The notes below the pieces were generated by a model that ran no database searches, had not been told where the DNA came from, and saw only the letters and a list, made by a program, of their open reading frames with translations. Below, in pieces: positions 1-64,000 of a DNA stretch of 64,000 nucleotides (its first letter is position 1; the number at the start of each line of letters is the position of its first letter). The stretch covers positions 5,424,118 through 5,488,117 of the forward strand of contig NZ_JAIFZO010000002.1 of assembly GCF_026341275.1 (NCBI RefSeq), read 5' to 3'. Source of the stretch: Streptomyces ortus. GTDB lineage: Bacteria > Actinomycetota > Actinomycetes > Streptomycetales > Streptomycetaceae. The position numbers were made by a program, and so were the translations under genes.

Positions 1-466
1 CGAGGGCCGCAAGGTGCGGGTGGCCGGGGTCGACCGGCCCGTACGGATACCGGTGGCCCGCGCCGATCTCGTCGCCGCGCTCGACGCGCTGCTCGGCAAC
101 GTGTTCCGGCACACCGCCGAGGGCACGGCCTTCGCGGTCGACGTGCACAACGGCGGCGACGCGGTGATCGTCCTGGTCTCGGACGCGGGCCCGGGGATAG
201 CCGACCCGCAGGCCGCGATGGCCCGGGGCCGCGGCTCCGGTGCCGACGGCTCGACCGGTCTCGGCCTGGACATCGTGAGCCGGCTCGCGGAGTCGACGGG
301 CGGGGACGTGCGGATCGGCCGTTCCGTGCTGGGCGGCACCGAGGTCAGGATCTGGATCCAGCTGGACGGGCGCGAGCCCGAGCGGCGCGGCCACCGGGGT
401 TCGGTACGACGGCGCCGGCCCGCCAGATCGGTCTCGACCTTTAACCGTCCCCGATCCCTTCCTTAA
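1..466 (+). CDS. Sensor histidine kinase, C-terminal fragment (5' end outside window)
   Basis: This is the carboxy-terminal end of a two-component histidine kinase. The reading frame is open to the window edge, so the sensor, membrane and phospho-acceptor parts are missing. What is visible is the HATPase_c ATP-binding domain: an N-box (LLGNVFRHT), a G1 box (SDAGPGI) and a G2 box (GSTGLGLDIV). A short arginine-rich tail and a TAA stop follow. The kinase would autophosphorylate with ATP and pass the phosphate to a response regulator, which should lie upstream of the window. The stimulus cannot be inferred. The GTG at 14 is an internal valine codon, because the frame continues upstream of it. 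Confidence 0.9.
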   Translation, partial: EGRKVRVAGVDRPVRIPVARADLVAALDALLGNVFRHTAEGTAFAVDVHNGGDAVIVLVSDAGPGIADPQAAMARGRGSGADGSTGLGLDIVSRLAESTGGDVRIGRSVLGGTEVRIWIQLDGREPERRGHRGSVRRRRPARSVSTFNRPRSLP

Positions 467-567
467 GCGCACCCTAAGAACCGCAAGTCCCGTCCGGATC
501 AGGCGTTTTGCCGGTTTCCGGCTCGCTAGCGTGCTGCCGCAACCCCACCTCGGAAGGCAGGCACGCG

Positions 568-2049
568 ATGAGCACGCACCGGCGCATGGCCAGTGGCAGG
601 AACAAGGCGATAGGCGGCGTGGTCGCCGCGGCCGTGGTCGGCGGCGGGGCGTTCCTGTTCTCCGGTACGGCCCAGGCGGCGGGCGTCGGTGCCGCGTACA
701 CGAAGACCAGCGACTGGTCGACGGGCTACACCGCGCAGTACGTCGTGGCCAACGACGGCGCCGGGGCGAAGACGGACTGGACGCTGGAGTTCGACCTGCC
801 GGCGGGCGCGAAGCTCAGCTCGCTGTGGAACGCGGAGTCGAAGGTGAGCGGTCAGCACGTCACCGTGAAGCCCCCGTCCTGGGACAAGGACGGGCTCGCC
901 AAGGGCGAGACGGTGACCGTCGGTTTCGTGGTGCGCGGCTCCGGCGACCCGACCGGCTGTCTCGTCGACGGCGCCAAGTGCTCGGTGGACGACGGCGCGA
1001 CACCGGAGCCCACCGGCCGTCCGACGCAGACGCCGACCTCGTCCCCGTCGGCGGAACCGACGAAGGCCACCGCGACCCCGACGGCCACGGCCACCGCGAC
1101 CAAGAGCCCGAGCGCCAGCCCCACACCCTCCGGGAGCACCGGCAGCGGCACGGCCGCCACCGCCGGCTTCGCGCCCTACGTCGACACCTCGCTCTACCCC
1201 GCCTTCGACCTGCTCGCGCACTCCGCGGCCACCGGCGTGAAGGAGTACAACCTCGCCTTCGTCACGGACGGCGGCGGCTGCACCCCCAAGTGGGGCGGGG
1301 TGACGGACCTCGGTGGTGACGCGGTCGCCGCGCAGATCGGCGCACTCCGCGCCAAGGGCGGCGACGTCCGCGTCTCGTTCGGCGGCGCGGCCGGCTCCGA
1401 GCTGGCGCTGAACTGCTCGTCGGCGGACGCCCTCGCGGCGGCGTACGGCAAGGCCGTGGACGCGTACGACCTGACGAAGGTCGACTTCGACGTGGAGGGC
1501 GGCGCGCTCCCGGACAAGGCGGCCAACACCCGCCGGGCGCAGGCGATCGCGAAGCTACAGGACCAGCACCCGGGCCTGGACGTCTCGTTCACCCTGCCCG
1601 TCATGCCGGAGGGCCTCACCCAGGACGGCGTGAGCCTGCTCGCCGACGCCAGGGCGAACGGCGTCGGCATCGACACGGTCAACATCATGGCGATGGACTA
1701 CGGGCCCGCGTACAGCGACGACATGGGCACCTACGCCGAGCAGGCCGCCACCGCGACCCAGGCGCAGATCAAGGGAGTCCTCGGGCTCTCCGACTCCGCC
1801 GCCTGGAAGGCGGTCGCCGTCACCCCGATGATCGGCGTCAACGACGTCGCGTCGGAGATCTTCAAGGTCGAGGACGCCACCCAGCTCGTGAAGTTCGCCG
1901 AGTCGAAGGGGCTCGGCTGGCTCTCCCTGTGGTCCGCCACCCGTGACAAGCAGTGCGCGGGCGGCACCAAGCCCACTGCCGACGCCACCTGCAGCTCGGT
2001 GCTCCAGGACGCGAACGCCTTCTCGAAGGCCTTCGCCGCCTACAAGTAA
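568..2049 (+). CDS. Secreted GH18 chitinase-like protein with N-terminal carbohydrate-binding domain
   Basis: A 493-residue exported protein. The ATG at 568 is chosen because GGAAGGCAG lies just upstream. A basic N-terminus followed by a hydrophobic stretch (about residues 14-38) ending AQA is a signal peptide. Residues about 40-140 look like a CBM2-like binding domain. A Pro/Thr/Ser linker (about 145-195) joins it to a GH18 barrel (about 198-493). The GH18 active-site strand reads VDFDVE (residues 305-310), with Glu310 as the expected acid; the first Asp of the classical DxxDxDxE is Thr303, as in some actinobacterial GH18 proteins. It probably hydrolyses chitin or a related polymer outside the cell. 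It is followed by two strong hairpin terminators. No DasR-like box was seen immediately upstream. Chitinase activity is inferred; a binding-only or endoglycosidase role is possible. Confidence 0.85.
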   Translation: MSTHRRMASGRNKAIGGVVAAAVVGGGAFLFSGTAQAAGVGAAYTKTSDWSTGYTAQYVVANDGAGAKTDWTLEFDLPAGAKLSSLWNAESKVSGQHVTVKPPSWDKDGLAKGETVTVGFVVRGSGDPTGCLVDGAKCSVDDGATPEPTGRPTQTPTSSPSAEPTKATATPTATATATKSPSASPTPSGSTGSGTAATAGFAPYVDTSLYPAFDLLAHSAATGVKEYNLAFVTDGGGCTPKWGGVTDLGGDAVAAQIGALRAKGGDVRVSFGGAAGSELALNCSSADALAAAYGKAVDAYDLTKVDFDVEGGALPDKAANTRRAQAIAKLQDQHPGLDVSFTLPVMPEGLTQDGVSLLADARANGVGIDTVNIMAMDYGPAYSDDMGTYAEQAATATQAQIKGVLGLSDSAAWKAVAVTPMIGVNDVASEIFKVEDATQLVKFAESKGLGWLSLWSATRDKQCAGGTKPTADATCSSVLQDANAFSKAFAAYK

Positions 2050-2118
2050 CCCCCGCCCCGGACCTCCCCGAGAGGTTCCCCGAACGCCCCCGCAGGAGGT
2101 CATGCCCGCGCGGGGGTC

Positions 2119-2160
2119 GCGCGCCCCGGCCGGCCTTCCCCCCACCCGGCCGGGGCGCGC
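2119..2160. terminator. Hairpin terminator, 15-bp GC stem
   Basis: GCGCGCCCCGGCCGG at 2119-2133 pairs perfectly with 2146-2160 across a 12-nt loop. It lies between the convergent chitinase-like gene and bglC, so it can serve both strands. Confidence 0.8.
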
Positions 2161-2170
2161 GTACACACGT

Positions 2171-2209
2171 ACGCGGGGCGCGGCACTCCCCTCGTGCCGC
2201 GCCCCGCGT
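2171..2209. terminator. Second hairpin terminator, 16-bp stem
   Basis: ACGCGGGGCGCGGCAC (2171-2186) pairs perfectly with 2194-2209 across a 7-nt loop. It is a second strong stem in the same convergent intergenic region, 10 bp after the first, nearer the bglC end. Confidence 0.8.
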
Positions 2210-2252
2210 ACGCCCGCCTCCCCCAGGAGGGGCGGCTACGCGCTCGGCCCGC

Positions 2253-3683
2253 TCACTCGACCGGGCTGACCGGCGGCAGCTCGCCGGTGCGGGCCGCCTC
2301 GCGGTACCACAGGGCGCTCGACTTCGGGGTGCGCGCCTGCGTCGCGTAGTCCACGTACACCGCGCCGAAGCGCTTGCCGTAGCCGTACGCCCACTCGAAG
2401 TTGTCCATCAGGGACCAGAGGTAGTAGCCGCGTACGTCCGCGCCCTCGGCGATCGCGCGGCGGACCGCGCGCAGGTGCCCGTGCAGGTACGCGATGCGCT
2501 CCGGGTCGTGGACGCGGCCGTCCGGGTCCGGCTTGTCGTCGTAGGCGGCGCCGTTCTCCGTGATGTACAGCGGCAGCCCCGGCACCTCGCGCGTGTAGCG
2601 CATGATCAGGTCCTGCAGACCCGACGGGTCGATCGTCCAGCCCATCTCGGTGCGCTCGCCGGGCGTCTGGTGGAAGGCCACGTCCTCCGCGCCGGGCCAG
2701 GGGGACGACGAACTCGCCCCGTGGCCGTCCGCGCGCGGGCCCGCCGCGTCCGGGCGGGCGGCGCTCACCAGCGTCGGCGTGTAGTAGTTCAGGCCGAGCG
2801 CGTCCAGCGGCTGCTTGATCAGGGCGAGATCGCCGTCGCGCACGTACGACCAGTCCGTCACCGAGGCCGTCGACGCGAGCAGGGTCTGCGGGTACGCGCC
2901 GTGCAGCATCGGGCCGTGGAAGATGCCGTTGGCCAGGTCGTCGATGCGCCGGACCGCCGCCAGGTCGGCGGGGTCCTGGGTCAGCGGCCTGACCACCGAG
3001 GAGTTGAGGCTCACCGCGATCGAGTTACGGGCGGGCATCGCGGTGCGCAGGGCCTTGGTGCCCAGGCCGTGCGCCAGGTTGAGGTGGTGCGCCGCCCGCA
3101 GGGAGGCCTCCGGGTCGGTGCGGCCGGGGGCGTGCACACCGGACGCGTACCCGAGGAACGCGCTGCACCAGGGCTCGTTGAGCGTGATCCACTGCTCGAC
3201 GCGGTCCCCGAGTGCCTCGCCGACGATCTGCGCGTACTCCGCGAAGCGCAGGGCCGTGTCGCGCTCGGGCCAGCCGCCCGCGTCCTCCAGTTCCTGGGGG
3301 AGGTCCCAGTGGTAGAGGGTGATCGCGGGCTTGATGCCGTGGGAGAGCAGCTCGTCGACCAGGCGGCGGTAGAAGTCGAGACCGCGCTGCACGGCGGGCC
3401 CGCGGCCCGTCGGCTGCACCCGCGACCAGGACACCGAGAAGCGGTACGCGGTCAGGCCCAGGTCCGCCATCATCGCCACGTCGTCGCGGTAGCGGTGGTA
3501 GTGGTCGTTGGCGACGTCACCGTTCTCGCCGCCCGCCGTCTTGCCGGGCGTGTGGCTGAAGGTGTCCCAGATCGACGGCGTACGGCCGTCCTCCCGCACC
3601 GCCCCCTCGATCTGGTAGGCGGAGGTCGCGGAGCCCCAGAGGAAGGCGGGCGGGAAGGTGGCGGGCGTTTCGGGCTCGGGCAT
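2253..3683 (-). CDS. bglC: Beta-glucosidase, GH1 (BglC type)
   Basis: A 476-residue GH1 enzyme of normal length without a signal peptide, hence cytoplasmic. The acid/base motif TLNEP has Glu170 and the nucleophile motif ITENG has Glu376; the N-terminal [14 protein letters not shown] signature is intact. It should cleave cellobiose and cellotriose, imported by the adjacent CebEFG transporter, to glucose. It lies about 100 bp downstream of cebG on the same strand and has its own CebR-type operator. The ATG at 3683 is preceded by GGGAG 7 nt upstream, and that Shine-Dalgarno sequence is part of the operator. In Streptomyces, BglC also sets the level of the cello-oligosaccharide inducer (known from S. 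scabies). The identification rests on family motifs plus synteny with ceb genes. Confidence 0.95.
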
Positions 3684-3696
3684 GGAAGCGCTCCCA
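3683..3696. promoter_or_regulatory. CebR-type operator over the bglC start
   Basis: TGGAAGCGCTCCCA is a 14-bp palindrome with one mismatch to the known CebR box TGGGAGCGCTCCCA. It overlaps the bglC ATG by one base and covers its ribosome binding site, so bound repressor would sit on the 5' end of the bglC transcript region. CebR binding is inferred from sequence match and context. Confidence 0.88.
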
Positions 3697-3785
3697 TGGG
3701 AGGAAGGTCGTAGGAGACCGGGGAATATGAGGTCGGGGACCGGGGGCGAGGCGGCGGCTCGCCCCCGTGGGCGCGGGGCGGCGGG

Positions 3786-4703
3786 TCAGCCCTTGATCGC
3801 GCCCTGCATGATCCCGCCCACGATCTGCTTGCCGAACAGCAGGAAGGCGATGAGCAGCGGCAGGGTGCCGAGGAGCGCGCCCGCCATGATCACCGCCTGG
3901 TCGGGGACGTAACCCGTGCCGAGCGAGTTGAGCGCGACCTGCACCGTGGGGTTCTGCTGGTTGAGCGCGATGATCGGCCACAGGAAGTCGTTCCAGGCCA
4001 TCACGAACGTCAGCAGTCCGAGCACCGCCATCGCCGGCCGTGCCGCCGGGAAGACGACGTGCCACACGACGCGCAGACTGCTCGCGCCGTCGACCCGCGC
4101 CGCCTCGATCAGCTCACCGGGCAGCGCCTGGATCAGGTACTGCCGCATGAAGAACGTGCCGAAGGCGCTGACCAGGGTCGGCAGGATGACCGTCTGCAGC
4201 TGGTTGGACCAGCCCAGCTCGCTCATCCACAGATACAGCGGTACGACCGCCAGCTGCGGCGGGATCATCATCGTGCCGATGGTCAGCAGCAGCAGGACGT
4301 TCGAGAACTTGAACCGCAGTTTGGCGAAGGCGAAACCGGCCAGCGTGGAGAACAGGACCGTACCGACGGTGATGGTTCCGGCGACGATCGTGCTGTTGAC
4401 CATCGCGGTGCCGAGGCCGCCCTCCTCCCACGCGCTCTGGAGGTTCTTGAAGAGGTTGCCGCCGATCCACAGGGGTGGCGGTGTCTCGGCGAGGCGCTGA
4501 TTGGTGCGCGAGGCCGCGACGATCGTCCACAGCAGCGGTGCCAGCGACACGAGCGCGAAGACGGCCAGGACGACGTAGGTGAGCGGACCCGCGTGCAGTT
4601 GCTTGCCCGCGCCCATCAGCCGGCGGCGCCCGGAGCCGACCTGGGCGGTCTTCTCCGCCGCGTCCATCGGCGCCTGAGGGGGCGTCAGTTCGCTAGTGGT
4701 CAT
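3786..4703 (-). CDS. cebG: Cello-oligosaccharide ABC transporter permease CebG
   Basis: A 305-residue integral membrane permease of the carbohydrate uptake 1 (MalG-like) family. After a hydrophilic N-terminus (about 40 residues) there are about six membrane segments. The cytoplasmic EAA loop that contacts the ATPase reads EAARVDGASS. The ATG at 4703 overlaps the cebF stop as ATGA, with GAGGAAG upstream, so it is translationally coupled; an apparent extension to 5096 runs through cebF in another frame and is not real. With CebE and CebF it imports cellobiose/cellotriose. No ATPase gene is present here; in Streptomyces the shared MsiK ATPase encoded elsewhere energises this transporter. Confidence 0.93.
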   Translation of the reverse strand: MTTSELTPPQAPMDAAEKTAQVGSGRRRLMGAGKQLHAGPLTYVVLAVFALVSLAPLLWTIVAASRTNQRLAETPPPLWIGGNLFKNLQSAWEEGGLGTAMVNSTIVAGTITVGTVLFSTLAGFAFAKLRFKFSNVLLLLTIGTMMIPPQLAVVPLYLWMSELGWSNQLQTVILPTLVSAFGTFFMRQYLIQALPGELIEAARVDGASSLRVVWHVVFPAARPAMAVLGLLTFVMAWNDFLWPIIALNQQNPTVQVALNSLGTGYVPDQAVIMAGALLGTLPLLIAFLLFGKQIVGGIMQGAIKG

Positions 4704-5728
4704 TGGGTCTTCCTCAGCCGTCGGTTGATCAGCAGGTTGATCGCGGCGACGATCAGCAGGATCAGGAACATCGTCCAGGCGATGGCGGACGCCTTGCCGA
4801 GGTTGCCGATGATCCAGCCCTGGTCGTACATGTACAGGCCGAGCGTCTGGTACTGGTGCTCGGAGCCGCCCTTGGAACCGCTGACCCCGCCGAACAGGAG
4901 CGGTTCGCCGAACAGCTGTGTCGCGCCGATCGTGGAGACGACCACCGTGAACAGGATCGTGGGCCGCAGCATCGGGATCGTCACATGGCGGAACTGCTGC
5001 CAGCGCCCCGCGCCGTCCAGGGACGCCGACTCGTAGAGGTCGGCGGGGATCGCCTGCATCGCCGCGAGGTAGATCAGCGCGTTGTAGCCGGTCCACCGCC
5101 AGATCACGATCGAGGAGACGGCGAACTGTGAACCCCAGGTGGACTCACGCCAGTTGACCGGGTCGACCCCGATGAAGTGCAGCAGCCAGTTGATCATGCC
5201 GCCGTCCCACGAGTACAGCAGGACGAACACCAGGGTCGCCGCCGCCACCGAGGTGGCGTACGGAGTGAGCATGACCACCCGCCACACGGTCGAGCCGCGC
5301 AGCTTGTAGTTGAGCAGGTGCGCGATGCCGAGCGCCATGAGCAGCTGCGGCACGGTCGAGATCACACCGATGGTGAAGGTGTTCTGCAGCGCCCCCCAGA
5401 AGAAGTCCGAGGACATCAGGTTCTTGTAGTTGTCCAGGCCGACCCAGGTCTGCTGGTCCAGGTTGGACAGCTGCACGTTGTGCAGCGAGTACCAGGCCGT
5501 GTACAGCAGCGGGATGAGCCCGAAGGCACCGAAGAAGATGAAGAAGGGGGCGACGAACGCGTACGGCGACGCCTTCATGTCCCAGCGGTACAGCCGGCTG
5601 CGCCAGGAGCCGGGGCCCGGGGGCGGTGTACCGCGACCGTCCGCGCGGCGCGCCGCGCCCGGCTGGGAGCCGGGCGCGGCGTCGGCGCTCGTCGCGGATC
5701 GCGCGAGAGCCTGCTTGGAGCTGGTCAC
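4700..5728 (-). CDS. cebF: Cello-oligosaccharide ABC transporter permease CebF
   Basis: A 342-residue MalF-like permease. A cytoplasmic N-terminal tail of about 55 residues is followed by about six membrane spans. The EAA-type loop reads YESASLDGAG. The start is GTG at 5728, which overlaps the cebE stop as GTGA; the 3' end overlaps cebG in the same way, so cebE, cebF and cebG form one coupled operon. It pairs with CebG to form the membrane channel for cello-oligosaccharide import. Family assignment is secure; the substrate is inferred from the BglC/CebR neighbourhood. Confidence 0.93.
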   Translation of the reverse strand: MTSSKQALARSATSADAAPGSQPGAARRADGRGTPPPGPGSWRSRLYRWDMKASPYAFVAPFFIFFGAFGLIPLLYTAWYSLHNVQLSNLDQQTWVGLDNYKNLMSSDFFWGALQNTFTIGVISTVPQLLMALGIAHLLNYKLRGSTVWRVVMLTPYATSVAAATLVFVLLYSWDGGMINWLLHFIGVDPVNWRESTWGSQFAVSSIVIWRWTGYNALIYLAAMQAIPADLYESASLDGAGRWQQFRHVTIPMLRPTILFTVVVSTIGATQLFGEPLLFGGVSGSKGGSEHQYQTLGLYMYDQGWIIGNLGKASAIAWTMFLILLIVAAINLLINRRLRKTQ

Positions 5729-7047
5729 TGGCCGAGCACGTCCTTGATCTCCTTGGAGGCGGCGTCCCAGCCCTGCTCCGGGGTCTTGCCCTTCTGCTCG
5801 ACCTGCAGGATGCCGATGTCCGAGATGGCGGTGTTGATCGGCTGGTCCTTGACGCCGAAGATCTGCGTCGGGATGGTCTTCGCCGAGTCGGAGAAGATCT
5901 GCGTGATCGGCGCGTTCGAGAAGAACGTCGTGGTGGCGGCCTGCGGCTTCAGGCTCGCGTAGGCCGACGGGGTGGACGGGAAGCTCGCCTGCTTGCCGAA
6001 GACCTTCGCCTGCTGCTCGGGGGCGGTCAGCCACTTCGCCAGCGCGACGGCCTCCTTCTGGTGCTTGCCCGCCGTGGGCACACCGATGAACGAGCCGCCC
6101 CAGTTGGCCGCGGTGGGAGCCGCCGCCACGTCCCACTTGCCCTTGCCGGAGTCACCGGACTTCTCCTGGATGTACCCCAGCATCCAGGCGGGGCAGGCCA
6201 CCGTCGCGAAGCCGCCGTTGGCGAAGGCCTGGTCCCACGGCTTGTCGAACTGCTTCAGCTTCGCCGACATGTTGCTGGTGGCCACCTTCATCGAGGCGTC
6301 CCAGGCCGTTTTCACGCCGTCGGACTTGTCCCAGACGACGTTGCCGTCCTTGTCGTAGTACCGCTCGCTCTCGCCACCGAGCGCCGCGTTGTAGACCGAG
6401 GCGGCGGAGTCCACGAACTTGGTGCCCTTGGGCGCCTTCTTCATGTAGTCCTTGCCGACGTCGACGTACTTCGACCAGTCGCCCTTCCACTGCGCGGCGA
6501 GCTTGGTGCGGTCCGTCTCAAGGCCCGCCGCCTTGAAGAGGTCCTTGCGGTAGCAGACCGCCATCGGACCGATGTCGGTGCCGAGCCCGATGGTCTTGCC
6601 GTCCTTGGTGGTGGCCTGTGCCGTCTTCCAGTCCAGCCACTGGGACTTGTCGACGTCCTTGCCGAGGTCGACGAACTTGTCGCCCTGCGTCTGGACCGCC
6701 TCGGCGACGTTGCCGACCTCGATCGCCTGGATGTCGTCGGTACCGGCACCGGCCTGCAGACGGGTGAGCGTCTTGGGCCAGTACACGTCGGTACGAGTGG
6801 TGACGTTCTCCTTGATCGTGATGTCGGGGTGCTGCTTCATGTACTCGTCGTAGAGGCCGGCCTGCTTGTAGCCGAAGACCCCGAACGTGCCGATGGTCAG
6901 CGTGGTCTTGCCACCGCCGCTGCCGCCGTCCGAGTCCGACGACCCGTCGTCCGAGTCCTCGGCGCAGCCAGCGAGCAGCCCCGTCGTCAGCGCGGCCACG
7001 GCCGCGAGGGCCATCAGCCTGCGGGACCCTCGGGTACTCGTGCGCAT
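5725..7047 (-). CDS. cebE: Cello-oligosaccharide-binding lipoprotein CebE
   Basis: A 440-residue extracellular solute-binding protein (family 1), first gene of the ceb operon. The ATG at 7047 is preceded by AGGAGGAC. The signal peptide ends in lipobox LLAGC, so the mature Cys is lipidated and the protein is anchored on the outer face of the membrane. A Ser/Gly/Asp-rich linker follows and then the binding fold. An upstream ATG at 7113 is in frame but would place 22 odd residues before the signal peptide, so it was not used. CebE captures cellobiose and cellotriose, the latter also being the plant signal exploited by pathogenic streptomycetes. Confidence 0.94.
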   Translation of the reverse strand: MRTSTRGSRRLMALAAVAALTTGLLAGCAEDSDDGSSDSDGGSGGGKTTLTIGTFGVFGYKQAGLYDEYMKQHPDITIKENVTTRTDVYWPKTLTRLQAGAGTDDIQAIEVGNVAEAVQTQGDKFVDLGKDVDKSQWLDWKTAQATTKDGKTIGLGTDIGPMAVCYRKDLFKAAGLETDRTKLAAQWKGDWSKYVDVGKDYMKKAPKGTKFVDSAASVYNAALGGESERYYDKDGNVVWDKSDGVKTAWDASMKVATSNMSAKLKQFDKPWDQAFANGGFATVACPAWMLGYIQEKSGDSGKGKWDVAAAPTAANWGGSFIGVPTAGKHQKEAVALAKWLTAPEQQAKVFGKQASFPSTPSAYASLKPQAATTTFFSNAPITQIFSDSAKTIPTQIFGVKDQPINTAISDIGILQVEQKGKTPEQGWDAASKEIKDVLGQ

Positions 7048-7485
7048 TGCGTCCTCCTGTTGCCTGACGTGCCGACCCCCCGGCCAACTGCGTTGTTGGG
7101 CCCGTTTGTTCATGCTGCGGCTCGGGCGGGGAACGTGCGGGATGTGTATGTGTCAGGTACTGTGGGAGCGCTCCCACAGGTGATGTGTTGAAGGTTCGTC
7201 GCTCGGCGCGGGGGTGTCAAGGGAGAGGACGCAGAGACGTGTCTTCAGTTATCGGGCTGTTAGCTACGGGACGGCCCTTGACGTCGGCGGAGACGGCGAG
7301 AGTAGGTCTCCGACGGTTGCGGGACGGCCTCGGGAAGGCTCCGGATCGGCTTCGGAGTGGCCCCGGGGACGCCGGGGGACGGCGTCCGAGAAGTGGAGGC
7401 GGTCTCTCCGCGGGCCCGGCCCCGATCACGGCTGTTAGATTCCAGGCCAAACGCGGTGGTGACCGCGTCGGACGGGAGGCGGACC
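7048..7485. other. cebE-cebR divergent intergenic region
   Basis: 438 bp between the divergent cebE and cebR starts. The only structured signal seen is the CebR operator at 7161-7178, about 115 bp upstream of cebE. The stretch 7180-7485, on the cebR side, has open frames but no ribosome-binding-site-supported start before 7486. It may be a long cebR leader. Confidence 0.6.
7161..7178. promoter_or_regulatory. CebR operator upstream of cebE
   Basis: TGTGGGAGCGCTCCCACA is a perfect 18-bp palindrome containing the exact 14-bp CebR box TGGGAGCGCTCCCA at 7163-7176. It sits in the cebE/cebR divergent region. CebR represses cebEFG until cello-oligosaccharides bind it, as established in S. griseus and S. 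scabies. Confidence 0.95.
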
Positions 7486-8541
7486 ATGGCAGTCCACGGA
7501 GCGCGGAGCCGGAGCGGCGGCAGGCCGACCCTCGAAGAGGTCGCCGCGCGGGCCGGTGTGGGCCGCGGCACGGTTTCCCGCGTGATCAACGGCTCACCGA
7601 GGGTCAGCGACGCCACCCGGGCGGCCGTCGAGGCGGCCGTCGCGGAACTGGGGTACGTGCCTAACACGGCGGCCCGCGCCCTCGCGGCCAACCGCACCGA
7701 CGCGATCGCCCTGGTCGTCCCCGAGCCCGAGACCCGCTTCTTCGCCGAGCCGTACTTCTCCGACATGCTGCGGGGCGTGGGCACGGCCCTCTCCGACACC
7801 GAGATGCAGCTGCTGCTGATCTTCGCGGGCAGCGACCGGGAGCGGGCCCGGCTGGCCCAGTACCTCGCGGCGCACCGGGTGGACGGCGTCCTGCTGGTCT
7901 CGGTCCACGCGGACGACCCGCTGCCCGACCTGCTGGCCCAGCTGGAGATCCCGGCCGTGATCAGCGGTCGCAGGTCGGCGGACGAGACGCTGCCGTCCGT
8001 GGACTCCGACAACTTCGGCGGCGGCCGGTTCGCCGTCGAGCACCTGCTGGCCCAGGGCCGGCGGACCATAGCCCACCTGGCCGGACGCCTCGACGTGTTC
8101 GGCGCCCAGCGCCGCGTCGACGGCTACCGCGCCGCGCTGCGCGACGCGGGCCACGAGGTCGACGAACGCCTCATCGTGCCCGGGGACTTCACCGAGGAGG
8201 GCGGCCGTCGCGCGATGACGGACCTGCTCGCCGTCTGCCCGACACTGGACGCGGTCTTCGCCGGATCGGACGTGATGGCGGCCGGCGCCCGCCAGGTCCT
8301 GCGCGAGGTGGGCCGCCGCATACCCGACGACGTGGCCCTCGTCGGCTACGACGACTCGGCGATCGCCCGCCACATGGACCCGCCCCTGACGAGTGTGCGC
8401 CAGCCGATCGAGGACATGGGCCGCGCGATGCTCGACCTGCTGATGGACGAGATCGCGGACCGCCGCCCGGCGGTCTCCCGGGGGCTGGAGCGCCGGCAGC
8501 TGGTGCTTCCCACGGAGCTGGTGGCGCGGCAGTCGTCGTGA
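7486..8541 (+). CDS. cebR: LacI-family repressor CebR
   Basis: A 351-residue LacI/GalR regulator. The N-terminal helix-turn-helix (about residues 13-40, TLEEVAARAGVGRGTVSRVI) and hinge are followed by a periplasmic-binding-protein-like effector domain with the usual VLLVSVH, GYDDSAIA and LTSVRQP motifs. The ATG at 7486 has GGGAGG upstream. It is divergent from cebEFG and next to the two matching palindromes, which identifies it as the cello-oligosaccharide-responsive repressor. A hairpin terminator shared with tRNA-His follows. Confidence 0.93.
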   Translation: MAVHGARSRSGGRPTLEEVAARAGVGRGTVSRVINGSPRVSDATRAAVEAAVAELGYVPNTAARALAANRTDAIALVVPEPETRFFAEPYFSDMLRGVGTALSDTEMQLLLIFAGSDRERARLAQYLAAHRVDGVLLVSVHADDPLPDLLAQLEIPAVISGRRSADETLPSVDSDNFGGGRFAVEHLLAQGRRTIAHLAGRLDVFGAQRRVDGYRAALRDAGHEVDERLIVPGDFTEEGGRRAMTDLLAVCPTLDAVFAGSDVMAAGARQVLREVGRRIPDDVALVGYDDSAIARHMDPPLTSVRQPIEDMGRAMLDLLMDEIADRRPAVSRGLERRQLVLPTELVARQSS

Positions 8542-8574
8542 CCCGCCACGCCCGCCGTGGGGGAGGGGAACGCC

Positions 8575-8608
8575 AGAGGGCCGAACCGCTTCCGCGATTC
8601 GGCCCTCT
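8575..8608. terminator. Bidirectional terminator between cebR and tRNA-His
   Basis: AGAGGGCCGAA (8575-8585) pairs perfectly with 8598-8608 across a 12-nt loop. It lies between the cebR stop and the 3' end of the convergent tRNA gene. Confidence 0.85.
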
Positions 8609-8617
8609 GATCATCAG

Positions 8618-8690
8618 GGTGAGTGACGGGACTTGAACCCGCGGCATCCTGGACCACAACCAGGTGCTCTACCAGCTGAGCTACACCCAC
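8618..8690 (-). tRNA. tRNA-His (anticodon GTG)
   Basis: The cloverleaf reads on the minus strand from 8690. The acceptor is GTGGGTG/CACTCAC (one G-U), with D-arm GCTC/GAGC, anticodon stem CCTGG/CCAGG enclosing TTGTGGT (anticodon GTG) and T-arm GCGGG-TTCAAGT-CCCGT. The discriminator is C73, and the base before position 1 (8691) is G on the tRNA strand, giving the histidine-specific G-1:C73 pair. CCA is not encoded. Confidence 0.97.
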
Positions 8691-8796
8691 CATGACCGGC
8701 GATCCTGCGCTTGGTTCACCTGAAGTGGTTCACCGACCGGACGAGAAAAAGTGTACAGGGTCCGAAGGGGTGCTCGCTCCCGTCTTTACGGCGGGG

Positions 8797-9399
8797 CTAC
8801 CGAGCGGGCAGGACGTGCTTCGAGGCGATGGAACGGGCCGTCTCCGAGTCCGGTCCCGGCTGCGGGACGAAGATCGCCTCGCGGTAGTAGCGCAGCTCGG
8901 CGATCGACTCGCGGATGTCGGCCAGCGCCCGGTGGTTGCCGTTCTTGTCGGGGCTGTTGAAGTACGCCCGGGGATACCAGCGGCGGGCCAGCTCCTTCAC
9001 GGAGGAGACGTCCACGATCCGGTAGTGGAGGTACGCCTCCAGGGTCGCCATGTCCCTCAGCAGGAAGCCGCGGTCCGTGCCCACCGAGTTCCCGCACAGC
9101 GGGGCCTTGCCCGGTTCCTTGACGTGCTCACGGATGTAGGAGAGGACCTCCTCCTCCGCGGCGGCCAGCGTCGTGCCCGCGGCCAGCTCGTCGAGGAGCC
9201 CGGAGGACGTGTGCATCGTGCGCACCACCTCGGGCATCGTCTTCAGCGCGGCGTCCGGCGGACGGATCACGATGTCCACCCCCTCGCCGAGCACGTTGAG
9301 CTCCGAGTCGGTCACCAGCGCGGCCACCTCGATGAGCGCGTCCTCCGACAGCGAGAGACCGGTCATCTCGCAGTCGATCCACACCATGCGATCGTTCAT
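8797..9399 (-). CDS. orn: Oligoribonuclease
   Basis: A 200-residue DEDDh 3'-5' exonuclease of full length. Exo I reads WIDCEMTGL (Asp/Glu pair near the N-terminus), and later D, H and D residues lie in the [11 protein letters not shown] and [12 protein letters not shown] segments. It degrades 2-5 nt RNA fragments and linear dinucleotides such as pGpG, and so clears the last step of mRNA and c-di-GMP turnover in the cytoplasm. It lies downstream of adpA on the same strand; this adpA-orn (ornA) linkage is conserved in Streptomyces. A strong terminator separates the two, so orn likely has its own promoter. Loss of ornA in S. griseus slows growth and aerial mycelium formation. Confidence 0.97.
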
Positions 9400-9500
9400 G
9401 GGCTCACCCTACGGCCCGCTCACCCGCCCGGGCAGGCCCGGGACCTCGGCAGTCGTGACAGGCGGGGCGGCGGGCCTGCGGGGAGGGGTCCGCGAACGGC

Positions 9501-9534
9501 GCCGGCCCCGGACCGTGGAGGGTCCGGGGCCGGC
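9501..9534. terminator. Terminator after adpA
   Basis: A perfect 14-bp GC-rich stem, GCCGGCCCCGGACC (9501-9514) with 9521-9534, and a 6-nt loop. It is placed between the adpA stop and the orn start. Confidence 0.85.
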
Positions 9535-9555
9535 GTACGACGTCACCGCGGGGCG

Positions 9556-10782
9556 CTACGGCGCGCTGCGCTGGCCCGGCAGGCTGTGCCGCCCGGCCAC
9601 GTACAGCTCCGCGCCCGGGCGTCCCGCGTCCGAGAGGGACGAGGCGGTCGCGCCGACCGCGTGGGCCGCCGTACGACGGGTCTGGAACGGCACGGGCTGC
9701 TCCTGCTGGAGCACCGGCGGCGCCGGTGGCGGCGGACCGTCCGGGTCGCTCTGCTTCTCACCCTGCGGGCGGCGCGCCCGGTACGCGGCGCGGTACGCCG
9801 CCGGGGAGGAGCCGAGCTGACGGCGGAAGTGCCCGCGCAGCGCCACCGGCGAACGGAAGCCGCAGCGGCCCGCGACCTCGTCCACCGAGTAGTCGGACGT
9901 CTCCAGGAGCCGCTGCGCCTGGAGCACCCGCTGCGTGATCAGCCACTGCAGGGGAGCGCTCCCGGTGAGCGAGCGGAACCGGCGGTCGAACGTACGCCTG
10001 CTCATGTACGCGCGTGCCGCCAGCGTCTCCACGTCGAACTGTTCGTGGAGGTGCTCCAGCGCCCAGGCGACGACCTCCGCGAGCGGGTCGGCGCCGATCT
10101 CCTCTGGTAAAGATCGATCGAGATAGCGCTCCTGACCGCCGCTGCGCCGGGGCGGGACCACCAGACGGCGGGCCAGTGCCCCGGCCGCCTCGTTCCCGTG
10201 GTCCGTCCGCACTATGTGCAGACAGAGGTCGATCCCCGCCGCGGTGCCCGCCGACGTCAGCACGTCGCCGTCGTCCACGAACAGCTCGCGGGGATCGACA
10301 TGCACCGACGGATAGCGCTTGGCCAGCGTCGGTGCGTACATCCAGTGTGTGGTCGCCGGACGGCCGTCCAGCAGTCCGGCCGCGGCGAGCACGAAGGCGC
10401 CGGTGCACAGCCCGACTATGCGGGCGCCTTCTTCGTGTGCCCGGCGCAGCGCGTCGAGCGCCTCCTCCGGTGGCGGTGAGGTGATCGACCGCCAGGCGGG
10501 CACGACGACGGTGCCTGCCCGGGAGATCGCCTCCAGCCCGTTGGGCGCGGTGAGTTCGAGGCCCCCTGTGGTCCGCAGTGGGCCATCCTCACCGGCGCAC
10601 ACCAGTAGTCGATACCGCGGCACGCCGGCGTCCTGGCGGTCGATACCGAACACCGACAGCGGTATGGAACTCTCGAAGATGGGGCCGCCGCTGAACAGCA
10701 GCACCGCGACGATCTCCTTGCGCCGTCGCCCGGACAGTTTCCGGACTGCGGCTTCCGGCGCGGCAGTGGAGTCGTGGCTCAT
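9556..10782 (-). CDS. adpA: AdpA, AraC-family master regulator of development and secondary metabolism
   Basis: 408 residues. The N-terminal DJ-1/PfpI-like (GATase1) domain (about 20-200) contains the GLCTGAFVLAAAG nucleophile-elbow-like segment and mediates dimerisation. A linker follows, then the AraC/XylS DNA-binding domain (about 235-335) with two helix-turn-helix motifs (ETLAARAYMSRRTFDRRF and VDEVAGRCGFRSPVALRGHF). A Pro/Gln-rich C-terminal tail follows. Leu225, in the linker (YLDRSLPEE), is encoded by TTA (10110-10108), the bldA-dependent codon typical of adpA. The protein binds TGGCSNGWWY sites and activates hundreds of genes for aerial growth and antibiotics. The order relative to orn confirms the identity. 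Confidence 0.97.
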   Translation of the reverse strand: MSHDSTAAPEAAVRKLSGRRRKEIVAVLLFSGGPIFESSIPLSVFGIDRQDAGVPRYRLLVCAGEDGPLRTTGGLELTAPNGLEAISRAGTVVVPAWRSITSPPPEEALDALRRAHEEGARIVGLCTGAFVLAAAGLLDGRPATTHWMYAPTLAKRYPSVHVDPRELFVDDGDVLTSAGTAAGIDLCLHIVRTDHGNEAAGALARRLVVPPRRSGGQERYLDRSLPEEIGADPLAEVVAWALEHLHEQFDVETLAARAYMSRRTFDRRFRSLTGSAPLQWLITQRVLQAQRLLETSDYSVDEVAGRCGFRSPVALRGHFRRQLGSSPAAYRAAYRARRPQGEKQSDPDGPPPPAPPVLQQEQPVPFQTRRTAAHAVGATASSLSDAGRPGAELYVAGRHSLPGQRSAP

Positions 10783-11159
10783 CCTGCTAAGCCCCCCTCG
10801 GTGGTCGCGGCTCCTCGGTTGTGTCGCTCCTGCACGTTTCCCCTCGGTCCTGCACGAGTCCCCCGCCGTAAGACGTCAAGATCGAATCTACTGTGTCGTC
10901 AGGTGCCGAGGTGGCCAGTTCGGCACTCGGCAGATTGTCGACATGGCAACTTGGCGTGAAGCATTCGATCACGAAGCGTTGCACTCGTGGGCCGCACAGG
11001 GAAGTGCGCCTCGTCCCCGTGGCCGGTCCCCGTAGGGTGCGGGCACCCTACTGGACCCTTTCGGTGCAGGTCGAACGGGGGTTGGGGGGTGGTTCGGCCA
11101 AGGGGTACGCAGGGCATGGAAGTTGGCTGAAAAGCAGCGGGCGCGTGCGCACAAACCGG
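10783..11159. other. adpA upstream control region
   Basis: 377 bp of non-coding DNA upstream of adpA. It has lower GC near 10870-10960. One sequence, TGGCCAGTTC at 10912-10921, matches the AdpA consensus TGGCSNGWWY at every position, consistent with known AdpA autoregulation. A near match (TGGCGTGAAG, last base off) lies about 40 bp further upstream at about 10953. No start-supported gene was seen. Confidence 0.6.
10912..10921 (+). promoter_or_regulatory. Candidate AdpA-binding site upstream of adpA
   Basis: TGGCCAGTTC fits the degenerate AdpA consensus TGGCSNGWWY exactly, about 130 bp upstream of the adpA ATG. A 10-bp degenerate site occurs often by chance, so support comes mainly from position and from the known autoregulation of adpA. 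Confidence 0.5.
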
Positions 11160-11561
11160 TCAGTCAACCGGCGTATTTCCACCGGCGTGCCGGCCTCCGT
11201 GGCGGTCGCCGTGGCGGCGACCGGCGTCGGCCCTGGCGTGCTGCCCATGATGCGGTGTCCGCTCCGCCGCGCGCAGGTGCTCCGCGCCGCGCTCGGAGCG
11301 GCGCAGGAGTACCCGGCAGGCGCCCGTCACCGCGGCGAGGCCCAGGGCCGTGCCGGCCGCGCCCGCCAGTGAGGTCCCGTACCCGACGAGGACGACGGGA
11401 ACCAGGACGCAGCTGAAGGCCGACCAGCGGACTACGTCCGTGGCCGTCTCCTGGGCGGGGCTTTTGCCGGGGGCGGGAGCAGGGGGCAGGGGTGGGGGCG
11501 GTGCCGGTGCCTGTGCCTTGGGTGGCGGGAGGGTGGGTGCGGTTGTGGGGTGGCTGGGCAC
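11160..11561 (-). CDS. Small proline-rich membrane protein, unknown function
   Basis: A 133-residue predicted protein. The first 35 residues are Pro/Ala-rich; residues about 44-85 contain two hydrophobic segments (WSAFSCVLVPVVLVG and AAGTALGLAAVTGACRVLL) that could form a membrane hairpin; the tail is rich in His, Arg and Gly. It lies upstream of adpA on the same strand with a 377-bp gap. No catalytic motif was recognised. The coding call rests on membrane-segment layout and codon bias. Confidence 0.55.
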   Translation of the reverse strand: MPSHPTTAPTLPPPKAQAPAPPPPLPPAPAPGKSPAQETATDVVRWSAFSCVLVPVVLVGYGTSLAGAAGTALGLAAVTGACRVLLRRSERGAEHLRAAERTPHHGQHARADAGRRHGDRHGGRHAGGNTPVD

Positions 11562-11919
11562 GGGGGCTCCTCCCTGGGGCGGGGTGCGGGGGCTGTGTGG
11601 CTGTGGGGCTGTGTGGGTTCAACGCTTGTTCGAGCGGGGGTCACGGGGGTGGGGTGGTTGCGCCGTTCCCCGCGCCCCTGGATGCGAGTGGGTGCGCCGG
11701 TTCCCTCGGTGGGGGAGACGGCTGTACGGGGCAGCGACCATTGCGTTACGGGCATCCCTCGGGCATGCTCCGGGGAACCCTCCCGCGGCGAGAGCGGGAT
11801 CTGGGCAGAGGAGGCGTGCCGCCGTACCCTTGGGGGTATGGGGTTGGGAAGATGATTCCCGGACACAGCTCCGCAGCTCCTGTCGGCCCACCCAAGAGGA
11901 TCCGAACGCCGAGACATCC
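11562..11919. other. Intergenic region with a repeat fragment
   Basis: 358 bp with no supported gene. At about 11659-11680 it contains GCGCCGTTCCCCGCGCCCC, a copy of the GC-rich repeat core also found at 14980-15260 and 35740-35875. A small inverted sequence (TACCC-TTG-GGGTA) at about 11825-11838 lies in the likely promoter zone of the universal stress protein gene. Confidence 0.5.
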
Positions 11920-12444
11920 ATGGCCGGTCACGAATTCGAACCCGCGGACCGCAAGCGCCCCGTCGCCGATCACACGGCGGCCGAGCCCTTGGCGGCGGAA
12001 GAGACGCGCCAGTCCTGCGACCCAGCCTTCAAGCACGGTGTCGTCGTGGGCTTCGACGGCTCGACGTCCAGTGAGCGCGCCCTCGCGTACGCGATCGGTA
12101 TGGCCTGCCGCTCCGGATCCGGCCTGATCATCGTGCACGTCGCCAACCGGCTGCCCACCACGGTGTGGGCCGGCTGCGAGCCGCCGGTCTTCGTCGACGT
12201 GCCGGACCACCGCACCGAGGTGCTCGGTCTCGAACTGGCCTGTGCGGACTATCTGGCCGAGGTTCCGTGGATCCTCGTCGAGCGCGGTGGCGACATCTGC
12301 CACGAACTCGAAGAGGTGGGGCGGGAGTACGAGGCCGACGCGATCGTGGTGGGGTCGACGCACGGGATCGTCGGGCGCCTCTTCGGGTCGGTCGCGGGGC
12401 GGCTGGCCAAGCGGGCGCAGCGGCCCGTGGTCGTCATCCCGTAA
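11920..12444 (+). CDS. Universal stress protein (UspA family)
   Basis: A 174-residue cytoplasmic protein with one Usp domain after a hydrophilic N-terminal extension of about 38 residues. The domain opens GVVVGFDGSTSSERAL and ends with the ATP-binding signature VVGSTHGIVGRLFGSVAGRLAKRAQRPVVVIP split over the last two strands (G-2x-G-9x-G-S/T type). The GSTH...GS pattern suggests it binds ATP. The ATG at 11920 matches the natural N-terminus of this family, although the nearest purine-rich element (AAGAGGA, 11894-11900) is about 20 nt away, so a leaderless or alternative start is possible. It is monocistronic, followed by a perfect 18-bp terminator stem. Confidence 0.9.
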   Translation: MAGHEFEPADRKRPVADHTAAEPLAAEETRQSCDPAFKHGVVVGFDGSTSSERALAYAIGMACRSGSGLIIVHVANRLPTTVWAGCEPPVFVDVPDHRTEVLGLELACADYLAEVPWILVERGGDICHELEEVGREYEADAIVVGSTHGIVGRLFGSVAGRLAKRAQRPVVVIP

Positions 12445-12643
12445 CCCGGGTGGTGTGGGTCCCGGGACGGGGCAACTCCCTTTCGTGGCATGGCAAAACT
12501 ACTCATGCGTAGATGTGTTTGTGTGCTTGTGAAGGGCATATAGGCAGCAGGTTTGCCGTCGTTGTGCGGTGTGCTGCCGGCCGGAGCGTGACGGTTACCG
12601 GTGGTGGGCAGCCGGCCGGGGTTTTGGGCGGCCCCGGCGCGTG

Positions 12644-12686
12644 AACGGACCCCCGCGTGTCTGGTGGCGACACGCGGGGGTCCGTT
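12644..12686. terminator. Strong bidirectional terminator between usp and glmS
   Basis: AACGGACCCCCGCGTGTC (12644-12661) and its exact reverse complement at 12669-12686 form an 18-bp stem with a 7-nt loop, between two convergent genes. Confidence 0.9.
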
Positions 12687-12738
12687 GCGCGGGCGGGGCG
12701 GGGTGGGGGCACGTGGTGCGCCGTGCCCCTGTTCGGGG

Positions 12739-14556
12739 CTATTCCACCGTCACCGACTTGGCCAGGTTCCTCGGCTTGTCGATGTCCCGGCCGAGGGCCA
12801 GGGCCGTGTGGTAGGCGAGGAGTTGGAGGGGGATGCCCATCAGGATGGGGTCCAGTTCGTCCTCGTTCTTCGGGACGAGGATCGTCTGGTCGGCCTTCTC
12901 CTGGTGCTCATGGGCCACCGCGAGGATCTTGCCGCTGCGGGCCTTGATCTCCTCCAGGGCCGCGCGGTTCTTCTCCAGCAGGTCGTCGTTGGGGACGATC
13001 GCGACCGTCGGCAGTGCGGGCTCGATCAGCGCGAGCGGGCCGTGCTTCAGCTCCGAGGCGGGGTAGGCCTCGGCGTGGATGTACGAGACCTCCTTCAGCT
13101 TCAGCGAGGCCTCCCGGGCCACCGGATAGCCGCGTACGCGACCGATGAAGAGCATCGAGCGGGCCTCGGCGTACTGCTCGGCCAGCTTCTTGATCTCGTC
13201 CTCCTGGTCGAGGATCTCCGTGATCTGGCCGGGCAGCTTGCGCAGGCCCTCGATGATCCGCTTGCCGTCGGAGACCGACAGGTCACGGGTGCGGCCCAGG
13301 TGCAGGGCGAGCAGCGCGAAGGCGACCGTGGTGTTCGTGAAGCACTTGGTCGAGACGACGCAGACCTCGGGGCCGGCGTGCACGTACATGCCGCCGTCCG
13401 CCTCGCGGGCGATCGCCGAACCCACCACGTTCACGATGCCCAGCACCCGGGCGCCCTTGCGCTTCAGTTCCTGCACGGCGGCCAGCACGTCGTACGTCTC
13501 ACCGGACTGGGACACCGCCACGTACAGGGTGTCGGGGTCGACGACCGCGTTGCGGTAGCGGAACTCGGAGGCGGGCTCGGCGTCCGCGGGGATACGGGCC
13601 AGCTCCTCTATCATCTGGGCGCCGATCATGCCCGCGTGGTACGAGGTGCCGCAGCCCAGGATCTTCACGCGGCGGATCTTGCGCGCCTCGCGGGCGTCCA
13701 GGTTCAGCCCGCCCAGGTGCACGGTCGAGAACCGGTCGTCGATCCGGCCGCGCAGCACCCGGTCCACGGCCTCGGCCTGCTCGTGGATCTCCTTGTGCAT
13801 GTACGTGTCGTGGCCGCCCATGTCGTAGGAGGCGGCCTCCCACTCGACGGTGGTCGGCTCGGCCGTCGTACGGGTGCCCTCGGTGGTGTACGTACGGAAG
13901 TCGTCGGCCTTCAGGGTCGCCATCTCGCCGTCGTCGAGTGTGACGATCTGGCGGGTGTGGGTGACGAGCGCGGCGATGTCCGAGGCGACGAACATCTCCT
14001 TCTCGCCGATGCCGAGGACGACCGGGGAGCCGTTGCGGGCCACCACGATGCGGTCCGCGTGGTCGGCGTGCATCACGGCGATGCCGTACGTGCCCTCGAT
14101 GACCCGCAGGGTCTCGCGGACCTTGTCCTCCAGCTTCTCGCCCTGGGAGCGGGCGATGAGGTGCGTGAGGACCTCGGTGTCGGTCTCCGAGAGGAACTCG
14201 ACGCCCTCCGCCTCCAGCTTCTTGCGCAGGTCGGAGGCGTTGTCGATGATGCCGTTGTGGACGACGGCGACCTTGTTGTCGGCCGACATGTGCGGGTGCG
14301 CGTTCTCGTCGGAGGGGGCGCCGTGGGTGGCCCAGCGGGTGTGGGCGATGCCCGTGGTGCCGGCGAAGCGCTTGGGGACGCGGGCCTCCAGGTCACGGAC
14401 CCGGCCCTTGGCCTTGACCATCTTCAGGCCGGCCGTCTTCGGTGACGTCACGACGAGACCGGCCGAGTCGTAGCCGCGGTACTCCAGGCGCTGCAGGCCC
14501 TCCAGGAGCAGCGGCGCCACGTCGCGCCTGCCGATGTATCCCACGATTCCGCACAT
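12739..14556 (-). CDS. glmS: Glutamine-fructose-6-phosphate aminotransferase (isomerising)
   Basis: 605 residues, full length. Cys2 (MCGIVGYIG) is the N-terminal nucleophile of the glutaminase domain (about 1-220), and two SIS sugar-phosphate isomerase domains follow (SQSGETYDVLAA at the active site), ending in the conserved DKPRNLAKSVTVE tail. It converts fructose-6-phosphate and glutamine to glucosamine-6-phosphate, the entry to peptidoglycan and chitin-type amino sugar synthesis. Streptomyces often encode two GlmS paralogues; this one lies near the hexosaminidase and away from a glmM operon. A small conserved gene lies immediately upstream. Confidence 0.97.
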   Translation of the reverse strand: MCGIVGYIGRRDVAPLLLEGLQRLEYRGYDSAGLVVTSPKTAGLKMVKAKGRVRDLEARVPKRFAGTTGIAHTRWATHGAPSDENAHPHMSADNKVAVVHNGIIDNASDLRKKLEAEGVEFLSETDTEVLTHLIARSQGEKLEDKVRETLRVIEGTYGIAVMHADHADRIVVARNGSPVVLGIGEKEMFVASDIAALVTHTRQIVTLDDGEMATLKADDFRTYTTEGTRTTAEPTTVEWEAASYDMGGHDTYMHKEIHEQAEAVDRVLRGRIDDRFSTVHLGGLNLDAREARKIRRVKILGCGTSYHAGMIGAQMIEELARIPADAEPASEFRYRNAVVDPDTLYVAVSQSGETYDVLAAVQELKRKGARVLGIVNVVGSAIAREADGGMYVHAGPEVCVVSTKCFTNTTVAFALLALHLGRTRDLSVSDGKRIIEGLRKLPGQITEILDQEDEIKKLAEQYAEARSMLFIGRVRGYPVAREASLKLKEVSYIHAEAYPASELKHGPLALIEPALPTVAIVPNDDLLEKNRAALEEIKARSGKILAVAHEHQEKADQTILVPKNEDELDPILMGIPLQLLAYHTALALGRDIDKPRNLAKSVTVE

Positions 14557-14567
14557 ACAGATGGTTC

Positions 14568-14825
14568 CTAGCCGTAGACGATGCGGCGCACCTGGCGGAG
14601 CGTGAGCTCCGGAGGTGCGACCGCGCGGTATTTGAGGTCCGCCGTGATCCGTTCGAAGATCGCCGAGTTGACCAGGCCCTGGGCCTGGAGCTCCCGGTGG
14701 CGGCGACGGACGTAGTCCTCCGTCGTCTCGTCGAAGTAGGCGAGCACGTCCTGGATCACCCGCAGTGCCTCGCCCCGGGTGAGGGCCGAGGAGCGTGTCA
14801 GGTGATCAACCAGGTCGTCGTGCAC
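14568..14825 (-). CDS. Conserved small protein, unknown function
   Basis: An 85-residue cytoplasmic protein. GTG at 14825 is preceded by AGGA at a good distance, and everything upstream of it in the longer frame is repeat-like. The sequence is mostly helical and charged (HDDLVDHLTRSS, RRRHRELQAQGL) and ends LTLRQVRRIVYG. It lies 11 bp upstream of glmS on the same strand, so the two are probably co-transcribed. No family was recognised with confidence. Confidence 0.75.
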   Translation of the reverse strand: MHDDLVDHLTRSSALTRGEALRVIQDVLAYFDETTEDYVRRRHRELQAQGLVNSAIFERITADLKYRAVAPPELTLRQVRRIVYG

Positions 14826-15316
14826 GGGTTGATCCTGGGCTAAAGCGAGGGGGATCGCAAGAATCTTGCCCGATTTCGGGCAGGAGTCGGTGCGGATACT
14901 TTCACTTCGCCGGGTGAAGGGGGGAGACCGGGGTGAGAATGGGCGGGGCAGGTGTGTCGGGTGCGGGTGAGTGGGGTCGGCCGCGCAGTTCCCCCGCCCC
15001 TCGGGGCGGGCTGCGCCTGCCCGCGTCCCTGGGGCGGGGTGCTGTGTCGGCCGCCGTCCCCGCCCTGACTCCTGGGGCGCAGCCCCGCTTTCAGGGGCGC
15101 GGGGAACGGCGCGGCCGGCCTTCTCTGCCCTCACTGGCCGCCACCGGACCGCAGTGGGCTTTTAGGGGCGCGGGGAACTGCGCACCCAGCCTTCACCGCC
15201 CTCACTGGCCGTCACGGGCCCGCGGTGGGTTTTTAGGGGGCGCGGGGAACTGCGCGGCCGGCCCCCACCGGGCCGCACTCTGACCCTGCCCCAGCCATTC
15301 CCCCCTGGAAGGGGGT
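14826..15316. other. Intergenic region filled with GC-rich repeats
   Basis: 491 bp without a supported gene. It contains three tandem 71-bp repeats and an inverted copy of their core near 14980. Long open frames here come from the GC content. Confidence 0.7.
15093..15260 (+). repeat. Tandem 71-bp direct repeats (about 2.4 copies)
   Basis: The core AGGGGCGCGGGGAAC recurs at 15093, 15164 and 15235 (the last with one extra G), an exact 71-bp period. The intervening text (CCCTCACTGGCCG...GTGGG-TTTTAGG) is also shared between the copies. An inverted core (GCGCAGTTCCCCCGCCCCT) lies at about 14984-15002. Confidence 0.85.
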
Positions 15317-16174
15317 CTACATCCCCCGCAGGATCGCCTGCTTCGCCAGGGTGAACTCCTCGTCCGTCAGGACGCCCGCGTCGCGCAGCGCACCCAGTTC
15401 GCGCAGGCGGCGCAGCAGGGCGTCGTGGTCCACCTCCGTGGGGGTGAGTTGCTTCGCGGGGGCCTCGGCCGGGGCCGACGGGTGGGGGAGGCGGGCCTGG
15501 ACCGCCGCCGCCACCAGCGCCATCAGGGGGTCCTTCTTGAAGCCCCACAGCTCCACCGCGTTGGGGTCGTACTTCGGCGGCGCCTTCGTGGGCGCACCCC
15601 GCACCGTGAAGCGGAGATGCCCGTTCTCCAGCCCCACCGACGGCTGCCACTCCACGGCCTGGATGTCGGCCAGCGCGAGCGTACGGGCGCCCGCCGCCGA
15701 CTTCGCCTCCTCCGTCTTCCAGTTCCACTCCAGCCGGACCCGCTCCCCGTCGAAGCTCGCGGTGCCGTCCCCGGCGGAGACCGACAGCGGCACGGCGGGC
15801 CCCGGCAGCAGATAGCGGTCGACGGCGGTGGTCGGCACCTCGTCCAGGAGCAGCGCGTTGCGGATCTCGTCCACGAAGTACTCGGCGACGCCGTAACGGT
15901 CCGACTCGACGGCCAGCTGGTAGGGGTCGGAGGAGTCCGTGAGCCTGCCCCCGGTCGCGTGCAGCAGCGGGTCCGCGCCGTCCCGCAGCCGCAGCCTGAG
16001 CCGCCCGGACTTCTTGCCGTGCTCGAACGAGATCCCCGCCAACGCGCCGAGCGGCAGAGCCAGTTCACCCAGGGACTTGCGCAGCACACCCACGTTCTTG
16101 TCGCGGCCCGGCACCAGCCGCAGGGCGTCACCGTCGAAGGTCCACGTGCCGTCCCGCTGGATGATTTCCGCCAT
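15317..16174 (-). CDS. DUF4429 protein with C-terminal SHOCT domain
   Basis: A 285-residue cytoplasmic protein. Two related DUF4429 units (about residues 10-100, with WTFDGDALRLVPG, and about 125-215, with ASFDGERVRLEW) each form a beta-rich PH-like fold. The last 30 residues are a SHOCT helix pair (LLRRLRELGALRDAGVLTDEEFTLAKQAIL). The ATG at 16174 starts the family's typical MAEI N-terminus; no strong Shine-Dalgarno sequence is visible. The gene is divergent from the hexosaminidase gene with 62 bp between starts, so its 5' region shares the DasR-like site. The function of this family is unknown. Confidence 0.85.
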   Translation of the reverse strand: MAEIIQRDGTWTFDGDALRLVPGRDKNVGVLRKSLGELALPLGALAGISFEHGKKSGRLRLRLRDGADPLLHATGGRLTDSSDPYQLAVESDRYGVAEYFVDEIRNALLLDEVPTTAVDRYLLPGPAVPLSVSAGDGTASFDGERVRLEWNWKTEEAKSAAGARTLALADIQAVEWQPSVGLENGHLRFTVRGAPTKAPPKYDPNAVELWGFKKDPLMALVAAAVQARLPHPSAPAEAPAKQLTPTEVDHDALLRRLRELGALRDAGVLTDEEFTLAKQAILRGM

Positions 16175-16205
16175 GAGGGGGATTGTTTCACCGGCTCTGC
16201 GGGAG

Positions 16206-16221
16206 AGTGGTCTATACCCAT
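16206..16221. promoter_or_regulatory. DasR-responsive element (dre-like) upstream of hexosaminidase
   Basis: AGTGGTCTATACCCAT resembles the 16-bp dre consensus ACTGGTCTAGACCACT, keeping the TGGTCTA-ACC core. It lies 16 bp before the start codon of a GlcNAc-releasing enzyme, as expected for the GlcN-6-P-sensing repressor DasR. Confidence 0.75.
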
Positions 16222-16236
16222 TCGAAGGGAGCGCAT

Positions 16237-17859
16237 GTGAGACAGCACAGAACGCCCCGTCTGCTCGGTACGCTGCTGCTCGTGGCAGCCGCCGGTATCT
16301 CCGCGGTCGGCGCGGCACCGTCCGCGGCCGACCGCACAGTCACTCCGTCACGTACTCCGTCAGCCACCCCGTTGGGCCGGGTCGTGCCCGCCCCCGCCTC
16401 CGTCGACCCCGGCGGCTCGCCGTACCGGATCACGAGCGGTACGCGCATCCGCGTCGACCGGTCGAAGGGGGTCCGGGACGTCGGCTCGTATCTCGCCGGG
16501 GTGCTGCGGCCGTCGACCGGTTACCGGCTTCCCGTCACCGACGACCCGGGCGGCGACGGCATCCGGCTCAGGATCAGTCAGAAGGACACCGCGCGCCTGG
16601 GCGCCGAGGGCTACCGGCTGACCAGCGGGAAGGGTGCTGTCACGATCACCGCCCGCAAGGCCGCCGGGCTGTTCCACGGCGTGCAGACCCTGCGGCAGCT
16701 GCTGCCGGCGGCGGCCGAGCGGGACTCGAAGCAGCCGGGACCCTGGGCGGTCGCCGGCGGCACCATCACCGACACCCCCCGCTACGGCTACCGCGGCGCG
16801 ATGCTGGACGTCTCCCGGCACTTCTTCACCGTGGACCAGGTCAAGCGCTACATCGACCAGCTCGCGCTCTACAAGATCAACACGCTCCACCTGCACCTCA
16901 GCGACGACCAGGGCTGGCGCATCGCCATCGACTCCTGGCCGCGCCTGGCCACGTACGGCGGGTCCACGTCGGTCGGCGGCGGAGCGGGCGGCTTCTACAC
17001 GAAGGCCCAGTACAAGGACCTCGTGCGGTACGCCGCCGCACGGCATCTGGAGGTCGTGCCCGAGATAGACATGCCCGGTCACACCAACGCGGCGCTCGCC
17101 TCGTACGCCGAGCTGAACTGCGACGGTGTCGCCCCGCCGCTCTACACCGGCACCGAGGTCGGCTTCAGTTCGCTGTGCGTCGACAAGCCGGTGACGTACG
17201 ACTTCGTGGACGACGTGGTGCGGGAACTGGCCGCGCTCACCCCTGGCAGGTACCTCCACATCGGCGGTGACGAGGCGCACTCCACCAGCCACGAGGACTA
17301 TGTGGCCTTCATGGAGAAGGTCCAGCCCATCGTCGCCAAGTACGGGAAGAAGGTCATGGGCTGGCACCAGCTGACCGGCGCCAGTCCGGCGAAGGGCGCG
17401 CTGGCCCAGTACTGGGGTCTCGACGACACGAGCGCCGCCGAGAAGGAGCAGGTCGCGGCAGCCGCGCGCGGCGGTACGGGGATCGTCCTCTCGCCCGCCG
17501 ACCGGGTCTACCTCGACATGAAGTACACCGCCGACACACCCCTCGGCCAGGCCTGGGCCGGGCTCGTGGAGGTGCGGCGGTCGTACGACTGGGACCCCGG
17601 CAACTACCTGCCGGGCGTGACCGGTTCGGCCGTGCGCGGGGTCGAGGCGCCGCTGTGGACGGAGACGCTGTCCACCTCGGAGCACATCGAGTACATGGCG
17701 TTCCCGCGGCTGCCGGGCGTGGCCGAGCTGGGCTGGTCGCCCGCCTCGACGCACGACTGGGACACCTACAAGGTGCGGCTCGCCGCGCAGGCGCCCCGCT
17801 GGGACGCGCTGGGCATCGACTACTACCGGTCACCGCAAGTGCCCTGGCCGGCCGCCTAG
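16237..17859 (+). CDS. Secreted beta-N-acetylhexosaminidase, GH20
   Basis: 540 residues. GTG at 16237 is preceded by GAAGGGA. The signal peptide covers about residues 1-32 (LLGTLLLVAAAGISAVGAAPSA split by charged ends). It is followed by the GH20b domain (to about residue 185) and the GH20 barrel, whose substrate-assisted catalytic motif HIGGDEAHS is intact. It removes terminal GlcNAc from chito-oligosaccharides outside the cell, feeding the GlcNAc phosphotransferase route. The dre-like element in front indicates DasR control. It matches the family's usual length. A 12-bp-stem terminator follows. Confidence 0.95.
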   Translation: MRQHRTPRLLGTLLLVAAAGISAVGAAPSAADRTVTPSRTPSATPLGRVVPAPASVDPGGSPYRITSGTRIRVDRSKGVRDVGSYLAGVLRPSTGYRLPVTDDPGGDGIRLRISQKDTARLGAEGYRLTSGKGAVTITARKAAGLFHGVQTLRQLLPAAAERDSKQPGPWAVAGGTITDTPRYGYRGAMLDVSRHFFTVDQVKRYIDQLALYKINTLHLHLSDDQGWRIAIDSWPRLATYGGSTSVGGGAGGFYTKAQYKDLVRYAAARHLEVVPEIDMPGHTNAALASYAELNCDGVAPPLYTGTEVGFSSLCVDKPVTYDFVDDVVRELAALTPGRYLHIGGDEAHSTSHEDYVAFMEKVQPIVAKYGKKVMGWHQLTGASPAKGALAQYWGLDDTSAAEKEQVAAAARGGTGIVLSPADRVYLDMKYTADTPLGQAWAGLVEVRRSYDWDPGNYLPGVTGSAVRGVEAPLWTETLSTSEHIEYMAFPRLPGVAELGWSPASTHDWDTYKVRLAAQAPRWDALGIDYYRSPQVPWPAA

Positions 17860-17875
17860 TTGAGGTGAGTACGAC

Positions 17876-17913
17876 GGCGGGCGCCCCTGGGACCGTACAT
17901 GGGGGCGCCCGCC
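17876..17913. terminator. Terminator between hexosaminidase and desD
   Basis: GGCGGGCGCCCC (17876-17887) pairs with 17902-17913 across a 14-nt loop, between two convergent genes. Confidence 0.75.
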
Positions 17914-17942
17914 TGCTTGAGGGGCCGCGAACGGGTGACCGG

Positions 17943-19730
17943 CTACAGCCCGGCTATCGGGTTCTTCAGGGTGCCGACGAGCTGGAGGGCTCCGGCCGGG
18001 TCGGCGAGGTCCACCATCTGCTCGTTGTCGCGCAGTTGCAGCCGGTTGAGGCAGGACAGCGCGAACTCGGGCGCGAACATGTCGTACTGCCGGAACCGGT
18101 CCGCGAGTTCGGGCGCCGACGCCTGGTAGTCGTGTACGCAGTCGGCGACGGTCCGCCAGAAGTCGTCCTCCCCGATGACGCCCTCGGCCGCGAGGTTCGC
18201 CGCCAGGAAGCGGAAGAAGCAGTCGAAGACGTCGGTGAAGATCGACAGGAGTTTCTTGTCCTCGGGGACGTCGACGCGCAGCCGCTCGACCGTCGGCGGG
18301 AGCACCGCGTCCGGGTCCATGACGGCGATCTCCTCGGCGATGTCCTTGTAGATCGCCCGCTCGACCACCCCGTCCTTGAGGACGAGGACGACGTTCTCGC
18401 CGTGCGGCATGAACACCAGGTCGTACGCGTAGAAGCTGTGCAGCAGCGGGGTGAAGTAGGCGCGGAGGTAGCGGCGCAGCCACTCCACCGGGGTCAGCCC
18501 CGAGCGCTCGATCAGCGCGGCGGCGATCGAGGAGCCCTCGTGGTCGACGTGGACGAGCGAGGCCATGGTGGCCAGCGACTCGCCGTCGCGGAGCGAGGAG
18601 ACCGGGCTCTCGCGCCACAGGGCGGCGAGCATCTTGCGGTACGGGGAGTAGCGGTCGGTGGCGGCCTCGTACTCCAGGTGCCGGTAGCCGACGGCCGCGC
18701 GCTCGCGGATGATCGACAGGCCGGTCGAGCGGAGCACCGGGTCGTTCTCGATGAGCTGCGCCAGCCAGTCGTTGATGGCCGGGGTCGCCTCCATGTAGAC
18801 GGCGGACAGGCCGCGCATGAAGCCCATGTTGATGACCGACAGGGCGGTCTTCACATAGTGCTTCTCGGGCTCGCTCCGGTTGAAGAACGTCCGGATCGAC
18901 TGCTGCGCCAGGTACTCGTCGTCGCCCTCGCCCAGGCACACCAGGTGCTGCCGGGCGACCTCGGCGGCGAAGGTCACCGTCAGTTTGTTCCACCACTGCC
19001 AGGGGTGGACCGGGATGAAGAGGTAGTCGGCCGGGTCGAGGCCCTGGTCGCGCAGGACGCCGTGGAAGCGGTCCACGGTCTCCTTGCCCAGCTCGCCCTG
19101 GAGGAACGACTCGTACTCGATACCGACGCCCGCCGTGAACGCGGCCCGCGAGCGGTGCGCGGCCAGCCAGATGAGCCGTACGGGGCTCGCGGTCTCGGGC
19201 GCGTACGAGAGGTACTCGTGGATCCCGAAGCCGAGCCGGCCGTTGTTGGCGACGAAGCAGGGGTGGCCCTCCGTCATCCCCGTCTCGATCTCCTGGAAGC
19301 CGCTTTCCGCCAGCTCGGGAGAGGTGCGCTGAGGCTTGGTGAGCTTGTAGCAGGTGCCGGAGAGGGTGGAGGAGATCTCCTCCAGGTAGACCGGCAGCAC
19401 CTTGTCGCTCAGGCCGAGTGATTTCTTCAGCTCGATGAAGAAGTCCAGGGCGGCGAGCGGGAGTTCGCCCTCCCCGTCGCGGTGCCTGGTGATCGACTCC
19501 GCGTCCACCTGCCAGTGGTCGAGGGAGCGGCGGACGGCGGTGAACCGGTAGCTGGTCCGGCCGTCGTCGCTGCGTACGGCGTACGTGCCGTCGTCGCTGC
19601 CGTCCGTGACCGGCTCGGGGGTGATCAGGCGCTCGTGGGCGAACTCGGCGAGGGCCTTGCGGATCAGGAGGCGGTTGGCCCGGGCCCAGCGGTGGGGGGA
19701 CAGATGCGCCACGGCGTCGGACAGGGTCAC
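17943..19730 (-). CDS. desD: Desferrioxamine NIS synthetase DesD
   Basis: A 595-residue IucA/IucC-type ATP-dependent synthetase. The N-terminal IucA/IucC domain contains the EGHPCFVANNGRLGFG segment with the substrate-binding His and the ATP loop, and a FhuF-like C-terminal domain follows. It trimerises and macrocyclises N-hydroxy-N-succinylcadaverine (or its acetyl analogue) to desferrioxamine E/B in the cytoplasm. GTG at 19730 overlaps the desC stop as GTGA, so it is the last coupled gene of desABCD. Confidence 0.97.
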   Translation of the reverse strand: MTLSDAVAHLSPHRWARANRLLIRKALAEFAHERLITPEPVTDGSDDGTYAVRSDDGRTSYRFTAVRRSLDHWQVDAESITRHRDGEGELPLAALDFFIELKKSLGLSDKVLPVYLEEISSTLSGTCYKLTKPQRTSPELAESGFQEIETGMTEGHPCFVANNGRLGFGIHEYLSYAPETASPVRLIWLAAHRSRAAFTAGVGIEYESFLQGELGKETVDRFHGVLRDQGLDPADYLFIPVHPWQWWNKLTVTFAAEVARQHLVCLGEGDDEYLAQQSIRTFFNRSEPEKHYVKTALSVINMGFMRGLSAVYMEATPAINDWLAQLIENDPVLRSTGLSIIRERAAVGYRHLEYEAATDRYSPYRKMLAALWRESPVSSLRDGESLATMASLVHVDHEGSSIAAALIERSGLTPVEWLRRYLRAYFTPLLHSFYAYDLVFMPHGENVVLVLKDGVVERAIYKDIAEEIAVMDPDAVLPPTVERLRVDVPEDKKLLSIFTDVFDCFFRFLAANLAAEGVIGEDDFWRTVADCVHDYQASAPELADRFRQYDMFAPEFALSCLNRLQLRDNEQMVDLADPAGALQLVGTLKNPIAGL

Positions 19731-20302
19731 GGGGAAACTCCTCGGCTGGCCGGACTGCGCCGGTTCAGGAACTGGTCGCGCGTGCAGAAGGACAGCAGCG
19801 CACGCTTCTCCGGCTTGTCGATCTCGCGCTCCGGGACGAAGCCGACTGCCTCGTTGAGCGCGTGCACCGCCTCGTTGGTGACGTCGGGCTCGACGACGAC
19901 CCGGCGGGTGCGGGGGTCGGCGAACAGCTCGTCCATCACGGCGGTGATGACGGCCCGGGTGAAGCCGTGCACGGGCCGGTCGGTGGGGGCGACCAGGAAG
20001 TGCATGCCGACGTCACCGGGCTCGGGCTCGTACAGCCCGACGAGTTCGATGTACCGGGGGTCGTACTTCTCCATCAGGAACGCGGGCCGGCCGTCGTGCA
20101 GGCCGAGATACGCGTGATGGTGCTCGCTCGCCGCGATGGCCATGTACTCGCGCTCCACGTCCTGCAGTCTCGCGTCCCGCATCATCCAGTACGCCGCCTT
20201 GGGGTGGGTCACCCAGGAGTGCAGCAGCTCGGCGTCCCTGAGGGGGTCGAGCGGGCGCAGGGTCAGCGTGCCCACGGTGGCGCCGGTCTTGGCGGCGCTC
20301 AT
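19727..20302 (-). CDS. desC: Acyltransferase DesC (N-hydroxycadaverine acylation)
   Basis: A 191-residue GNAT-fold acyltransferase of the IucB/RhbD type. It transfers an acetyl or succinyl group from the CoA ester to N-hydroxycadaverine, giving the hydroxamate unit of desferrioxamines. Family features include [12 protein letters not shown] near the N-terminus, the central GMHFLVAP strand, and [23 protein letters not shown] across the acyl-CoA binding region. The ATG at 20302 overlaps the desB stop (ATGA), and its own stop overlaps desD, so it is translationally coupled on both sides. Confidence 0.95.
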
Positions 20303-21591
20303 ACGGCGAACTCCTGGAACGCGATGGACTTCTCCACCGGGTAGTACTCGGTGCCGAGCAGTTCCCGGATGATGTACGCGTTGCGGTACGCGCCCATGCC
20401 GAGGTCCGGTGACGTCACCGAGTGGGTGTGGACGCCCGCGTTCTGCAGGAAGATGCCGCGGCCCGTCGTGTCGATGGCGTAGTTGCGCGCCACGTCGTGG
20501 TTGCCGTGCCCGTCGTAGCGGATGCGGTCGCGCACGGGCTTCAGGAACGCGGGCTCGACGTATTGGTAGCCGGTCGCGAGGATCAGGCCCTCGGACTGCA
20601 GCTCGTACTCCGTCTCCTGCTCCTCCTGGCGCAGGCCGAGGGTGTACGTGCCGTTCTCGTGATCCGCCCTTGTCAGCGCCGAGTTGGTGAGCAGGCGGGT
20701 GGGGACCGGGCCGCCGAGGTTCTTCTGGTAGAGCAGGTCGAAGATCGAGTCGATCAGCTCCCCGTCGATCCCCTTGAACAGGCCCTTCTGCTCCGTCCGG
20801 AGGCGGTAGCGGGTTCGCTCGGGCAGCGCGTGGAAGTAGTCGACGTACTCCGGGGAGGTCATCTCCAGGGTGAGCTTGGTGTACTCCAGCGGGAAGAACC
20901 GCGGGGAGCGCGTGACCCAGTTCAGCCGGTAGCCGTGGACGTCGATCTCGCTCAGCAGGTCGTAGTAGATCTCGGCGGCGGACTGCCCGCTGCCGACCAG
21001 CGTGATCGACTTCTTGGCCTGCAGTTCGCGCTTGTGCTGCCGGTAGCGGGAGTTGTGGATGAAGTCCCCGCCGAGGTCCGCGCAGGCCTCCGGGACGTAC
21101 GGGGGAGTGCCGGTGCCGAGGACCAGATGCCGGGCGCGGTACGCGTCACCGGCGGTGGTCCGGACGACGTACACCTCGTGCCCCTCCTCGTACGTCACCT
21201 CCGTGACCGTCGTGCTGAAGCGGACGCTGGAGAGTTTCGAGGCGGCCCAGCGGCAGTAGTCGTCGTACTCGACGCGCAGCGGGTAGAAGTTCTCGCGTAT
21301 GTAGAACGAGTACAGACGGCCCGACGCCTTCAGGTAGTTGAGGAAGGAGTACGGGGAGGTCGGGTCGGCCAGGGTGACCAGGTCCGACATGAACGGCGTC
21401 TGGAGGTGCGCGCCCTCCAGGAACATCCCGGAGTGCCACTCGAAGTCCGGCTTGGACTCCAGGAAGACACCGTCGAGTTCGTCGATCGGCTCGGTGAGGC
21501 AGGCGAGGCCGAGGTTGAAGGGGCCGAGACCGATGCCGATGAAGTCGTGCGTGTGCACGGTGGTTTCGGCGGATTCAGGAAGCGCGGTCAA
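20299..21591 (-). CDS. desB: Cadaverine N-monooxygenase DesB
   Basis: A flavin-dependent N-hydroxylating monooxygenase of the IucD/PvdA family, about 430 residues. The FAD-binding [12 protein letters not shown] motif is near the N-terminus, the NADPH motif [14 protein letters not shown] is central, and the C-terminal ATGY motif (LILATGYQY) is present. It hydroxylates cadaverine to N-hydroxycadaverine. Two TTG starts are possible. TTG at 21591 has GGAG 6 nt upstream and is preferred; TTG at 21603 would add four residues. Either start overlaps the 3' end of desA, indicating coupling. Confidence 0.95.
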
Positions 21592-23023
21592 GGGATTCTC
21601 CAAGGTACTGCTCGGCGTGGCCGGCGATCAGGTCGAGCACGGCGGCGATGTCGTCCGTCGTGGTCTCGGGGTTGAGCAGGGTGAACTTCAGGAAGTGACG
21701 GCCGCCGACCTTCGTCCCCGCGACCACCGCGTCGCCGGAGGCGAACAGGGCCTTGCGGGCGTACAGGTTGGCGCGGTCGATCTCGGCGGGGTCGGTGACG
21801 GCGGCCGGGATGTAGCGGAAGACGAGGGTGGAGAGGGAGGGGGCGACCACGACGTCGTAGCGCGGGTCGGCGGCAAGGAGCTGCCAGCCCCGCTCGGCCA
21901 GGTCGCAGACCTCGTCGAAGAGCCGGCCGATGCCGTCGGCGCCCATCGTCCGCAGTGTCATCCACAGTTTGAGGGCGTCGAACCTGCGGGTGGTCTGCAG
22001 GGACTTGTCGACCTGGTTGGGGATGCGCTCCTGCACCGAGCGCCGCGGGTTGAGGTACTCCGCGTGGTAGGTGGCGTGCCGCAGGGTGGCCGCGTCGCGG
22101 ACGAGCACGGCGGACGAACTCACGGGCTGGAAGAAGGACTTGTGGTAGTCCACGGTCACGGAGTCGGCGCGCTCGATGCCGTCGATGCGGTGCCGGTTCC
22201 TGAGCGAGGCGAGCAGGCCGCAGCCGTACGCGGCGTCCACGTGCAGCCAGGTGCCGAACTGCTCGCACAGTTCGGCGATCTCGGGCAGCGGGTCGATGGA
22301 GCCGAAGTCGGTGGTGCCGGCGGTGGCGACGACCGCCATGGGGACGAGGCCGTCGCGCTCGCAGCGCTCCAGCTCGTGGGCGAGCGCGACCGTCCGCATG
22401 CGCTTGTCGTTGCCGGTGGGGACGGTGACGACGGCGTCGGGGCCGAGCCCGAGCAGTTTCGCGGACTTCTTCACGCTGAAGTGGCCGGCCTCGGAAGCGA
22501 AGATCCGCAGGTCGGCGTAGGCGTCGCTCTTGGCCTCCTCCCGGGCGAGCAGCAGGGCCTGGAGGTTGGACTGCGAGCCGCCGGAGGTGAAGACGCCGTC
22601 GGCGGAGGGGCCGAAGCCGATGCGCTCGTTGGTCCAGTCGATGAGCCTGCGCTCGATGAGGGTGGCGCCGGCCGACTGGTCCCAGGTGTCGAGGGAGGAG
22701 TTGACGGCGGAGAGGACCGCTTCGCCCACCAGCGCGGGGATGACCACCGGGCAGTTGAGATGCGCGAGGTAGCGGGGGTGGTGGAAGTAGATCGCGTCCC
22801 GGAGGTAGACGTCCTCCAGCTCGTCGAGCACCGCGGTGGTGTCGTGCAGGGGCTTGTCGAGGTCGACGCGGTCGATGCGGGGGGCGAGGGCGTCGACCGT
22901 GACACCCGTGAACGGACGCTCGGTGGTGGCGAGTTTGGCCGCCACTCGCTCTATCCCCTCGGTCACGGAACGGCGGTACCGGTCCGCGGTCGTGTCATTG
23001 AGCAGGTGCGAGCGGGAGCGCAT
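21575..23023 (-). CDS. desA: Lysine decarboxylase DesA
   Basis: A 482-residue group II PLP-dependent decarboxylase, the first enzyme of desferrioxamine biosynthesis, forming cadaverine from L-lysine. It has the HVDAAYG Asp that contacts the pyridine nitrogen and the HKSFFQP Schiff-base lysine, and [13 protein letters not shown] binds the cofactor phosphate. The ATG at 23023 lies 68 bp downstream of a perfect iron box, so desABCD should be repressed by DmdR1/IdeR-type regulators with Fe(II). Confidence 0.97.
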
Positions 23024-23090
23024 GGGGGAGGCCTCCGGGGGGCGGGAGAGGGACGGGCGCAGGGGAGAGCCCTGGGGGGCGGCTCTTAAC

Positions 23091-23109
23091 TTAGGTTAGC
23101 CTAACCTAA
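23091..23109. promoter_or_regulatory. Iron box (DmdR/IdeR operator) of desABCD
   Basis: TTAGGTTAGCCTAACCTAA is a perfect 19-bp inverted repeat, and the symmetry continues three bases further on each side (23088-23112). It closely matches the actinobacterial DmdR1/DtxR iron-box consensus and lies 68 bp upstream of desA. Confidence 0.96.
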
Positions 23110-23156
23110 GTTCCTGTGTCCCTGTCCTCCGCGGTCCCCCCGGGGGGGCTCTGGGC

Positions 23157-24203
23157 TCAGGCGACCTTCTTGGCCTTCTCGATGGCCTCGGCGAGGTTGT
23201 TGAGCATGGGGGTGCACTTGGCGTAGGAGAGGATCGGCTCCGGGGTACGGCCGATGACCTGGCCGGCCTTGACGGCGGGCAGCTTCTTCCAGGTCGCCTC
23301 GGTGATGTCGGCGGGCTGGATGGTCGCGGTGCGGTCGTCCATGATGATGACGTCCGCCGGGTACTTGTCGACGTTCTCCCAGCTCAGGTTCTCGAACCAG
23401 CCGCCGCTGGCCTTGAGGACCTTGGCCGGCGGCTCGACGAGGTTCACGCCGAGGGCCTTGAAGTACTCCAGGTCGATGGAGAGGTTCGAGCCGGACACGT
23501 AGAAGATGTCCTGGCTGGCGGAACCGGCGAGGACCTTGATCTCCGGGCGGGCCTTGGCGGCGGCGCGCAACCGCTCGGCGGCCTTCTCGAAGTTCTTCTT
23601 CGCCTCGACGGTCTTGGCGGCCTTCACGTCCGCGCCCAGCGACTCGGCGAGCGCGAGCATGCGCTCCAGCGGCCCCGGCAGCTGGCGGTCGAAGACGGAG
23701 ATGCCGACGCTCGGGGCGAGCTTGGCGATCTTGTCCTTGGACTCCGCGGGGACGTACCAGAGGGTGCCGGCGTCGTCGAACATCGTGGAGATCAGCACGT
23801 CCGGGGCGAGCGTGGCGTACTTCTCGACGTTGAACTGGCCGTAGACGTTGCCGAGGACGGTCACCTTGCTGACGTCCATGTCGCCGGCCTGGACGTCGGC
23901 CTTGCCGTCCTTGGTCTTCGTCGGGCCGAAGACGCCCTTGACCTCGATGCCGTAGTCGAAGAGGGCGGCGGCGACACCGGTGAACGCGACGATGTTCGCG
24001 GGGGCCTTGTCGAGCTTCACGGTCTCGCCGCGGTCGTCCTTGAACGACCAGGGGCCGGACCCGGCGGCGTTCGTCTTCTCCGCCGAGCCACCGCTCTTCG
24101 CGTCGTCGTCACCGCAGGCGGCCAGCACGGCCCCGAGTCCGACGGCCCCGCCGGCGGCGAGGACGCCGCGTCGGGTGAGGTGGGTGGCACGGGCGTTGAA
24201 CAT
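23157..24203 (-). CDS. desE: Ferrioxamine-binding lipoprotein DesE
   Basis: A 348-residue substrate-binding protein of the FepB/FhuD class. The N-terminus carries twin arginine (LTRRGVLAAGG) and a lipobox (VLAAC), giving a lipid-anchored receptor on the outer membrane face; Tat export is possible. The mature domain has the two-lobed helical-bridge layout of siderophore receptors. It captures ferrioxamine B/E for import, with the permease and ATPase encoded elsewhere. It has its own iron box 51 bp upstream. It lies just upstream of desABCD on the same strand but is separated by the desA iron box. Confidence 0.95.
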   Translation of the reverse strand: MFNARATHLTRRGVLAAGGAVGLGAVLAACGDDDAKSGGSAEKTNAAGSGPWSFKDDRGETVKLDKAPANIVAFTGVAAALFDYGIEVKGVFGPTKTKDGKADVQAGDMDVSKVTVLGNVYGQFNVEKYATLAPDVLISTMFDDAGTLWYVPAESKDKIAKLAPSVGISVFDRQLPGPLERMLALAESLGADVKAAKTVEAKKNFEKAAERLRAAAKARPEIKVLAGSASQDIFYVSGSNLSIDLEYFKALGVNLVEPPAKVLKASGGWFENLSWENVDKYPADVIIMDDRTATIQPADITEATWKKLPAVKAGQVIGRTPEPILSYAKCTPMLNNLAEAIEKAKKVA

Positions 24204-24253
24204 GGCGTGACTGCTTTCGAACAGGGCGGATGACCCACCGGACAGATGCGAAG

Positions 24254-24272
24254 GTAGGTTAGCCTAACCTCA
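24254..24272. promoter_or_regulatory. Iron box of desE
   Basis: GTAGGTTAGCCTAACCTCA differs from the desA palindrome only at the first base and the penultimate base. It sits 51 bp upstream of the desE ATG. Confidence 0.93.
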
Positions 24273-24380
24273 GCACCTGCGAGGCGGCCCGCGAGGCGAG
24301 GAGGATCGAGCTTCCTTGCCTCACGGTTGCCTGCCGCAGCCCTTGGGGTTGACGCCGCTGTGCGGGTCGGTGGCGGTGGC

Positions 24381-25247
24381 TTACCGCTGCGCGAACAGCT
24401 CTTCCACGCCGGTGGCCGTGACCGCCCGGTCGAACCAGGTGCCGAGGGTCTCCAGGTCGGTGCATCCGGTGATGCGCTCCTGGGCGGCTTCGGGGACGTC
24501 GATGCCGCGCAGGGTGAGGAGACGGAGAATGTCCTCGCTCCGGCTCTGGATGCGGGTCTCCTCGATGATGGTCCCGCTGCCGGGGAAGCGACTGGTGTAT
24601 GTGGCCATCAAGTTCCTCCATAGTGCGCGCGTCCGGGGGTCGCCCAGACCGATCTCGATGAATTCCGCCCAGTCCTTCGCGGCTTGGCCGCCGGTGTCGA
24701 CGACTGCCGTCGCCAGAGCGTCCAGTATCGCAGGGAGGGCGGGATCCTTGGCGTGTGTGAGTGCTGAGAAGGCCGAGAGGCCCAGGTCTTGTGCCGCCTC
24801 GTCCGGGTCGATGATCGCGGGGAGGTTGTCGGGCCCCAGGACCAGCGGGAAGACGGCGATGCTGGTGTGGGTGGGCGGGCCGATGCGGATGGGCTCGGCC
24901 GCCCAGGACGCGGTGGACTTGTCCTGGCAGACGACGAGGAGGACCGGGGGCAGTTCGTACTTGGCGTAGAGGTGCGCCAGGTAGTACCTCCAGCTGTTGA
25001 GCTTGTCCGGGTCCCGTCGCCCCTGCATCTCGATGGCGAGCAGGTAGCTTCCGCTGTTCGCCGTGTCGACCCGTAACAGGGTGTCCACGCGTCGTTCGAG
25101 GGGCCTGATCTCGGTGAGATCGGTGTCCAGGAGCTGGACGTCCGTGGGTTCGGGGAGAGTGATGCCGGCCTTCGGGAGGGCCCGGGCGAACAGCCGGGGA
25201 TCCTCCCTGAAGATCTGGTGCATCGCCTCATGTGGTGAGCTGACCAT
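24381..25247 (-). CDS. Rpn/PD-(D/E)XK nuclease-like protein
   Basis: A 288-residue cytoplasmic protein resembling the Streptomyces relatives of RpnA/COG5464 transposase-nuclease-like proteins. A likely nuclease core spans residues about 35-90: Asp in LLRVDT, then AIEMQGR (E-x-Q variant of ExK) and a helix WRYYLAHLYAKYELPPVLLVV. The C-terminal half is helical with EETRIQSRSEDILRLLTLRGI, similar to the C-termini of Rpn-like proteins. Such genes occur in many copies in Streptomyces. Relatives promote recombination or act in phage defence (PD-(D/E)XK fold); the role here is unknown. The ATG at 25247 was used. Confidence 0.7.
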   Translation of the reverse strand: MVSSPHEAMHQIFREDPRLFARALPKAGITLPEPTDVQLLDTDLTEIRPLERRVDTLLRVDTANSGSYLLAIEMQGRRDPDKLNSWRYYLAHLYAKYELPPVLLVVCQDKSTASWAAEPIRIGPPTHTSIAVFPLVLGPDNLPAIIDPDEAAQDLGLSAFSALTHAKDPALPAILDALATAVVDTGGQAAKDWAEFIEIGLGDPRTRALWRNLMATYTSRFPGSGTIIEETRIQSRSEDILRLLTLRGIDVPEAAQERITGCTDLETLGTWFDRAVTATGVEELFAQR

Positions 25248-25299
25248 GCGACGGAACGTAGTGAGCTGCGCTGCCGGTGGACGGCTGAACGGCAGGCGT

Positions 25300-25500
25300 T
25301 CAGTCGTACGAGTGATTTTGCCTCTGGCCTATGCCAAGGGTGCGTATCAGGGCCGCGAGCTGACGCGGGCCGGTGGTGAGGATGGTGTCCGGGTCGTCGC
25401 TCTCCCGGAGGAGGACCGTTCCGGCGGCGGGGGTGGCGATGTAGACGCAGGAGGAGGCCTCCTCACTGTGGGTGGACTTCTGCCAGTGTGGGGTGTTGAC
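25300..25500 (-). pseudogene. DUF397 gene lacking a normal start codon
   Basis: The frame encodes a complete DUF397 domain (NTPHWQKSTHSEEASSC ... PDTILTTGPRQLAALIRTLG, 66 residues). A Shine-Dalgarno GAGGAG lies 4 nt before the codon where the family's start is expected, but that codon is GTC (25500-25498) and no ATG, GTG or TTG is available nearby. The longer open frame upstream encodes nonsense. It looks like a gene inactivated by a single start-codon change, next to the decayed XRE gene it would normally partner. Confidence 0.65.
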
Positions 25501-25511
25501 GGTGCTCCTCG

Positions 25512-25748
25512 TCAGATGCTTTTGGCGATGGTTGCGATGAGGTCGTGGGAACCGGCGGGTTGGAGGGCGGCTTCCTCCATGCGGTCCAGGATCAGCCGGT
25601 ACGTCTCCAACTTCCCTACCGCGTCGATCAGTTCGCTGCCATGGCTGGTGTCCAACTGGGCGGTGTCCAGGGCGGTCACCTGCCCATGGGCGTAGTCGAC
25701 GCCCTGCCCGGCGGTCGGGAACGAGACGGCCTTCGGCGAAGCCGGCCG
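25512..25748 (-). pseudogene. C-terminal remnant of an XRE/DUF5753 regulator
   Basis: An open frame of about 78 codons from a TGA at 25749-25751 to the TGA at 25512. It reads ...QGVDYAHGQVTALDTAQL... then LIDAVGKLETYRLILDRMEEAAL and ends HDLIATIAKSI. This resembles the last strands and helix of a DUF5753 domain in Scr1/XRE-type regulators, which in Streptomyces precede DUF397 genes exactly as here. The helix-turn-helix and the first two thirds of the protein are absent. Confidence 0.6.
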
Positions 25749-26052
25749 TCATGCCGACGGAGCCGCTCTGTCCCTTGTCGCGGAGCCGGCGTCCGACTCC
25801 ACCAAGGACGCGGACTGGCTCGACAAGCTGGACACGTACGGCCGGGTCGTGCCGGTGTACCTGGTGCTCGACATGCAGGTCCAGGAGATCACCGCCTTCT
25901 GGGATCCGTCGCCCAAGGGCTACCGGTCCCGGCACACCGTTCCCTTCGGGGAGTCGCTGCGCGTGCCGCCGCCGTTCGACTTCGAGCTGGACACGTCCGG
26001 GTTCTTCGTCCGTGCGGTCGACGGGAATGCGGAGGGCGTGCCGGACGCGTGA
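25696..26052 (+). pseudogene. C-terminal remnant of a Uma2-family (DUF820) protein
   Basis: The frame opens after a TAG at 25693 and becomes recognisable from about 25770: LSLVAEPASDST, then DKLDTYGRVVPVYLVLDMQ and FDFELDTSGFF. These match the second half of Uma2 putative endonuclease proteins, including the VAEPASDS segment that carries a catalytic Glu in relatives. The N-terminal half is missing and is replaced by the opposite-strand XRE remnant, so a deletion or rearrangement joined the two. The ATG-like starts at 25751 or GTG at 25849 would give only a partial domain. Confidence 0.65.
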
Positions 26053-26080
26053 ACGTCCGGCCGCGGCACGGGTGGTCGCC

Positions 26081-27247
26081 TCAGCCTGGCAGGCCCAGTT
26101 CCCTGGCGATCAGCATGCGCTGGACCTCGCTCGTGCCCTCGCCGATTTCCAGGATCTTGGAGTCCCGCCACATGCGGGCCACCGGGTACTCGTTCATGAA
26201 GCCGTAGCCGCCGTGGATCTGCGTGGCGTCGCGTGCGTTGTCGACCGCGATCGTGGAGGAGTGGAGCTTGGCCAGGGCCGCCTCCTTCTTGAACGGCTCG
26301 CCCGCCACCAGGCGGGACGCCGCGTCGCGCCACGCCAGGCGGGCCGTGTGGGCCCGCATCTCCATGTCCGCGATCTTGAACTGGATCGCCTGGTTCGCGC
26401 CGATCGGGCGGCCGAAGGCGTGGCGTTCCTTCGCGTACTTGACTGATTCGTCGACGCAGCCCTGGGCCAGGCCCGTCGCCAGGGCCGCGATCGCGATGCG
26501 GCCCTCGTCCAGGATGCGCAGGAACTGCGCGTAACCGCGGCCCTCCACGCCGAGCAGGTTCGCGGCTGGGACGCGGACGTCCGTGAAGGACAGCTCGCGG
26601 GTGTCCGAGGCGTTCCAGCCGACCTTCGAGTAAGGGGCGGCGACCGTGAAGCCCGGTGTGCCGGACGGGACGATGATCGAGGAGATCAGGGGCTTGCCCG
26701 TGTCGGTGCGGCCGGTCACCGCCGTGACCGTCACCAGGCCCGTGATGTCCGTGCCCGAGTTGGTGATGAAGCACTTGCTGCCGTTGATCACCCATTCGTT
26801 CGTCGCCTCGTCCAGGCGGGCCGTCGTACGCGTCGCCCCCGCGTCCGAGCCGCCGTCCGGCTCGGTCAGGCCGAACGCGCCGAGCAGTTCGCCCGAGCAG
26901 AGGCGGGGCAGCCACTGCGCCTTCTGTTCCGGGGTGCCGAAGAGGTGGATCGGCATCGCGCCCAGCGACACCCCCGCCTCCAGGGTGATCGCCACCGAGG
27001 AGTCCACGCGGGCGAGTTCTTCGAGGACGATGCCCAGCGCCAGGTAGTCGCCGCCCATGCCGCCGTGCTCCTCCGGGAACGGCAGCCCGAACAGGCCCAT
27101 CCGGCCCATCTCGCGGACGATCTCGTACGGGAACTCGTGCCGCTCGTAGAAGTCGCCGATCTTCGGGGCGACGACGTCGCGGGCGAACTCCGCGACCGTG
27201 CGCCGCAGTTCGTCGAGCTCGGGGGAGAGGCGGTGGTCCAGAGGCAT
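26081..27247 (-). CDS. acdH: Acyl-CoA dehydrogenase (isovaleryl/branched-chain type)
   Basis: A 388-residue acyl-CoA dehydrogenase. It has the N-terminal helical domain, the FAD-binding signature AFGLTEPDGGSDAG, and the C-terminal domain with QIHGGYGFMNEYPVARMWRDSKILEIGEGTSEVQ. It oxidises an acyl-CoA to the 2-enoyl-CoA, passing electrons to ETF. The ATG at 27247 lies 5 bp after the HMG-CoA lyase stop, making it the last gene of a four-gene operon with methylcrotonyl-CoA carboxylase subunits, so isovaleryl-CoA (leucine pathway) is the likely substrate. The corresponding Streptomyces gene has been called acdH. Broader branched-chain specificity is possible. Confidence 0.88.
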   Translation of the reverse strand: MPLDHRLSPELDELRRTVAEFARDVVAPKIGDFYERHEFPYEIVREMGRMGLFGLPFPEEHGGMGGDYLALGIVLEELARVDSSVAITLEAGVSLGAMPIHLFGTPEQKAQWLPRLCSGELLGAFGLTEPDGGSDAGATRTTARLDEATNEWVINGSKCFITNSGTDITGLVTVTAVTGRTDTGKPLISSIIVPSGTPGFTVAAPYSKVGWNASDTRELSFTDVRVPAANLLGVEGRGYAQFLRILDEGRIAIAALATGLAQGCVDESVKYAKERHAFGRPIGANQAIQFKIADMEMRAHTARLAWRDAASRLVAGEPFKKEAALAKLHSSTIAVDNARDATQIHGGYGFMNEYPVARMWRDSKILEIGEGTSEVQRMLIARELGLPG

Positions 27248-27252
27248 GGTGG

Positions 27253-28215
27253 TCACTCCTTGTGGGAGAGGGCGCGGACGGTGCGGGACGGGCTGGGTCG
27301 GCCCAGTTGTCCGGCCATCCACACGCTGGTGGCGGTGAGGAGGCCGAGGTCGACCCCGGTGTCGATGCCGAGTCCCGTCAGCATCCACACGAGGTCTTCG
27401 GTCGCGAGGTTTCCGGTGGCGCTCTTCGCGTACGGGCAGCCGCCGAGGCCGCCCGCGGACGCGTCCACGGTCGTCACGCCGTGCTGGAGCGCGGCCAGGG
27501 TGTTGGCGAGCGCCTGGCCGTACGTGTCGTGGAAGTGCACGCCGAGGGCCGCCGTCGGCACTCCCTCGGCGTTGAGCGCGGTGAGGAGGGCCCGTACGTG
27601 GCCGGGCGTCGCCACGCCGATCGTGTCGCCCAGGCTCAGCTCGTCGCAGCCCATGTCGAGCAGGGCCCGGCAGACGCGTACGACCTGGGGGAGCGGGACC
27701 GGGCCCTCCCAGGGGTCGCCGAAGCACATGGAGAGGTAGCCGCGGACGTGGGCGTCCTCGGCCTTGGCCCTCGCCACCACCGGCTCGAACATCGCCAGGG
27801 CCTCGTCCACGGTGCGGTTGAGGTTGGCCTTGGCGAAGGACTCCGTGGCGCTGGCGAACACCGCGATCCGGGTCGCGCCGAGGGACAGGGCGCGGTCCAG
27901 GCCCCGCTCGTTCGGTACGAGGACGGGGAGGGCCGCTGTGCCATGGGGGGCGCCCAGTTCCCGTACCAGGGGGAACAGTTCCTCCGCGTCCGCCAGTTGC
28001 GGCACCCACCTGGGGTGGACGAAGCTCGTGGCCTCGATGGTGGTGAGGCCCGCGGCGGCGAGGCGGTGGATGAACTCCGCCTTCACCGCCGTCGGGACGG
28101 TCGCCTTCTCGTTCTGCAGGCCGTCGCGGGCGCCCACCTCGTGGACACGGACCCTCGCGGGCAGGCCCTCGGCGGCCGGTACGGCCATGGGCAGGCCCAG
28201 TTCGGGGGTCGTCAT
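27253..28215 (-). CDS. hmgL: Hydroxymethylglutaryl-CoA lyase
   Basis: A 320-residue HMGL-like TIM-barrel lyase. Substrate and metal motifs include [12 protein letters not shown] near the N-terminus, [12 protein letters not shown] (metal-binding His pair) and the active-site loop [15 protein letters not shown] containing the catalytic Cys. It cleaves HMG-CoA to acetyl-CoA and acetoacetate, the final step of leucine degradation. The ATG at 28215 overlaps the biotin carboxylase stop (ATGA). Confidence 0.93.
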
Positions 28216-30164
28216 GCCTGCTCCTCCGGCGCTTTCTCCTGCGGGACGATCACGGCCAGGACCTGGTCCATGGCGACCGTCGTGCCCGGGGTGACGTCCA
28301 GCTCGGTGACGGTGCCGGCGTGCGGGGCGGAGATGACGTGCTCCATCTTCATCGCCTCCACGACCAGCAGGCTCTGCCCCGCGGTCACCTCGTCCCCGAG
28401 GGCGACCTTCACGACGGTGACCGTGCCGGGCATGGGGGCGGTGAGGGAGTCCGCTCCGGCGTGCGCCGCGCCGGTGAGGGAGGCGGCGACGGGGTCGTGG
28501 TCCATGACGTTCCACGCGTCGCCGTCGCGGCCGAGCCAGGTGCCGGAGCGGTGGAAGGTGTGGCGTACGCCTTCGTGGGTCACCGAGACCCGCGAAGGGG
28601 TGACCTCGGCGCCGGGACGCGTCCGGAGAGTGACGGGTTCAGATCCTGTCACCCGCAGGTGGAAGACAGGCGGGACCGGTTCGCCCCCGAGCCGCCAGCC
28701 GGCCGGCACGGAGAAGGGATCGGTCCAGCCGTCGGCGTCGGCGGCGGGGACGAGCGCGTCCAGGCGTACGGCTGCCGCGGCCTCGTACACCTCGGCCGGG
28801 ACCTCGCCCGGCACCAGCCCCTCCACCTCCCGCTCCACCAGCCCGGTGTCCAGCTCACCCGCCACCACCGCCGGATGCGCGAGCAGGTTGCGGAGGAAGC
28901 CCGCGTTCGTCTGTACCCCCAGCGTCACCGTCCGGGCCAGGGCGCCGCGCAGGCGGCGCAGGGCCGTCGCGCGGTCCGGGCCGTACGCGATCACCTTCGA
29001 CAGCATCGGGTCGTACAGCGAGCCGACCGCCGTGCCCTCGGTGAGACCGGAGTCGGTGCGTACGCCGTCGCCCTCGGGCTCGTACAGACGCAGGACCGTG
29101 CCGCCGGACGGCAGGAAGCCGCGCGCGGGGTCCTCCGCGCAGATGCGGGCCTCCACCGCGTGACCGGTGAGTGTGACGTCGGATTGGGCGAAGTCCAGGC
29201 GTTCGCCTGCCGCCACCCGCAGCTGCCACTCGACCAGGTCCAGGCCCGTGATCAGCTCCGTCACCGGGTGCTCCACCTGGAGGCGGGTGTTCATCTCCAT
29301 GAAGTAGTAGGAAGCCGGGTCGTCGCCGGGGACGATGAACTCCACCGTGCCCGCGCCCGAATAGCCGCAGGAACGGGCCGCCTGGACCGCCGCCTCGCCC
29401 ATCGCCGCCCGCGTTTTCTCGTCGAGGAACACGCTCGGCGCCTCCTCGATGATCTTCTGGTGCCGGCGCTGGAGGGAGCACTCGCGCTCACCCAGGTGCA
29501 CCACGTTCCCGTGGCCGTCCGCCAGGACCTGGATCTCGATGTGCCGGGGGCGGTCGACCCACCGCTCCACGAGGAGGGTGTCGTCGCCGAAGGAGGAGCG
29601 GGCCTCCCGGCGCGCGGCGGCGATCTCGTCCGCCAGCACGGCCGCGTCCCGCACCAGGCGCATGCCCTTGCCGCCGCCGCCCGCCGAGGGCTTCAGCAGT
29701 ACCGGCATGCCGATCTCCCGGGCCGAGGCGGCCAGTTGGGCGTCGGTCAGGCCGCTGCCCGACGAGCCCGGGACCACCGGGACCCCGGCTGCCCGCACCG
29801 TCTCCTTGGCGCGGATCTTGTCGCCCATCAGCGAGATCGCGTCCGCCGGGGGGCCGATGAAGACCAGGCCCGCCTCCGTGCAGGCCCGCGCGAAGTCCGC
29901 GTTCTCCGCGAGGAAGCCGTACCCCGGGTGCACCGCCTGGGCGCCCGACCGGGCGGCGGCCTCCAGCAGGCGCTCCGCCGAGAGGTAGCTCTCGGCGGCC
30001 GGGGCCGGGCCGATGCGTACCGCCGTGTCCGCCTCGCGCACGTGCCGGGCGTCGGCGTCCGCGTAGGAGTACACGGCCACCGAGCGCACGCCCAGCGACC
30101 GCAGTGTCCGGATGACCCGGACGGCGATCTCGCCCCGGTTGGCCACCAAAACCGTGTCGAACAT
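28212..30164 (-). CDS. mccA: Biotin-dependent carboxylase alpha subunit (methylcrotonyl-CoA carboxylase type)
   Basis: 650 residues. The biotin carboxylase part (about 1-450) starts [18 protein letters not shown] and contains the ATP-grasp loop [13 protein letters not shown] and the catalytic [12 protein letters not shown]...[15 protein letters not shown] series. A BT-type linker follows, and the C-terminal biotinyl domain ends with EAMKMEH, its Lys being the biotin attachment site. It carboxylates biotin with bicarbonate and ATP. The partner is the carboxyltransferase encoded 43 bp upstream. Operon context with HMG-CoA lyase points to 3-methylcrotonyl-CoA rather than acetyl- or propionyl-CoA. 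Confidence 0.9.
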
Positions 30165-30207
30165 TGTCCTGGGTCCCCTCACGATCCGTCCCTCACGATG
30201 CGTCCCC

Positions 30208-31824
<1,617 letters not shown>

Positions 31825-31847
31825 CCTGCGGTCCCCTCACGCAACAA

Positions 31848-31863
31848 GTTAATGAGCGTTAAC
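31848..31863. promoter_or_regulatory. TetR-type operator 1 of the leucine operon
   Basis: GTTAATGAGCGTTAAC is a 16-bp imperfect palindrome sharing the pattern GTTARYGAGCGYTAAC with a second copy 31 bp away. It lies 24 bp upstream of the carboxyltransferase ATG. Confidence 0.8.
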
Positions 31864-31878
31864 GCGTTTTCCGTTCAG

Positions 31879-31894
31879 GTTAACGAGCGCTAAC
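31879..31894. promoter_or_regulatory. TetR-type operator 2, overlapping the regulator's promoter
   Basis: GTTAACGAGCGCTAAC is the second copy of the same 16-bp palindrome. Its centre is 31 bp (about three helical turns) from the first, and it contains the -35 hexamer of the TetR gene promoter. Confidence 0.8.
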
Positions 31895-31908
31895 CGTCCT
31901 GTCTAGAA
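31880..31908 (+). promoter_or_regulatory. Promoter of the TetR gene, probably leaderless
   Basis: TTAACG (31880-31885), a 17-bp spacer and TAGAAT (31903-31908) form a sigma-70-like promoter. The ATG at 31917 lies 8 nt after the -10 element and has no Shine-Dalgarno sequence, so transcription probably starts at the A of the start codon. Confidence 0.65.
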
Positions 31909-31916
31909 TTGCCCGC

Positions 31917-32570
31917 ATGGCCACGAGAACCGACGCCCCCACCCGGCGCGAGCAGATCCTCCGTGAAGCCGCCCGGCTCTTCGCCGAGCGGGGGTTCCAC
32001 GGCGTCGGCGTCGACGAGATAGGCGCGGCGGTCGGCATCAGCGGGCCGGGTCTGTACCGCCATTTCGCGGGCAAGGACGCGATGCTCGCCGAGCTGCTGG
32101 TGGGGATCAGCGAGCAACTGCTGACCGGCGGCAAGCGCCGGGTGGCGGAGTCCGGCGGGGACCCGGAGGCGCTCCTCGACTCGCTCATCGAGGGGCACAT
32201 CGACTTCGCGCTCGACGACCGTCCGCTGATCACCCTGCACGACCGCGAGCTGGACCGCCTGCGCGACAGCGACCGCAAGCTCGTACGGCAGCTGCAGCGG
32301 CAGTACGTAGAGCTGTGGGTCGAGGTCGTGCGGCGGATCCACCCCGCGCTGGCCGAGCCGAGCGCCCGTTCGGCCGTGCACTCGGTCTTCGGCCTGCTGA
32401 ACTCCACACCGCATCTGGGGCGCTCCGGGTCACTGCCCGGACGGGCGGGCACGGCGGAACTGTTGCACCGTATGGCGAGGGGCGCGTTCGCGGCAGCGGG
32501 GGCGCCCGGAGCGAACGGGGCGACCGGATCTGCCGGAGCGGAGGGAGCGGGTGGAGTCGCCGGGGCGTGA
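31917..32570 (+). CDS. TetR-family regulator of the leucine/fatty-acid catabolic operon
   Basis: A 217-residue TetR protein. The N-terminal helix-turn-helix (residues about 10-55) reads ILREAARLFAERGFHGVGV then IGAAVGISGPGLYRHFAGKD. The ligand domain covers about 60-190. The C-terminus is a Gly/Ala-rich tail (AAAGAPGANGATGSAGAEG). It is divergent from mccB, and two matching palindromes lie in the gap, one over its own promoter, so it likely represses both itself and the catabolic operon and is released by an acyl-CoA. The ligand is inferred. Confidence 0.9.
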   Translation: MATRTDAPTRREQILREAARLFAERGFHGVGVDEIGAAVGISGPGLYRHFAGKDAMLAELLVGISEQLLTGGKRRVAESGGDPEALLDSLIEGHIDFALDDRPLITLHDRELDRLRDSDRKLVRQLQRQYVELWVEVVRRIHPALAEPSARSAVHSVFGLLNSTPHLGRSGSLPGRAGTAELLHRMARGAFAAAGAPGANGATGSAGAEGAGGVAGA

Positions 32571-32698
32571 CGAGCGTCTCGGGGAGGCTGCGGGTCCTGG
32601 TCTGGACGATGGTCGTGACCGGCCGGTAACGTAGGCCTGAGCAAGCGCTTAGGTATGCGCTCGGACATGGAAACTTGAGCCAGGCGGAGGTGGCGGCG

Positions 32699-33856
32699 GT
32701 GCGCCGTACGGTGTTCAGCGAGGATCACGAGGCGTTCCGGGAGACCCTGCGCGCCTTCATCGAGGCCGAGGTCGTGCCCGTCTACGACGAGTGGTTCGCG
32801 GCGGGCCAGGCGCCCCGCGACTTCTACTACAAGCTCGCCGAGCTGGGTGTCTTCGGCATCCGCGTGGACGAGGAGTTCGGCGGCGCCGGCATCGACTCGT
32901 ACAAGTTCGAGGCCGTGATGTACGAGGAGACCGCCCGCGCGGGTGTCTCCTTCGGCGGCTCCGGTGTGCACGTGCTGCTTGGCCTGCCCTACATCAAGGC
33001 GCTCGCCACCGACGAGCAGAAGAAGCGCTTCCTGCCGAAGTTCGTCTCCGGTGAGGAGATGTGGGCCCTCGCGATGACCGAGCCGGGCACCGGCTCCGAC
33101 CTCGCGGGCATGAAGACCACCGCCAAGCTGAGCGAGGACGGTACGCACTACGTCCTCAACGGCGCCAAGACCTTCATCACCGGTGGTGTGCACGCCGACC
33201 GCGTGATCGTCTGCGCCCGCACCTCCCCGTCCACGGCCGAGGACCGCCGCTTCGGCATCTCCCTCTTCGCCGTGGACACCAAGGCCGAGGGCTACTCGGT
33301 CGGCCGCAAGCTCGACAAGCTCGGCCTGAAGACCTCCGACACCGCCGAGCTGGCGTTCGTCGACGTGAAAGTGCCCGTCGAGGACCTCCTCGGCGAGGAG
33401 AACAAGGGCTTCTACTACCTCGGCGGCAACCTGCCCTCCGAGCGCTGGGGCATCGCGTTCGGCGCGTACGCCCAGGCCGCGGCGGCCGTCCGCTTCGCCA
33501 AGGAGTACGTCCTTGAGCGCACGGTCTTCGGCAAGCCGGTCTCGCACTTCCAGAACACCAAGTTCGAGCTGGCCGCCTGCCAGGCCGAGGTGGACGCCGC
33601 GCAGGCGGTCGCCGACCGCGCCCTGGAGGCCCTGGACGCCGGTGAGCTCAGCGCCGCCGAAGCGGCGTCGGCGAAGCTCTTCTGCACCGAGGTCGCGCAC
33701 CGCGTCATCGACCGCTGCCTCCAGCTGCACGGCGGCTACGGCTTCATGAACGAGTACCCGATCGCCCGCCTGTACGCGGACAACCGCGTCAACCGCATCT
33801 ACGGCGGCACCAGCGAGATCATGAAGTCGATCATCGCCAAGAACATGGGTCTGTAG
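32699..33856 (+). CDS. Acyl-CoA dehydrogenase
   Basis: A 385-residue acyl-CoA dehydrogenase with complete N-terminal, beta-barrel and C-terminal domains (ALAMTEPGTGSDLAG for FAD; QLHGGYGFMNEYPIARLYADNRVNRIYGGTSEIM across the C-terminal domain). The start is taken as GTG at 32699 because GGAGG lies 8 nt upstream; TTG at 32675 would add eight residues without a better signal. It oxidises acyl-CoA to enoyl-CoA. It lies downstream of the TetR gene and is followed by a thioesterase on the same strand. It is a distinct paralogue from the dehydrogenase at 26081. Confidence 0.92.
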   Translation: MRRTVFSEDHEAFRETLRAFIEAEVVPVYDEWFAAGQAPRDFYYKLAELGVFGIRVDEEFGGAGIDSYKFEAVMYEETARAGVSFGGSGVHVLLGLPYIKALATDEQKKRFLPKFVSGEEMWALAMTEPGTGSDLAGMKTTAKLSEDGTHYVLNGAKTFITGGVHADRVIVCARTSPSTAEDRRFGISLFAVDTKAEGYSVGRKLDKLGLKTSDTAELAFVDVKVPVEDLLGEENKGFYYLGGNLPSERWGIAFGAYAQAAAAVRFAKEYVLERTVFGKPVSHFQNTKFELAACQAEVDAAQAVADRALEALDAGELSAAEAASAKLFCTEVAHRVIDRCLQLHGGYGFMNEYPIARLYADNRVNRIYGGTSEIMKSIIAKNMGL

Positions 33857-33902
33857 GGCCCGCGAAAACCTCCGGGAAACGACTGCACGGTACAACTGAC
33901 GC

Positions 33903-34784
33903 ATGAGTCAGGCACTTGAGGGACTGCTCGATCTGCTCGACCTGGAGCGGATCGAGCAGGACATCTTCCGCGGCCAGTCGCGCTTCGCCGTCGTCCCGCG
34001 CGTCTTCGGCGGGCAGGTCGCGGCGCAGGCGCTGGTCGCCGCGGGGCGTACGGTCCCCGCGGACCGGCACGCCCACTCGCTGCACGCCTACTTCCTGCGG
34101 GCCGGGGACCCGGGCGCGCCCATCGTCTACACCGTCGACCGCATCCGCGACGGCCGGTCCTTCACGACCCGCCGGGTGGTCGCCGTCCAGCACGGACAGC
34201 CGATCTTCCATCTCTCCGCGTCGTTCCAGACGTACGAGGAGGGCATGGACCACCAGGCCGACATGCCGCCCGCGCCCGATCCGGAGACGCTGGAGACCAC
34301 GGCCGAGATGCTGCCGCGGTACCTGGAGGCGTACGGCGACCGGAAGGTCGCGCAGCGGATGCTGGAGGCGCGGGCCGCCGTCGACCTGCGCTATGTCGAC
34401 GCGCCGCCGTTCGCGAGCGTCGGCGAGCCGCGCGAGCCGCGCTCGCAGGTCTGGTTCCGCACGAACGGCAAGCTCGACGGCGCGATCGACGAGCCGCTGC
34501 TGCACGTCTGCCTCGCCACGTACGTCTCCGACATGACGCTCCTCGACTCCGTGCTGCTCGCCCACGGGCGCGGCGGCTGGGTCACCGGGGACGTCGTCGG
34601 GGCCTCCCTGGACCACGCGATGTGGTTCCACCGCCCGTTCCGCGCCGACGAATGGCTCCTGTACGACCAGGAGTCGCCGTCGGCGTCCGGGGGGCGGGGG
34701 CTCGGGCAGGCACGTATCTACACGCGGGACGGGCGGCTGGCCATCACGGTGATCCAGGAGGGTGTGGTCCGGATCCCGCGCTAG
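33903..34784 (+). CDS. tesB: Acyl-CoA thioesterase II (TesB family)
   Basis: A 293-residue double-hotdog thioesterase. The N-terminal half has RVFGGQVAAQALVAAGRTV and the HSLHAYFLRAGDP signature, and the C-terminal half has DHAMWFHRPFRADEWLLYDQESPSASGGRGL. The Asp, Gln and Thr/Ser residues used by TesB enzymes fall in these segments. It hydrolyses acyl-CoA to free acid and CoA in the cytoplasm, and with the preceding acyl-CoA dehydrogenase suggests fatty acyl-CoA turnover. The stop is 5 bp from the convergent phosphatase-family gene. Confidence 0.93.
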   Translation: MSQALEGLLDLLDLERIEQDIFRGQSRFAVVPRVFGGQVAAQALVAAGRTVPADRHAHSLHAYFLRAGDPGAPIVYTVDRIRDGRSFTTRRVVAVQHGQPIFHLSASFQTYEEGMDHQADMPPAPDPETLETTAEMLPRYLEAYGDRKVAQRMLEARAAVDLRYVDAPPFASVGEPREPRSQVWFRTNGKLDGAIDEPLLHVCLATYVSDMTLLDSVLLAHGRGGWVTGDVVGASLDHAMWFHRPFRADEWLLYDQESPSASGGRGLGQARIYTRDGRLAITVIQEGVVRIPR

Positions 34785-34788
34785 CGGC

Positions 34789-35586
34789 TCACTCGCCGCC
34801 GGTGAGGCCCGCCGCGTTCAGCAGGTATGCCGTCATCGGGTCGTAGTGGCGGGGGCTCGTGACGTGGTCGTCCAGAGGGACGGTCACCTGGACCGTGCCC
34901 TCCGCCTCCGCGAGGAACAGGGCCGGGTCGTTGCAGTCCGCGTATCCCACGGAGTCCACGCCCAGCTGGCCCGCGCAGCCCGCCCAGCCGTGGTCCGCGA
35001 CGACCAGGTCGGGCAGGGGGCGGCCCTCGCCCTCCAGAGCCTTCAGAATCGCCCGCATCGGCTCGCCCGAGTGGGTGTGCCACAGGGTCGCGCCGTGCTC
35101 CAGGACGGCGACGTCGGCGAACTGGAAGACGTAGCCCTCGTCCGTCGTCAGGCCGTCCGGGATGACGACGATCTCGCACCCGGCCGAGCGCAGGGCGGCG
35201 GCGGTGGCGCGGTGCACGTCGAGCAGGCCGCCCGGGTGGCCCGTCGCGAACAGCACCCGCTGTCTGCCGGCGGCGGCCTTGCGCAGGCGGCCCGCCATGC
35301 GCTCCAGCGCGTCGACGGTCAGCTCCGGGTCGATGGTGTCCTGGCCGTACCGGTACTCCGGGTCGTCGTTCACGCCGCACCGCTCGGCCATCACCGCGAG
35401 GACGTCCTGCTCGTCGGTCCAGCGGTCGCCGAGCTCCAGGCCGAGCCAGTAGTTGCGGTCGCCGTTGGCCAGTTTGCGGTAGTGGGAGAGGTTGTTCTCG
35501 CGGGGGGTGGCCACGTCGCCCGCGATACGCGTCTGTACGAGGTGGTCGAGGAGGTCGGCGCGGCTGGGGGTTGCGGGTATCGGCAT
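34789..35586 (-). CDS. Phosphatase-family protein (Streptomyces PF15698-type)
   Basis: A 265-residue cytoplasmic protein resembling the actinobacterial family named Phosphatase. Recognisable parts are the N-terminal helix with TPRENNLSHYRKLANGD, the strand VLFATGHPGGLLDVH, and the C-terminal LVVADHGWAGCAG and DCNDPALFLAEAEGTV segments. The His/Asp/Gly-rich loops look like a metal or phosphate site. The reaction has not been established for this family as far as I know. It ends 5 bp before the thioesterase stop. Confidence 0.75.
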   Translation of the reverse strand: MPIPATPSRADLLDHLVQTRIAGDVATPRENNLSHYRKLANGDRNYWLGLELGDRWTDEQDVLAVMAERCGVNDDPEYRYGQDTIDPELTVDALERMAGRLRKAAAGRQRVLFATGHPGGLLDVHRATAAALRSAGCEIVVIPDGLTTDEGYVFQFADVAVLEHGATLWHTHSGEPMRAILKALEGEGRPLPDLVVADHGWAGCAGQLGVDSVGYADCNDPALFLAEAEGTVQVTVPLDDHVTSPRHYDPMTAYLLNAAGLTGGE

Positions 35587-35727
35587 ACCCCCATTCTGCC
35601 GGTGCGCTCCGCTGGGTGGTGCGGGGTATCGAAGCGTGGGATTTGCGTCACTCGGGGGTTTGGGGTGGGTACCTCCTGGGGTGGCGGGGTTGGGGTGGGG
35701 GTGCGCCCCGGGCGCCGGGGTGGGCGG

Positions 35728-35880
35728 GTGCGGGTTGGTCGGTGCTGGCCGCGCAGTTCCCGCGCCCCTGTCGGCGTGGGGCTGCGCCCCTACGCCGGGG
35801 GCGTTGTCTGGTGCGGGTTGGTCGGTGCTGGCCGCGCAGTTCCCCGCGCCCCTGTCGGCGTGAGGCTGCGTCCCTGCGCC
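35728..35880 (+). repeat. Two direct copies (83-bp period) of a dispersed GC-rich repeat
   Basis: GTGCGGGTTGGTCGGTGCTG and the following GGCCGCGCAGTTCCC-CGCGCCCCTG-TCGGCGTG text begin at 35728 and recur at 35811. The second copy lies inside the 3' end of the winged-helix regulator gene. The core is the same as in the repeats at 14980-15260 and 11660. Confidence 0.8.
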
Positions 35881-36872
35881 GTTGGGGGTTTGCTTTTGGT
35901 TTCTGTGGTGAGCAGGGCTGCTCCCAGGGGGGTCAGGGTGTGCAGCACCGTGTTGGCCCAGCGGGTGCTGGTGATCAGGCCGGTGTCCCGCAGGGCCGCC
36001 GTGTGATGGGTGGCGGTCGCCGCCGAGACCCCGGCACCCCGAGCCGCCTCCGAGGTGGTCGCCCCGGTGGCGGTGGCCCGCAGGATGCCTGCGCGGGTGC
36101 GGCCGAGGAGCGCGGCCAGCGGCTGTCCGTCACCCGGCACCGGGGCCGGAACCGGGTCCCGCTGGAGCGGGTACACGATCACGGGCGGCAGGCCGGCGTC
36201 AGCCAGGGCGATGGGACTCTTCCAGCAGAAGTAGGAGGGGATCAGGAGCAGGCCCATTCCGTGGAGATGGACGTCGCGTTCCTCGGGGTAGGGAGCGACC
36301 TCCAGGACGGGGTGGCGCCAGCGGATCGTGGGGGCGAGGCTGCCGAGCAGCCCCCCGGTGCCACGGTCGAGCAGGGCCCGGGCGAGACGGATCCGCTCCG
36401 CCTGCACGCACGCGTCGACCTGCTCCCCGTATGGGGCGATCACGGCCCGATGGTAGGCGCGCAGCGTCCGGACCAGCCGGCCCCGCATGTCGTCGTCGGC
36501 GAGGCGGGAGACCCAGCTCGGGGCTCCGACGCTGACGGCGAGTCTGGCCGCCTCCTCGGCCACCTGTCCTCGGGGCGCCGCGAGCACGGCGTCCAGTCCG
36601 GCGTCCAGGCCCTGCTCGCCCTCCGCCGGAGTGAGGAAGTCGGGAAAGTAGCTCGCCCGCGGGAAGACCGGCAGCAGGAAGTTCCGTACCGCGTGGTCGA
36701 GCCCGGCCTCCCGGAGCCGGAGGCGAGCGGTGCGGTACCAGTGCGCGTAGGCCCAGCGTCCGTCCCTGGTCTGGAACCTGTGCAGGCTGACGGCGACCTC
36801 CCACAACGGATCGGGCGCCCTCGCCACCCGGATCCTGGTCAGATCCTCGGCCGTGAAGTGAAAGCGGAGCAT
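35790..36872 (-). CDS. ArsR-like winged helix regulator with large N-terminal domain
   Basis: 360 residues. The first about 240 residues form an unfamiliar helical domain typical of the Streptomyces DUF5937/ArsR-like regulators (LRFHFTAEDLTRIRVARAPDPLWEV). The winged helix follows (ILRATATGATTSEAARGAGVSAATATHHTAALRDTGLI over about 275-320), ending near LTPLGAALL. The last 27 or so residues (from GRSLTPTGARGTARPAPTN) are encoded by the dispersed intergenic repeat and are probably not part of the original protein. It is divergent from a secreted peptidase-inhibitor-like gene, its most likely target besides itself. Confidence 0.8.
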   Translation of the reverse strand: MLRFHFTAEDLTRIRVARAPDPLWEVAVSLHRFQTRDGRWAYAHWYRTARLRLREAGLDHAVRNFLLPVFPRASYFPDFLTPAEGEQGLDAGLDAVLAAPRGQVAEEAARLAVSVGAPSWVSRLADDDMRGRLVRTLRAYHRAVIAPYGEQVDACVQAERIRLARALLDRGTGGLLGSLAPTIRWRHPVLEVAPYPEERDVHLHGMGLLLIPSYFCWKSPIALADAGLPPVIVYPLQRDPVPAPVPGDGQPLAALLGRTRAGILRATATGATTSEAARGAGVSAATATHHTAALRDTGLITSTRWANTVLHTLTPLGAALLTTETKSKPPTAQGRSLTPTGARGTARPAPTNPHQTTPPA

Positions 36873-36980
36873 CCTGTCCCTCTTACTTCCCCCACCAGCG
36901 ACTTTTCACCTGGTTCAAATGACCGTGCCAGAGCTGCCGCTTGAGCAGAACCTGACATCAAGCCGACAAGGGAGAAACTC

Positions 36981-37418
36981 ATGCGCTTACGGAAGAGATC
37001 GACCGCTGTCGCCGGTCTGGCCGTCATGGCCGCGTCCGCGGGGCTCCTGATGGGAGCGAGCCCGGCCTCGGCCGGCCCCAACTGCGCCAGTGGCAACCAC
37101 TGCGTGTTCTACCTGGGCATCAACGACTCCGCCCGCCACTCCTACTTCGACACGGACACCGACTTCCGGAACGACACCTTCAACCAGCTCACCGGTCGCA
37201 ACGGCGGCAACCAGACCGTGCACAACAACGTCGACTCCGCCAGCAACTCCAGCACCGGCGGGTACGAGAGCCACTACTACACCGGGATCGGCAGCGACTG
37301 GGAGGGCTTCCTGTTCTGCGTGAACCCCGGCTCCTCCGTCGACTACCTGCCGAGCAGCCTCCAGAACAGGGCGAGCTCCCTCCGCCTGCGCGGCACGACC
37401 AGCGTCAGCTGCTACTGA
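36981..37418 (+). CDS. Secreted peptidase inhibitor family I36-like protein
   Basis: A 145-residue exported protein. The ATG at 36981 has GGGAG upstream. A signal peptide (about residues 1-30, ending ASPASA) is followed by a domain with four cysteines (C35, C41 in GPNCASGNHC, and two near the C-terminus) and alternating Asn/Ser/Tyr strands (FYLGINDSARHSYFDTDTDF). This is the beta/gamma-crystallin-like layout of inhibitor family I36 (SMI type). It may inhibit secreted metalloproteases or be structural. It is divergent from a winged-helix regulator. Confidence 0.75.
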   Translation: MRLRKRSTAVAGLAVMAASAGLLMGASPASAGPNCASGNHCVFYLGINDSARHSYFDTDTDFRNDTFNQLTGRNGGNQTVHNNVDSASNSSTGGYESHYYTGIGSDWEGFLFCVNPGSSVDYLPSSLQNRASSLRLRGTTSVSCY

Positions 37419-37423
37419 CCGGT

Positions 37424-37505
37424 CGCGCCAAGCACCTAGCGCCAAGTGCCCAGCGCCACGCGTCAAGCGCCACACGCCAAGTGCCAAGCGCCACGCGCCG
37501 GGGGG
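37424..37505 (+). repeat. Degenerate short tandem repeats (AGCGCCA/AAGTGCC units)
   Basis: Between two genes the sequence is built from imperfect units of about 10-17 bp around AGCGCCAAGTGCC and AGCGCCACGCG, repeated roughly six times. It has no coding support. Confidence 0.6.
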
Positions 37506-37569
37506 CGGTGTGCACAGTGCCGCCTCCCGGTCACGGTCACGAATCCCGGAGAGAAGGTCCGCCTTGCTG

Positions 37570-38532
37570 ATGGCCAGACCGCGCCGGAGTGCGGGCATCG
37601 CCGTGCTGGCGCTCGCGTCGCTCGTGCTCGCTCTGACGGCGGCGTGGGCACTGAACGACCGTTCCGCCGCCCCTGCCGCCGACACCGGCACCGCCGCGAA
37701 GCCCGCCGCCCGGCAGGCCGTGCTCACCGCCCTGCGCAACGGGCTGCCGCTCTCCGCCCTGCTCCGCAGAACCACCGAGACCTCCCGCCGGGTCCACGAG
37801 GCGGAACAACTGCTGGTGGCTGCCTGTATGAGCGCCCGCGGATTCCGCTACACCCCCGCGCCCGCGGCCCCCGAGGCCTCCGGTGGCTCCGGTGGCTCCG
37901 GGGCCTCCGGGACGTCCGGGACCAGCCCGGCCCTGTTCGGGTTCGAGAGCCTCGGTGCGCCCGGGGACGCCTTGACCCCCGAGTCGCAGCCGGCGCCGGC
38001 GGAACGGCCGCGCGGCAAAGGGTTCGACCGCGCGCTCTACGGCGATCCGAAACGCAAGATCTCCGCCCGCAACAAGGTGCTCCGCGTGAGCCGGCCCGCC
38101 ACCGGCTGCCTCGCCGAGTCCCAGGCCAGGCTGCTCGGCGAGGACGGGCGGGTCCGGGACCTCGCACTCCGGATGCGCCTTGACCAGGGCGAGCGGGACG
38201 CCTTGGCGGAACTGGAGAAGGACCCGGCCTTCCGTGCCGCGACCAGCCGCTGGAAGACGTGTATGGGTCGCGCCGGAGTCACCGCGAAGGACCCCCGCCG
38301 GCTCGCTGCCGACCTGCCGGTCACCGCCGATCCCGCCACCGACCCCACGGCACGGGCCGACGTGGCATGCAAGGAACGCACCGGCTACCTGGTAAAGGCC
38401 TACGCGCGGCTCGCCGTCACGCAGCAGCGCTGGCTGGACGACAACAAGGAACCCGCCTCCGAGTGGCGGACCCTGCGGCACCGCGAGGACACGGCCGCCC
38501 GGCGCGTCCTGGAGGACTCCGGAGAGCGGTAG
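37570..38532 (+). CDS. Predicted exported/membrane-anchored protein, unknown function
   Basis: A 320-residue protein with an N-terminal membrane segment (about residues 8-28, GIAVLALASLVLALTAAWAL). The extracytoplasmic part has a CMSARGFRY motif at about residue 92, a low-complexity Gly/Ser stretch (SGGSGGSGASGTSGTS) and conserved CM and ACK motifs near the C-terminus; the cysteines in CM-x3-GF and ADVACKER probably form disulfides. Similar proteins are common in Streptomyces and have no known role. Start choice is uncertain: TTG at 37564 is 7 nt from GAGAAGG, ATG at 37570 is next, and GTG at 37510 is possible. Confidence 0.7.
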   Translation: MARPRRSAGIAVLALASLVLALTAAWALNDRSAAPAADTGTAAKPAARQAVLTALRNGLPLSALLRRTTETSRRVHEAEQLLVAACMSARGFRYTPAPAAPEASGGSGGSGASGTSGTSPALFGFESLGAPGDALTPESQPAPAERPRGKGFDRALYGDPKRKISARNKVLRVSRPATGCLAESQARLLGEDGRVRDLALRMRLDQGERDALAELEKDPAFRAATSRWKTCMGRAGVTAKDPRRLAADLPVTADPATDPTARADVACKERTGYLVKAYARLAVTQQRWLDDNKEPASEWRTLRHREDTAARRVLEDSGER

Positions 38533-38556
38533 GAGCGGCCCCGCGGCCCCCTTACG

Positions 38557-40121
38557 TCACTCCGCGCGCAGGGCGAACCAGAGGTTCATGCGGACGTCCG
38601 GGTCGTCCAGGTCCGTTTCCAGGAGTGCCGCGCAGCGCGCGATCCGCTGCCGGACCGTGTTGCGGTGGACCGAGAGCGCCACCGCCGTACGGTCCCAACT
38701 GCCGTGCAGGGAGAGCCACATCCGCAAGGTCTCCACGAGGGCGGGGTTCCCGGCGACGGGCGCGAGGACGGTACGGGCGTGTGCGGCGGCCTCGGCCGGC
38801 GGGACGAGCCCGGCCAGCCCCGGCCGGTCACCGTGGCGGACCAGCCCCGCGCGGGTGGCCACGGCCCGGGCCAGGGCGCGCGCCGCCTGGGTGTCGCCGG
38901 TCCGCCACTCGCCCGGGACGACGGCCGCGCTCGCCCCGCACGTCCACCCGGGCTGGGCGACGAGTGCGCGGTGGCCGGCGGGGACGAGGACGCGTACGGC
39001 GCCGCCCGCCACGTCGACCAGCGGCGAGCCCAGCGCCGCCCCCAGTGCCGACGCGGCGACGGCGTCCGGCGCGGCGGCGGTCTCCGGCCGCGCGTGCACG
39101 ACGATCCACCGCTCGCCCGCGGCCAGCAGCGGCGCGACCTCTTCCGGCGAGGCCCCCAGCAGCAGGCGGACGAGTGCGGAGGAGCGGGCCGCGCCCGTGC
39201 TGCTCGGTGCTCGCCGGTGAGGAGGGACAGGAGGACCGCGCCGACGGAGGCGATCGTGTGGTCGCCCGGCTCGCGGCGGGCGGCGGCCAGGCCCAGGACG
39301 AAGCCCTGGCCGGTGCCGAGGGCGTACGCGGCGAGATGCGCACCGGCCACCGTGTCACTGGCGGAGGACGGAGCCGGTTTGCCGGAGCCGCCGTCGGTGG
39401 CGGGCCGCACCACCGCCGCCAGTCCGGCCAGCGCCGCCCCCACCCGCTCCTGTGCCCCCGGCCACCGCCCCGCCGAGGCCACCTCCCCGCCGTCCGGTGC
39501 GTACAGCGTGGCGCGGCCCCCCACCCGCTGGGCGAGCTGCCGCAGGACCGAAGGGACCGGGTCGGGGCGGGCCGCCGCGGCGGCCAGGCTCCGCTGGGCC
39601 TCCGTGACACGGCGCAGCTCCGTGTGCCGGGCCTCGGCCATGAGCTGCCAGACCGCCCGCGCCACGCCCGAGAACGTCGTCCGGGGCGGCACCTCCACGA
39701 GCGGCAGCCCGTAGTGGTCGCAGGCCTCGACCAGGGCCCGCGGCACCGTGTCGTGCACCGGCGCCACCCCGAAGCCGAGCGCCGCGCCGCCCGCCTCGAC
39801 GATCCGGGACACGTAGGCGTCGAAGTACTCCCCCGGTCCCGGCTTCGCTCGACCGGGGGTGCCCCCATCCGAACCCGCCGCCTCCGGAATGTGCACCCCG
39901 GCCGTCAGCAGCAGCTCACCGCCGAGCAGGTACGGGTACGGGTCCGCCATCTCCGAGGTGTGCGCCCAGTGGATCACCGTGGCCGGCTCGACCGGGCCCG
40001 CGATCTGCCGCAGCCCGAGATCCTCCCGGGCCAGCAGGGCGGCGAGGGGGACGGGCGGGGTCGGCGGGACGGCAGGGATGGAGGGGGAGGCTGGGGAGGC
40101 AGGGACTGCGGCGTCCGACAT
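38557..40121 (-). pseudogene. PucR-family regulator, frameshifted
   Basis: The N-terminal part reads from ATG at 40121 (preceded by GGAGGA) through a PucR N-terminal domain (LLAREDLGLRQIAGP ... LGGELLLTAGVHIP) to LLSLLTGEH. The second part, in another frame, resumes with APSSTGAARSSALVRLLLGASPEEVAP and continues through a GGDEF-like region to the HTH_30 domain (WLSLHGSWDRTAVALSVHRNTVRQRIARC). The distance from start to stop is 1565 bp, one base short of a multiple of three, so a single base is missing at about 39195-39215. Joined, it is a normal PucR protein of about 521 residues. It is divergent from a symporter-agmatinase-ThDP operon, which it would control. The lesion may be real or a sequencing error. 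Confidence 0.85.
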
Positions 40122-40186
40122 GATGGACGTTTCCTCCATCGGATCCGGTGAGGGTGGATGAAACGTACACTTCAGTGCCGCTTTCC

Positions 40187-40209
40187 GGCCACCTAACGTC
40201 AGGGTGGCC
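40187..40209. promoter_or_regulatory. Inverted repeat between pucR-like gene and symporter
   Basis: GGCCACC and GGTGGCC are separated by 9 nt in the 111-bp divergent intergenic region, 24 bp upstream of the symporter ATG. It is a candidate operator for the PucR-type regulator. Confidence 0.45.
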
Positions 40210-40232
40210 ACCGAGAGAGCGAGGAGGGCCCC

Positions 40233-41705
40233 ATGGCCGTCGACTACACAGTGATCGTCGTCTATCTCGCCGGGATGCTGGCCATGGGCTGGTGGGGCAT
40301 GCGCCGCGCCAAGTCCAAGAGCGACTTCCTGGTCGCCGGACGGCGCCTCGGTCCCACGATGTACTCCGGCACGATGGCCGCCATCGTCCTCGGCGGCGCG
40401 TCCACCATCGGCGGCGTCGGCCTCGGTTACCAGTACGGGCTCTCCGGGGCCTGGATGGTCGTCACCATCGGCCTCGGGCTCCTCGCCCTGTCCCTCTTCT
40501 TCTCGGCGCGCATCGCCCGGCTGAAGGTCTACACCGTCTCCGAGATGCTCGACCTGCGCTACGGCGGCCGGGCCGGCGTGATCTCGGGCCTGGTCATGTG
40601 GGCGTACACCCTCATGCTCGCGGTGACGTCGACCATCGCGTACGCCACCATCTTCGACGTCCTCTTCGACATGAACCGGACGGTCGCGATCATCCTCGGC
40701 GGCTCGATCGTCGTCGCGTACTCGACGCTCGGCGGCATGTGGTCGATCACCCTCACCGACATGGTCCAGTTCGTCGTGAAGACCATCGGCGTGCTGCTTC
40801 TGCTGCTGCCCATCGCCGCCGTCAAGGCCGGCGGGTTCAGCGAGATGAAGGCCTCGCTGCCCACCGGCTACTTCGACCCGCTGGGCATCGGCGGCGAGAC
40901 GATCTTCACGTACGTGCTCATCTACACCTTCGGCATGCTGATCGGGCAGGACATCTGGCAGCGCGTCTTCACCGCCGGCAGTGACAGGACGGCCAAGTGG
41001 GGCGGCACCGTCGCGGGCACCTACTGCCTGGTGTACGCGCTCGCCGGCGCCGTCATCGGCACGGCGGCCAAGGTCCTCTACCCGAAGCTGGCCAGCCCGG
41101 ACGACGCCTTCGCGACCATCGTCAAGGACGAACTGCCGGTAGGTGTACGGGGGCTGGTCCTCGCCGCCGCCCTCGCGGCCGTGATGTCCACGTCCTCCGG
41201 AGCCCTCATCGCCTGTGCGACCGTCGCCAACAACGACATCTGGTCGCGGCTGCGCGGAGTCGTCCGGCGCGACGGCGACACCGGCGAGCACGACGAGGTC
41301 AGGGGCAACCGCGCCTTCATCCTCGTCATGGGCCTCGCCGTGATCGGTACGGCCATCGCGCTCAACAACGTCGTCGAGGCCCTGACCGTCGCCTACAACC
41401 TCCTCGTCGGCGGTCTCCTCGTGCCCATCCTCGGCGGGCTCCTCTGGAAGCGCGGGACGGCCCAGGGCGCCCTCGCCGCCGTCGCGGTCGGCGGTCTCGC
41501 GGTCGTCGGCCTGATGGCCACGTACGGGATCCTCGCCAACGAGCCCGTCTACTACGGCCTCCTCTCCTCCCTCGCGGTCTACGTGATCGTCTCGCTCCGC
41601 ACGCCCGCCACCGACGCGGCCGTGCTCGCCGCCTGGCGCGAACGCCTCGCGGGCCGCGGCTCCGAACCCGCCTCCGCATTCGAGAAAGAGAGTGTCACCC
41701 GATGA
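40233..41705 (+). CDS. Sodium:solute symporter (SSS family)
   Basis: A 490-residue integral membrane protein with about 13 hydrophobic segments and the SSS fold. The family signatures are [19 protein letters not shown] with GGASTIGG at the N-terminus and the [23 protein letters not shown] segment in TM8-9. It is the first gene of an operon in which the next start overlaps its stop (ATGA). It presumably imports the substrate of the downstream agmatinase-type hydrolase, for example a guanidino compound. Substrate assignment is inference only. Confidence 0.9.
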
Positions 41706-42670
41706 ACAGCAACGAGACGCCCCGCGGGCCCGTCGACTCGTCCCGCATACCCCGGTACGCGGGCCCGGCGACCTTCGCCCGGCTGCCCCGCCTCGACGAG
41801 GTCGGCACCACCGATGTCGCCGTGGTCGGCGTGCCGTTCGACGCGGGTGTCTCGTACCGGCCCGGGGCCCGCTTCGGCGGGAACGCGATCCGCGAGGCGA
41901 GCCGGCTGCTGCGGCCCTACAACCCGGCGCAGGACGCCTCGCCGTTCGCCCTCGCGCAGGTCGCGGACGCCGGTGACATCGCCGCGAACCCGTTCGACAT
42001 CAACGAGGCCGTGGAGACCATCGAGGGCGCCGCCGACGAACTCCTCGGCACCGGCGCCCGGCTGATGACCCTCGGCGGCGACCACACCATCGCGCTGCCC
42101 CTGCTGCGCGCGGTGGCCCGCAAGCACGGCCCGGTCGCGCTGCTGCACTTCGACGCGCACCTCGACACCTGGGACACGTACTTCGGCGCCGAGTACACGC
42201 ACGGCACCCCGTTCCGGCGGGCCGTCGAGGAGGGCATCCTCGACACCGAGGCGCTCTCCCACGTGGGTACGCGCGGGCCGCTGTACGGCAGGCAGGACCT
42301 CACCGACGACGAGAAGCTGGGCTTCGGCATCGTCACCTCCGCCGACATCTACCGGCGCGGCGCCGACGAGGTCGCCGACCAGCTGCGGCAGCGCATCGGC
42401 GACCGTCCGCTCTACATCTCCATCGACATCGACTGCCTCGACCCGGCCCACGCGCCCGGCACGGGGACGCCGGAGGCGGGCGGCATGACCTCCCGCGAAC
42501 TCCTGGAGATCCTGCGCGGACTCGCCTCCTGCCACCTGGTCTCCGCGGACGTCGTCGAGGTCGCCCCCGCGTACGATCACGCCGAGATCACCTCCGTCGC
42601 CGCCTCCCACACGGCGTACGAGCTCACGACCATCATGTCCCGCCAGATTGCAGAGGCCCGAGCGCAGTGA
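41702..42670 (+). CDS. speB: Agmatinase / ureohydrolase family
   Basis: A 322-residue arginase-family metalloenzyme. The dinuclear manganese site is complete: [19 protein letters not shown] and [19 protein letters not shown]. It hydrolyses a guanidino group to urea and an amine. ATG at 41702 overlaps the symporter stop, and the stop overlaps the next gene's GTG. Because the operon also encodes an uptake protein, a catabolic guanidino acid such as guanidinobutyrate or guanidinopropionate is as plausible as agmatine. Confidence 0.93.
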
Positions 42671-44355
42671 CCCACGACCACGACCTGGTGCTCCGCCCGA
42701 CCCCGGAGCAGACGGAGGCCGCGCTCGACCCGCCGCCCGGCCGCAACGGCGGAGACCTGGTCGTGGAGACCCTCACCGGTCTCGGCGCGACCACCGTCTT
42801 CGGGCTGCCCGGCCAGCACGCGCTCGGCATGTTCGACGCGCTGCGCCGCTCCGACCTCACGTACATCGGGCTGCGGGTCGAGAACAACGCCGGGTTCGCG
42901 GCGGACGCGTACGGCCGGATCACCGGCGAGGCCGCCCCGTTGCTCCTGTCGACCGGGCCCGGCGCGCTGACCTCGCTGGCCGCGCTCCAGGAGGCGGCAG
43001 CCGCCAGCGCCCCCGTCCTCGCGATCAGCAGCCAGATCCCGGGCGCGGGGCTCGGCGGCGGCCGGCACGGCTACCTCCACGAACTCCCCGACCAGCAGGC
43101 CTCGTTCAGGGGCGTGGTGAAGTCCGTCCACACGGTCCGTACGCAGTCGCAGATCCCCTCCGCGATCGCCGAGGCATGGGAGTCGGCGCTCACCGCCCCG
43201 CACGGGCCAGTCTGGGTGGAGATCCCGCAGGACGTGCTGCTCGCCGAGACCGCGCTGCCCGCCGTCACCGCCGTGGACGCCGCGCCCCACGATCTTCCGC
43301 CGCGCCCCGAACTGACCGCCGTGGCCGCCGACCTGCTCGCGAACGCGGCCCGGCCGGTGATCATCGCGGGCGGCGGAGTCGTACGCGCCGACGCGTCGGG
43401 CAAGCTGCGGCAGCTCGCCGAGCGGCTGAACGCGCCCGTCGTCACCACCTTCGGCGGCAAGGGCGCCTTCCCCTGGAACCATCCGCTCTCGCTGCGGTCC
43501 TGGCTGGAGGACCGGCACACCACGGACTTCCTGGAGGACGCCGACGTCGTCCTCGTGGTCGGTTCGGGGCTGGGCGAACTCTCCTCGAACTACTACACGT
43601 TCAAGCCGCGCGGCCGGGTGATCCAGATCGAGGCCGACCTCGGGAAACTGGAGTCCAACCACCCCGCTCTCGGCATCCACGCGGACGCCCGCCTCGCCCT
43701 GTCGGCGCTCCTCGAAACCATCACGGAGAAGCGGCAGGACGCGACGGCCGCCGACCGCGTACGGACCGTGCTCGACCTCGTCCGCGAGCGGATCGACGCC
43801 CAGGAGCTCACCCTGGAGCAGCAGGTGCTGGCCGCGGTGCGGGAGGCCCTGCCCGACCGGTCGGCCAGTTTCTGGGACATGACGATCCTCGCCTACTGGG
43901 CCTGGTCCGCCTTCGACGCCCGGCGCCCCAACACCATGCACTCCGCCCAGGGCGCGGGCGGCCTCGGCTACGCCTTCCCGGCGGCGATCGGCGGCGCGGT
44001 CGCCGACCCCACCCACCCGGTCCTCGCGGTCTCCGGCGACGGCGGCGCGCTCTACTCCATCGCCGAACTCGCCACCGCCAGGCAGCACGACCTCGACGTG
44101 ACCTGGCTGATCGTCGACGACGGCGGTTACGGCATCCTGCGCGAGTACATGACGGACGCCTTCGGCCGGTCCACCGCCACGGAACTGACCCGCCCGGACT
44201 ATGTGGCGCTCGCGGAGTCCTTCGGCGTCCCGGGCGTACGGACCACCCCGGACACCCTCGCCGCCGACCTCGCCAAGGCCCTCGGCACGCCCGGCCCCTC
44301 GGTGGTCGTGCTGCCGGCCCTGTTGCGGATGTTCGCACCGACGCACCTGGACTGA
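42667..44355 (+). CDS. Thiamine diphosphate-dependent enzyme, acetolactate synthase-like
   Basis: 562 residues with the three ThDP-enzyme domains. The N-terminal Pyr domain has [14 protein letters not shown] and the catalytic Glu in [18 protein letters not shown]. The central domain has a Rossmann-like fold ([13 protein letters not shown]). The C-terminal PP domain has the ThDP motif [36 protein letters not shown] at 42667 overlaps the agmatinase stop. It is not part of an ilvBN arrangement: no small subunit gene is present. It may decarboxylate or condense a 2-oxo acid made from the imported compound. The exact reaction is unknown. Confidence 0.85.
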
Positions 44356-44367
44356 ACAACTGGATAT

Positions 44368-44400
44368 GGGTGTGGGGCGGCGCCCGGCCGCCCCACACCC
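44368..44400. terminator. Terminator after the symporter-agmatinase-ThDP operon
   Basis: GGGTGTGGGGCGGC (44368-44381) pairs perfectly with 44387-44400 across a 5-nt loop, between two convergent genes. Confidence 0.9.
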
Positions 44401-44418
44401 GCTTCTCGGACCGATCGC

Positions 44419-45846
44419 TCAGCGCAGGTACGCGCCGAAGTGGGCGGCCGTGGCGGGGGCGCCGAGCTTGCTGGCGCCGAACGCGATGGACGAGGTGGCG
44501 GTGAGGCCGCTCGCCGTGCCGTTCAGGATCCAGACCGCGCCGTTCTGCTCGTTCTCGGCGGTGGAGCCGGCCGCGAGGTCGCGGTGGCCGTCGCCGTCGA
44601 GGTCGAGGAGGGCGGTGCTCACACCGAACTCGTCGCTGTTCTCGGCGGCTCCGGGAACTCCGGCGGTGTCCTGGTGGAAGACCTGCGTTCCGGCACCCGT
44701 GGCACCGGCGGCGCTACCGGGGACCAGGGCGACCGAGCCGGTGTCGTAGATCTCGCCGACGTCCTCGCCCGGGATGCCGAGCGCGATGTCGGCGAAGCCG
44801 TCACCGTTGACGTCGCCGACCGAGACCGACCCGCCGATCTCGTCCTCTTCCTCCTCGGCACCGGGGAAGCCGGGCGAGTCCTGGTTGAAGGTCTGGACGC
44901 GGTCCTCGGACAGGCCGGCGGCCGAACCGAGGGCGACCTTGACGTTGCCGCCGCCCCAGTCGTTGCCGACCACGACGTCGTCGAAGCCGTCGTTGTTCAC
45001 GTCACCGATGCCGGTGCCCATCTTGTTGCCCGCCGCCGCACCGGGGACCCAGGCGCCCTTGAAGCCCGCGCTGCCGCCGCCGAGGAGCAGGCGGTTGCCC
45101 CAGACGCCGTCGCCCTCGTAGTGGTAGGCAACGATGTCGTCCTTGCCGTCACCGTTGACGTCGCCGGCCACGGTGGAGCGGACGGGGCCGCTGACCGACT
45201 CGCCGGACTTCAGGAGGGGCAGGGTGGAGGCGGGCGTGCCGGCCCGCGAGACGGGGCCCTTCCACACGGTGCCGGTGGCCTCCTCGGGGTCGTCGCCCTG
45301 GACGTCCTGGTGGGTGAACAGGGCGAGGTCCGTCTTGCCGTCACCGTCGAAGTCACCGGTGGTGGGGGCCGCGTACCCGGCTATCGCCGTGCCGCCGGTG
45401 AGCCCGGAGGCGGAGCCCCACAGGATGACGGAGCCGGCCTTGCCGCCCGCGATCACGAGGTCGCTGTAACCGTCGCCGTCGAGGTCGCCCTTGCTGAAGA
45501 AGGACCCGAAGCGCTGGCTCGCGGTGGCGGAGCCGGGAACGCCGCTGGTGGAGCGGCTGATGAGCTTCTTGTTGTCGACGGAGACGCCGTCGGCGGACCC
45601 GTAGGTGACGGCCACGTAACCGGCCTTGGCCTTGCTCGAGATCGTGCCGTCCGGGGCGCCGACGACCAGGTCGGCGTAGCCGTCACCGTTGAAGTCGTCC
45701 TGCGCGTCCGCTGAGCCTGCGGCGGTGGTGGCGGCCTGGGCCGAGGCTCCGGTGAGGGCCATCGCGCCGAACCCTCCGGCGAGCAGTACCGCGGCTGCCA
45801 GGGGTGCGGTGAGGCGCGTACGGGTCCTGCCGTGTGCTCGGGACAT
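44419..45846 (-). CDS. Secreted FG-GAP repeat (integrin-like beta-propeller) protein
   Basis: 475 residues from ATG at 45846. A signal peptide (about 1-38, LTAPLAAAVLLAGGFGAMALTG then ASAQA) directs export. The mature part contains seven FG-GAP units, each with a calcium-loop motif: DFNGDGYADL, DLDGDGYSDL, DFDGDGKTDL, DVNGDGKDDI, DVNNDGFDDV, DVNGDGFADI and DLDGDGHRDL. Seven repeats fit a seven-bladed propeller like integrin alpha heads. It probably binds calcium and a surface or matrix ligand; no catalytic domain is present. A start at 45906 would add 20 residues before the signal peptide. It is monocistronic. Confidence 0.9.
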   Translation of the reverse strand: MSRAHGRTRTRLTAPLAAAVLLAGGFGAMALTGASAQAATTAAGSADAQDDFNGDGYADLVVGAPDGTISSKAKAGYVAVTYGSADGVSVDNKKLISRSTSGVPGSATASQRFGSFFSKGDLDGDGYSDLVIAGGKAGSVILWGSASGLTGGTAIAGYAAPTTGDFDGDGKTDLALFTHQDVQGDDPEEATGTVWKGPVSRAGTPASTLPLLKSGESVSGPVRSTVAGDVNGDGKDDIVAYHYEGDGVWGNRLLLGGGSAGFKGAWVPGAAAGNKMGTGIGDVNNDGFDDVVVGNDWGGGNVKVALGSAAGLSEDRVQTFNQDSPGFPGAEEEEDEIGGSVSVGDVNGDGFADIALGIPGEDVGEIYDTGSVALVPGSAAGATGAGTQVFHQDTAGVPGAAENSDEFGVSTALLDLDGDGHRDLAAGSTAENEQNGAVWILNGTASGLTATSSIAFGASKLGAPATAAHFGAYLR

Positions 45847-46004
45847 AGAACGGGAGCCTTTCGAGTCGTTCGGGTTCCGCTTCTGCGTGCGGATTGCCAC
45901 GTTCACTCAGTTCGACTCGATCCGGGCGCCTCCGGTTGTGCACCCCGATGTCATGGCTTTGTAACCGAGGAGACGGATGGGGAGACGGGCGGGGGGACGG
46001 ATGG

Positions 46005-46043
46005 GGCGCTGAACTCCCTGTTCGTCACCGGGAGTTCAGCGCC
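46005..46043. terminator. Terminator after the endonuclease I gene
   Basis: GGCGCTGAACTCCC (46005-46018) pairs with 46030-46043 across an 11-nt loop, 14 bp after the stop codon of the minus-strand nuclease gene. Confidence 0.85.
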
Positions 46044-46056
46044 GTTCACCGTCGGT

Positions 46057-46860
46057 CTACCAGATCGCCTCCACCCACTCCGGGTGGTCGATGAACGGGT
46101 TCCGGTTGTGCTGGTAGGTGCTGTAGATCAGTTCGTTGCGGCGGGTCTCGGAGGCGCTGGGCGGGTCCTCGTCGTTCCACTGCTTCAGCACCGAGAGGCG
46201 GCCGTGGTACCGGACGCTGCCGTTGGTGACGGCGTCGTTGGGCTCCAGGTCGGGCCAGGAGTCGTCGCCCTCGTAGCGGACGGCCATGTACAGGATCATC
46301 CGGGCGACGTCGCCCTTGACGGCGTCGCGCGGCTCGAAGGAGTTCGAGTCGGTGAGGCTGCCGCCGCTGTTGGTGAAGCTGCTGCCGCCGTTGTCGAAGT
46401 CCTTGTTGCCGCGGATGCTGTTGACCTGGACGTCCTCGGGCCGCAGGTGGTGCAGGTCCGTGCCGGGGCCGGCCGAGGTGCCGAAGTCGCCGTGGGACTG
46501 GGCCCAGGTGTGCTCGCGGTTCCAGTCACCGACGTCACCGCCGTTGAGCGACTTGCTGCGGGAGATGCCGGAGTAGAGCAGGACCACGTTGCCGCTGTTG
46601 TTCGGGTCCTGGTCGGTGACCTTGAGCGCCTCCCAGACGGCGGAGTACGAGATCTTCGTCTGGCTCTTGATGATCGTGTGCAGCGAGCCCTTGAGGGCCG
46701 TGCCGGTCTTGCCGATCGCGTTCGCGTAGTACGTGTCGTCGTACGCGGTGGTGGTGGCCGCGGCGGGGGTCGCGGCGACCGTCGGGAGGGTGAGGCCGAC
46801 GAGGAGGGCGGAAACGCCGGCTGCCAGCGCCTTCCACTTGCCTGCGTGCGTTACGGACAT
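46057..46860 (-). CDS. Secreted endonuclease I family nuclease
   Basis: 267 residues. A signal peptide (about 1-35, ALAAGVSALLVGLTLPTVAA then TPAAA) is followed by an EndA/endonuclease I domain. The beta-beta-alpha-metal active site reads WNREHTWAQSHG with a downstream DLHHLRPEDVQVNSIRGNKDFD. Such enzymes cut single- and double-stranded DNA and RNA outside the cell, for nutrient recovery or remodelling of extracellular DNA. It is of ordinary length with all motif residues present. It is a single gene followed by a terminator. Confidence 0.92.
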   Translation of the reverse strand: MSVTHAGKWKALAAGVSALLVGLTLPTVAATPAAATTTAYDDTYYANAIGKTGTALKGSLHTIIKSQTKISYSAVWEALKVTDQDPNNSGNVVLLYSGISRSKSLNGGDVGDWNREHTWAQSHGDFGTSAGPGTDLHHLRPEDVQVNSIRGNKDFDNGGSSFTNSGGSLTDSNSFEPRDAVKGDVARMILYMAVRYEGDDSWPDLEPNDAVTNGSVRYHGRLSVLKQWNDEDPPSASETRRNELIYSTYQHNRNPFIDHPEWVEAIW

Positions 46861-47040
46861 GGGGGGTGCCCTTTCCCGAGAACGGCACGCGCGGGGGCGC
46901 GGGGCCCGGAGTCGTGGGTGGCAACGGTCCCGCGTTCTACGCGTGTTGACAGGTCGTTCAATCGGGAGAGTGGCATGGACATGAGGTCAGTTGCGTAACG
47001 AGGAGGAGTCGTTCGTGTGACGTTCTCGCATACGACGCAA

Positions 47041-47065
47041 CCCCCGGCCGATTCCGGTCCGGGGG
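47041..47065. terminator. Possible terminator after the GT39 gene
   Basis: CCCCCGG (47041-47047) can pair with CCGGGGG (47059-47065) about 45-70 bp after the glycosyltransferase stop. It is a short stem, so moderately supported. Confidence 0.5.
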
Positions 47066-47108
47066 CTGCGGAGGGGGAGGGTTTTCCCCAATTGGGTCAG
47101 GGGAGGCC

Positions 47109-49319
47109 CTAGTTGACGTCCTTTGCGTCGAGGCGGTAGAGGGACTGGGTGCTCTGGGTGCCCTGGGAGTCGGCGGAACCGCTGGAGTCGGCCGAGGAGT
47201 CGGTGCCGTACTCGCTCGCCTTCACCGCTGTCGCGTGCTTCTGCACCCAGGTGGTCACCTCGGAGCTGACGCTGTCGGAGTCGCCGCCCGGGCCGCCGCC
47301 TCCGCCCATGCCCCCGCCGCCGAGCACGATGTAGTGCAGCTCGCCCTTCTTCACGAGTTCCTTCAGCTTGGCGAGGGTCATGGCCTTGTCGCTGCCGGAC
47401 CAGCCCCACATGGAGATGACGGGCTGCTTGGTGCTGACGATCATTTGGGCCGCGCTCTGCGAACTCGAGACGGCGACCAGCCACTTGGCGCCGTCGCGGT
47501 GCTTCTCCAGATAGGAGGTCATGGCGGTGTCGGCGCCACCGCCCATGCCGCCGATTCCGCCGCCCATGCCGCCACCCGCGCCGGTGGGCGGGGTGCCGCT
47601 GGGGGCTCCGGTGGGGGCTCCGCCGGGGGGCGTGCCCATCTGGCCGTCGGCGTTGGCGTCGGGGGCCTCGCCGCCGGCCTGCCCGCTGTCTTGTCGCTGA
47701 CCGCCCTGCCGCTGACCGTCCTGCTGACCGCCGGGGGCCTGGCCGCCACCGCCGCCGGGGAAGCCGCCCCGGCCTCCGTCGCCCCCGGGGCCGCCCATGC
47801 CGCCGCCCGTGGTGGGGCCCGCCGTCGGATTCGTACCGCTCATACCCCCGCCCGAACTCGCGGGTACCGAGGCGGCGTAGGCCGCGGGCCCGGCGAGGGA
47901 GGCGACGACGGCGGCGGCCACGGCGCCGGTGAGGAAGCGCGCCCGGCGCCCGGACCGGAAGAGGAACAGGCCCACGATCGCCAGGACCATCACCACCGCG
48001 ACGGCTGGCCACAGCCAGGTGTTCCAGCCGGAGGCGCGCCGCAGCAGGACGACGGCCCAGACGCCGGTGGCGGCGAACGCCAAGGGCAGCACCCAGGACC
48101 AGCGCTTGGCGTCACCGGTACGGAAGGCACGCAGGAGCATCGCGCCGCCGCCTCCGCACAGCGCCGCGATGCCGGGCGCGAGGGCGGTCGTGTAGTACGG
48201 GTGCATGGTGCCTTCGGCGAGGCTGAAGGTGAGGTAGTGCAGCACGGTCCAGCCGCCCCACAGGATCAGCGCGGCGCGCGTGAGGTCCGTACGGGGGGCG
48301 CGTCCGCGCAGGACGAGGCCGCCGACGAGGGCGATCGCGGAGAAGGGGAGGAGCCAGGAGATCTGGCCGCCCAGCACGTCGTTGAACATCCGCCCGATCC
48401 CGGCGGTCCCGGCAAAACCGCCACCGCCGCCGCCACCCCCGCCTCCGCGGTTGCCGTCGCCGCCGAGGACGCGGCCGAGGCCGTTGTAGCCCATGATCAG
48501 GTCCCAGGCGGTGCCGTCCGTGGAGCCGCCGATGTACGGGCGCGAGGAGGCGGGCACGAGCGACACGGCGGCGGCCCACCAGAAGCTGGAGACCGCCAGT
48601 GCGACCGCCGCGACGGCGAGGTTGCGTACGCGCCGGATCCAGCCGCCCTTCGCCGCGTACAGGTAGACGGCGAAGACGGCGGGCAGGGCGATGTAGCCCT
48701 GGAGCATCTTGGTGTTGAAGGCGAACCCGAAGCACACGGCCGCGCCGACGAGCGGCAGCAGCCTGCCGTCGCGCACGGCGCGCAGGGCCAGGGCCGCGCC
48801 CCCGACCATCAGGAGGACCAGCAGGGTGTCGGGGTTGTTGTCGCGGTTGATGGCGACGGTGATCGGGGTGAGCGCGAGGACGAGCGCGGCGACGGCGGCT
48901 GCGCCGTGGCCCCAGATCCGCTTGACGGACGCGTGCACGATCCAGATCGTGCCGAGGGCGGCGGCGACCAGCGGCAGCATCATCTGCCAGGTGCCGTACC
49001 CGAAGACGCGGCAGGACAGGCCCATCACCATCAGGACGAAGGGCGGCTTGTCCACGGTCAGGAAGTTCCCGGCGTCCAGCGAGCCGAAGAACCACGCCTT
49101 CCAGCTCTGCGTACCGCTGAACACGGCGGCACTGTAGAAGCTGTTCAGGCTGGAGGAGGAGAGGTTCCAGGAGTACAGGACCCCGGCCAGGACGAGGATC
49201 GCGCCGAGCACGGGCAGCGACCAGCGGGGCGCCTTGTCGGGCCGCGCGACCGGCTCGTCGGACGGCGTGGAGGCGACGGCCTCGGGGGCGTGGGGGTACG
49301 GATCGGTGGCAGATGTCAC
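47109..49319 (-). CDS. GT39-family membrane glycosyltransferase (ArnT/PMT-like)
   Basis: 736 residues from GTG at 49319. About 12 membrane helices span residues about 30-480; the first external loop holds the aspartate-containing motif AGNFLTVDKPPFVLM and a second loop INRDNNPDTL, both typical of bacterial GT39 family members that use lipid-linked sugars. A soluble loop carries an uninterrupted run of ten glycines. The C-terminal part (about 480-736) is external: a Gly/Pro/Met/Gln-rich low-complexity stretch followed by a folded domain with LVAVSSSQSAAQMIV and ending in a Ser/Thr-rich tail. It probably glycosylates a cell-surface polymer or protein. The acceptor is unknown. Confidence 0.9.
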   Translation of the reverse strand: MTSATDPYPHAPEAVASTPSDEPVARPDKAPRWSLPVLGAILVLAGVLYSWNLSSSSLNSFYSAAVFSGTQSWKAWFFGSLDAGNFLTVDKPPFVLMVMGLSCRVFGYGTWQMMLPLVAAALGTIWIVHASVKRIWGHGAAAVAALVLALTPITVAINRDNNPDTLLVLLMVGGAALALRAVRDGRLLPLVGAAVCFGFAFNTKMLQGYIALPAVFAVYLYAAKGGWIRRVRNLAVAAVALAVSSFWWAAAVSLVPASSRPYIGGSTDGTAWDLIMGYNGLGRVLGGDGNRGGGGGGGGGGFAGTAGIGRMFNDVLGGQISWLLPFSAIALVGGLVLRGRAPRTDLTRAALILWGGWTVLHYLTFSLAEGTMHPYYTTALAPGIAALCGGGGAMLLRAFRTGDAKRWSWVLPLAFAATGVWAVVLLRRASGWNTWLWPAVAVVMVLAIVGLFLFRSGRRARFLTGAVAAAVVASLAGPAAYAASVPASSGGGMSGTNPTAGPTTGGGMGGPGGDGGRGGFPGGGGGQAPGGQQDGQRQGGQRQDSGQAGGEAPDANADGQMGTPPGGAPTGAPSGTPPTGAGGGMGGGIGGMGGGADTAMTSYLEKHRDGAKWLVAVSSSQSAAQMIVSTKQPVISMWGWSGSDKAMTLAKLKELVKKGELHYIVLGGGGMGGGGGPGGDSDSVSSEVTTWVQKHATAVKASEYGTDSSADSSGSADSQGTQSTQSLYRLDAKDVN

Positions 49320-49642
49320 GAGGTCATCGTGCGCGGCCGGTTTTGGCGGGGGCTGTGCTGAACCTGGGCCTCACCTGTGAGCGCCTGGCGGGTGACCCGC
49401 GGTCGCGTATGCATGCGAGAGGTGCACGACGGCCTCGCCGAAGAACGGGGCGCCCCGCGGAGTTTCGACGGGGTCGCGCCCGGCGCTGAGGCCGATGCCG
49501 TGCCGGTGTACCGACACGTGCGGATCACTCGTTCGGCCGTCCGTTGCCTCCGGTGGACGATATGTTTCCCGAGGCCACAGCCGTCCCCGGCCGGGCCACT
49601 GTCGGACCCGGCGGCTACCCTGAGCCCGGAGAGGAGGACAGC
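49320..49642. other. Intergenic region at the left edge of the defence island
   Basis: 323 bp between divergent starts. It should contain promoters for the GT39 and RloA-like genes. Open frames exist, but none has a ribosome binding site plus family-like content. Confidence 0.5.
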
Positions 49643-50896
49643 GTGCTACTGAGGTTCCGTGTCGCGAACGTACGGTCGCTGCGTGATGAACAGGAGCTGT
49701 CCTTCGTCGGGTCCGAGGACGGGACGAGCGGGGCAGCCCGTCCAGCAGAGCTGGCGGGCGGCCGGTCGGTGGACGTGCTTCCCCTGATCGGCATTTTCGG
49801 CGCCAACGCGTCGGGCAAGTCGAATGTGCTGGCCGCGATGGTCGACATGCGTACCGCTGTCCTCAACTCCTACGCCCGCTGGGCTTCGTACGACGGCATT
49901 CCGCGCTCTGTCTTCGCACTCGACCCGAAAGGGCAGAGCGAGCCGAGCTTTTTCGAGGTCGATCTCGTCATGGACGGCGTGCGCTGGACGTACGGGTTCG
50001 AACTCGGTGGGACCCAGGTCGAAGCCGAATGGCTGCACAGTTATCCGCGTGGTCACCGGCAGGTGTGGCTCGACCGCGACGCTTCCCGGGCAGAGGTGTA
50101 CGAATGGCCGGGAGCCCGGGTCAAGGACCGGGCGCAGCTCGTGCGGCGCACTCGCCCGAACGCGCTTCTGCTCTCCACCGCGGGGACGGACAACCACCCG
50201 CAGCTGTCCCCTCTCTTCCACTGGTTCCGCCGCAACCTGTGGCTGATCAACCCGGAGGACGCGCGGGCGCAGCGTGAGGCGTTCACCAGACAGGAACTTT
50301 CCGGAGCCAGGGCCCGCCGCATCGAGGAGCTGTTGCGGGTGGCCGACCTCGGCATCACAGGCACCGAACTCGTCGATGAGGGCAAGGGCCGGTCGACGGT
50401 GAAGCTGGTCCACCGTTCGATGACGGGCGAGGTCGCCTTCGACTGGCAGGCCGAGTCACTCGGCACCCGCTCCTGGTTCGCTCTGCTCGGCCCGTTGCTC
50501 CTGGCCCTGGACGAGGGCGCGGTGCTGCTGGTCGACGAGCTGGACGCGAGCCTGCATCCGCGGTTCGCCGCCGAAGTCGTCCGGCTCTTCCACGACCCCT
50601 ACGCCAACCCCAACGGCGCGCAGCTGGTATTCACCTCGCACGACCCGTCAGTGCTGACCACGCCGAGCGGTGGGCGACTGCTGGAGCCCGCTCAGGTGTG
50701 GCTGGCGGAGAAGGGCAAGGACGGGGCGACGGATCTCTACCCGCTGACCGCGGCGTCCCCGGGCGAGGGCGAGGACCTGATGAAGTCGTATCTCGCCGGG
50801 GCCTTCGGCGCGGTCCCGTCACTCATGGAGGGGCAGATCGCCCGACGGCTGCTGGCCGCCGGTGAGTACGCCGAGGACGAGGTGGAACAGGGCTGA
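49643..50896 (+). CDS. rloA: RloA-like AAA/SMC-type ATPase (AbiL-type defence ATPase)
   Basis: A 417-residue ABC/SMC-type ATPase of the AAA_15/AAA_21 class. Walker A is GANASGKS (residues 53-60), a signature-like ESLGTRS lies at 271-277, Walker B is VLLVDELDASLHP (294-306) and the switch histidine is in FTSHDPSVL. GTG at 49643 is 5 nt after GGAGAGGAGG; the longer frame to 49544 lacks such support. The stop overlaps the RloB ATG by one base, so the two are coupled. RloA/RloB pairs occur beside type I restriction loci and as AbiL phage-abortive systems; a defence role is inferred from that and from the neighbours. Confidence 0.9.
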   Translation: MLLRFRVANVRSLRDEQELSFVGSEDGTSGAARPAELAGGRSVDVLPLIGIFGANASGKSNVLAAMVDMRTAVLNSYARWASYDGIPRSVFALDPKGQSEPSFFEVDLVMDGVRWTYGFELGGTQVEAEWLHSYPRGHRQVWLDRDASRAEVYEWPGARVKDRAQLVRRTRPNALLLSTAGTDNHPQLSPLFHWFRRNLWLINPEDARAQREAFTRQELSGARARRIEELLRVADLGITGTELVDEGKGRSTVKLVHRSMTGEVAFDWQAESLGTRSWFALLGPLLLALDEGAVLLVDELDASLHPRFAAEVVRLFHDPYANPNGAQLVFTSHDPSVLTTPSGGRLLEPAQVWLAEKGKDGATDLYPLTAASPGEGEDLMKSYLAGAFGAVPSLMEGQIARRLLAAGEYAEDEVEQG

Positions 50897-51573
50897 TGGC
50901 GAGGACGAGGGGGAAGGACTCGCTGGGTCCGACGCAGCGTCGCGGGCGGCGCAAGAGGGTCGTCCATGTCTTCACCGAGGGGCTGGTCACGGAACCCTCG
51001 TACATCGAGATCGTCAAACAGCACGGCGTCCCGGCGGATCCCGCGATGACCGTGGAGGTGCGCATCGCGAACGCCTCCGCCCCCGGCTCGCAGCGCAAGC
51101 CGCTCAAGCTGGTCGAGGCGGCTGTCCGGCTGATGCGGGACGAGCAGCGGCAGGCGAAGCGCAGCGGGCTGGAGAAGAAGTACCTGCCGCAGGTCTGGTG
51201 CGTCTTCGACCGGGACGAGCACGAGGGCATCGAGACCGCGTTGAAGCAGGCACGGGAGGGTGACGTCAGGGTCGCTTTCTCCCATCCCTGCTTCGAGGTC
51301 TGGCGGCTGCTGCACCACAAGTCGGTCACCGGAACGTTCGCAGGGGTGTGCGGCCAGGTGACGGTGAGACTGCCCTTCGCGAAGACTCCGAAGGACGCGT
51401 CGAACATCAAGCTGGTGCTGCCGCACCAGGTCTCCGGAGGCTATCTGGACGCCAGGAAACGCGCTCTCCAGATGAACGCACAGCACGGTGACCATGTGGC
51501 TCTCGTCAACCGGGACCCGTACACCGACGTGCACGAATTCGTGGAGCAGGGGCTCGGGATCGCCTCGTACTGA
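50896..51573 (+). CDS. rloB: RloB-family protein (AbiL partner, Toprim-like)
   Basis: A 225-residue RloB-like protein. Conserved segments are [16 protein letters not shown] (Glu28 and Glu33), [10 protein letters not shown] (Asp105, Asp107) and [13 protein letters not shown] (129-141). The acidic spacing, a Glu early and a DxD later, resembles a Toprim nuclease centre, so with RloA it may form a split version of an OLD-type ATPase-nuclease; this is inference. It is the natural partner of the preceding ATPase and lies 125 bp upstream of hsdM. Confidence 0.88.
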
Positions 51574-51698
51574 CCGCTTCCGGCCGTTGTGCGTCCGGCG
51601 GACGTGCATCCCGGCCGACACCCGACAAGCGGATTTCGGCGGGGGCCGCGGCGGCCATAGGGTTCCTACGTCACTCGTCAGGTCGTAGGGAGTCGTAC

Positions 51699-54305
51699 GT
51701 GGCCAAGCTCACGCTCGCGCAGTTGGAGCGGCATCTGTTCGCCGCAGCGGACATCCTCCGGGGGACGATGGATGCCTCCGAGTACAAGGACTACATCTTC
51801 GGGCTGCTCTTCCTGAAGCGGGCCAACGACGAGTTCGAAGCGGCGCGGGAGGAGATCAGGCAGTACGCGAGCAGTGAACTGGGCCTGACCGACGAGATGC
51901 TGTCCGGTTTCCTTGAGCAGGAGTCCGAGTACAGCGAGCGTGACGTGCTCTTCGTACCGAAGAACGCCCGCTGGAAGTGGATCTCCTCGGCCACCCACAA
52001 CATCACCGAGGACCGGTTGCGTCCGGCGCTGCAGGCGCTGGAGGGACAGAACGCCAAGCTCCGAGGTCTCTTCGACCACCTCGACTTCAACCGCATCGGG
52101 GGCTCCGGAGCGGCTGCGGGCGCGGCCAGACTCGCCGACCAACGGCTGAAGCTGCTCATCGCGCACTTCGGGCGCATCCGGCTCCGTACGGACGACTTCG
52201 AGTTCCCCGACCTGATCGGTGCCGCGTACGAGTACCTGATCAAGGAGTTCGCGGACTCGGCCGGCCGCAAGGGCGGTGAGTTCTACACCCCGCGCGCGGT
52301 GGTCCGCATGATGGTCGAGTTGCTGGGCCCCCGCCAGGGGATGCGGATCTACGACCCGTGCGTCGGCTCGGGCGGCATGCTCATCCACGCCAAGGAGTAC
52401 GTGGAGGAGCACGGCGGCGACACGTCGGACATGTTCTTCGCCGGCCAGGACGCGAACAGCGGCTCCTGGATCATGTCGACGATGAACATGGTCCTGCACG
52501 GAGTGCGCCGCTTCGACCTGCACACCGGCGACACGCTCGCCGAACCGGCACATGTGCCGAGGTCGGACGCTGACCGCTTCGACGGCGTGCTCAGCAACCC
52601 GCCGTTCTCCATGGACTACGTGCTCGACGATCTGGCGCACGGCGCGCAGCGCACGACCTACGGGGTGACCAGCGAACGCGGCAAGGCCGACCTGATGTTT
52701 CTCCAGCACATGCTGTGGGAGACGAAGCGCGAAGGCCGCGGCGGCATGGTCATCACCGTCATGCCGCACGGTGTGCTGTTCCGCGGAGGCGGCGAGCAGG
52801 CGATCCGTACGAAGCTGCTCGACGAGGACGCCGTCGAGGCGGTCATCGGCCTCGCGCCGAACATCTTCTACGGCACCGGCATCCCGGCCTGCATCCTGGT
52901 GCTGCGTCCGCCGGGCATGAAGGACTCGGCGCGGGCGGGCAAGGTGCTGTTCGTCAACGCGGACCGCGAGTTCCATGCGGAGCGGGCGCAGAACGTGCTG
53001 CTGCCGGAGCACGCCGAGAAGATCACGTCGGCGTTCCATGAGTACGCGGAGGTGCCCGCCTTCTCGCGTGTCGTCAGCCGCGAAGAACTGCGGGACAACG
53101 ACGACAACCTCAACATCCGCCGCTACGTGGACAACACACCGCCGCCGGAGCCGCAGGACGTGCGGGCGCACCTGGTGGGAGGCATGCCGCGTGCGGAGAT
53201 CGAGGCGAAGAAGGAACTGCTCGACTCGTACGAGCTGGTGCTGACCGACCTGTTCGCGGAGCGGGACCCGGCCGACGAGAAGTACGTGGACTTCCTGCCG
53301 GAGGGGCAGAGGCCGGACGCGGCGCGGCTGGGGGAGCTGGCCCGCCCGCGCGAGGACGCGTTGCGGACGGCGTTCGACAAGTGGTGGGCCGCTGAGGCGC
53401 GACAGTTGGAGGCGGTTGCGGCTACGCCGGAGCGGTTGGCGGACCTGACGCCCTCGGAGCGCAAGGCCGCGCTGATGGCGGTGCGCGGCTCGCTGATGGA
53501 GTCGTTCGTGGAGCAACTGCGAGGGGTCGGCCTGCTGGACCGGTACGCGCTGGCGGGAGCGGTGGCCGGCTGGTGGTACGAGGCCAAGTACGACCTGCTC
53601 GCGCTGTCGGAGAACGGGTTCGCGGGGGTTGTGGACGGCTGGGTCGAGAACGTCGAGACGATGCTCGCGCCCGAGCAGGACCCGAAGACGCGGAAGCTGA
53701 AGAAGCGGACGGCGGCGGAGCGGCGGCAGGCGTACGACCACAAGGTGGTCGCGGCCATCGCGCCCGACTTCCTGGAGGAGCTGGCGGCGGCGGACGCGCG
53801 GAAGGCGGAGCTGGACGCGCGGTGGAAGGAGCTGAACGCGGAGCCGGATGCTTCGGAGGACGGTGAGGGCGACGAACGTGACGAGGACGCTGTCACACGG
53901 GAGGCCGTGACCCTGAGCGTGGAGCAACTGGCGGAAATCGCCCAGGTGAAGAAGGACCGCACGAAGGTAGGGGCGCTGATCAAGCGGCTTGAGGGGGACT
54001 TCTGGTTCGAGCGGGCTGCTGCTTCGGCGGGGCAGTCCCGGTTGGGGGAGGAGGAGCCGCGGTTGTTCCGGGCTCGGGCCGCGTTGAGCCCGGAGGGGGA
54101 GCGGCGGGTCGTGCTGGACCTGCTGCGAGACGACCTGGTCGGGAAGCTGGATGGTCATGTGGTGCGTCGGCGTCGGGAATTGGCGGATACGTACGGGGTG
54201 TGGGAGTCGAAGTACGCGGTGTCGTTGAGGGAGATCCGGGCTGGGCGGGAGAAGGCGGCGGAGACGCTGGACGGGTTTCTGAAGGAGCTTGGCTATGTCG
54301 GCTGA
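51699..54305 (+). CDS. hsdM: Type I restriction-modification methyltransferase subunit HsdM
   Basis: 868 residues from GTG at 51699. HsdM_N helices (about 1-165) are followed by the N6-adenine methyltransferase domain: GGEFYTP (192-198), SAM motif [10 protein letters not shown] (219-227) and catalytic NPPF (300-303). It methylates adenine in the target set by HsdS. The typical HsdM ends near 500-540 residues; here a further 330 or so follow, rich in Lys/Glu/Arg helices ([38 protein letters not shown]). HsdM subunits of this longer class exist, but the extension's role is unclear. The 3' end overlaps hsdS. Confidence 0.95.
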
Positions 54306-55497
54306 CGTGAGTGGCACTCGTTTCCTGCCTCTTGAGGCCCTTGCTGAGATCACGGGTGGTGTAGCCCTTGGCGGAGGTGCTCCAGGCGGTGCTGTCGAGT
54401 TGCCTTATTTGCGCGTAGCGAATGTCCAAGACGGATACATCGATACGCACGACGTCAAGACAGTTGGGGTGCCCGCGAGTGCGGTTAGGCGATTTCGTCT
54501 GATGCGCGGAGACGTTCTGCTGACTGAGGGCGGGGATCTCGACAAGCTTGGCCGGGGCGCTGTTTGGGACGGTCGGATCGATCCTTGCCTGCATCAAAAT
54601 CACATTTTCAAGGTGCGGTGCGATCGGGCGAAACTCTTGCCCGAGTTTCTATCGCTTTACATGGCTTCCGGTGAGGGGAAATCTTTCTTCTTGCGTGTTG
54701 CTAAGCAGACAACGAATCTGGCTTCGATCAGCTCGTCACAGCTGAAAGCCATGCCGGTTCCTGTGCACTCGCTTGCCGGGCAGCGGCGGATCGTCGACGT
54801 GATCGAAACCGTGTCGGCGCAGGAGCGTGCCATCGAGGCGTCGATCGCGAAGCTGGAAGCATTCAGTGGTGGTGTGATGGCGGAACTCGCGGACCTGGAG
54901 TGCGGAACGCTAAATGATGTCCTTGATTTTGGTCCACAGAACGGGATCTACAAGCCTGGATCCTCCTATGGGCTTGAGGGGACACCGATCGTTCGTATTG
55001 ACAGCTTTAGAGGTGGCCCATCGGATTTTACCCGGAACCTCCTCCGTGTTGCGGTGGCCAACGAGGAGGTCGAGCGCTATAAGCTTGTCACCGGTGACGT
55101 TCTGATCAACCGGGTGAACACCCCGGAACTGGTTGGAAAGTCAACTGCTGTAGGCGAGGTGCTGGAATCGACGGTTTTTGAGTCGAATATGATGCGGTGC
55201 AAGTTGCGTGCCGATCGAGCTGTTCCTGCTTTTGTTGAAACGTGGCTGGGAGGGAGAACGGCGAAGGCGCACTTCCGTGCACGCGCTAAGAGCGCAATTT
55301 CGCAAGCCAGTATCAATGGCAGTGATGTGCGTAGTTGCCCGTTCCCGAAACTTCATATTGCTGAACAGTTGGAGTTTCTAGATCGACTTGCAGCGGTCAG
55401 AGGGCAGCAGCGATTTGAGAATGGTGAGCTGGTCAAGCTCAGGAAACTCAAGCAGGGGATCATGGATGGGTTGTTGGATCGCCGCGTCAGCGTCTGA
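54295..55497 (+). CDS. hsdS: Type I restriction-modification specificity subunit HsdS
   Basis: 400 residues with two target recognition domains. The first begins [12 protein letters not shown] and carries [14 protein letters not shown], and the second carries [12 protein letters not shown]; each is followed by a helical spacer ([24 protein letters not shown] and [34 protein letters not shown] in pieces). The ATG at 54295, with GAAGGAG 7 nt upstream, overlaps the hsdM stop. Base composition is visibly more AT-rich than any neighbour and codon choice is relaxed, suggesting recent acquisition or recombination of this specificity gene. The recognition sequence cannot be predicted. Confidence 0.95.
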
Positions 55498-55584
55498 ATA
55501 TCGGCCCGCGTTGGCTTGCTAGCTCTTTTCCGCAAGACCGATCCCGCAGACAGGCGCCGTCGGCACCGACCAGGGGCTCACGCC

Positions 55585-55908
55585 TCAACTTCGATGTCGC
55601 GGCAATGGCGGTGCCGGCGGTCGACGATGTGACATGGCCCCCGTCACACGACAGGGGCTGGTCGCCGGGAGAGAGGGAGTCCTTGTCCATGCGGGGAACT
55701 TGCCGTCCTTGACGGCTGTGACGAACGATGACCAGTCAGCCGCCGGGAATACCAGCGCGGGACCGTGCGGGATCTTGGAGTCGCGGACAGGGACGCCCGA
55801 GGGGTGGTCATCCAGCACCTCGATGCAACTGCCTCCCTCGCTGTTGCTGTAGGACGACTTCCGCCAGCCTCGCAGTGCTGCAGCGTTCGGGATTATTCGG
55901 TCAGTCAT
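55585..55908 (-). CDS. DUF397 domain protein
   Basis: A 107-residue protein with a DUF397 domain at residues about 14-75 (GWRKSSYSNSEGGSCIEV ... VPVRDSKIPHGPALVFPAADWSSFVTAV) and a Pro/Arg-rich tail. DUF397 proteins accompany XRE/DUF5753 regulators in Streptomyces (BldB/WhiJ-type systems) and probably act with them. Its ATG overlaps the XRE gene's stop by 8 nt. It runs opposite to the hsd genes. Confidence 0.88.
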   Translation of the reverse strand: MTDRIIPNAAALRGWRKSSYSNSEGGSCIEVLDDHPSGVPVRDSKIPHGPALVFPAADWSSFVTAVKDGKFPAWTRTPSLPATSPCRVTGAMSHRRPPAPPLPRHRS

Positions 55909-56695
55909 GGTGTCCGTAGTCCTTCGCTGTCGCCCTCAGTAGGGCCAATGAATCTTTTAGCGGCACTGCGTCGCTCATCGCGAGATCGTAGCGGCCCTGC
56001 AACTCCCGAACCACGGACGGGGAGTCGTGCATCTTCCCCATGCGCAGGCCCTCGCTGTACGCCACGGGCGGTTGGTCGTCGAACCACATCAGGCTGAGCA
56101 TGTTCTCCATCAGCGGGTGGAAGCCCAGGCTGAACGGCATCACATGGACCCGTACCCGGCCCCTCTCTGCAAGGCGAACCATGTGCATGATCTGCTCCGC
56201 CATCACATCGGGCCCGCCCACGACCCGCCGCAACACCGCCTCGTCCAGCAGTGCCCAAACTACCGGCGTCACCGGATCGTCAAGGATCTTCGCGCGCTCA
56301 CGCCGTGTGACAACGAGCCTGTCACATTCCCTTTCACCCACAGGAGGGAACGACGTGCCCAGAACCGCACGTGCGTACCGTTCCGTCTGGAGGATGCCCG
56401 GTACGAACGACAGGGCGAACTCCCGGATCATCACCGCCTGTTGTTCGAGCAGCCGAGCCGCCTCGAAGTAGCTGGCGACCGCCGCGTCCTCCGCTGGCAG
56501 GAAACTGCTCAGCACATTTCCCGTGTTCAGGACCCTATCCAGGCGCCGGGCGTCCTCCTTGGAAGGAACGCGCCGCCCCGCCTCGATGTGCGAGATGTGC
56601 GAACGAGTCATGACCGCCGCGTCGGCCAACTCCTGCTGTGTCAGCCCTGCCGTCTCGCGTTGCTGCTTGAGCCAGTCACCGTACGTGCTGGTCAT
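55901..56695 (-). CDS. XRE-family regulator with DUF5753 domain (WhiJ-like)
   Basis: 264 residues. The helix-turn-helix at about 9-60 reads LKQQRETAGLTQQELADAAVMTRSHISHIEAGRR. The DUF5753 ligand-like domain covers about 95-255, with FVPGILQTERYARAVLG, VTRRERAKIL and VMPFSLGFHPLMENMLSLMWF. It is the upstream partner of the DUF397 gene and divergent from a small Streptomyces gene. Such modules influence development in S. coelicolor. Sitting between hsdS and hsdR, it might also affect restriction gene expression. Confidence 0.9.
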   Translation of the reverse strand: MTSTYGDWLKQQRETAGLTQQELADAAVMTRSHISHIEAGRRVPSKEDARRLDRVLNTGNVLSSFLPAEDAAVASYFEAARLLEQQAVMIREFALSFVPGILQTERYARAVLGTSFPPVGERECDRLVVTRRERAKILDDPVTPVVWALLDEAVLRRVVGGPDVMAEQIMHMVRLAERGRVRVHVMPFSLGFHPLMENMLSLMWFDDQPPVAYSEGLRMGKMHDSPSVVRELQGRYDLAMSDAVPLKDSLALLRATAKDYGHHD

Positions 56696-56706
56696 GGCCT
56701 CTCCTT

Positions 56707-56727
56707 TGTGACAAATGACTGGTCACA
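56707..56727. promoter_or_regulatory. Inverted repeat in the XRE promoter region
   Basis: TGTGAC and GTCACA are separated by 9 nt just upstream of the XRE gene (start 56695). It is a candidate autoregulatory operator. Confidence 0.45.
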
Positions 56728-56865
56728 CCCGACCCTCTGGCGAGCCTAGACCGGGCCGTCTCACTCTGTAAGTGAATGGCTACAGAATGCGAGACCCCCG
56801 CGACCGTGCGACCTGTACGACCGGTCCGTGGCATGGCCATCAACGAACCCAACGGAGTTGACGAC

Positions 56866-57185
56866 ATGAGTCACCGTGTCGCCCGCCTCTTCGAACCGCT
56901 GCTGCGATTGCTCTTTCCCGGAACGGGGCGCAGGCGTCGCCCGGTCACTGCTCCGGTGGGTGCGTGCGCGTGTCCCCCTACTCTTGTGGCGAGGGAGCTA
57001 CCTCCACCCGGGTCGGCTCGCGTTCCCTGCGGGGTGAGGACCACGTGACGGTCCGTCCTTATCTCGTCGCCCATGAGCGCGAGGAAGCGCGGCGGCAACG
57101 GGGGCGGAGGCGTGCCCTGTGGCTCGCCGTGCACGGCGTCGACATCGGGCCGCAGGTCATCCATGGTGTGGAGGTGACCGTGTGA
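56866..57185 (+). pseudogene. Small conserved Streptomyces gene, apparently frameshifted
   Basis: From ATG at 56866 the frame encodes MSHRVARLFEPLLRLLFPG and a Pro/Ala-rich stretch, then stops at about 57048. A second frame, recognisable from about 57008 (TRVGSRSLRGEDHVTVRPYL and LAVHGVDIGPQVIHGVEV), gives the expected second half and ends at 57185. The total of 320 bp is one base short of a whole number of codons (321), so a single-base change separates the halves. These small proteins accompany XRE/DUF397 modules in Streptomyces. Two separate short genes are an alternative. Its stop overlaps the next gene (GTGA). Confidence 0.6.
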
Positions 57186-57544
57186 TCGGCAACCGGACGG
57201 AAACCGCCCGCTTGCTTCCGTGGTCCGGCCCGGAAGGCAAGCCTTGTTACCTCGTCGGCGACGGGAGCGGTCATCTCTCCCGGGTCGCCGACAGAGTCGA
57301 GAGCGTGCAGCTCGGCATGGCGGGCGACCTCCTCGATCACGCCGCCCACATGCTCGCGGACGACAAGTCCACCTCCGTGCAGCTTCGTTTCCTGGCGGCT
57401 CGGATGGCCGAGGCGCTGCGTGACGTCCACCGCATCGCGGAGAGCCGGGGCGCCCGTCTACCCGATGCCGAGTGCGCCGACCTTGACGGGATCGACGACT
57501 CCGACGAGCCCGGCGACGCCGAGAACCTCGTACCGGGATCCTGA
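57182..57544 (+). CDS. Conserved Streptomyces protein of XRE/DUF397 neighbourhoods, unknown function
   Basis: 120 residues from GTG at 57182, overlapping the preceding stop as GTGA. The N-terminal part (RLLPWSGPEGKPCYLVGDGSG) is followed by helices (GMAGDLLDHAAHMLADD, LRFLAARMAEALRDVHRIAESRG) and an acidic tail. Related small proteins occur downstream of XRE-divergent genes in many Streptomyces. No enzymatic motif was recognised. Confidence 0.75.
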   Translation: MIGNRTETARLLPWSGPEGKPCYLVGDGSGHLSRVADRVESVQLGMAGDLLDHAAHMLADDKSTSVQLRFLAARMAEALRDVHRIAESRGARLPDAECADLDGIDDSDEPGDAENLVPGS

Positions 57545-57807
57545 TCCGCCCGCGCCAACCGGCGCCCCCCCCGCACACCCTGCACACCTTGACCGGGGGC
57601 GTACTTCACCTCCTCCGCGTACGCCCCGGTCCGTCGCGCACCACGAGGAGGAGAGGCGGGGATCCCTGGTCGCCCACCAGAATCCTCCAGACGCCCGCGT
57701 CCTCGTCCTCGCCCACCCCGTCCGGCCGGATCCCTCCCCTCCGCCCCGCCCAAGGCGCAGAATGGATCACTTCGGCGGGCAGGGACAGCGGGCGGAAGGC
57801 GCGGCAC

Positions 57808-60800
57808 ATGGCGGTGCAGGTCGAACGGGACGAGGTGGAGCGGCCGTTCGTCCAGCAGCTCACCGCCATGGGCTGGACGCACGTGGCCGGTACGGAGGTC
57901 GGTACGCTCGACGCCGGTACGCCTGTCCTTGCCGAGGAGCTCAAGGCCGCCCTGCGGCGCATCAACGTCCGGGCGGCGGACCGCGAACCCTGGATGGACG
58001 ACACCGATGTCGCCCGCTCCATCGCGGAACTGGCATCCGTCCCACTCGGGAAGGGCGTCGTACAGGCCAATTTCGCCGCCACCGACCTGCTGCTCAGCGG
58101 ATGCGTCCTCACAGGGCCCTCCGCCGCGCACGGCGGTGCCTCCGCCACCGTCCAGTACATCGAATGGCACCCCGACCACGTCACGCTCAACGACTTCACC
58201 GTCGTCGACCAGCTCCGCGTCAAGAACCGTTCCGGGGACGTGTCGATACTCGACATCGTCCTCTTCGTGAACGGCATCCCCCTCGTCGCAGTCGAGTGCA
58301 AGAGCCCCGACCTCGCCGAGCCCGTCCGCAGCGCCGTACTCGATCTGCGGCACTACGCCGGCGACCCGATCGACGACGACGAGCGCACCGGAACCGACCT
58401 GCCGCTCCCGGGCGGCGTACCCGAGCTGTTCCGGACCGTGCAGTTGCTGGTCGCGGCGACCGGCGAGACCGCCCATCTCGGCACCGTCACCTCCTCGCCC
58501 GAGCGCTTCCATCCGTGGCGCAGCGTGAGCCCGGAGAGGGAGAGCACGCTCAGGAAGGAGCTGCCGGACGGCACCGGCAAGCTGACCGAGCAGCACAAGC
58601 TCGTGGGTGTCGTCCTGCGGCCTGCCGCCCTGCTGAACTTCGTACGCCATTACGTCATCCCCCTGCCCGTGGAGACCGAGTCCGGGGCGGTCCGGACCGT
58701 CAAGGCGGTCGCCCGGCACCAGCAGTACCGGGCCGCCGAGAAGGCTGTACGCAAGCTGCTCTCCGGCCGTCCGCGCGGCGGGCCGGTGCCCGACGACGAG
58801 CGTGGCGGTGTCATCTGGCACACCCAGGGCTCCGGCAAGAGTCTGACCATGACCTTCCTCGTGCGCCGGGTCCATCTGCACCCGAAGCTCAGCGAGTTCA
58901 CGGTCGTGATCGTCACCGACCGCACCCAGCTCCAGGACCAGCTGTCCAAGACCCTGAAGCTGAGCGAGTCGGATGTCGAGAGAGCCGAGACCCGTACGCA
59001 GATGGAGGGACTGCTGAGGGACGGTGGCCGACGCGTCGTCTTCGCGATGATCCAGAAGTACGGGGGCGGGTTCACCTTCGCCGCCGAAGCCGAGGGTGAC
59101 GCCGACGACCGTGATCTCACGAAGGAGTACGACGACGCCGAGCGTGCCGGAAAGGGCCGCAAACGGCGCAAGGGGCCGCCGCCCGTCCCGAACTTCCCCG
59201 AGTGCAACACCTCGTCGGACATCCTGGTCCTGGTCGACGAGGCGCACCGCTCGCACACCAGCGTCCTGCACGCGGCCCTGCGCAAGGCCATCCCGAACGC
59301 CGCGAAGATCGGTTTCACGGGTACGCCGATCATCACCGGCGAGGCCTCCGACACCCGCCGGATCTTCAGCGGCGGCCCGGACAGCGGCTTCCTGGACGAG
59401 TACCGGATGGAGGAGGCCGAGCACGACGGCGTCGTCGTGCGCATCCGCTATGAAGGGCGCACCGGTGAGGGAAGGGTTTATGACAAGGAAGGTCTGGATC
59501 GCTCCTTCGAGGACCTGATCCGCGACCGCACGGACGAGGAGAGGGCGACCCTCCTCAACCGGTGGCCCACCGAACGGGACGTCGCCGAGTCGTGGCCGAT
59601 GATCTGTGCCAAGGCCGAGGACATGCTGGAGCACTGGGTGTGCTGGGTGCTGCCCTCGGGCGGGTTCAAGGCCCAGGTGGCGGCCGTGAGCCGGAAGGCG
59701 GCCGTCGAGTACCACCACGCACTGCGCCGGGCTCGCGACCAACTCCTTTCCGAACTCGTCGAGTTCAGGCCGGAGTCCGTTCACGGGATCCCGCTCAAAG
59801 AGCTTCCACGGCATCTCCGCTACCTCTACCAGGCGTACGAGTTCCGGGCGATCCTGCGCCGCATCGACTTCGTGCCGGTCGTCTCCCCGGGAGCGGAACG
59901 CAAGCGCCGCAAGTGGCTTCACTGGACCGACCCGAGCCGTCAGAAGGCGTACATCGATCGCTTCCACGAAGCGTTCCCACAGCTGCCGCCCGAGCCCGAC
60001 TGGGTCGCCGCCACGCCCTTCAACGCTCCGGAGCCGGTCATCCACGGGAACGGCCTCGGCGCCGACACTCCCTGGTCCGACATGCCGACCGGGCAGCCGG
60101 AGCCGGGACCATCGAAGACCGAGGTTCCCGACCCCGTACATCCGGAGAGCCCCATCGCCTTCCTGATCGTGAAGTCGATGCTTCTCACCGGATTCGATGC
60201 CCCGCGCGAGCAGGTGCTCTACCTCGACCGGCCCATCCGGGACGCCGAGCTGCTCCAGGCCGTTGCCCGCGTCAACCGGCCCGCGCCAGGTAAGAAAGTC
60301 GGGTACGTCGTGGACTACTACGGCGTGTTCGAGCACCTTTCCAGTGCGCTGGCCGACTACCGGCAGGCCGACGTCGACGACACCATGCGAAGTCTGTCCA
60401 CGGAGGTGAAAGCCCTCGCGCCCGCCGCCGCGCGGGTACGCGCGTTCCTGAGCGAGCAGGGTGTGACGGACGCGGACCTCACCGACCTCGCCCGACTGCG
60501 CGAGGCCGTCCTGTCCTTCGAGGACGAGACCGTCCGTCTCCGTTTCGACGAGGTGTTCCACGAGTTCCTCGCCGTACTGGAACGGGTACTTCCGCACGAG
60601 GACGCGTTGGACCACCTTGCCGACGCCCGGCGTTGGGGGATGCTGCAGAAGCGTGTCCGGCGTCTGTACCGGGACGACACGGGCGGGACGTTCACCCTGC
60701 GCCGGTACGGACGCAAGGTACGAGCCATGATTGCCGACCATTTGGAAGGACCGGAGATCGAGCAGGTCATCCCGCCCGTCTCGCTCACCTCACCCGTCTT

Positions 60801-61365
60801 CGACGACATGGTGCGTGAGCTGCCTCCGCGCGAGGCTGCGGCCGAGATGGGGCATGCCCTCCGGTTCCATCTGGAGGAGCGGGTCAAGAGGGAGGACCCG
60901 GAGAAGTACGACAGGCTTTCCAGGCGACTGGAGGAGATCCTGAAGCAGATGCCCGGTCGTTTCGAGGAGCAGGTCGAGGAGTTCGAGATGCTCATCGAGC
61001 ACGCCAGGCAGGAGGACGAGGAGGACCCCGCCCTCGCAGGGCTCAGCCTGCTGGAGCAGCGTGTCCACCGGCTTCTGGATCAGCTCCTTGAGGACAACCC
61101 GGGAATCGAGGGTGGCCAGGAGGACACGCGACCTCTGGTCGTCGCCGTGTGTGACACCGCGGCGAGCACGATGTCCAAGGCTTCCTACCAGGGGCAGCAC
61201 CAGGACATCAACCGTCTCGCGAACGGCATCCAGACACAGCTGATTCGTAGCGGCCTCAGGCCCGCATCCGCCGACTGGGGGCCGCTGACCCATGTCTCCC
61301 AGCGACTCGCGGCATACGCGGAGATCAACCGGCAGCAGTTCCTGAGCCGGGCCAGGGGAGAATAG
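57808..61365 (+). CDS. hsdR: Type I restriction-modification endonuclease/translocase subunit HsdR
   Basis: 1185 residues. The ATG at 57808 is 9 nt after GGAAGG; the longer frame to 57589 is repeat-like. The N-terminal HSDR_N nuclease domain has Asp149 and Glu163-Cys-Lys165 (LDIVLFVNG, VAVECKSP). The SF2 motor has Walker A TQGSGKS (339-345) and DEAH (477-480), with a later FDAPREQVLYLDRP and QAVARVNRP motif VI region, and the C-terminus is helical (DUF3387-like). It translocates DNA with ATP and cuts at a distance from unmethylated sites bound by HsdM/HsdS. It is separated from hsdS by a 2.3-kb regulatory module. Confidence 0.96.
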   Translation: MAVQVERDEVERPFVQQLTAMGWTHVAGTEVGTLDAGTPVLAEELKAALRRINVRAADREPWMDDTDVARSIAELASVPLGKGVVQANFAATDLLLSGCVLTGPSAAHGGASATVQYIEWHPDHVTLNDFTVVDQLRVKNRSGDVSILDIVLFVNGIPLVAVECKSPDLAEPVRSAVLDLRHYAGDPIDDDERTGTDLPLPGGVPELFRTVQLLVAATGETAHLGTVTSSPERFHPWRSVSPERESTLRKELPDGTGKLTEQHKLVGVVLRPAALLNFVRHYVIPLPVETESGAVRTVKAVARHQQYRAAEKAVRKLLSGRPRGGPVPDDERGGVIWHTQGSGKSLTMTFLVRRVHLHPKLSEFTVVIVTDRTQLQDQLSKTLKLSESDVERAETRTQMEGLLRDGGRRVVFAMIQKYGGGFTFAAEAEGDADDRDLTKEYDDAERAGKGRKRRKGPPPVPNFPECNTSSDILVLVDEAHRSHTSVLHAALRKAIPNAAKIGFTGTPIITGEASDTRRIFSGGPDSGFLDEYRMEEAEHDGVVVRIRYEGRTGEGRVYDKEGLDRSFEDLIRDRTDEERATLLNRWPTERDVAESWPMICAKAEDMLEHWVCWVLPSGGFKAQVAAVSRKAAVEYHHALRRARDQLLSELVEFRPESVHGIPLKELPRHLRYLYQAYEFRAILRRIDFVPVVSPGAERKRRKWLHWTDPSRQKAYIDRFHEAFPQLPPEPDWVAATPFNAPEPVIHGNGLGADTPWSDMPTGQPEPGPSKTEVPDPVHPESPIAFLIVKSMLLTGFDAPREQVLYLDRPIRDAELLQAVARVNRPAPGKKVGYVVDYYGVFEHLSSALADYRQADVDDTMRSLSTEVKALAPAAARVRAFLSEQGVTDADLTDLARLREAVLSFEDETVRLRFDEVFHEFLAVLERVLPHEDALDHLADARRWGMLQKRVRRLYRDDTGGTFTLRRYGRKVRAMIADHLEGPEIEQVIPPVSLTSPVFDDMVRELPPREAAAEMGHALRFHLEERVKREDPEKYDRLSRRLEEILKQMPGRFEEQVEEFEMLIEHARQEDEEDPALAGLSLLEQRVHRLLDQLLEDNPGIEGGQEDTRPLVVAVCDTAASTMSKASYQGQHQDINRLANGIQTQLIRSGLRPASADWGPLTHVSQRLAAYAEINRQQFLSRARGE

Positions 61366-61370
61366 AGCGC

Positions 61371-62153
61371 GTGACCGCGCTTGCCGACAACCGCCAGGCC
61401 GAGACACCCGTGGACGGTGACTCGGTCACCGTCGACGGCATCTCCATGCGCGTGCGGGTGAGTGCCCGCAGGAAGCGGTTCGCGCTCACCGTGGAGCCGG
61501 ACGCGACCCTGACCCTGCACGTTCCCGAAGGGCGCCCGAAGACGGAGGCGGAGGACTTCGCACGGGCGCACCGGGAGTGGGTGGTCGCTAAACTCGGCCA
61601 GCGCGAGCGGACTCGCCCGCTGAACCCCGCGAAACGGCTGACCGAGGGGGAGGTCTTCCGCTACCTGGGGCGGACGTACCGGTTGGCGGTGTCGGACAGC
61701 GCACCCGCAGACGGCAGGATCCGGCTGGTCGCCGGTCGGCTGGTGATCGCCCGCAGACAGGCCGAGGACGAGGCGGAGGGGCGTGCTGCGCTGGTCGACT
61801 GGTACTGCCGGGCGGGCCGGGCATGGGCCGTCGACCGGGTCCAGCCGTGGGCCGCTCGCATGGCGGTCGGCGAACCTGAGTTGGATGTACGGGACTTGGG
61901 GCACAAGTGGGGCGCGTACCGGCCCGGTGAGGGGATGGGGGAGCCGGGTCGGATGAGTCTGGGGTGGCCGCTCTTCCAACTTCCCATGCATCTGGTCGAC
62001 TACGTCATCGCGCACGAACTGGCCCACGTGAAAGTCTCCGGGCACGGCGCGGACTTCTGGCGGCTGGTGCGGCTCGCGCTGCCCGAGTACGAGGAGCGCC
62101 GGGCGGAACTCGACGAGCTGGGCCGCCGCATGTGGATGGGCGAGATCCGCTGA
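61371..62153 (+). CDS. YgjP/M48-type metallopeptidase linked to type I restriction
   Basis: 260 residues from GTG at 61371, 5 bp after the hsdR stop. The N-terminal beta-rich part (about 20-150) has RRKRFALTVEPDATLTLHVP and the C-terminal part carries the zinc motif HELAH (215-219) with a third ligand His225 (SGHGADFW). This is the SprT/YgjP (DUF45, WLM-like) architecture. Genes of this family often follow hsdR in bacterial type I loci, so it is probably part of the same operon. Its target is unknown; it could process the complex or a phage protein. Confidence 0.9.
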   Translation: MTALADNRQAETPVDGDSVTVDGISMRVRVSARRKRFALTVEPDATLTLHVPEGRPKTEAEDFARAHREWVVAKLGQRERTRPLNPAKRLTEGEVFRYLGRTYRLAVSDSAPADGRIRLVAGRLVIARRQAEDEAEGRAALVDWYCRAGRAWAVDRVQPWAARMAVGEPELDVRDLGHKWGAYRPGEGMGEPGRMSLGWPLFQLPMHLVDYVIAHELAHVKVSGHGADFWRLVRLALPEYEERRAELDELGRRMWMGEIR

Positions 62154-62560
62154 AGGCCGACACCCCGGTTGAGTCCCGGTAAGCGCAAGAACACATCGCC
62201 GGCGAACTGGACGACGCCATGAAGGCCGGCAGTCTGAAGGCATCGATGACGATCAAGAAGGGGTCATCGAGAGGATCGGTCAGTTCTGGCATCGCGCGAA
62301 CGTCCGCACGATGACGGGGAGCGTTCACGCCGATGTCGGGCAGTGCTCATCGGAGAGGGTTAATAGCGGCTCTGACCTGCGAGTTTTTTGGAAGAGGAAG
62401 CCGGTCTCCGTACAACCACCCTCCCGGGTCCGGGGTCTCACCGGGTGAGTGGGAACAACACCTGTCCCACTGGTCTCACAGACCCCGGCGGGCGGCCTGA
62501 TCAACCGTCTCGCCCTCACTCCGACCTCCGTACACACCCCACCCGAAGGGTTCCTTCCGC
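62154..62560. other. Intergenic region at the right edge of the defence island
   Basis: 407 bp without a convincing gene. A short frame (EHIAGELDDAMKAGSLKA, about 62190-62300) lacks a supported start. A 7-bp stem AGTGGGA/TCCCACT at 62448-62471 could be a weak terminator. The part 62340-62400 is less GC-rich than its surroundings. Confidence 0.5.
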
Positions 62561-63409
62561 ATGCGCACTTCACGGTTCCTCTCCGCCACCGCCCTCGGGC
62601 TCACCCTCGCCGGAGCCGCCCTCCTGGCCCCCGTCACCGCCCAGGCGGACACCGTGGCCGCGGCGACCGTCACCCGCGAGGACGGCTCGATCTGGTACAG
62701 GGCCGCCCCCGGCCAGGTGAACGACCTGAAGGTCTCCGTCGAGTACGTCGACGTCGACCCCGAAGGCGACGAGGACCAGTACCTCATCACCTTCCGCGAC
62801 CAGGTCGACATCACCATCGGCCACGACGCGTGCACCTACCCCTCCCCGGCCGACCACACCGTCGTCCAGTGCACGGAACCCACCCCCCTCGGCTCCGACG
62901 ACCTGAACCAGTACGACGTCGACCTCGGCGACGGGAACGACACCGCGACGATCGGCACGGGCAGTGCGCAGGGCACGATCCGCGGCGGTGACGGCGCCGA
63001 CGTCCTCAGGGGCCGGTACGCGAACCAGCTGAGCGGCGGAGCCGGCGACGACCGTATCGAGGGCATCGACGGTTCCTGGATCCGCGGCGCCGACGGCGGT
63101 GCCGGCAACGACACCATCCTCGCGAGCTGCGACTACAGCTGCAACGGCGGCGCGGGTGACGACAGGCTCACGGCGGTCAGCGACGACGAGGGGGGCTACA
63201 CCACCCTGTACGGCGACGACGGCGACGACATCGTGCGCGGGACGACGGGGAACGACTACCTCTACGGCGGCAAGGGCAACGACACGCTGTACGGCCTCGC
63301 GGGCGACGACACCATCTACGGCAACACCGGCAACGACACGCTGTACGGCGGCGCGGGCAACGACACCCTCTCCGGCGGCGCGGGCGTGAACAAGGTCCAC
63401 CAGGACTGA
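62561..63409 (+). CDS. Secreted calcium-binding RTX-repeat protein
   Basis: 282 residues. A signal peptide (about 1-29, ending VTAQA) precedes a beta-rich N-terminal part. From about residue 120, RTX nonapeptides of the GGxGxDxLx type follow ([49 protein letters not shown]), interrupted near 190 by a Cys-containing CDYSCNGG loop. RTX repeats fold into a calcium-bound beta-roll. There is no type I secretion signal or toxin domain, so it is a Sec-exported surface or matrix protein rather than a toxin. A terminator follows. Confidence 0.9.
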
Positions 63410-63425
63410 GTCCCACGAGACGGCG

Positions 63426-63450
63426 GCGGGCACGCGCACCGCGTGCCCGC
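63426..63450. terminator. Terminator after the RTX gene
   Basis: GCGGGCACGCG (63426-63436) pairs with 63440-63450 across a 3-nt loop, 17 bp after the stop codon. Confidence 0.8.
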
Positions 63451-63508
63451 TGTCCGGAATTCACGGGCAGGACCCTCCCTCTCCACCCGTTCCTCCTACC
63501 GTGACGCC

Positions 63509-64000
63509 ATGCCCATGCCCATGCCCATGCCCGCGAGCCTGAGATCCGTACTCGCCGCCCTCGCCGCCGGCCTGGCGGCAGCCACCTGCCTCACCGCCGC
63601 CGGCCCCGCCGTCGCCGGGCCCGCCCCCGCCCAGCCGCGCGGCGGGGCCTGCTCGCCCGCCGTCTCCGTCCAGCGCTTCTCCGACGCCCTCGACAAGACG
63701 ACGTACGAGGGCACGGTCGTCGGCAACTTCTCCGCGCTGGCCGTGGACCGGGACGGGGCGATCGCCGCCCTGTCCGACCGGTCCGCCCTCTTCACCCTCG
63801 ACCCGACGACCCTGCGCCCGCGCTCCGTCGTCCCGCTGGCCGACGAGAGCGGCGCCGCGCTGGACTCCGAAGGGCTCGTCGTCGATCGCGACGGCAGCCG
63901 GCTCGTGTCCTCCGAGACCGAGCCGTCGGTGCGCCGGTACGGGAGGGACGGCACCCTCCTCGGGCGCCTCCCCGTGCCGGACGCCCTGCGCGTCGCCCCG
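63509..64000 (+). CDS. Secreted esterase-like/phytase-type propeller protein, N-terminal fragment
   Basis: The coding frame runs to the window end, so only about 164 residues are visible. The start is the first of four ATG codons in an ATGCCC hexamer array; any of 63509, 63515, 63521 or 63527 could be used. A signal peptide (LRSVLAALAAGLAAATCL then AAGPAVAG) is followed by a domain beginning RFSDALDKTTYEGTVVGNFSALAVDRDG, with LADESGAALDSEGLVVDRDGSRLVSSE, matching the family annotated as esterase-like activity of phytase. The remaining sequence and its active site lie outside the window. Confidence 0.8.
   Translation, partial: MPMPMPMPASLRSVLAALAAGLAAATCLTAAGPAVAGPAPAQPRGGACSPAVSVQRFSDALDKTTYEGTVVGNFSALAVDRDGAIAALSDRSALFTLDPTTLRPRSVVPLADESGAALDSEGLVVDRDGSRLVSSETEPSVRRYGRDGTLLGRLPVPDALRVAP

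Follow-up and report, generated by a model that had tools for sequence, protein, structure and literature searches.

PrrC-EcoprrI is a precedent for effectors that guard a restriction enzyme: PrrC is invariably linked to, and physically held by, a type Ic restriction-modification (R-M) enzyme, through which it is also activated, and it is released by T4 Stp (PMC2610378). In PARIS, the Toprim tRNase AriB is restrained by the ATPase AriA for as long as Ocr is not sensed (PMC12409363). The Escherichia coli RRDM island, which was shown to defend, encodes an M48 peptidase downstream of hsdR, and an insert separates its hsdS from hsdR (PMC12255303). A link of RloAB to type I loci and one of YgjP to HsdR are each known separately. 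An earlier, sequence-only reading of the DNA analysed here took the association of RloAB and of the peptidase with type I loci as background, and both links are real: 'rlo' stands for restriction-linked ORF (Miller 2005, as cited in PMC2610378), RRDM has its M48 peptidase beside hsdR (PMC12255303), and HsdR is paired with YgjP in loci retrieved from the distant bacteria Synechocystis, Geobacillus and Hoyosella. Among open papers, nothing useful was found on RloA/RloB or YgjP with type I systems, none was found on the trigger and target of AbiL/RloAB, and no description was found of an RloAB-HsdMSR-YgjP unit across actinobacterial families, of HsdR-less fusions or of fusions without motif IV. 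The new part of the present analysis is the stable composite unit and its HsdR-less form.

Gene content and predicted proteins of the locus

The genome of Streptomyces ortus is 9.29 Mb in size, and the window analysed here is a stretch of 64,000 nucleotides from it. All genes named in the sequence-only reading were recovered at 49643-62153 of the window, in the claimed order and strand and with catalytic motifs intact. The first forward-strand gene, rloA (49643..50896), encodes an AbiL-type ATPase of 417 aa that matches AAA_21 at 142 bits (cut-off 27) and PADLOC AbiLi at 278 bits; its start was fixed from homologues (MLLRFRVANVRS). It overlaps by 1 nt with rloB (50896..51573, forward), which encodes a probable TOPRIM-like nuclease of 225 aa (RloB PF13707, 98.5 bits, cut-off 31.5; PADLOC AbiLii). 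These are followed on the same strand by hsdM (51699..54305), encoding a long-form type I N6-adenine methyltransferase of 868 aa (N6_Mtase, 306 bits; HsdM_N; PADLOC MTase_I, 821 bits), and by hsdS (about 54295..55497), whose start overlaps the end of hsdM. The specificity subunit of about 400 aa matches PADLOC Specificity_I at 232 bits in two stretches, without a Pfam match at E 0.01 and with a sub-threshold NCBIfam match. The reverse strand then encodes a small DUF397 protein (55585..55908; PF04149, 77 bits) and an XRE/DUF5753 regulator of 264 aa (55901..56695; PF19054, 164 bits; HTH_31, 59 bits). The forward strand resumes with a conserved small ORF at about 57182..57544, hsdR (57808..61365; TIGR00348, 371 bits, cut-off 285; start set by homologues) for the type I restriction/translocase subunit, and ygjP (61371..62153) for an M48/SprT-like zinc peptidase (PF01863, 150 bits, cut-off 26, a profile that additionally matches proabylysin). 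The interruption of the type I genes by an XRE/DUF397 module lies between hsdS and hsdR, but the module is divergently transcribed, and the extra small ORF precedes hsdR. More than 30 further loci match this ORF in tblastn at approximately 50-77% identity, a few of them with internal stops, and it has no match in Pfam, NCBIfam or PADLOC. Every other gene is named by these three collections, hsdS by PADLOC and the sub-threshold NCBIfam match only.

The type I part comprises HsdM (motifs DPCVGSGG and NPPF), HsdS, and an HsdR with nuclease (VECK) and SF2 motor (HTQGSGKS Walker and DEAH) motifs. The AbiL/RloAB part consists of an AAA_21 ATPase followed by an RloB-family protein, both above the Pfam cut-offs, with intact Walker A (GANASGKS) and Walker B (LLVDELDASLH) motifs in RloA and intact TEGLVTE and FDRDEHE motifs in RloB. 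YgjP, which scores above the PF01863 cut-off, has the HExxH zinc motif of YgjP-like M48 peptidases (HELAH) and a downstream H. An AlphaFold2 model of RloA (pLDDT 81) matches Rad50/SMC heads at Z 18 and PtuA at Z 16-17, AriA/PARIS chains being absent among the structural matches listed; on this model, RloA is an SMC/Rad50-like ATPase. In RloB, residues E28, E33, D105 and D107 are invariant among 42 aligned sequences, and the model (pLDDT 92) finds its best matches in 2p62 (Z 7.8) and in the OLD TOPRIM domain (6nk8), the latter at a weak Z of 7.3 that lies below the secure range and can arise by chance. Because a sequence search of the PDB gave low-information matches only and Foldseek gave no match for the model at E 0.001, the assignment of RloB as a probable TOPRIM-type nuclease rests on the conserved residues and the Z 7.3 match.

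Among described systems, PrrC-EcoprrI resembles the locus in having an ATPase-linked toxic effector within an hsd locus and, probably, in activation upon disturbance of the R-M system. However, RloA and RloB are two proteins here (AAA_21 and RloB), with no PrrC-type match in Pfam or among the PADLOC matches listed for them. RRDM (RptR-hsdMS-DarTG-hsdR-M48, from enteropathogenic E. coli) shares the extra module between hsdS and hsdR, the M48 peptidase and a dedicated regulator, but in S. ortus hsdM is preceded by RloAB, and XRE/DUF397 takes the place of DarTG as the insert; the locus has no DarTG family match, and its regulator is the 264-aa XRE/DUF5753 protein, not the 79-aa RptR. RloA and RloB match AbiLi and AbiLii of the two-gene AbiL/RloAB abortive infection system, which also occurs as solitary copies in relatives, whereas the pair in this locus is fixed to one HsdM clade within a larger unit. 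PARIS likewise combines an SMC-like ATPase with a Toprim-type effector, and RloA scores 143 bits against the AriA profile, but RloB matches only AbiLii in PADLOC, not AriB, and the present pair is tied to type I R-M. MADS also unites a methyltransferase, a specificity subunit and an ATPase in one locus, yet of the weak mad2, mad3 and MAD5 matches those to MAD2 (62/720 bits) and MAD5 (39/400 bits) fall far under the curated cut-offs.

A single inherited unit

Within 150 Streptomyces genomes, 16 loci encode an HsdM close to that of the window (clade A, E 1e-160 or better), with 31 further HsdMs (E up to approximately 1e-60) as the comparison set. RloB lies less than 5 kb from 15/16 clade-A HsdMs and from 0/31 of the others (Fisher p = 2e-11, the loci not being fully independent owing to kinship within the genus). 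An R-M-type YgjP occurs at most 15 kb from 12/16 clade-A HsdMs and from 1/31 of the others in the same genomes. The order rloA-rloB-hsdM-hsdS-hsdR-ygjP persists at 30-50% identity, down to approximately 30% in RloB and 35% in HsdR, and it recurs identically among named actinobacterial loci of several families, which are the best 80 of 150 from an RloA-anchored scan of genome contigs and are therefore biased toward linked copies. Some loci carry two ids (for example, L061/L129 and L062/L102), and the figures on HsdR linkage below come from retrieved loci. A phylum-wide search, left out of the statistics, found such an RloA in only 5/346 genomes. Co-occurrence had been suggested earlier as a check on the island; together with the conserved order, it shows that the locus is a single inherited unit, rloA-rloB-hsdM-hsdS-(regulatory insert)-hsdR-ygjP, rather than a loose island or a random assortment. 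Independent variation of the modules, named at the outset as the outcome that would speak against cooperation, is not seen for RloAB and HsdM or for HsdR and YgjP.

Recurrent deletions between rloA and ygjP mark these two genes as the ends of the unit: G145 (L068) retains only rloA-rloB-hsdM' and 'ygjP, the start of rloA runs straight into ygjP in L078, and it is fused to the end of ygjP in L093. A pair of agmatinase and TPP-enzyme genes adjoins the locus in 27-28 loci. The TPP enzyme and EndA are 31-802 nt apart in seven genomes, which represent the unoccupied arrangement; the position of the locus relative to EndA varies among strains, and no single insertion point can be defined. A reading of the locus as a mobile element was rejected, as no matching end repeats were found around it, no tRNA lies nearby (the only one being tRNA-His at 8617 of the window) and no RloA relative was found in IMG/VR.

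Such a site invites the explanation that RloAB and the type I system act separately and travel together only because each is useful for defence and both occupy one hotspot. The persistent neighbourhood of agmatinase, TPP enzyme and EndA, empty in other strains, agrees with it, as do the many loci with solitary RloAB and the others in which HsdMSR-YgjP stands without RloAB (L079, Hoyosella). Nevertheless, this explanation appears unlikely, since RloB linkage is restricted to one HsdM clade, gene order and spacing are invariant, and RloAB remains with HsdM through exchanges of HsdS type and of HsdR. Moreover, pairwise distances of RloA and HsdM show a rank correlation of 0.85 (56 loci; partial correlation 0.71, n = 9), which exceeds the 0.41 between RloA and the neighbouring TPP-enzyme gene (17 loci). 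The correlation of RloA with the agmatinase gene is 0.65; thus, shared ancestry supplies part of the RloA-HsdM signal.

Two sub-blocks and HsdR-less alleles

HsdM-HsdS fusions were scored by the C-terminal extension of HsdM past the model in 46 loci with near-complete HsdM. The extension measures 14-19 aa in 40 loci and 270-272 aa in the other six. In the short class, HsdR was found in 35/40, the remaining five being cut short by the flank, by the end of a contig or by inserted sequence, and YgjP sits approximately 11.3-15.4 kb from the rloA start. YgjP directly follows hsdR at a fixed distance in 26/27 intact loci; YgjP-like proteins also occur apart from HsdR. The long tail is half an HsdS with one target-recognition region, and the loci that encode it are without HsdR, L154 alone keeping a remnant. 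In the related fusions L064, L069 and L071, HsdR is absent or reduced to a C-terminal remnant, and YgjP, like HsdR, is gone or reduced to remnants in the fused loci. Three further candidates (L110, L175 and L177) were rejected as fusions, their apparent ORF length being an upstream frame extension.

These loci show that the unit consists of two sub-blocks, RloAB tight with HsdM and HsdR tight with YgjP, of which the first is kept even where the second has been lost. The partners are thereby told apart: YgjP is linked to HsdR, RloAB to HsdM. Cooperation of the whole set in a single multilayer system, as proposed earlier, is not supported by this comparison: HsdR and YgjP are repeatedly missing where RloAB and a fused HsdM-HsdS persist, RloAB and HsdMSR-YgjP each also occur without the other, and XRE/DUF397 is lacking in the compact operons of other families and remains where hsd genes have gone.

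On the RloA tree, the fusion label (which includes L139 and L140, of the tandem kind without the catalytic motif described below) needs 10 changes, at least 8 of them forced by well-supported branches, and it is not clustered (164/500 shuffles are as low). Thus, RloAB-HsdM has remained in place through repeated exchanges of the 3' cassette. One such exchange is visible at the same chromosomal site in S. dioscori, which shares 95% RloA identity with S. ortus. The two loci are collinear at 86-94% up to window position 53836; S. dioscori then has an hsdM fused to a one-domain HsdS, retains the XRE part (79%) and lacks window positions 57457-63460, including hsdR and ygjP. Approximate Nei-Gojobori estimates of selection (the fold estimates above are likewise approximate) gave dN/dS values of 0.12 for RloA and 0.02 for RloB between the window and S. 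dioscori. Between pairs of HsdR-less loci, the ranges were 0.11-0.15 (RloA), 0.19-0.46 (RloB), 0.22-0.32 (HsdM body) and 0.23-0.34 (fused tail). The low values indicate that the HsdR-less form is not mere decay: RloAB and the fused HsdM-HsdS are kept under purifying selection without HsdR and YgjP. The alleles at one site, some with HsdR and some without it, provide natural strains for asking what RloAB senses: methyltransferase, restriction subunit or phage.

Candidate roles of RloAB and of the XRE/DUF397 insert

The tentatively preferred explanation, held with somewhat less than even confidence, is that a co-inherited type I R-M locus carries a dedicated latent effector of AbiL type, RloA-RloB, tied to HsdM-HsdS. 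It is favoured over separately acting neighbours and over a guided nuclease (below) because of the RloA and RloB models and the precedents of PrrC and PARIS. The tie of RloB to clade-A HsdM, the conserved order, the RloA-HsdM distance correlation, the deletion scars and the HsdR-less alleles count for it as well. HsdM2S would methylate host sites, and HsdR would join it to translocate on and cut unmodified phage DNA. RloA would keep RloB inactive on or near the HsdM-HsdS complex. Disturbance of the complex, whether by unmodified DNA or by an anti-restriction protein of a phage, would free RloB to cleave a nucleic acid of the host or the phage (tRNA, if the analogy holds) and to abort the infection. 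PrrC-EcoprrI and PARIS with Ocr follow this logic. RloA and RloB are probably a back-up 'suicide' module beside a DNA-cutting system, HsdR-YgjP would be a separable restriction arm in which YgjP would probably act on HsdR by processing or removing it (restriction alleviation), and XRE/DUF397 may be an optional regulatory or addiction module of Streptomycetaceae. AbiL/RloAB thereby gains a concrete candidate partner. Several observations count against a latent effector: RloAB exists alone in related genomes and therefore does not need HsdM, HsdMSR-YgjP occurs without RloAB, the match of RloB to a TOPRIM fold is weak, and co-selection and joint transfer could also yield the linkage.

Additional HsdM-HsdS fusions bear on the role of the methyltransferase. 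They lie directly 3' of rloB in S. dysideae (L139), S. lanatus (L140, L186) and G104 (L070), three genomes in which motif IV reads APPF or VPPF instead of NPPF. The frame is open in S. dysideae and S. lanatus (dN/dS 0.25, dS 0.44); the copy without the motif in L070 is itself disrupted. Both L186 and L070 continue with another hsdM-hsdS-XRE-hsdR-ygjP set, and in L186 several genes of this set are frame-shifted, possibly through sequencing error. As a lead from a few cases, these sequences suggest that what RloAB can use is recognition or scaffolding by HsdMS and not its methylation.

In one reading of these alleles, RloAB is itself the interference nuclease, to which HsdM-HsdS hands over the unmodified sites it finds, and HsdR is a replaceable alternative effector. 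The retention of RloAB with fused HsdM-HsdS under purifying selection in HsdR-less alleles would fit, as would the RloAB-adjacent APPF/VPPF fusions of the three genomes. This reading is doubtful, more so than separately acting neighbours, because most fusions retain NPPF and are thus probably active methylases, because a tRNase is among the TOPRIM relatives whose targets are known (PMC12409363), and because solitary RloAB has no guide. In addition, a dead methylase cannot mark self, and the distinction of self from non-self would need another rule. Slightly less probable again is that RloAB with the HsdM-HsdS fusion forms an immune system of its own that does not depend on HsdR. The fusion (in some strains without its catalytic motif) would then be a DNA-recognition sensor licensing RloA-RloB, and the full type I locus would be the same system with an HsdR-YgjP arm.

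The insert between hsdS and hsdR could be a control switch of the locus that times hsdR-ygjP relative to hsdMS, like the C proteins of type II systems. This narrower claim is compatible with the other explanations, and it is improbable to about the same degree as the guided nuclease. XRE/DUF397 lies at this position in nearly all Streptomyces loci, mostly divergent from hsdR, and the XREs that recur there are diverse (25-80% identity), with DUF397 or an ATPase-like protein as partner; XRE-DUF397 pairs are documented regulators (PMC10364602, PMC6262351). However, the module is sometimes co-directional with hsdR, and it is retained in Streptomyces loci that are HsdR-less or have lost hsd genes. 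A scan of the gap between XRE and hsdR for sigma-70 promoters gave nothing. We read XRE/DUF397 as a Streptomycetaceae insertion outside the core, regulatory or addictive in nature. The module is missing from operons of other families: Nonomuraea (L105), Nocardiopsis (L134) and Catenulispora (L160) have rloA-rloB-hsdM-hsdS-hsdR-ygjP in which the matches to hsdS and hsdR are only approximately 70-170 nt apart, and Actinokineospora (L168), also without XRE/DUF397, has rloA-rloB-hsdM-hsdR-ygjP with hsdS upstream of rloA.

Chromosomal neighbourhood and deletion scars

Upstream of rloA, the window encodes a TPP enzyme, an FG-GAP protein, an EndA nuclease and a PMT-like protein (42667-49319). An agmatinase-TPP pair adjoins the rloAB-hsd locus in many relatives; elsewhere the locus is absent, and the TPP-EndA gap there spans 31-802 nt. 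Scars at three related loci (L078, 15791-16734; L093, 9821-10087; L068, 8098-10623) fuse the 5' part of rloA, or rloAB-hsdM', with the 3' part of ygjP.

hsd loci with and without RloAB

Among the 150 Streptomyces genomes sampled, a single close HsdM locus (L079, 2513-10387, genome G012) contains HsdR and YgjP and lacks RloAB. A Hoyosella plasmid (L184, 5141-14044) also carries hsdM-hsdS-hsdR-ygjP without RloAB, adjoining a Pycsar effector and cyclase.

An additional HsdM-HsdS fusion, with APPF or VPPF as methyltransferase motif IV, adjoins rloB in S. dysideae (L139, 11714-14818), S. lanatus (L140, 11928-14828; also L186) and genome G104 (L070, 4100-6963). Its reading frame is open and under purifying selection in two genomes; the L070 copy is broken. 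In Actinomadura flavalba (L170, 494-17551), rloAB is flanked by two divergent hsd sets, and the HsdM adjoining RloAB carries NPEF in place of NPPF.

A small conserved protein

Between XRE and hsdR, the plus strand encodes a small conserved protein (window 57182-57544; RLLPW..GKPCYL...SRVAD) that matched no family. Its relatives occupy more than 30 additional loci, and it also occurs outside the rloAB-hsd locus (relative loci L101 and L145).

What the first reader, a model, noticed from the sequence alone, without database searches (positions are those of the whole stretch)
49643..51573. RloA/RloB may be a split OLD-type ATPase-Toprim nuclease
RloA has a full SMC-like ATPase. RloB has Glu in FTEG, Glu33, and the acidic pair Asp105/Asp107 in a pattern like Toprim catalytic residues. 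Coupled translation (one-base overlap) fits a stoichiometric complex.
Basis: inference. Interest (0 to 1): 0.55.

Follow-up and report, generated by a model that had tools for sequence, protein, structure and literature searches.

The report
Split ATPase-nuclease phage-defence gene pair

Summary
RloA (49643-50896) is a complete SMC/Rad50-type ABC ATPase; RloB (50896-51573) overlaps it by one base and carries E28, E33, D105 and D107. PADLOC calls the pair AbiLi/AbiLii. The Toprim reading holds: the RloB model (pLDDT 90) has the Toprim order of elements, and a profile comparison aligns it with OLD-type Toprim domains (E 3e-4) in catalytic register, above controls. E28, E33, D105, D107 and E134 are invariant or nearly so in 75 sequences and match the five acidic ligands of the OLD two-metal site. 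A direct fold search was inconclusive. The family-level idea is in print. Less known is the context: in Streptomyces one lineage of type I HsdM sits beside RloB in 29 of 31 cases, yet in six loci the hsd genes are deleted or broken while rloAB stays intact, and elsewhere RloAB stands alone. This argues against a PrrC-like design in which Hsd proteins silence the nuclease. Best reading: an autonomous, RloA-controlled Toprim effector, long co-inherited with a type I restriction system. Substrate and trigger are unknown.

The parts
49643..50896 (+). rloA (AbiLi-like): SMC/Rad50-type ABC ATPase, 417 aa, GTG start
   Evidence: AAA_21 3.5e-41; AbiLi PDLC02335 4.9e-84; model pLDDT 87.7; Rad50/SMC/PtuA heads Z 17-20
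50896..51573 (+). rloB (AbiLii-like): Toprim-type nuclease, 225 aa; metal A candidates E28, D105, D107; metal B candidates E33, E134; basic N-terminal tail 1-21
   Evidence: PF13707 7.5e-28; AbiLii PDLC02337 4.9e-23; model pLDDT 90.4; profile match to OLD-like Toprim; residues; tail charge
51699..54305 (+). hsdM, type I DNA methyltransferase, 868 aa, DPCVGSGG and NPPF motifs
   Evidence: N6_Mtase 4.2e-91; MTase_I 2.2e-247; motifs
54289..55497 (+). hsdS, type I specificity subunit, 402 aa
   Evidence: Specificity_I 3.1e-69; Pfam Methylase_S below its cut-off, 16.2 of 22 bits
55585..56695 (-). DUF397 protein plus XRE/DUF5753 regulator, a pair on the opposite strand between hsdS and hsdR
   Evidence: DUF397 1.2e-21, DUF5753 4.4e-48; the pair follows hsdS on the opposite strand in 18 of the 29 relatives with hsdM (counted by eye)
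57589..61365 (+). hsdR, type I restriction subunit, 1258 aa, GSGKS, DEAH and ECK motifs
   Evidence: TIGR00348 9.5e-111; HSDR_N 2.6e-20; motifs

Best explanation
RloA/RloB is an AbiL-type two-gene phage-defence module. RloA is an SMC-like ABC ATPase that forms a complex with RloB and senses infection (inferred). RloB is a small two-metal Toprim nuclease: E28, D105 and D107 bind metal A, and E33 and E134 bind metal B (assigned by alignment, not by assay). Coupled translation keeps the two in step. By analogy with PARIS, RloA holds RloB inactive and a phage factor triggers it to cut a nucleic acid the cell needs, stopping infection at the cost of the cell (inferred). The module has been inherited together with the type I restriction operon behind it, but does not need that operon to be kept quiet.
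For: AbiLi/AbiLii profiles match both genes. RloA model: Rad50/SMC/PtuA head, Z 17-20. RloB model: pLDDT 90.4, order b-a-b-a-b-a-b with E28 after strand 1 and D105xD107 after strand 3. hhalign: RloB against 25 OLD-like Toprim domains E 3.3e-4, against a motif-selected 12 of these E 9.4e-5; reversed OLD profiles 0.27-0.6; PIN 0.13 and DMRL synthase 0.051; known-relative yardstick OLD against DUF4435 3.8e-4. Acidic ligands invariant or nearly so in 75 sequences and matching the TsOLD ligands E377, D431, D433 and D381, E480 (PMC7049728, passages). RloA adjacent in 74 of 75 loci. Published: an RloB-family (D44) toxin from C. algidicarnis is neutralised by its AAA partner (PMC10440598, section 11 part 1); F. 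nucleatum AbiLii is toxic in E. coli (PMC3985639, passages). Autonomy: hsd genes deleted with rloAB kept; no HsdM found near RloB in the 35 non-Streptomyces-type loci parsed.
Against: Foldseek against the PDB gave no match at E <= 0.001 and VIA-align listed no Toprim protein that I recognise among its 50 rows. hhalign gave no signal to RecR Toprim or to DUF4435/AriB-type domains (E 0.30 and 0.34), although RecR also failed against OLD, so that comparison has little power. L. lactis AbiLii was not toxic in E. coli, and F. nucleatum AbiLi did not counteract its AbiLii (PMC3985639). No activity, complex or trigger has been shown for this pair.
Confidence: 0.8

Rival explanations
1. RloAB is a dedicated guard subunit of the type I enzyme, like PrrC with EcoprrI: Hsd proteins hold the nuclease silent and an anti-restriction factor unleashes it.
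For: 28 of 31 HsdM homologues of this type lie within 470 bases of RloB, one more 3 kb away. RloB and HsdR distances correlate, r 0.91, 19 loci. PrrC is described as silenced by a linked type I enzyme and activated by a phage anti-restriction factor (PMC2610378, abstract start in a listing).
Against: Eight loci have decayed hsd genes; in six of them (L036, L039, L044, L046, L155, L165) RloA and RloB are full length, which a nuclease kept silent only by Hsd proteins should not tolerate. RloAB stands without type I genes elsewhere.
Confidence: 0.1
2. RloAB attacks invading DNA directly, as single-chain OLD nucleases do, and works beside the restriction enzyme without killing the cell.
For: The nearest profile match is to OLD-like Toprim domains; TsOLD cuts DNA in vitro with the same ligand set (PMC7049728, passages); RloB has a strongly basic N-terminal tail in 73 of 75 sequences.
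Against: The closest split system with known chemistry, PARIS AriB, cuts tRNA (PMC12409363, passages); RloB-family proteins can be toxic when expressed alone.
Confidence: 0.3
3. RloB is a Rossmann-like acidic protein that binds a nucleotide or another ligand and is no nuclease.
For: Structural neighbours listed are generic alpha/beta folds such as lumazine synthase, Z up to 8.0 for the top row.
Against: Five invariant or nearly invariant acidic residues in the OLD two-metal arrangement and the in-register profile match.
Confidence: 0.06

Closest known systems
AbiL (AbiLi/AbiLii) of Lactococcus lactis and relatives; RloA/RloB of type I restriction loci
   Same: Both genes match the PADLOC AbiLi and AbiLii profiles; two-gene order ATPase then RloB; the RloB family was already noted in type I restriction operons (PMC10440598 citing Miller 2005, passages).
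   Different: Chromosomal Streptomyces copy; stable association with one HsdM lineage down to about 50% identity; phage resistance untested.
PARIS (AriA/AriB), proposed class 4 OLD
   Same: Separate SMC-like ATPase and Toprim genes; RloA also matches an AriA profile (PDLC02980, 3.3e-42).
   Different: AriB is a DUF4435 protein (label recalled); RloB has no DUF4435 match at E <= 1 and no profile signal to it. RloB's second acidic residue lies 5 residues after the first.
Single-chain OLD nucleases and GajA
   Same: ABC ATPase plus Toprim; same acidic ligands by alignment.
   Different: Two polypeptides here; RloB's EG-x-x-T-E motif is one residue longer than the OLD EG-x-T-E.
Septu PtuA/PtuB and retron Ec78/Ec83 effectors
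   Same: RloA model resembles PtuA heads, Z 17-18.
   Different: The partner nuclease PtuB is HNH (PMC10440598, passage); RloB matches only PF13707.
PrrC/RloC anticodon nucleases
   Same: ABC ATPase-linked nuclease next to type I restriction genes (PrrC: PMC2610378, abstract start).
   Different: RloAB is two proteins with a Toprim-like effector and survives loss of hsd genes.

Membership tests
AbiL (RloA/RloB) | ATPase subunit matches the AbiLi profile | tested here: met
   PDLC02335, E 4.9e-84
AbiL (RloA/RloB) | Effector matches AbiLii / RloB profile | tested here: met
   PDLC02337 E 4.9e-23, best stretch at profile positions 23-84 of 170; PF13707 98.5 bits against a cut-off of 31.5
AbiL (RloA/RloB) | Two adjacent co-directional genes | tested here: met
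   one-base overlap; RloA found in 74 of 75 related loci
AbiL (RloA/RloB) | Abortive infection on phage challenge | not testable with these tools
   needs a phage assay
Toprim superfamily | Catalytic Glu after strand 1 and DxD after strand 3 | tested here: met
   model strands 20-27 and 99-105; residues
Toprim superfamily | Profile similarity to known Toprim domains | tested here: met
   OLD-like TOPRIM E 3.3e-4 with 25 sequences, controls 0.05 or worse; no signal to RecR or DUF4435
Toprim superfamily | Structural match to a solved Toprim domain | tested here: inconclusive
   no Toprim row recognised in the lists
PARIS | AriB-type DUF4435 effector | tested here: not met
   no DUF4435 match at E <= 1
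Single-chain OLD nuclease | ATPase and Toprim in one polypeptide | tested here: not met
   two open reading frames
Type I restriction-modification (downstream genes) | hsdM, hsdS and hsdR with catalytic motifs | tested here: met
PrrC-like guard of a type I enzyme | Nuclease needs Hsd proteins to stay silent | tested here: inconclusive
   comparative evidence against: rloAB kept without intact hsd genes in six loci; no experiment

The most novel reading that the evidence does not exclude
RloAB is a back-up arm of its type I restriction system: RloA itself recognises phage anti-restriction proteins (as AriA recognises Ocr), so a phage that disarms the restriction enzyme triggers RloB. This would explain why this HsdM lineage is almost never found without RloAB while RloAB can live without it.
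Probability: 0.25. Interest if true: 0.6.

Novelty: new member of a known kind. Interest (0 to 1): 0.3.

Why it matters
It assigns a concrete active site (E28, D105, D107; E33, E134) to a Pfam family called only 'RloB-like', for which searches found no solved relative by sequence. It also shows a defence pair that is co-inherited with, yet separable from, a type I restriction operon. Whether such neighbours guard restriction systems can be tested directly.

Tried and rejected
Fold searches of the RloB model: Foldseek PDB best E 0.013; VIA best Z 8.0 to 2p62; mostly generic alpha/beta folds, no Toprim row recognised, so not used as support. BFVD gave only an RloB-like phage protein at E <= 0.001 (E 5.6e-8), which confirms the family and nothing more. 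Sequence searches of the PDB with RloB and with its profile found no credible relative.

First hhalign round with 7 OLD-like sequences was weak (E 0.01); enlarged to 25. Six OLD loci were dropped there because the contig ended within the flank and the match position could not be placed; L167 and L171 were left out by hand after misreading. The 12-sequence set was chosen by the motif EG.[ST]E and therefore leans towards RloB; the 25-sequence set is the fair test.

Considered and rejected: PARIS (no DUF4435 match); silencing by Hsd proteins. A search for DUF4435 relatives in viral contigs found none. Literature searches on RloB, AbiLii and AbiL with Toprim or Streptomyces: by title and abstract start, no paper listed treats RloAB in Streptomyces, but 'AbiL' and 'AbiLii' also hit unrelated strings.

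Full report
What is there. The window is Streptomyces-like DNA; the nearest named relative of RloB is S. dioscori A217, 99% identical. rloA runs from a GTG at 49643, behind a strong ribosome-binding sequence, to the stop ending at 50896. rloB starts on the last base of that stop and ends at 51573. A complete type I restriction-modification operon follows: hsdM, hsdS, hsdR, with the expected catalytic motifs. A DUF397 plus XRE/DUF5753 pair sits on the opposite strand between hsdS and hsdR.

RloA. Pfam gives AAA_21 (3.5e-41) and PADLOC gives AbiLi (4.9e-84). A profile of 45 sequences (window plus 44 of the 75 loci) finds PtuA, retron, SMC and OLD chains in the PDB. The AlphaFold2 model (pLDDT 87.7) matches Rad50, SMC and PtuA heads at Z 17-20 over 254-315 residues. 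Among 74 sequences, three or four do not reach these positions; in the rest the Walker A (G53, N55, G58, K59) and signature (E271, S272, G274, T275) residues never vary, and D298, E299, H305 and H333 each have one deviant. So 'full SMC-like ATPase' is right.

RloB. Pfam gives only RloB PF13707; PADLOC gives AbiLii. The model has pLDDT 90.4 and pTM 0.85, with the order strand 20-27, helix 32-43, strand 52-57, helix 69-90, strand 99-105, helix 112-121, strand 125-130, helix 134-139. E28 follows strand 1 and D105-x-D107 closes strand 3, as in Toprim domains (established knowledge of the fold). Foldseek and VIA-align against the PDB did not list a protein that I recognise as Toprim, so I tested the relation by profiles. 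RloB (50 sequences: window plus 49 of the 75 loci) against 25 OLD-like Toprim domains gave E 3.3e-4; against a motif-selected 12 of these, E 9.4e-5. Reversed OLD profiles gave 0.27 and 0.6, PIN 0.13, DMRL synthase 0.051, RecR Toprim 0.30, DUF4435 0.34. The yardstick OLD against DUF4435 gave 3.8e-4, and OLD against RecR failed (0.12), so the method sees only near subfamilies. Unprompted, the alignment pairs E28-G29, T32-E33 and D105-x-D107 with the OLD E-G, T-E and D-x-D (motif-selected set; in the unselected set the gap at the DxD is placed differently). TsOLD binds metal A with E377, D431, D433 and metal B with D381, S478, E480 (PMC7049728, passages). RloB keeps E28 (74/74), D105 (75/75), D107 (74/75, one Glu), E33 (74/74) and E134 (75/75, just after strand 4), plus H140 (75/75). 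The E134 to E480 equivalence is my inference from position.

Prior knowledge. PMC10440598 (passages; section 11 part 1; reference passage) states that RloB is related to OLD_TOPRIM by HHpred, that the family includes AbiLii and occurs in type I restriction operons, and that a C. algidicarnis TOPRIM_OLD(D44):AAA pair behaves as toxin and antitoxin. PMC12409363 (passages) lists AbiL among ABC ATPase-Toprim defence systems and describes AriA holding AriB inactive until phage proteins such as Ocr release it, and AriB as a tRNase. PMC3985639 (passages) found F. nucleatum AbiLii toxic in E. coli, L. lactis AbiLii not toxic, and no antitoxin effect of F. nucleatum AbiLi. The family-level interpretation is therefore known.

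Neighbourhood. The scan for RloB relatives gave 75 loci, chosen by similarity to this RloB and so not a frequency sample. Among the 39 Streptomyces-type loci (L011-L049; a few are from other actinomycetes), 29 have hsdM directly behind rloB, 5 keep only restriction remnants and 5 show no trace. In the 35 other loci parsed (L050-L085 without L078), none shows HsdM; 28 of these 35 hold at least 3 kb downstream. In a separate draw of 295 Streptomyces genomes, searched independently with RloB (61 places in 56 genomes) and HsdM (38 places in 34 genomes at E <= 1e-100), 31 HsdM of this type (E <= 2e-167, a cut placed in a visible gap after seeing the list) include 28 within 470 bases of RloB, one 3 kb away, one at a contig end with RloB on another contig (G485), and one without RloB (G307, with another gene order). 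Of the 7 weaker HsdM rows, one is near RloB (G393, 616 bases, one stop inside).

RloAB outlives the restriction genes. Against the intact locus L040, the five loci L036, L039, L044, L046 and L049 show different deletion ends; four keep both rlo genes full length and L049 has a truncated RloB of 163 aa. Genome loci L155 and L165 keep full RloAB with hsdM fragments, while in L160 RloB is broken too. Among the 29 loci with hsdM, RloB is full length (219-231 aa) in all. Within a sub-clade of 11 loci (counting L049), mean dN/dS is 0.15 (RloA) and 0.24 (RloB) between restriction-bearing pairs and 0.20 and 0.28 between restriction-less pairs: still purifying, slightly relaxed, with losses too recent for a strong statement. 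Distances correlate for RloB-HsdR (r 0.91, 19 loci), RloA-HsdM (0.73, 29), RloB-HsdM (0.48, 29) and HsdM-HsdR (0.94, 19), which fits long co-inheritance.

Mechanism. Shown by computation: a complete ATPase, a Toprim-like effector with its ligands, tight gene coupling, co-inheritance with but independence from the hsd genes. Inferred: complex formation, RloA control of RloB, phage triggering, nuclease activity, cell arrest. The deletions argue against Hsd proteins being the silencer, unlike PrrC. RNA or DNA as substrate is open; I lean to a cell-arresting activity because family members can be toxic alone.

Verdict. Observation confirmed, interpretation supported, family already described. The residue assignment and the Streptomyces restriction linkage with its one-way loss are the modest additions.

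Noticed in passing
window 55585-56695 (-): A DUF397 plus XRE/DUF5753 pair lies on the opposite strand between hsdS and hsdR. The same pair follows hsdS in 18 of 29 relatives with hsdM and remains in L044, L049 and L165 after hsdM is lost; its role in the operon is unknown.
   Followed up: partly
L030, L040, L041, L042, L047, just upstream of rloA: A 160-240 base copy of the 3' end of the gene homologous to window 42667-44355 (70-73% identical to the window gene) abuts the left edge of the rloAB cassette, like a scar of integration at that gene's end. No such copy was seen in the window at the DNA level.
   Followed up: partly
RloB residues 1-21 and relatives: The disordered N-terminal tail is strongly basic (net charge +3 or more) in 73 of 75 sequences; the other two had tails too short to score.
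   Followed up: partly
L011-L049: RloB diverges faster than RloA (mean protein distance 0.41 against 0.25; HsdM 0.26, HsdS 0.69), as if the effector or its contacts were under diversifying pressure.
   Followed up: no
L146 (G307): The only HsdM of this type found in a genome without RloB; its hsdS and hsdM are in another order and no rlo gene is present nearby.
   Followed up: no
L057:3735-4583: An RloB relative without a detectable RloA beside it; the upstream open reading frames do not resemble RloA.
   Followed up: no

Follow-up and report, generated by a model that had tools for sequence, protein, structure and literature searches.

Gene organization of the locus

The window, i.e., the whole 64,000-nucleotide stretch of Streptomyces ortus DNA analyzed here, carries on its plus strand the genes rloA, rloB, hsdM, hsdS, hsdR and a YgjP-type gene in this order, with HsdM, HsdS and HsdR present together as a type I restriction-modification (R-M) gene set (Table 1). 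The gap between hsdS and hsdR holds an XRE-DUF5753 gene and a DUF397 gene on the minus strand. The initial annotation had placed such a pair there, in opposite orientation, and both gene order and profile matches bear this out. The interval that it assigned to the module (55585-57544) does contain the pair; however, the pair ends at 56695, and the remainder (56696-57544), which went unmentioned, comprises the divergent promoter region and three small plus-strand ORFs, orfA to orfC. The gene with HTH and DUF5753 domains adjoins a DUF397 gene and is faced by a divergent partner gene, with conserved blocks upstream of the regulator, as is typical for WhiJ/BldB (XRE-DUF397) modules. The most constant divergent partner within the XRE clade of the window is orfC, which matched no Pfam family at 0.001. 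We found no TTA codons (bldA dependence) in the eleven genes of the locus. The 736-aa protein of the left flank is presumably a GT39 protein.

Table 1. Coordinates of genes and sequence elements at the locus (window positions).
Feature	Position	Strand	Evidence or remark
736-aa protein, left chromosomal flank	47109..49319	-	about 91-93% identity to genes adjoining the solo module in L233, L235
rloA-like AAA ATPase (start codon uncertain)	49544..50896	+	PF13304, PADLOC AbiLi
rloB	50896..51573	+	PF13707 RloB, PADLOC AbiLii
hsdM	51699..54305	+	PF02384, PF12161, PADLOC MTase_I 2.2e-247
GTGAC-N9-GTCAC in variable linker of hsdM	53878..53896	.	
hsdS	54289..55497	+	PADLOC Specificity_I 3.1e-69; no Pfam match at 0.001
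DUF397 (BldB-type) gene, 107 aa	55585..55908	-	PF04149 1.2e-21
GTGAC-N9-GTCAC at DUF397 3' end	55629..55647	.	
XRE HTH + DUF5753 (WhiJ-type) gene, 264 aa	55901..56695	-	PF13560, PF19054 4.4e-48
GTGAC-N9-GTCAC within XRE, codon about 127	56307..56325	.	45/50 XRE-A loci, solo modules included
op1, GTGAC-N9-GTCAC directly 5' of XRE start	56708..56726	.	conserved block, alignment of 50 loci
op2, CTGGCGAGcCTAG, minus-strand reading TAGGCT (possible -10 of XRE)	56737..56752	.	conserved block, 50 loci
op3, GTCTCACTCTGTgAGTGgATCGCTACA-type element, orfA side	56758..56786	.	conserved block, 49/50 loci ungapped
orfA, small ORF	56833..57048	+	homologues adjoin same XRE in some relatives
orfB, small ORF	57045..57185	+	homologues in some relatives
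orfC, small ORF	57182..57544	+	homologue in 40/40 contexts L232-L271
Terminator-like GC-rich hairpin in the orfC-hsdR gap, no T run	57591..57631	+	4 covarying pairs in 7 sequences
GCGCAGAATGGATC, promoter-like element	57755..57768	+	first base 53 bp 5' of hsdR ATG
hsdR, ATG at 57808	57808..61365	+	PF04313, PF18766, TIGR00348 371.8 bits (above cut-off)
YgjP-type metallopeptidase	61371..62153	+	PF01863 1.1e-43
Right chromosomal flank gene, runs off window	63443..64000	+	81% to the homologue flanking the L233 solo module on its right side

Recurrence of the module at the hsdS-hsdR junction

Among the 25 intact type I loci with linked RloAB that we found in the same genus, some of which are near-copies of one another, 22 carry a WhiJ/BldB-type module, recognized by its DUF5753 gene, at the hsdS-hsdR junction. 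The DUF5753 gene lies on the opposite strand in 18 of these modules and on the same strand in four. In L040 and L148 the gap contains another putative regulator, a 449/490-aa protein located opposite orfB/C or orfA-C, its HTH being judged by eye and the profile scan, confined to L040, giving a sub-threshold TPR match only; in L152 the gap retains only a degraded orfC as debris. Neither DUF5753 nor DUF397 genes were found at another cassette junction in the 25 loci. In 14 type I loci of the genus that belong to other families and served as controls, this gap holds no DUF5753 gene. Across the 9.29-Mb genome there are 37 DUF5753 matches, i.e., about one per 250 kb. Given the recurrence in 22 of 25 loci from several stocks, chance insertion is unlikely. 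The module is not indispensable, since L134 (HsdR 70%) has kept the cassette without it and L052, of the same genus, possesses neither rloAB nor the module. The position between the marking and the cutting halves, recurrent as it is in Streptomyces and some relatives, suggests a link between the developmental switch and the restriction system. The module had originally been described as inserted; the comparison shows a recurring arrangement rather than a recent single insertion.

Non-hsd genes also occupy the hsdS-hsdR gap in related systems. The gap proteins scanned from other phyla, taken from 10 of 38 out-of-genus loci with a gap >300 bp and chosen mostly for length, were in all ten cases Schlafen/AlbA_2, GmrSD, macro-domain or Abi proteins.

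Origins of the modules and their solo copies

Four or more branches of the DUF5753 family have contributed modules to this junction, and both orientations occur. In the XRE tree (80 rows), the cassette XREs of stocks A, B and C (L043/L055/L151) and of L061 form separate branches with genomic paralogues falling between them, while the L136 XRE is positioned beside a paralogue from its own genome as sister to stock B; L136, L042 and the loci outside the genus probably represent further branches. The HsdR tree (47 rows) groups these loci differently. Both trees are quick searches supported by SH-aLRT only, with long-branch warnings and weak deep branches. The XRE identity tracks R-M identity weakly (rho of 0.35 for hsdM-XRE and 0.50 for hsdR-XRE vs 0.85 for hsdR-rloA), and the window XRE shares 83% identity with solo copies vs 75% with the XRE of the cassette possessing the nearest HsdR. 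With trees and identities discordant, a single ancient insertion passed down unchanged with hsdR is unlikely. In stocks B and C, the divergent partner is an AbaA-like HATPase (three proteins scanned).

Of the 48 copies of the window's XRE clade examined in the genus, 34 showed no hsd gene up to a distance of about 8 kb; thus, the module also exists independently of the cassette, and specificity of this clade to hsd loci was rejected. Solo modules with the same palindrome sites occur in relatives without detected hsd genes, also at the same chromosomal locus. At least two tested flanking genes are shared with the window's locus by 24 of 40 fetched contexts, 22 of them without an hsd gene and two with debris only (L244, L247). 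Cassettes L039, L040, L056, L066 and L148-L150 share these flanks as well, and cassette L041 does not. At a second locus, near 3.258 Mb of the window's own genome, the module is solo; five type B cassettes share both flanks of this site and L105 shares one. Searches for hsd debris gave none at the own-genome B locus (tblastn) and none by profile in 3-4.5 kb stretches around the own paralogues (L167-L201). Half cassettes or remnants exist in L232, L244, L247, L259 and L260, the right half being missing in L260 and in L232, which is cut by a contig end. The remnants L244, L247 and L259 show loss of cassette genes; change from solo module to cassette by gain may also have occurred.

Putative regulatory signals in the module and upstream of hsdR

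The palindrome GTGAC-N9-GTCAC is conserved in the XRE clade of the window, and its op1 copy is exact in 37 of 50 loci. The copy within the XRE gene is partly forced by the protein sequence. The hsdM copy is found in six of the ten XRE-A loci with hsdM (the window, L051, L056, L066, L232 and L260) and is absent from L039, L041, L149, L150 and four loci without the window's XRE. Exact palindromes number 25 in the 9.29-Mb genome, four of which lie within a 2.85-kb stretch of this locus; because the motif was derived from this region, two of these four are not independent. A search of the window that tolerated one mismatch gave five hits vs 4.0 expected. In the 300 bp upstream of hsdR, the clade palindrome, the one motif scored in this test, gave background scores in all 11 usable loci, seven with the window's XRE (L051 was left out because its hsdR is truncated). 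Palindrome-like sites upstream of rloA in L260 and L051, which 0.003 and 0.007 of background windows match in score, are weak as the best of about 50 region tests. WhiJ9-type CGNNCTCAAC direct repeats had no match at ≤1 mismatch in 56696-56832, and a single one-mismatch match falls within orfA (56844-56853). As this repeat was shown for WhiJ9 only, its absence does not exclude membership in the WhiJ/BldB family.

Among the ten loci that have orfC and an HsdR of the window's clade, the CAnAATGG core of the promoter-like element upstream of hsdR is present in all and the exact GCGCAGAATGGATC in seven; at ≤1 mismatch GCGCAGAATGGATC occurs once in the genome. In seven of the ten, the element follows a hairpin that is homologous among them and shows compensatory changes; L056 and L148 lack this hairpin, and the one in L041 is different. 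Taken alone, the window hairpin is unexceptional against shuffles (z of -1.47, 18/200 equally stable). A scan of 55400-57900 with the sigma-70 consensus found no promoter, and a minus-strand terminator-like site at 56734-56721 was no more than expected by chance. Downstream of orfC, neither element nor hairpin was found in the 40 fetched contexts, apart from a hairpin motif in L247, which is a remnant, and a core with one mismatch located at a large distance downstream in L261; thus, both belong to the hsdR half. Loci whose modules belong to stocks A, C and D share the element with loci in which the DUF5753 gene was replaced; it is therefore not tuned to the window's regulator. Read-through from orfABC into hsdR is unlikely given the hairpin and the element, yet L056 and L148 have no homologous hairpin. 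The earlier claim that hsdR is expressed from a separate promoter thus finds support in the conserved promoter-like element; from these signals we infer that hsdR has its own promoter, and with this promoter behind a hairpin the cassette would be transcribed in two units, rloAB-hsdMS and hsdR-ygjP.

Interpretation of the arrangement

Our preferred reading, held tentatively and at somewhat short of an even chance, is that a self-contained WhiJ/BldB-type switch is a recurrent, self-regulated cargo of the hsdS-hsdR slot which divides the cassette between an M unit and an R unit. The switch consists of the XRE-DUF5753 regulator gene and a DUF397 gene, which are divergent from the small genes orfA-C of the same module, and it occupies this slot of an RloAB-linked type I cassette; hsdR would start from its predicted promoter behind the hairpin. 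The regulator may act mainly on its own divergent promoter, providing autoregulation and control of orfABC, and in other stocks on the AbaA-like ATPase as the divergent target. The module would then travel with the R-M genes as accessory cargo, comparable to DarTG2 in this slot in EPEC, rather than serve as a control protein of hsdR. As the most likely benefit, we propose that the host developmental response may be tied to what becomes of the restriction system.

The initial annotation proposed instead that the pair acts like a control protein, timing hsdR expression after modification. This would fit the separate promoter-like element of hsdR, the palindromes in hsdM and at the DUF397 3' end, the rarity of exact palindromes against their density at this locus, the weak rloA-upstream sites and the precedent of RptR, described as a transcriptional repressor of a type I system (PMC12255303). 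Yet no palindrome-like site precedes hsdR in any usable locus, two of the four palindromes are not independent, hits with one mismatch are close to the expected number, the same hsdR element persists under different regulators, and relatives without hsd carry the module by itself at this chromosomal locus. We therefore regard such timing as improbable, and the module seems not to act as a simple on-switch of hsdR. Somewhat better placed, although still rather unlikely, is that the module resides at two loci where solo and cassette forms are alleles swapped by homologous recombination, so that no functional link is needed. Shared flanks of solo contexts and of seven cassettes at one locus and of type B cassettes at the other, the weak tracking of R-M by XRE identity, the greater closeness of the window XRE to solo copies and the half cassettes all speak for such a hinge, but it leaves unexplained why different branches in both orientations occupy one junction, at other loci too (L041), and no other junction; moreover, it seems unlikely that genes were inserted on both sides of the module, and in the right operon order, at each of two loci. 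The module might also be a toxin-antitoxin pair stabilizing the cassette: such pairs were predicted to be toxin-antitoxin systems (Makarova 2009, PMC2701414; Doroghazi 2014, PMC4239341), and toxin-antitoxin cargo is reported in this slot (PMC12255303). However, overexpression of 14 S. coelicolor DUF397 proteins is described as giving no clear toxicity, with 0/14 tested XRE/DUF397 pairs behaving as toxin-antitoxin (PMC10364602), and the related WhiJ9/BldB are described as acting in transcription control (PMC10294661), which makes this role highly improbable.

Going beyond the cargo reading, WhiJ/BldB switches, known regulators of Streptomyces development, may be tied to restriction systems by descent, as cargo of the S-R slot left behind at the locus when the M and R halves were lost, which we consider a doubtful proposition. 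If true, some solo modules, e.g., the own-genome one near 3.258 Mb, would be relics of cassettes recruited into development, and functional cassettes would continue to link phage defence with the developmental programme. Streptomyces genomes encode many BldB/WhiJ paralogues. The recurrent, position-specific tie to a type I cassette offers a concrete handle on their role; it also widens the list of hsdS-hsdR cargo from defence effectors to developmental regulators.

Comparison with known systems

In the open-licence literature we found no report of WhiJ/BldB or XRE-DUF397 modules inside restriction loci, which does not imply absence in print. RloA and RloB are restriction-linked genes of Campylobacter hsd loci; the present locus resembles these in that rloAB adjoins type I genes, and differs by the WhiJ/BldB module in the S-R gap. 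C proteins are small single-domain HTH proteins encoded in an operon with the endonuclease gene. Like those of type II systems (PMC12707154), the regulator described here is an HTH protein adjoining R-M genes; unlike them, it is larger (264 aa), carries DUF5753, is encoded on the strand opposite to hsdR rather than in an operon with it, and had no operator at the hsdR promoter when the clade palindrome was tested. Its match to the PADLOC Control_protein profile is weak and generic (2.2e-4).

The module is similar to the WhiJ9-BldB9-iosA and abaA-whiJ-bldB modules described from S. venezuelae, which combine an XRE regulator, a DUF397 gene and a divergent target (PMC10294661). The likeness extends to a binding site, putative in our locus, between the promoter and the start of the regulator, and to the DUF397 promoter described inside the regulator gene, a place where we found only a palindrome. 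WhiJ9 is described as having CGNNCTCAAC direct repeats, whereas the conserved block here is the GTGAC-N9-GTCAC palindrome. The present module differs further in its partner genes orfA-C and in its location inside a restriction cassette.

PrrC is a known cargo of the hsdS-hsdR slot. This gap is also described as a cargo slot in EPEC, with DarTG2 between hsdS and hsdR and an M48 gene behind (PMC12255303). The RptR-RMS-DarTG-M48 island shares with our locus the type I R-M system, the extra genes in the hsdS-hsdR gap, and, counted as likeness, the downstream M48 gene and a dedicated small repressor; it differs in that RptR is a 9-kDa protein encoded by the first gene of the island and in its DarTG2 cargo (PMC12255303). 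Similarly, TgvAB of V. cholerae VPI-2 is described as a gene pair lying within a type I R-M cluster, the cargo in that case being a type IV restriction system (PMC11411939).

Organization of the cassette and recurrence of the module

In the window, the RloAB-linked type I R-M cassette consists of rloA-rloB-hsdM-hsdS on the forward strand, DUF397 and XRE-DUF5753 genes on the reverse strand, three small forward ORFs (orfA-C), hsdR and a YgjP-type gene. The gene map agrees with the initial annotation, which placed the regulator pair on the opposite strand between hsdS and hsdR; its coordinates (55585-57544) are correct for the pair, but the interval to 57544 holds orfA-C and the divergent promoter region as well. 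The genome (9.29 Mb, 8 contigs) contains 37 DUF5753 matches, and the closest named HsdR among the matches listed (88%) comes from Streptomyces sp. TRM68416. The window DUF397 ORF comprises 107 aa vs. 73 aa in L039 and 85 aa in L051, several relatives being shorter.

HsdR searches covered 199 and 295 genus genomes (overlapping sets), 394 class genomes and the named genome contigs among the matches listed. Gene maps were compiled for 25 loci of the genus or of named Streptomyces that contain rloA, hsdM, hsdS and hsdR (12 from the 199-genome search, 6 from the 295-genome search, 1 from the class search and 6 among the named-contig matches listed), which are non-independent, L048/L049/L105, L046/L136 and L040/L149/L150 being close on the HsdR tree. 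Left out were L044 (contig end), L051 (truncated hsdR, module present), the degraded L053 and L054, and L052 (HsdR 36%), which lacks both rloAB and a module and has a gap of 15 bp. We found that 22 of the 25 loci carry a DUF5753 gene in the hsdS-hsdR (S-R) gap: on the opposite strand in 18 (window, L039, L041, L042, L045-L050, L056, L066, L071, L105, L136, L147, L149, L150) and on the same strand in four (L043, L055, L061, L151), with L055 hsdR split over two overlapping ORFs. In L040 and L148 a larger protein replaces DUF5753 beside retained orfB/C or orfA-C, while the L152 gap holds a degraded orfC only. An apparent M-S fusion, in which the hsdM ORF extends into the hsdS region, is seen in L051, L232 and L260; hsdR is truncated or not seen in these loci, L232 being cut by a contig end.

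Outside the genus, a same-strand DUF5753 gene lies in the S-R gap of L060, L135 and L138. A DUF5753 gene precedes hsdR in L137, where hsdS was not detected, and in L142 the pair precedes hsdR, yet 6.9 kb from hsdS. Gene maps of L057-L059, L140 and L143-L145 show no DUF5753 gene in the gap, and L134, from another family (HsdR 70%), has rloAB and a 93-bp gap with no module. In all 14 control loci from the same genus, which hold type I systems from other families (L153-L166), hsdS and hsdR overlap with nothing between them. Compact hsdMSR operons of another family (L159, L162, L166, L251) have an opposite-strand XRE/DUF397 pair 13 to about 1000 bp 3' of hsdR; the XREs of L159, L162 and L251, not that of L166, belong to the window's clade.

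Locations of individual features
Feature	Location	Remarks
DUF5753 replacement, 449 aa	L040:9157-10506	HTH judged by eye; TPR match below cut-off
DUF5753 replacement, 490 aa	L148:9277-10749	HTH judged by eye
Additional 4.5 kb between hsdS and DUF397	L039:5807-10223	685-aa ORF and masked stretch
Tandem pair of hsdR-like genes	L071:9911-17124	behind a single module
Extra part of window DUF397 ORF	55585-55690	overlaps a palindrome
Exact op1 palindrome, promoter
Exact op1 palindrome, XRE	codon 127
Exact op1 palindrome, DUF397	3' end
Exact op1 palindrome, hsdM	53878-53896	regulator-like; variable linker; retained at DNA level in L051, L056, L066, L232, L260

Origin of the modules and shared chromosomal loci

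A quick IQ-TREE analysis of HsdR (47 rows, SH-aLRT, long-branch warnings) groups the loci of module stocks A, C and D (branches of the DUF5753 family) in one clade, which includes L134, and the B loci in another; it requires at least four changes in module presence. In the XRE tree (80 rows, including the window genome's own paralogues), the cassette XREs are scattered: those of A, of B, of L043/L055/L151 and of L061 occupy distinct branches interspersed with own-genome paralogues, and the L136 XRE pairs with an own-genome paralogue next to B. L042 and the out-of-genus loci probably represent further stocks. Since deep XRE-tree branches are weak, a supply of cassette modules from four or more stocks is a reading, not a test. 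Divergent partners differ as well: stock A has orfA-C, whereas B and C have an AbaA-like HATPase (three such proteins scanned). For 21 non-independent pairs of seven A loci, Spearman rho was 0.85 for hsdR-rloA, 0.77 for hsdR-hsdM, 0.50 for hsdR-XRE and 0.35 for hsdM-XRE; judged by sequence comparison, the histories of XRE and R-M genes are partly separate.

The window XRE matched 62 proteins at ≥60% identity in 60 of 295 genomes. We examined 48 of these XRE-A contexts (8 from loci mapped above, 40 fetched with about 8 kb either side where the contig allowed), leaving out the 14 lowest-ranked but one. Five copies reside in intact split cassettes (window, L039, L041, L149, L150), one beside a truncated hsdR (L051), five in part-cassettes or debris (L232, truncated by a contig end, L244, L247, L259, L260) and three next to a different type I system (L159, L162, L251); for the other 34, no hsd gene was detected within about 8 kb each side where the contig allowed. 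All 40 fetched contexts contain orfC, and 24 share at least two of six window-locus flanking genes; such flanks also occur at cassettes L039, L040, L056, L066 and L148-L150, but not at L041. Thus, at one chromosomal locus the module occurs in two forms, alone or enclosed by rloAB-hsdMS and hsdR-ygjP. Near 3.258 Mb of the window genome, where an hsd gene was sought and none found, a solo module has flanks in common with B cassettes of five genomes on both sides and with L105 on one.

Putative regulatory elements

Alignment of 50 XRE-A promoter regions revealed three conserved blocks: op1 (GTGAC-N9-GTCAC), 22-31 bp 5' of the XRE start and exact in 37/50, op2, which contains TAGGCT when read on the XRE strand, and op3, which lies towards orfA. 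Exact op1 palindromes number 25 genome-wide, including four within the window cassette; with one mismatch allowed, window palindromes are not enriched (5 observed vs. 4.0 expected). The XRE-internal palindrome, partly protein-driven, occurs in 45/50 loci of the clade, and that in hsdM in 6/10 XRE-A loci having hsdM and 0/4 loci without this XRE (L040, L148, L152, L134). Upstream of hsdR, palindrome scores exceed background in none of the 11 usable loci, which speaks against the proposed control of hsdR by the regulator pair.

The separate hsdR promoter proposed initially gains support from a promoter-like CAnAATGG element some 40-60 bp 5' of hsdR in 10/10 loci, present as GCGCAGAATGGATC in 7/10; GCGCAGAATGGATC occurs once in the window genome. 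Among five C/D loci, CGCAGAATGG is exact in L061 and L151, has one mismatch in L042 and two in L043, and is absent from L055, and a loose TANNNT hexamer was located by eye at the corresponding place in 9/10 B loci. The CAnAATGG-type element is absent from L134 and, except for a one-mismatch core in L261, from the ≤600 bp 3' of orfC in the 40 fetched contexts. The orfC-hsdR interval holds a homologous hairpin with four covarying pairs in 7/10 loci (a different one in L041, none in L056 and L148), the window hairpin by itself scoring z -1.47. Given these element and hairpin data across loci with different regulators, hsdR seems to form a unit of its own, with a start that is independent of the identity of the upstream regulator.

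Interpretation and comparison with known systems

Gap proteins with Schlafen/AlbA_2, GmrSD, macro-domain or Abi assignments occur in other phyla, in 10 scanned loci (L064, L067, L069, L072, L073, L074, L080, L081, L104, L118) drawn from 38 out-of-genus loci with gaps >300 bp. WhiJ9 reportedly turns on its divergent gene, probably represses itself and has BldB partners (PMC10294661). Because the S-R gap carries cargo elsewhere and WhiJ9 behaves in this way, the module is best read as self-regulated cargo of the S-R slot, which would leave M and R as separate units. The hsdM palindrome lends some weight to a control-protein model, in which the regulator pair would control restriction expression. 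That model is outweighed by a pure hotspot, since two loci harbour the module as a resident.

All individual components of the arrangement are already known, and in the open-licence literature searched we found no report of developmental-regulator modules recurring in a restriction cassette. DarTG2 is reported to occupy the hsdS-hsdR gap in EPEC (PMC12255303), and TgvAB to be embedded in a type I R-M cluster in V. cholerae (PMC11411939).
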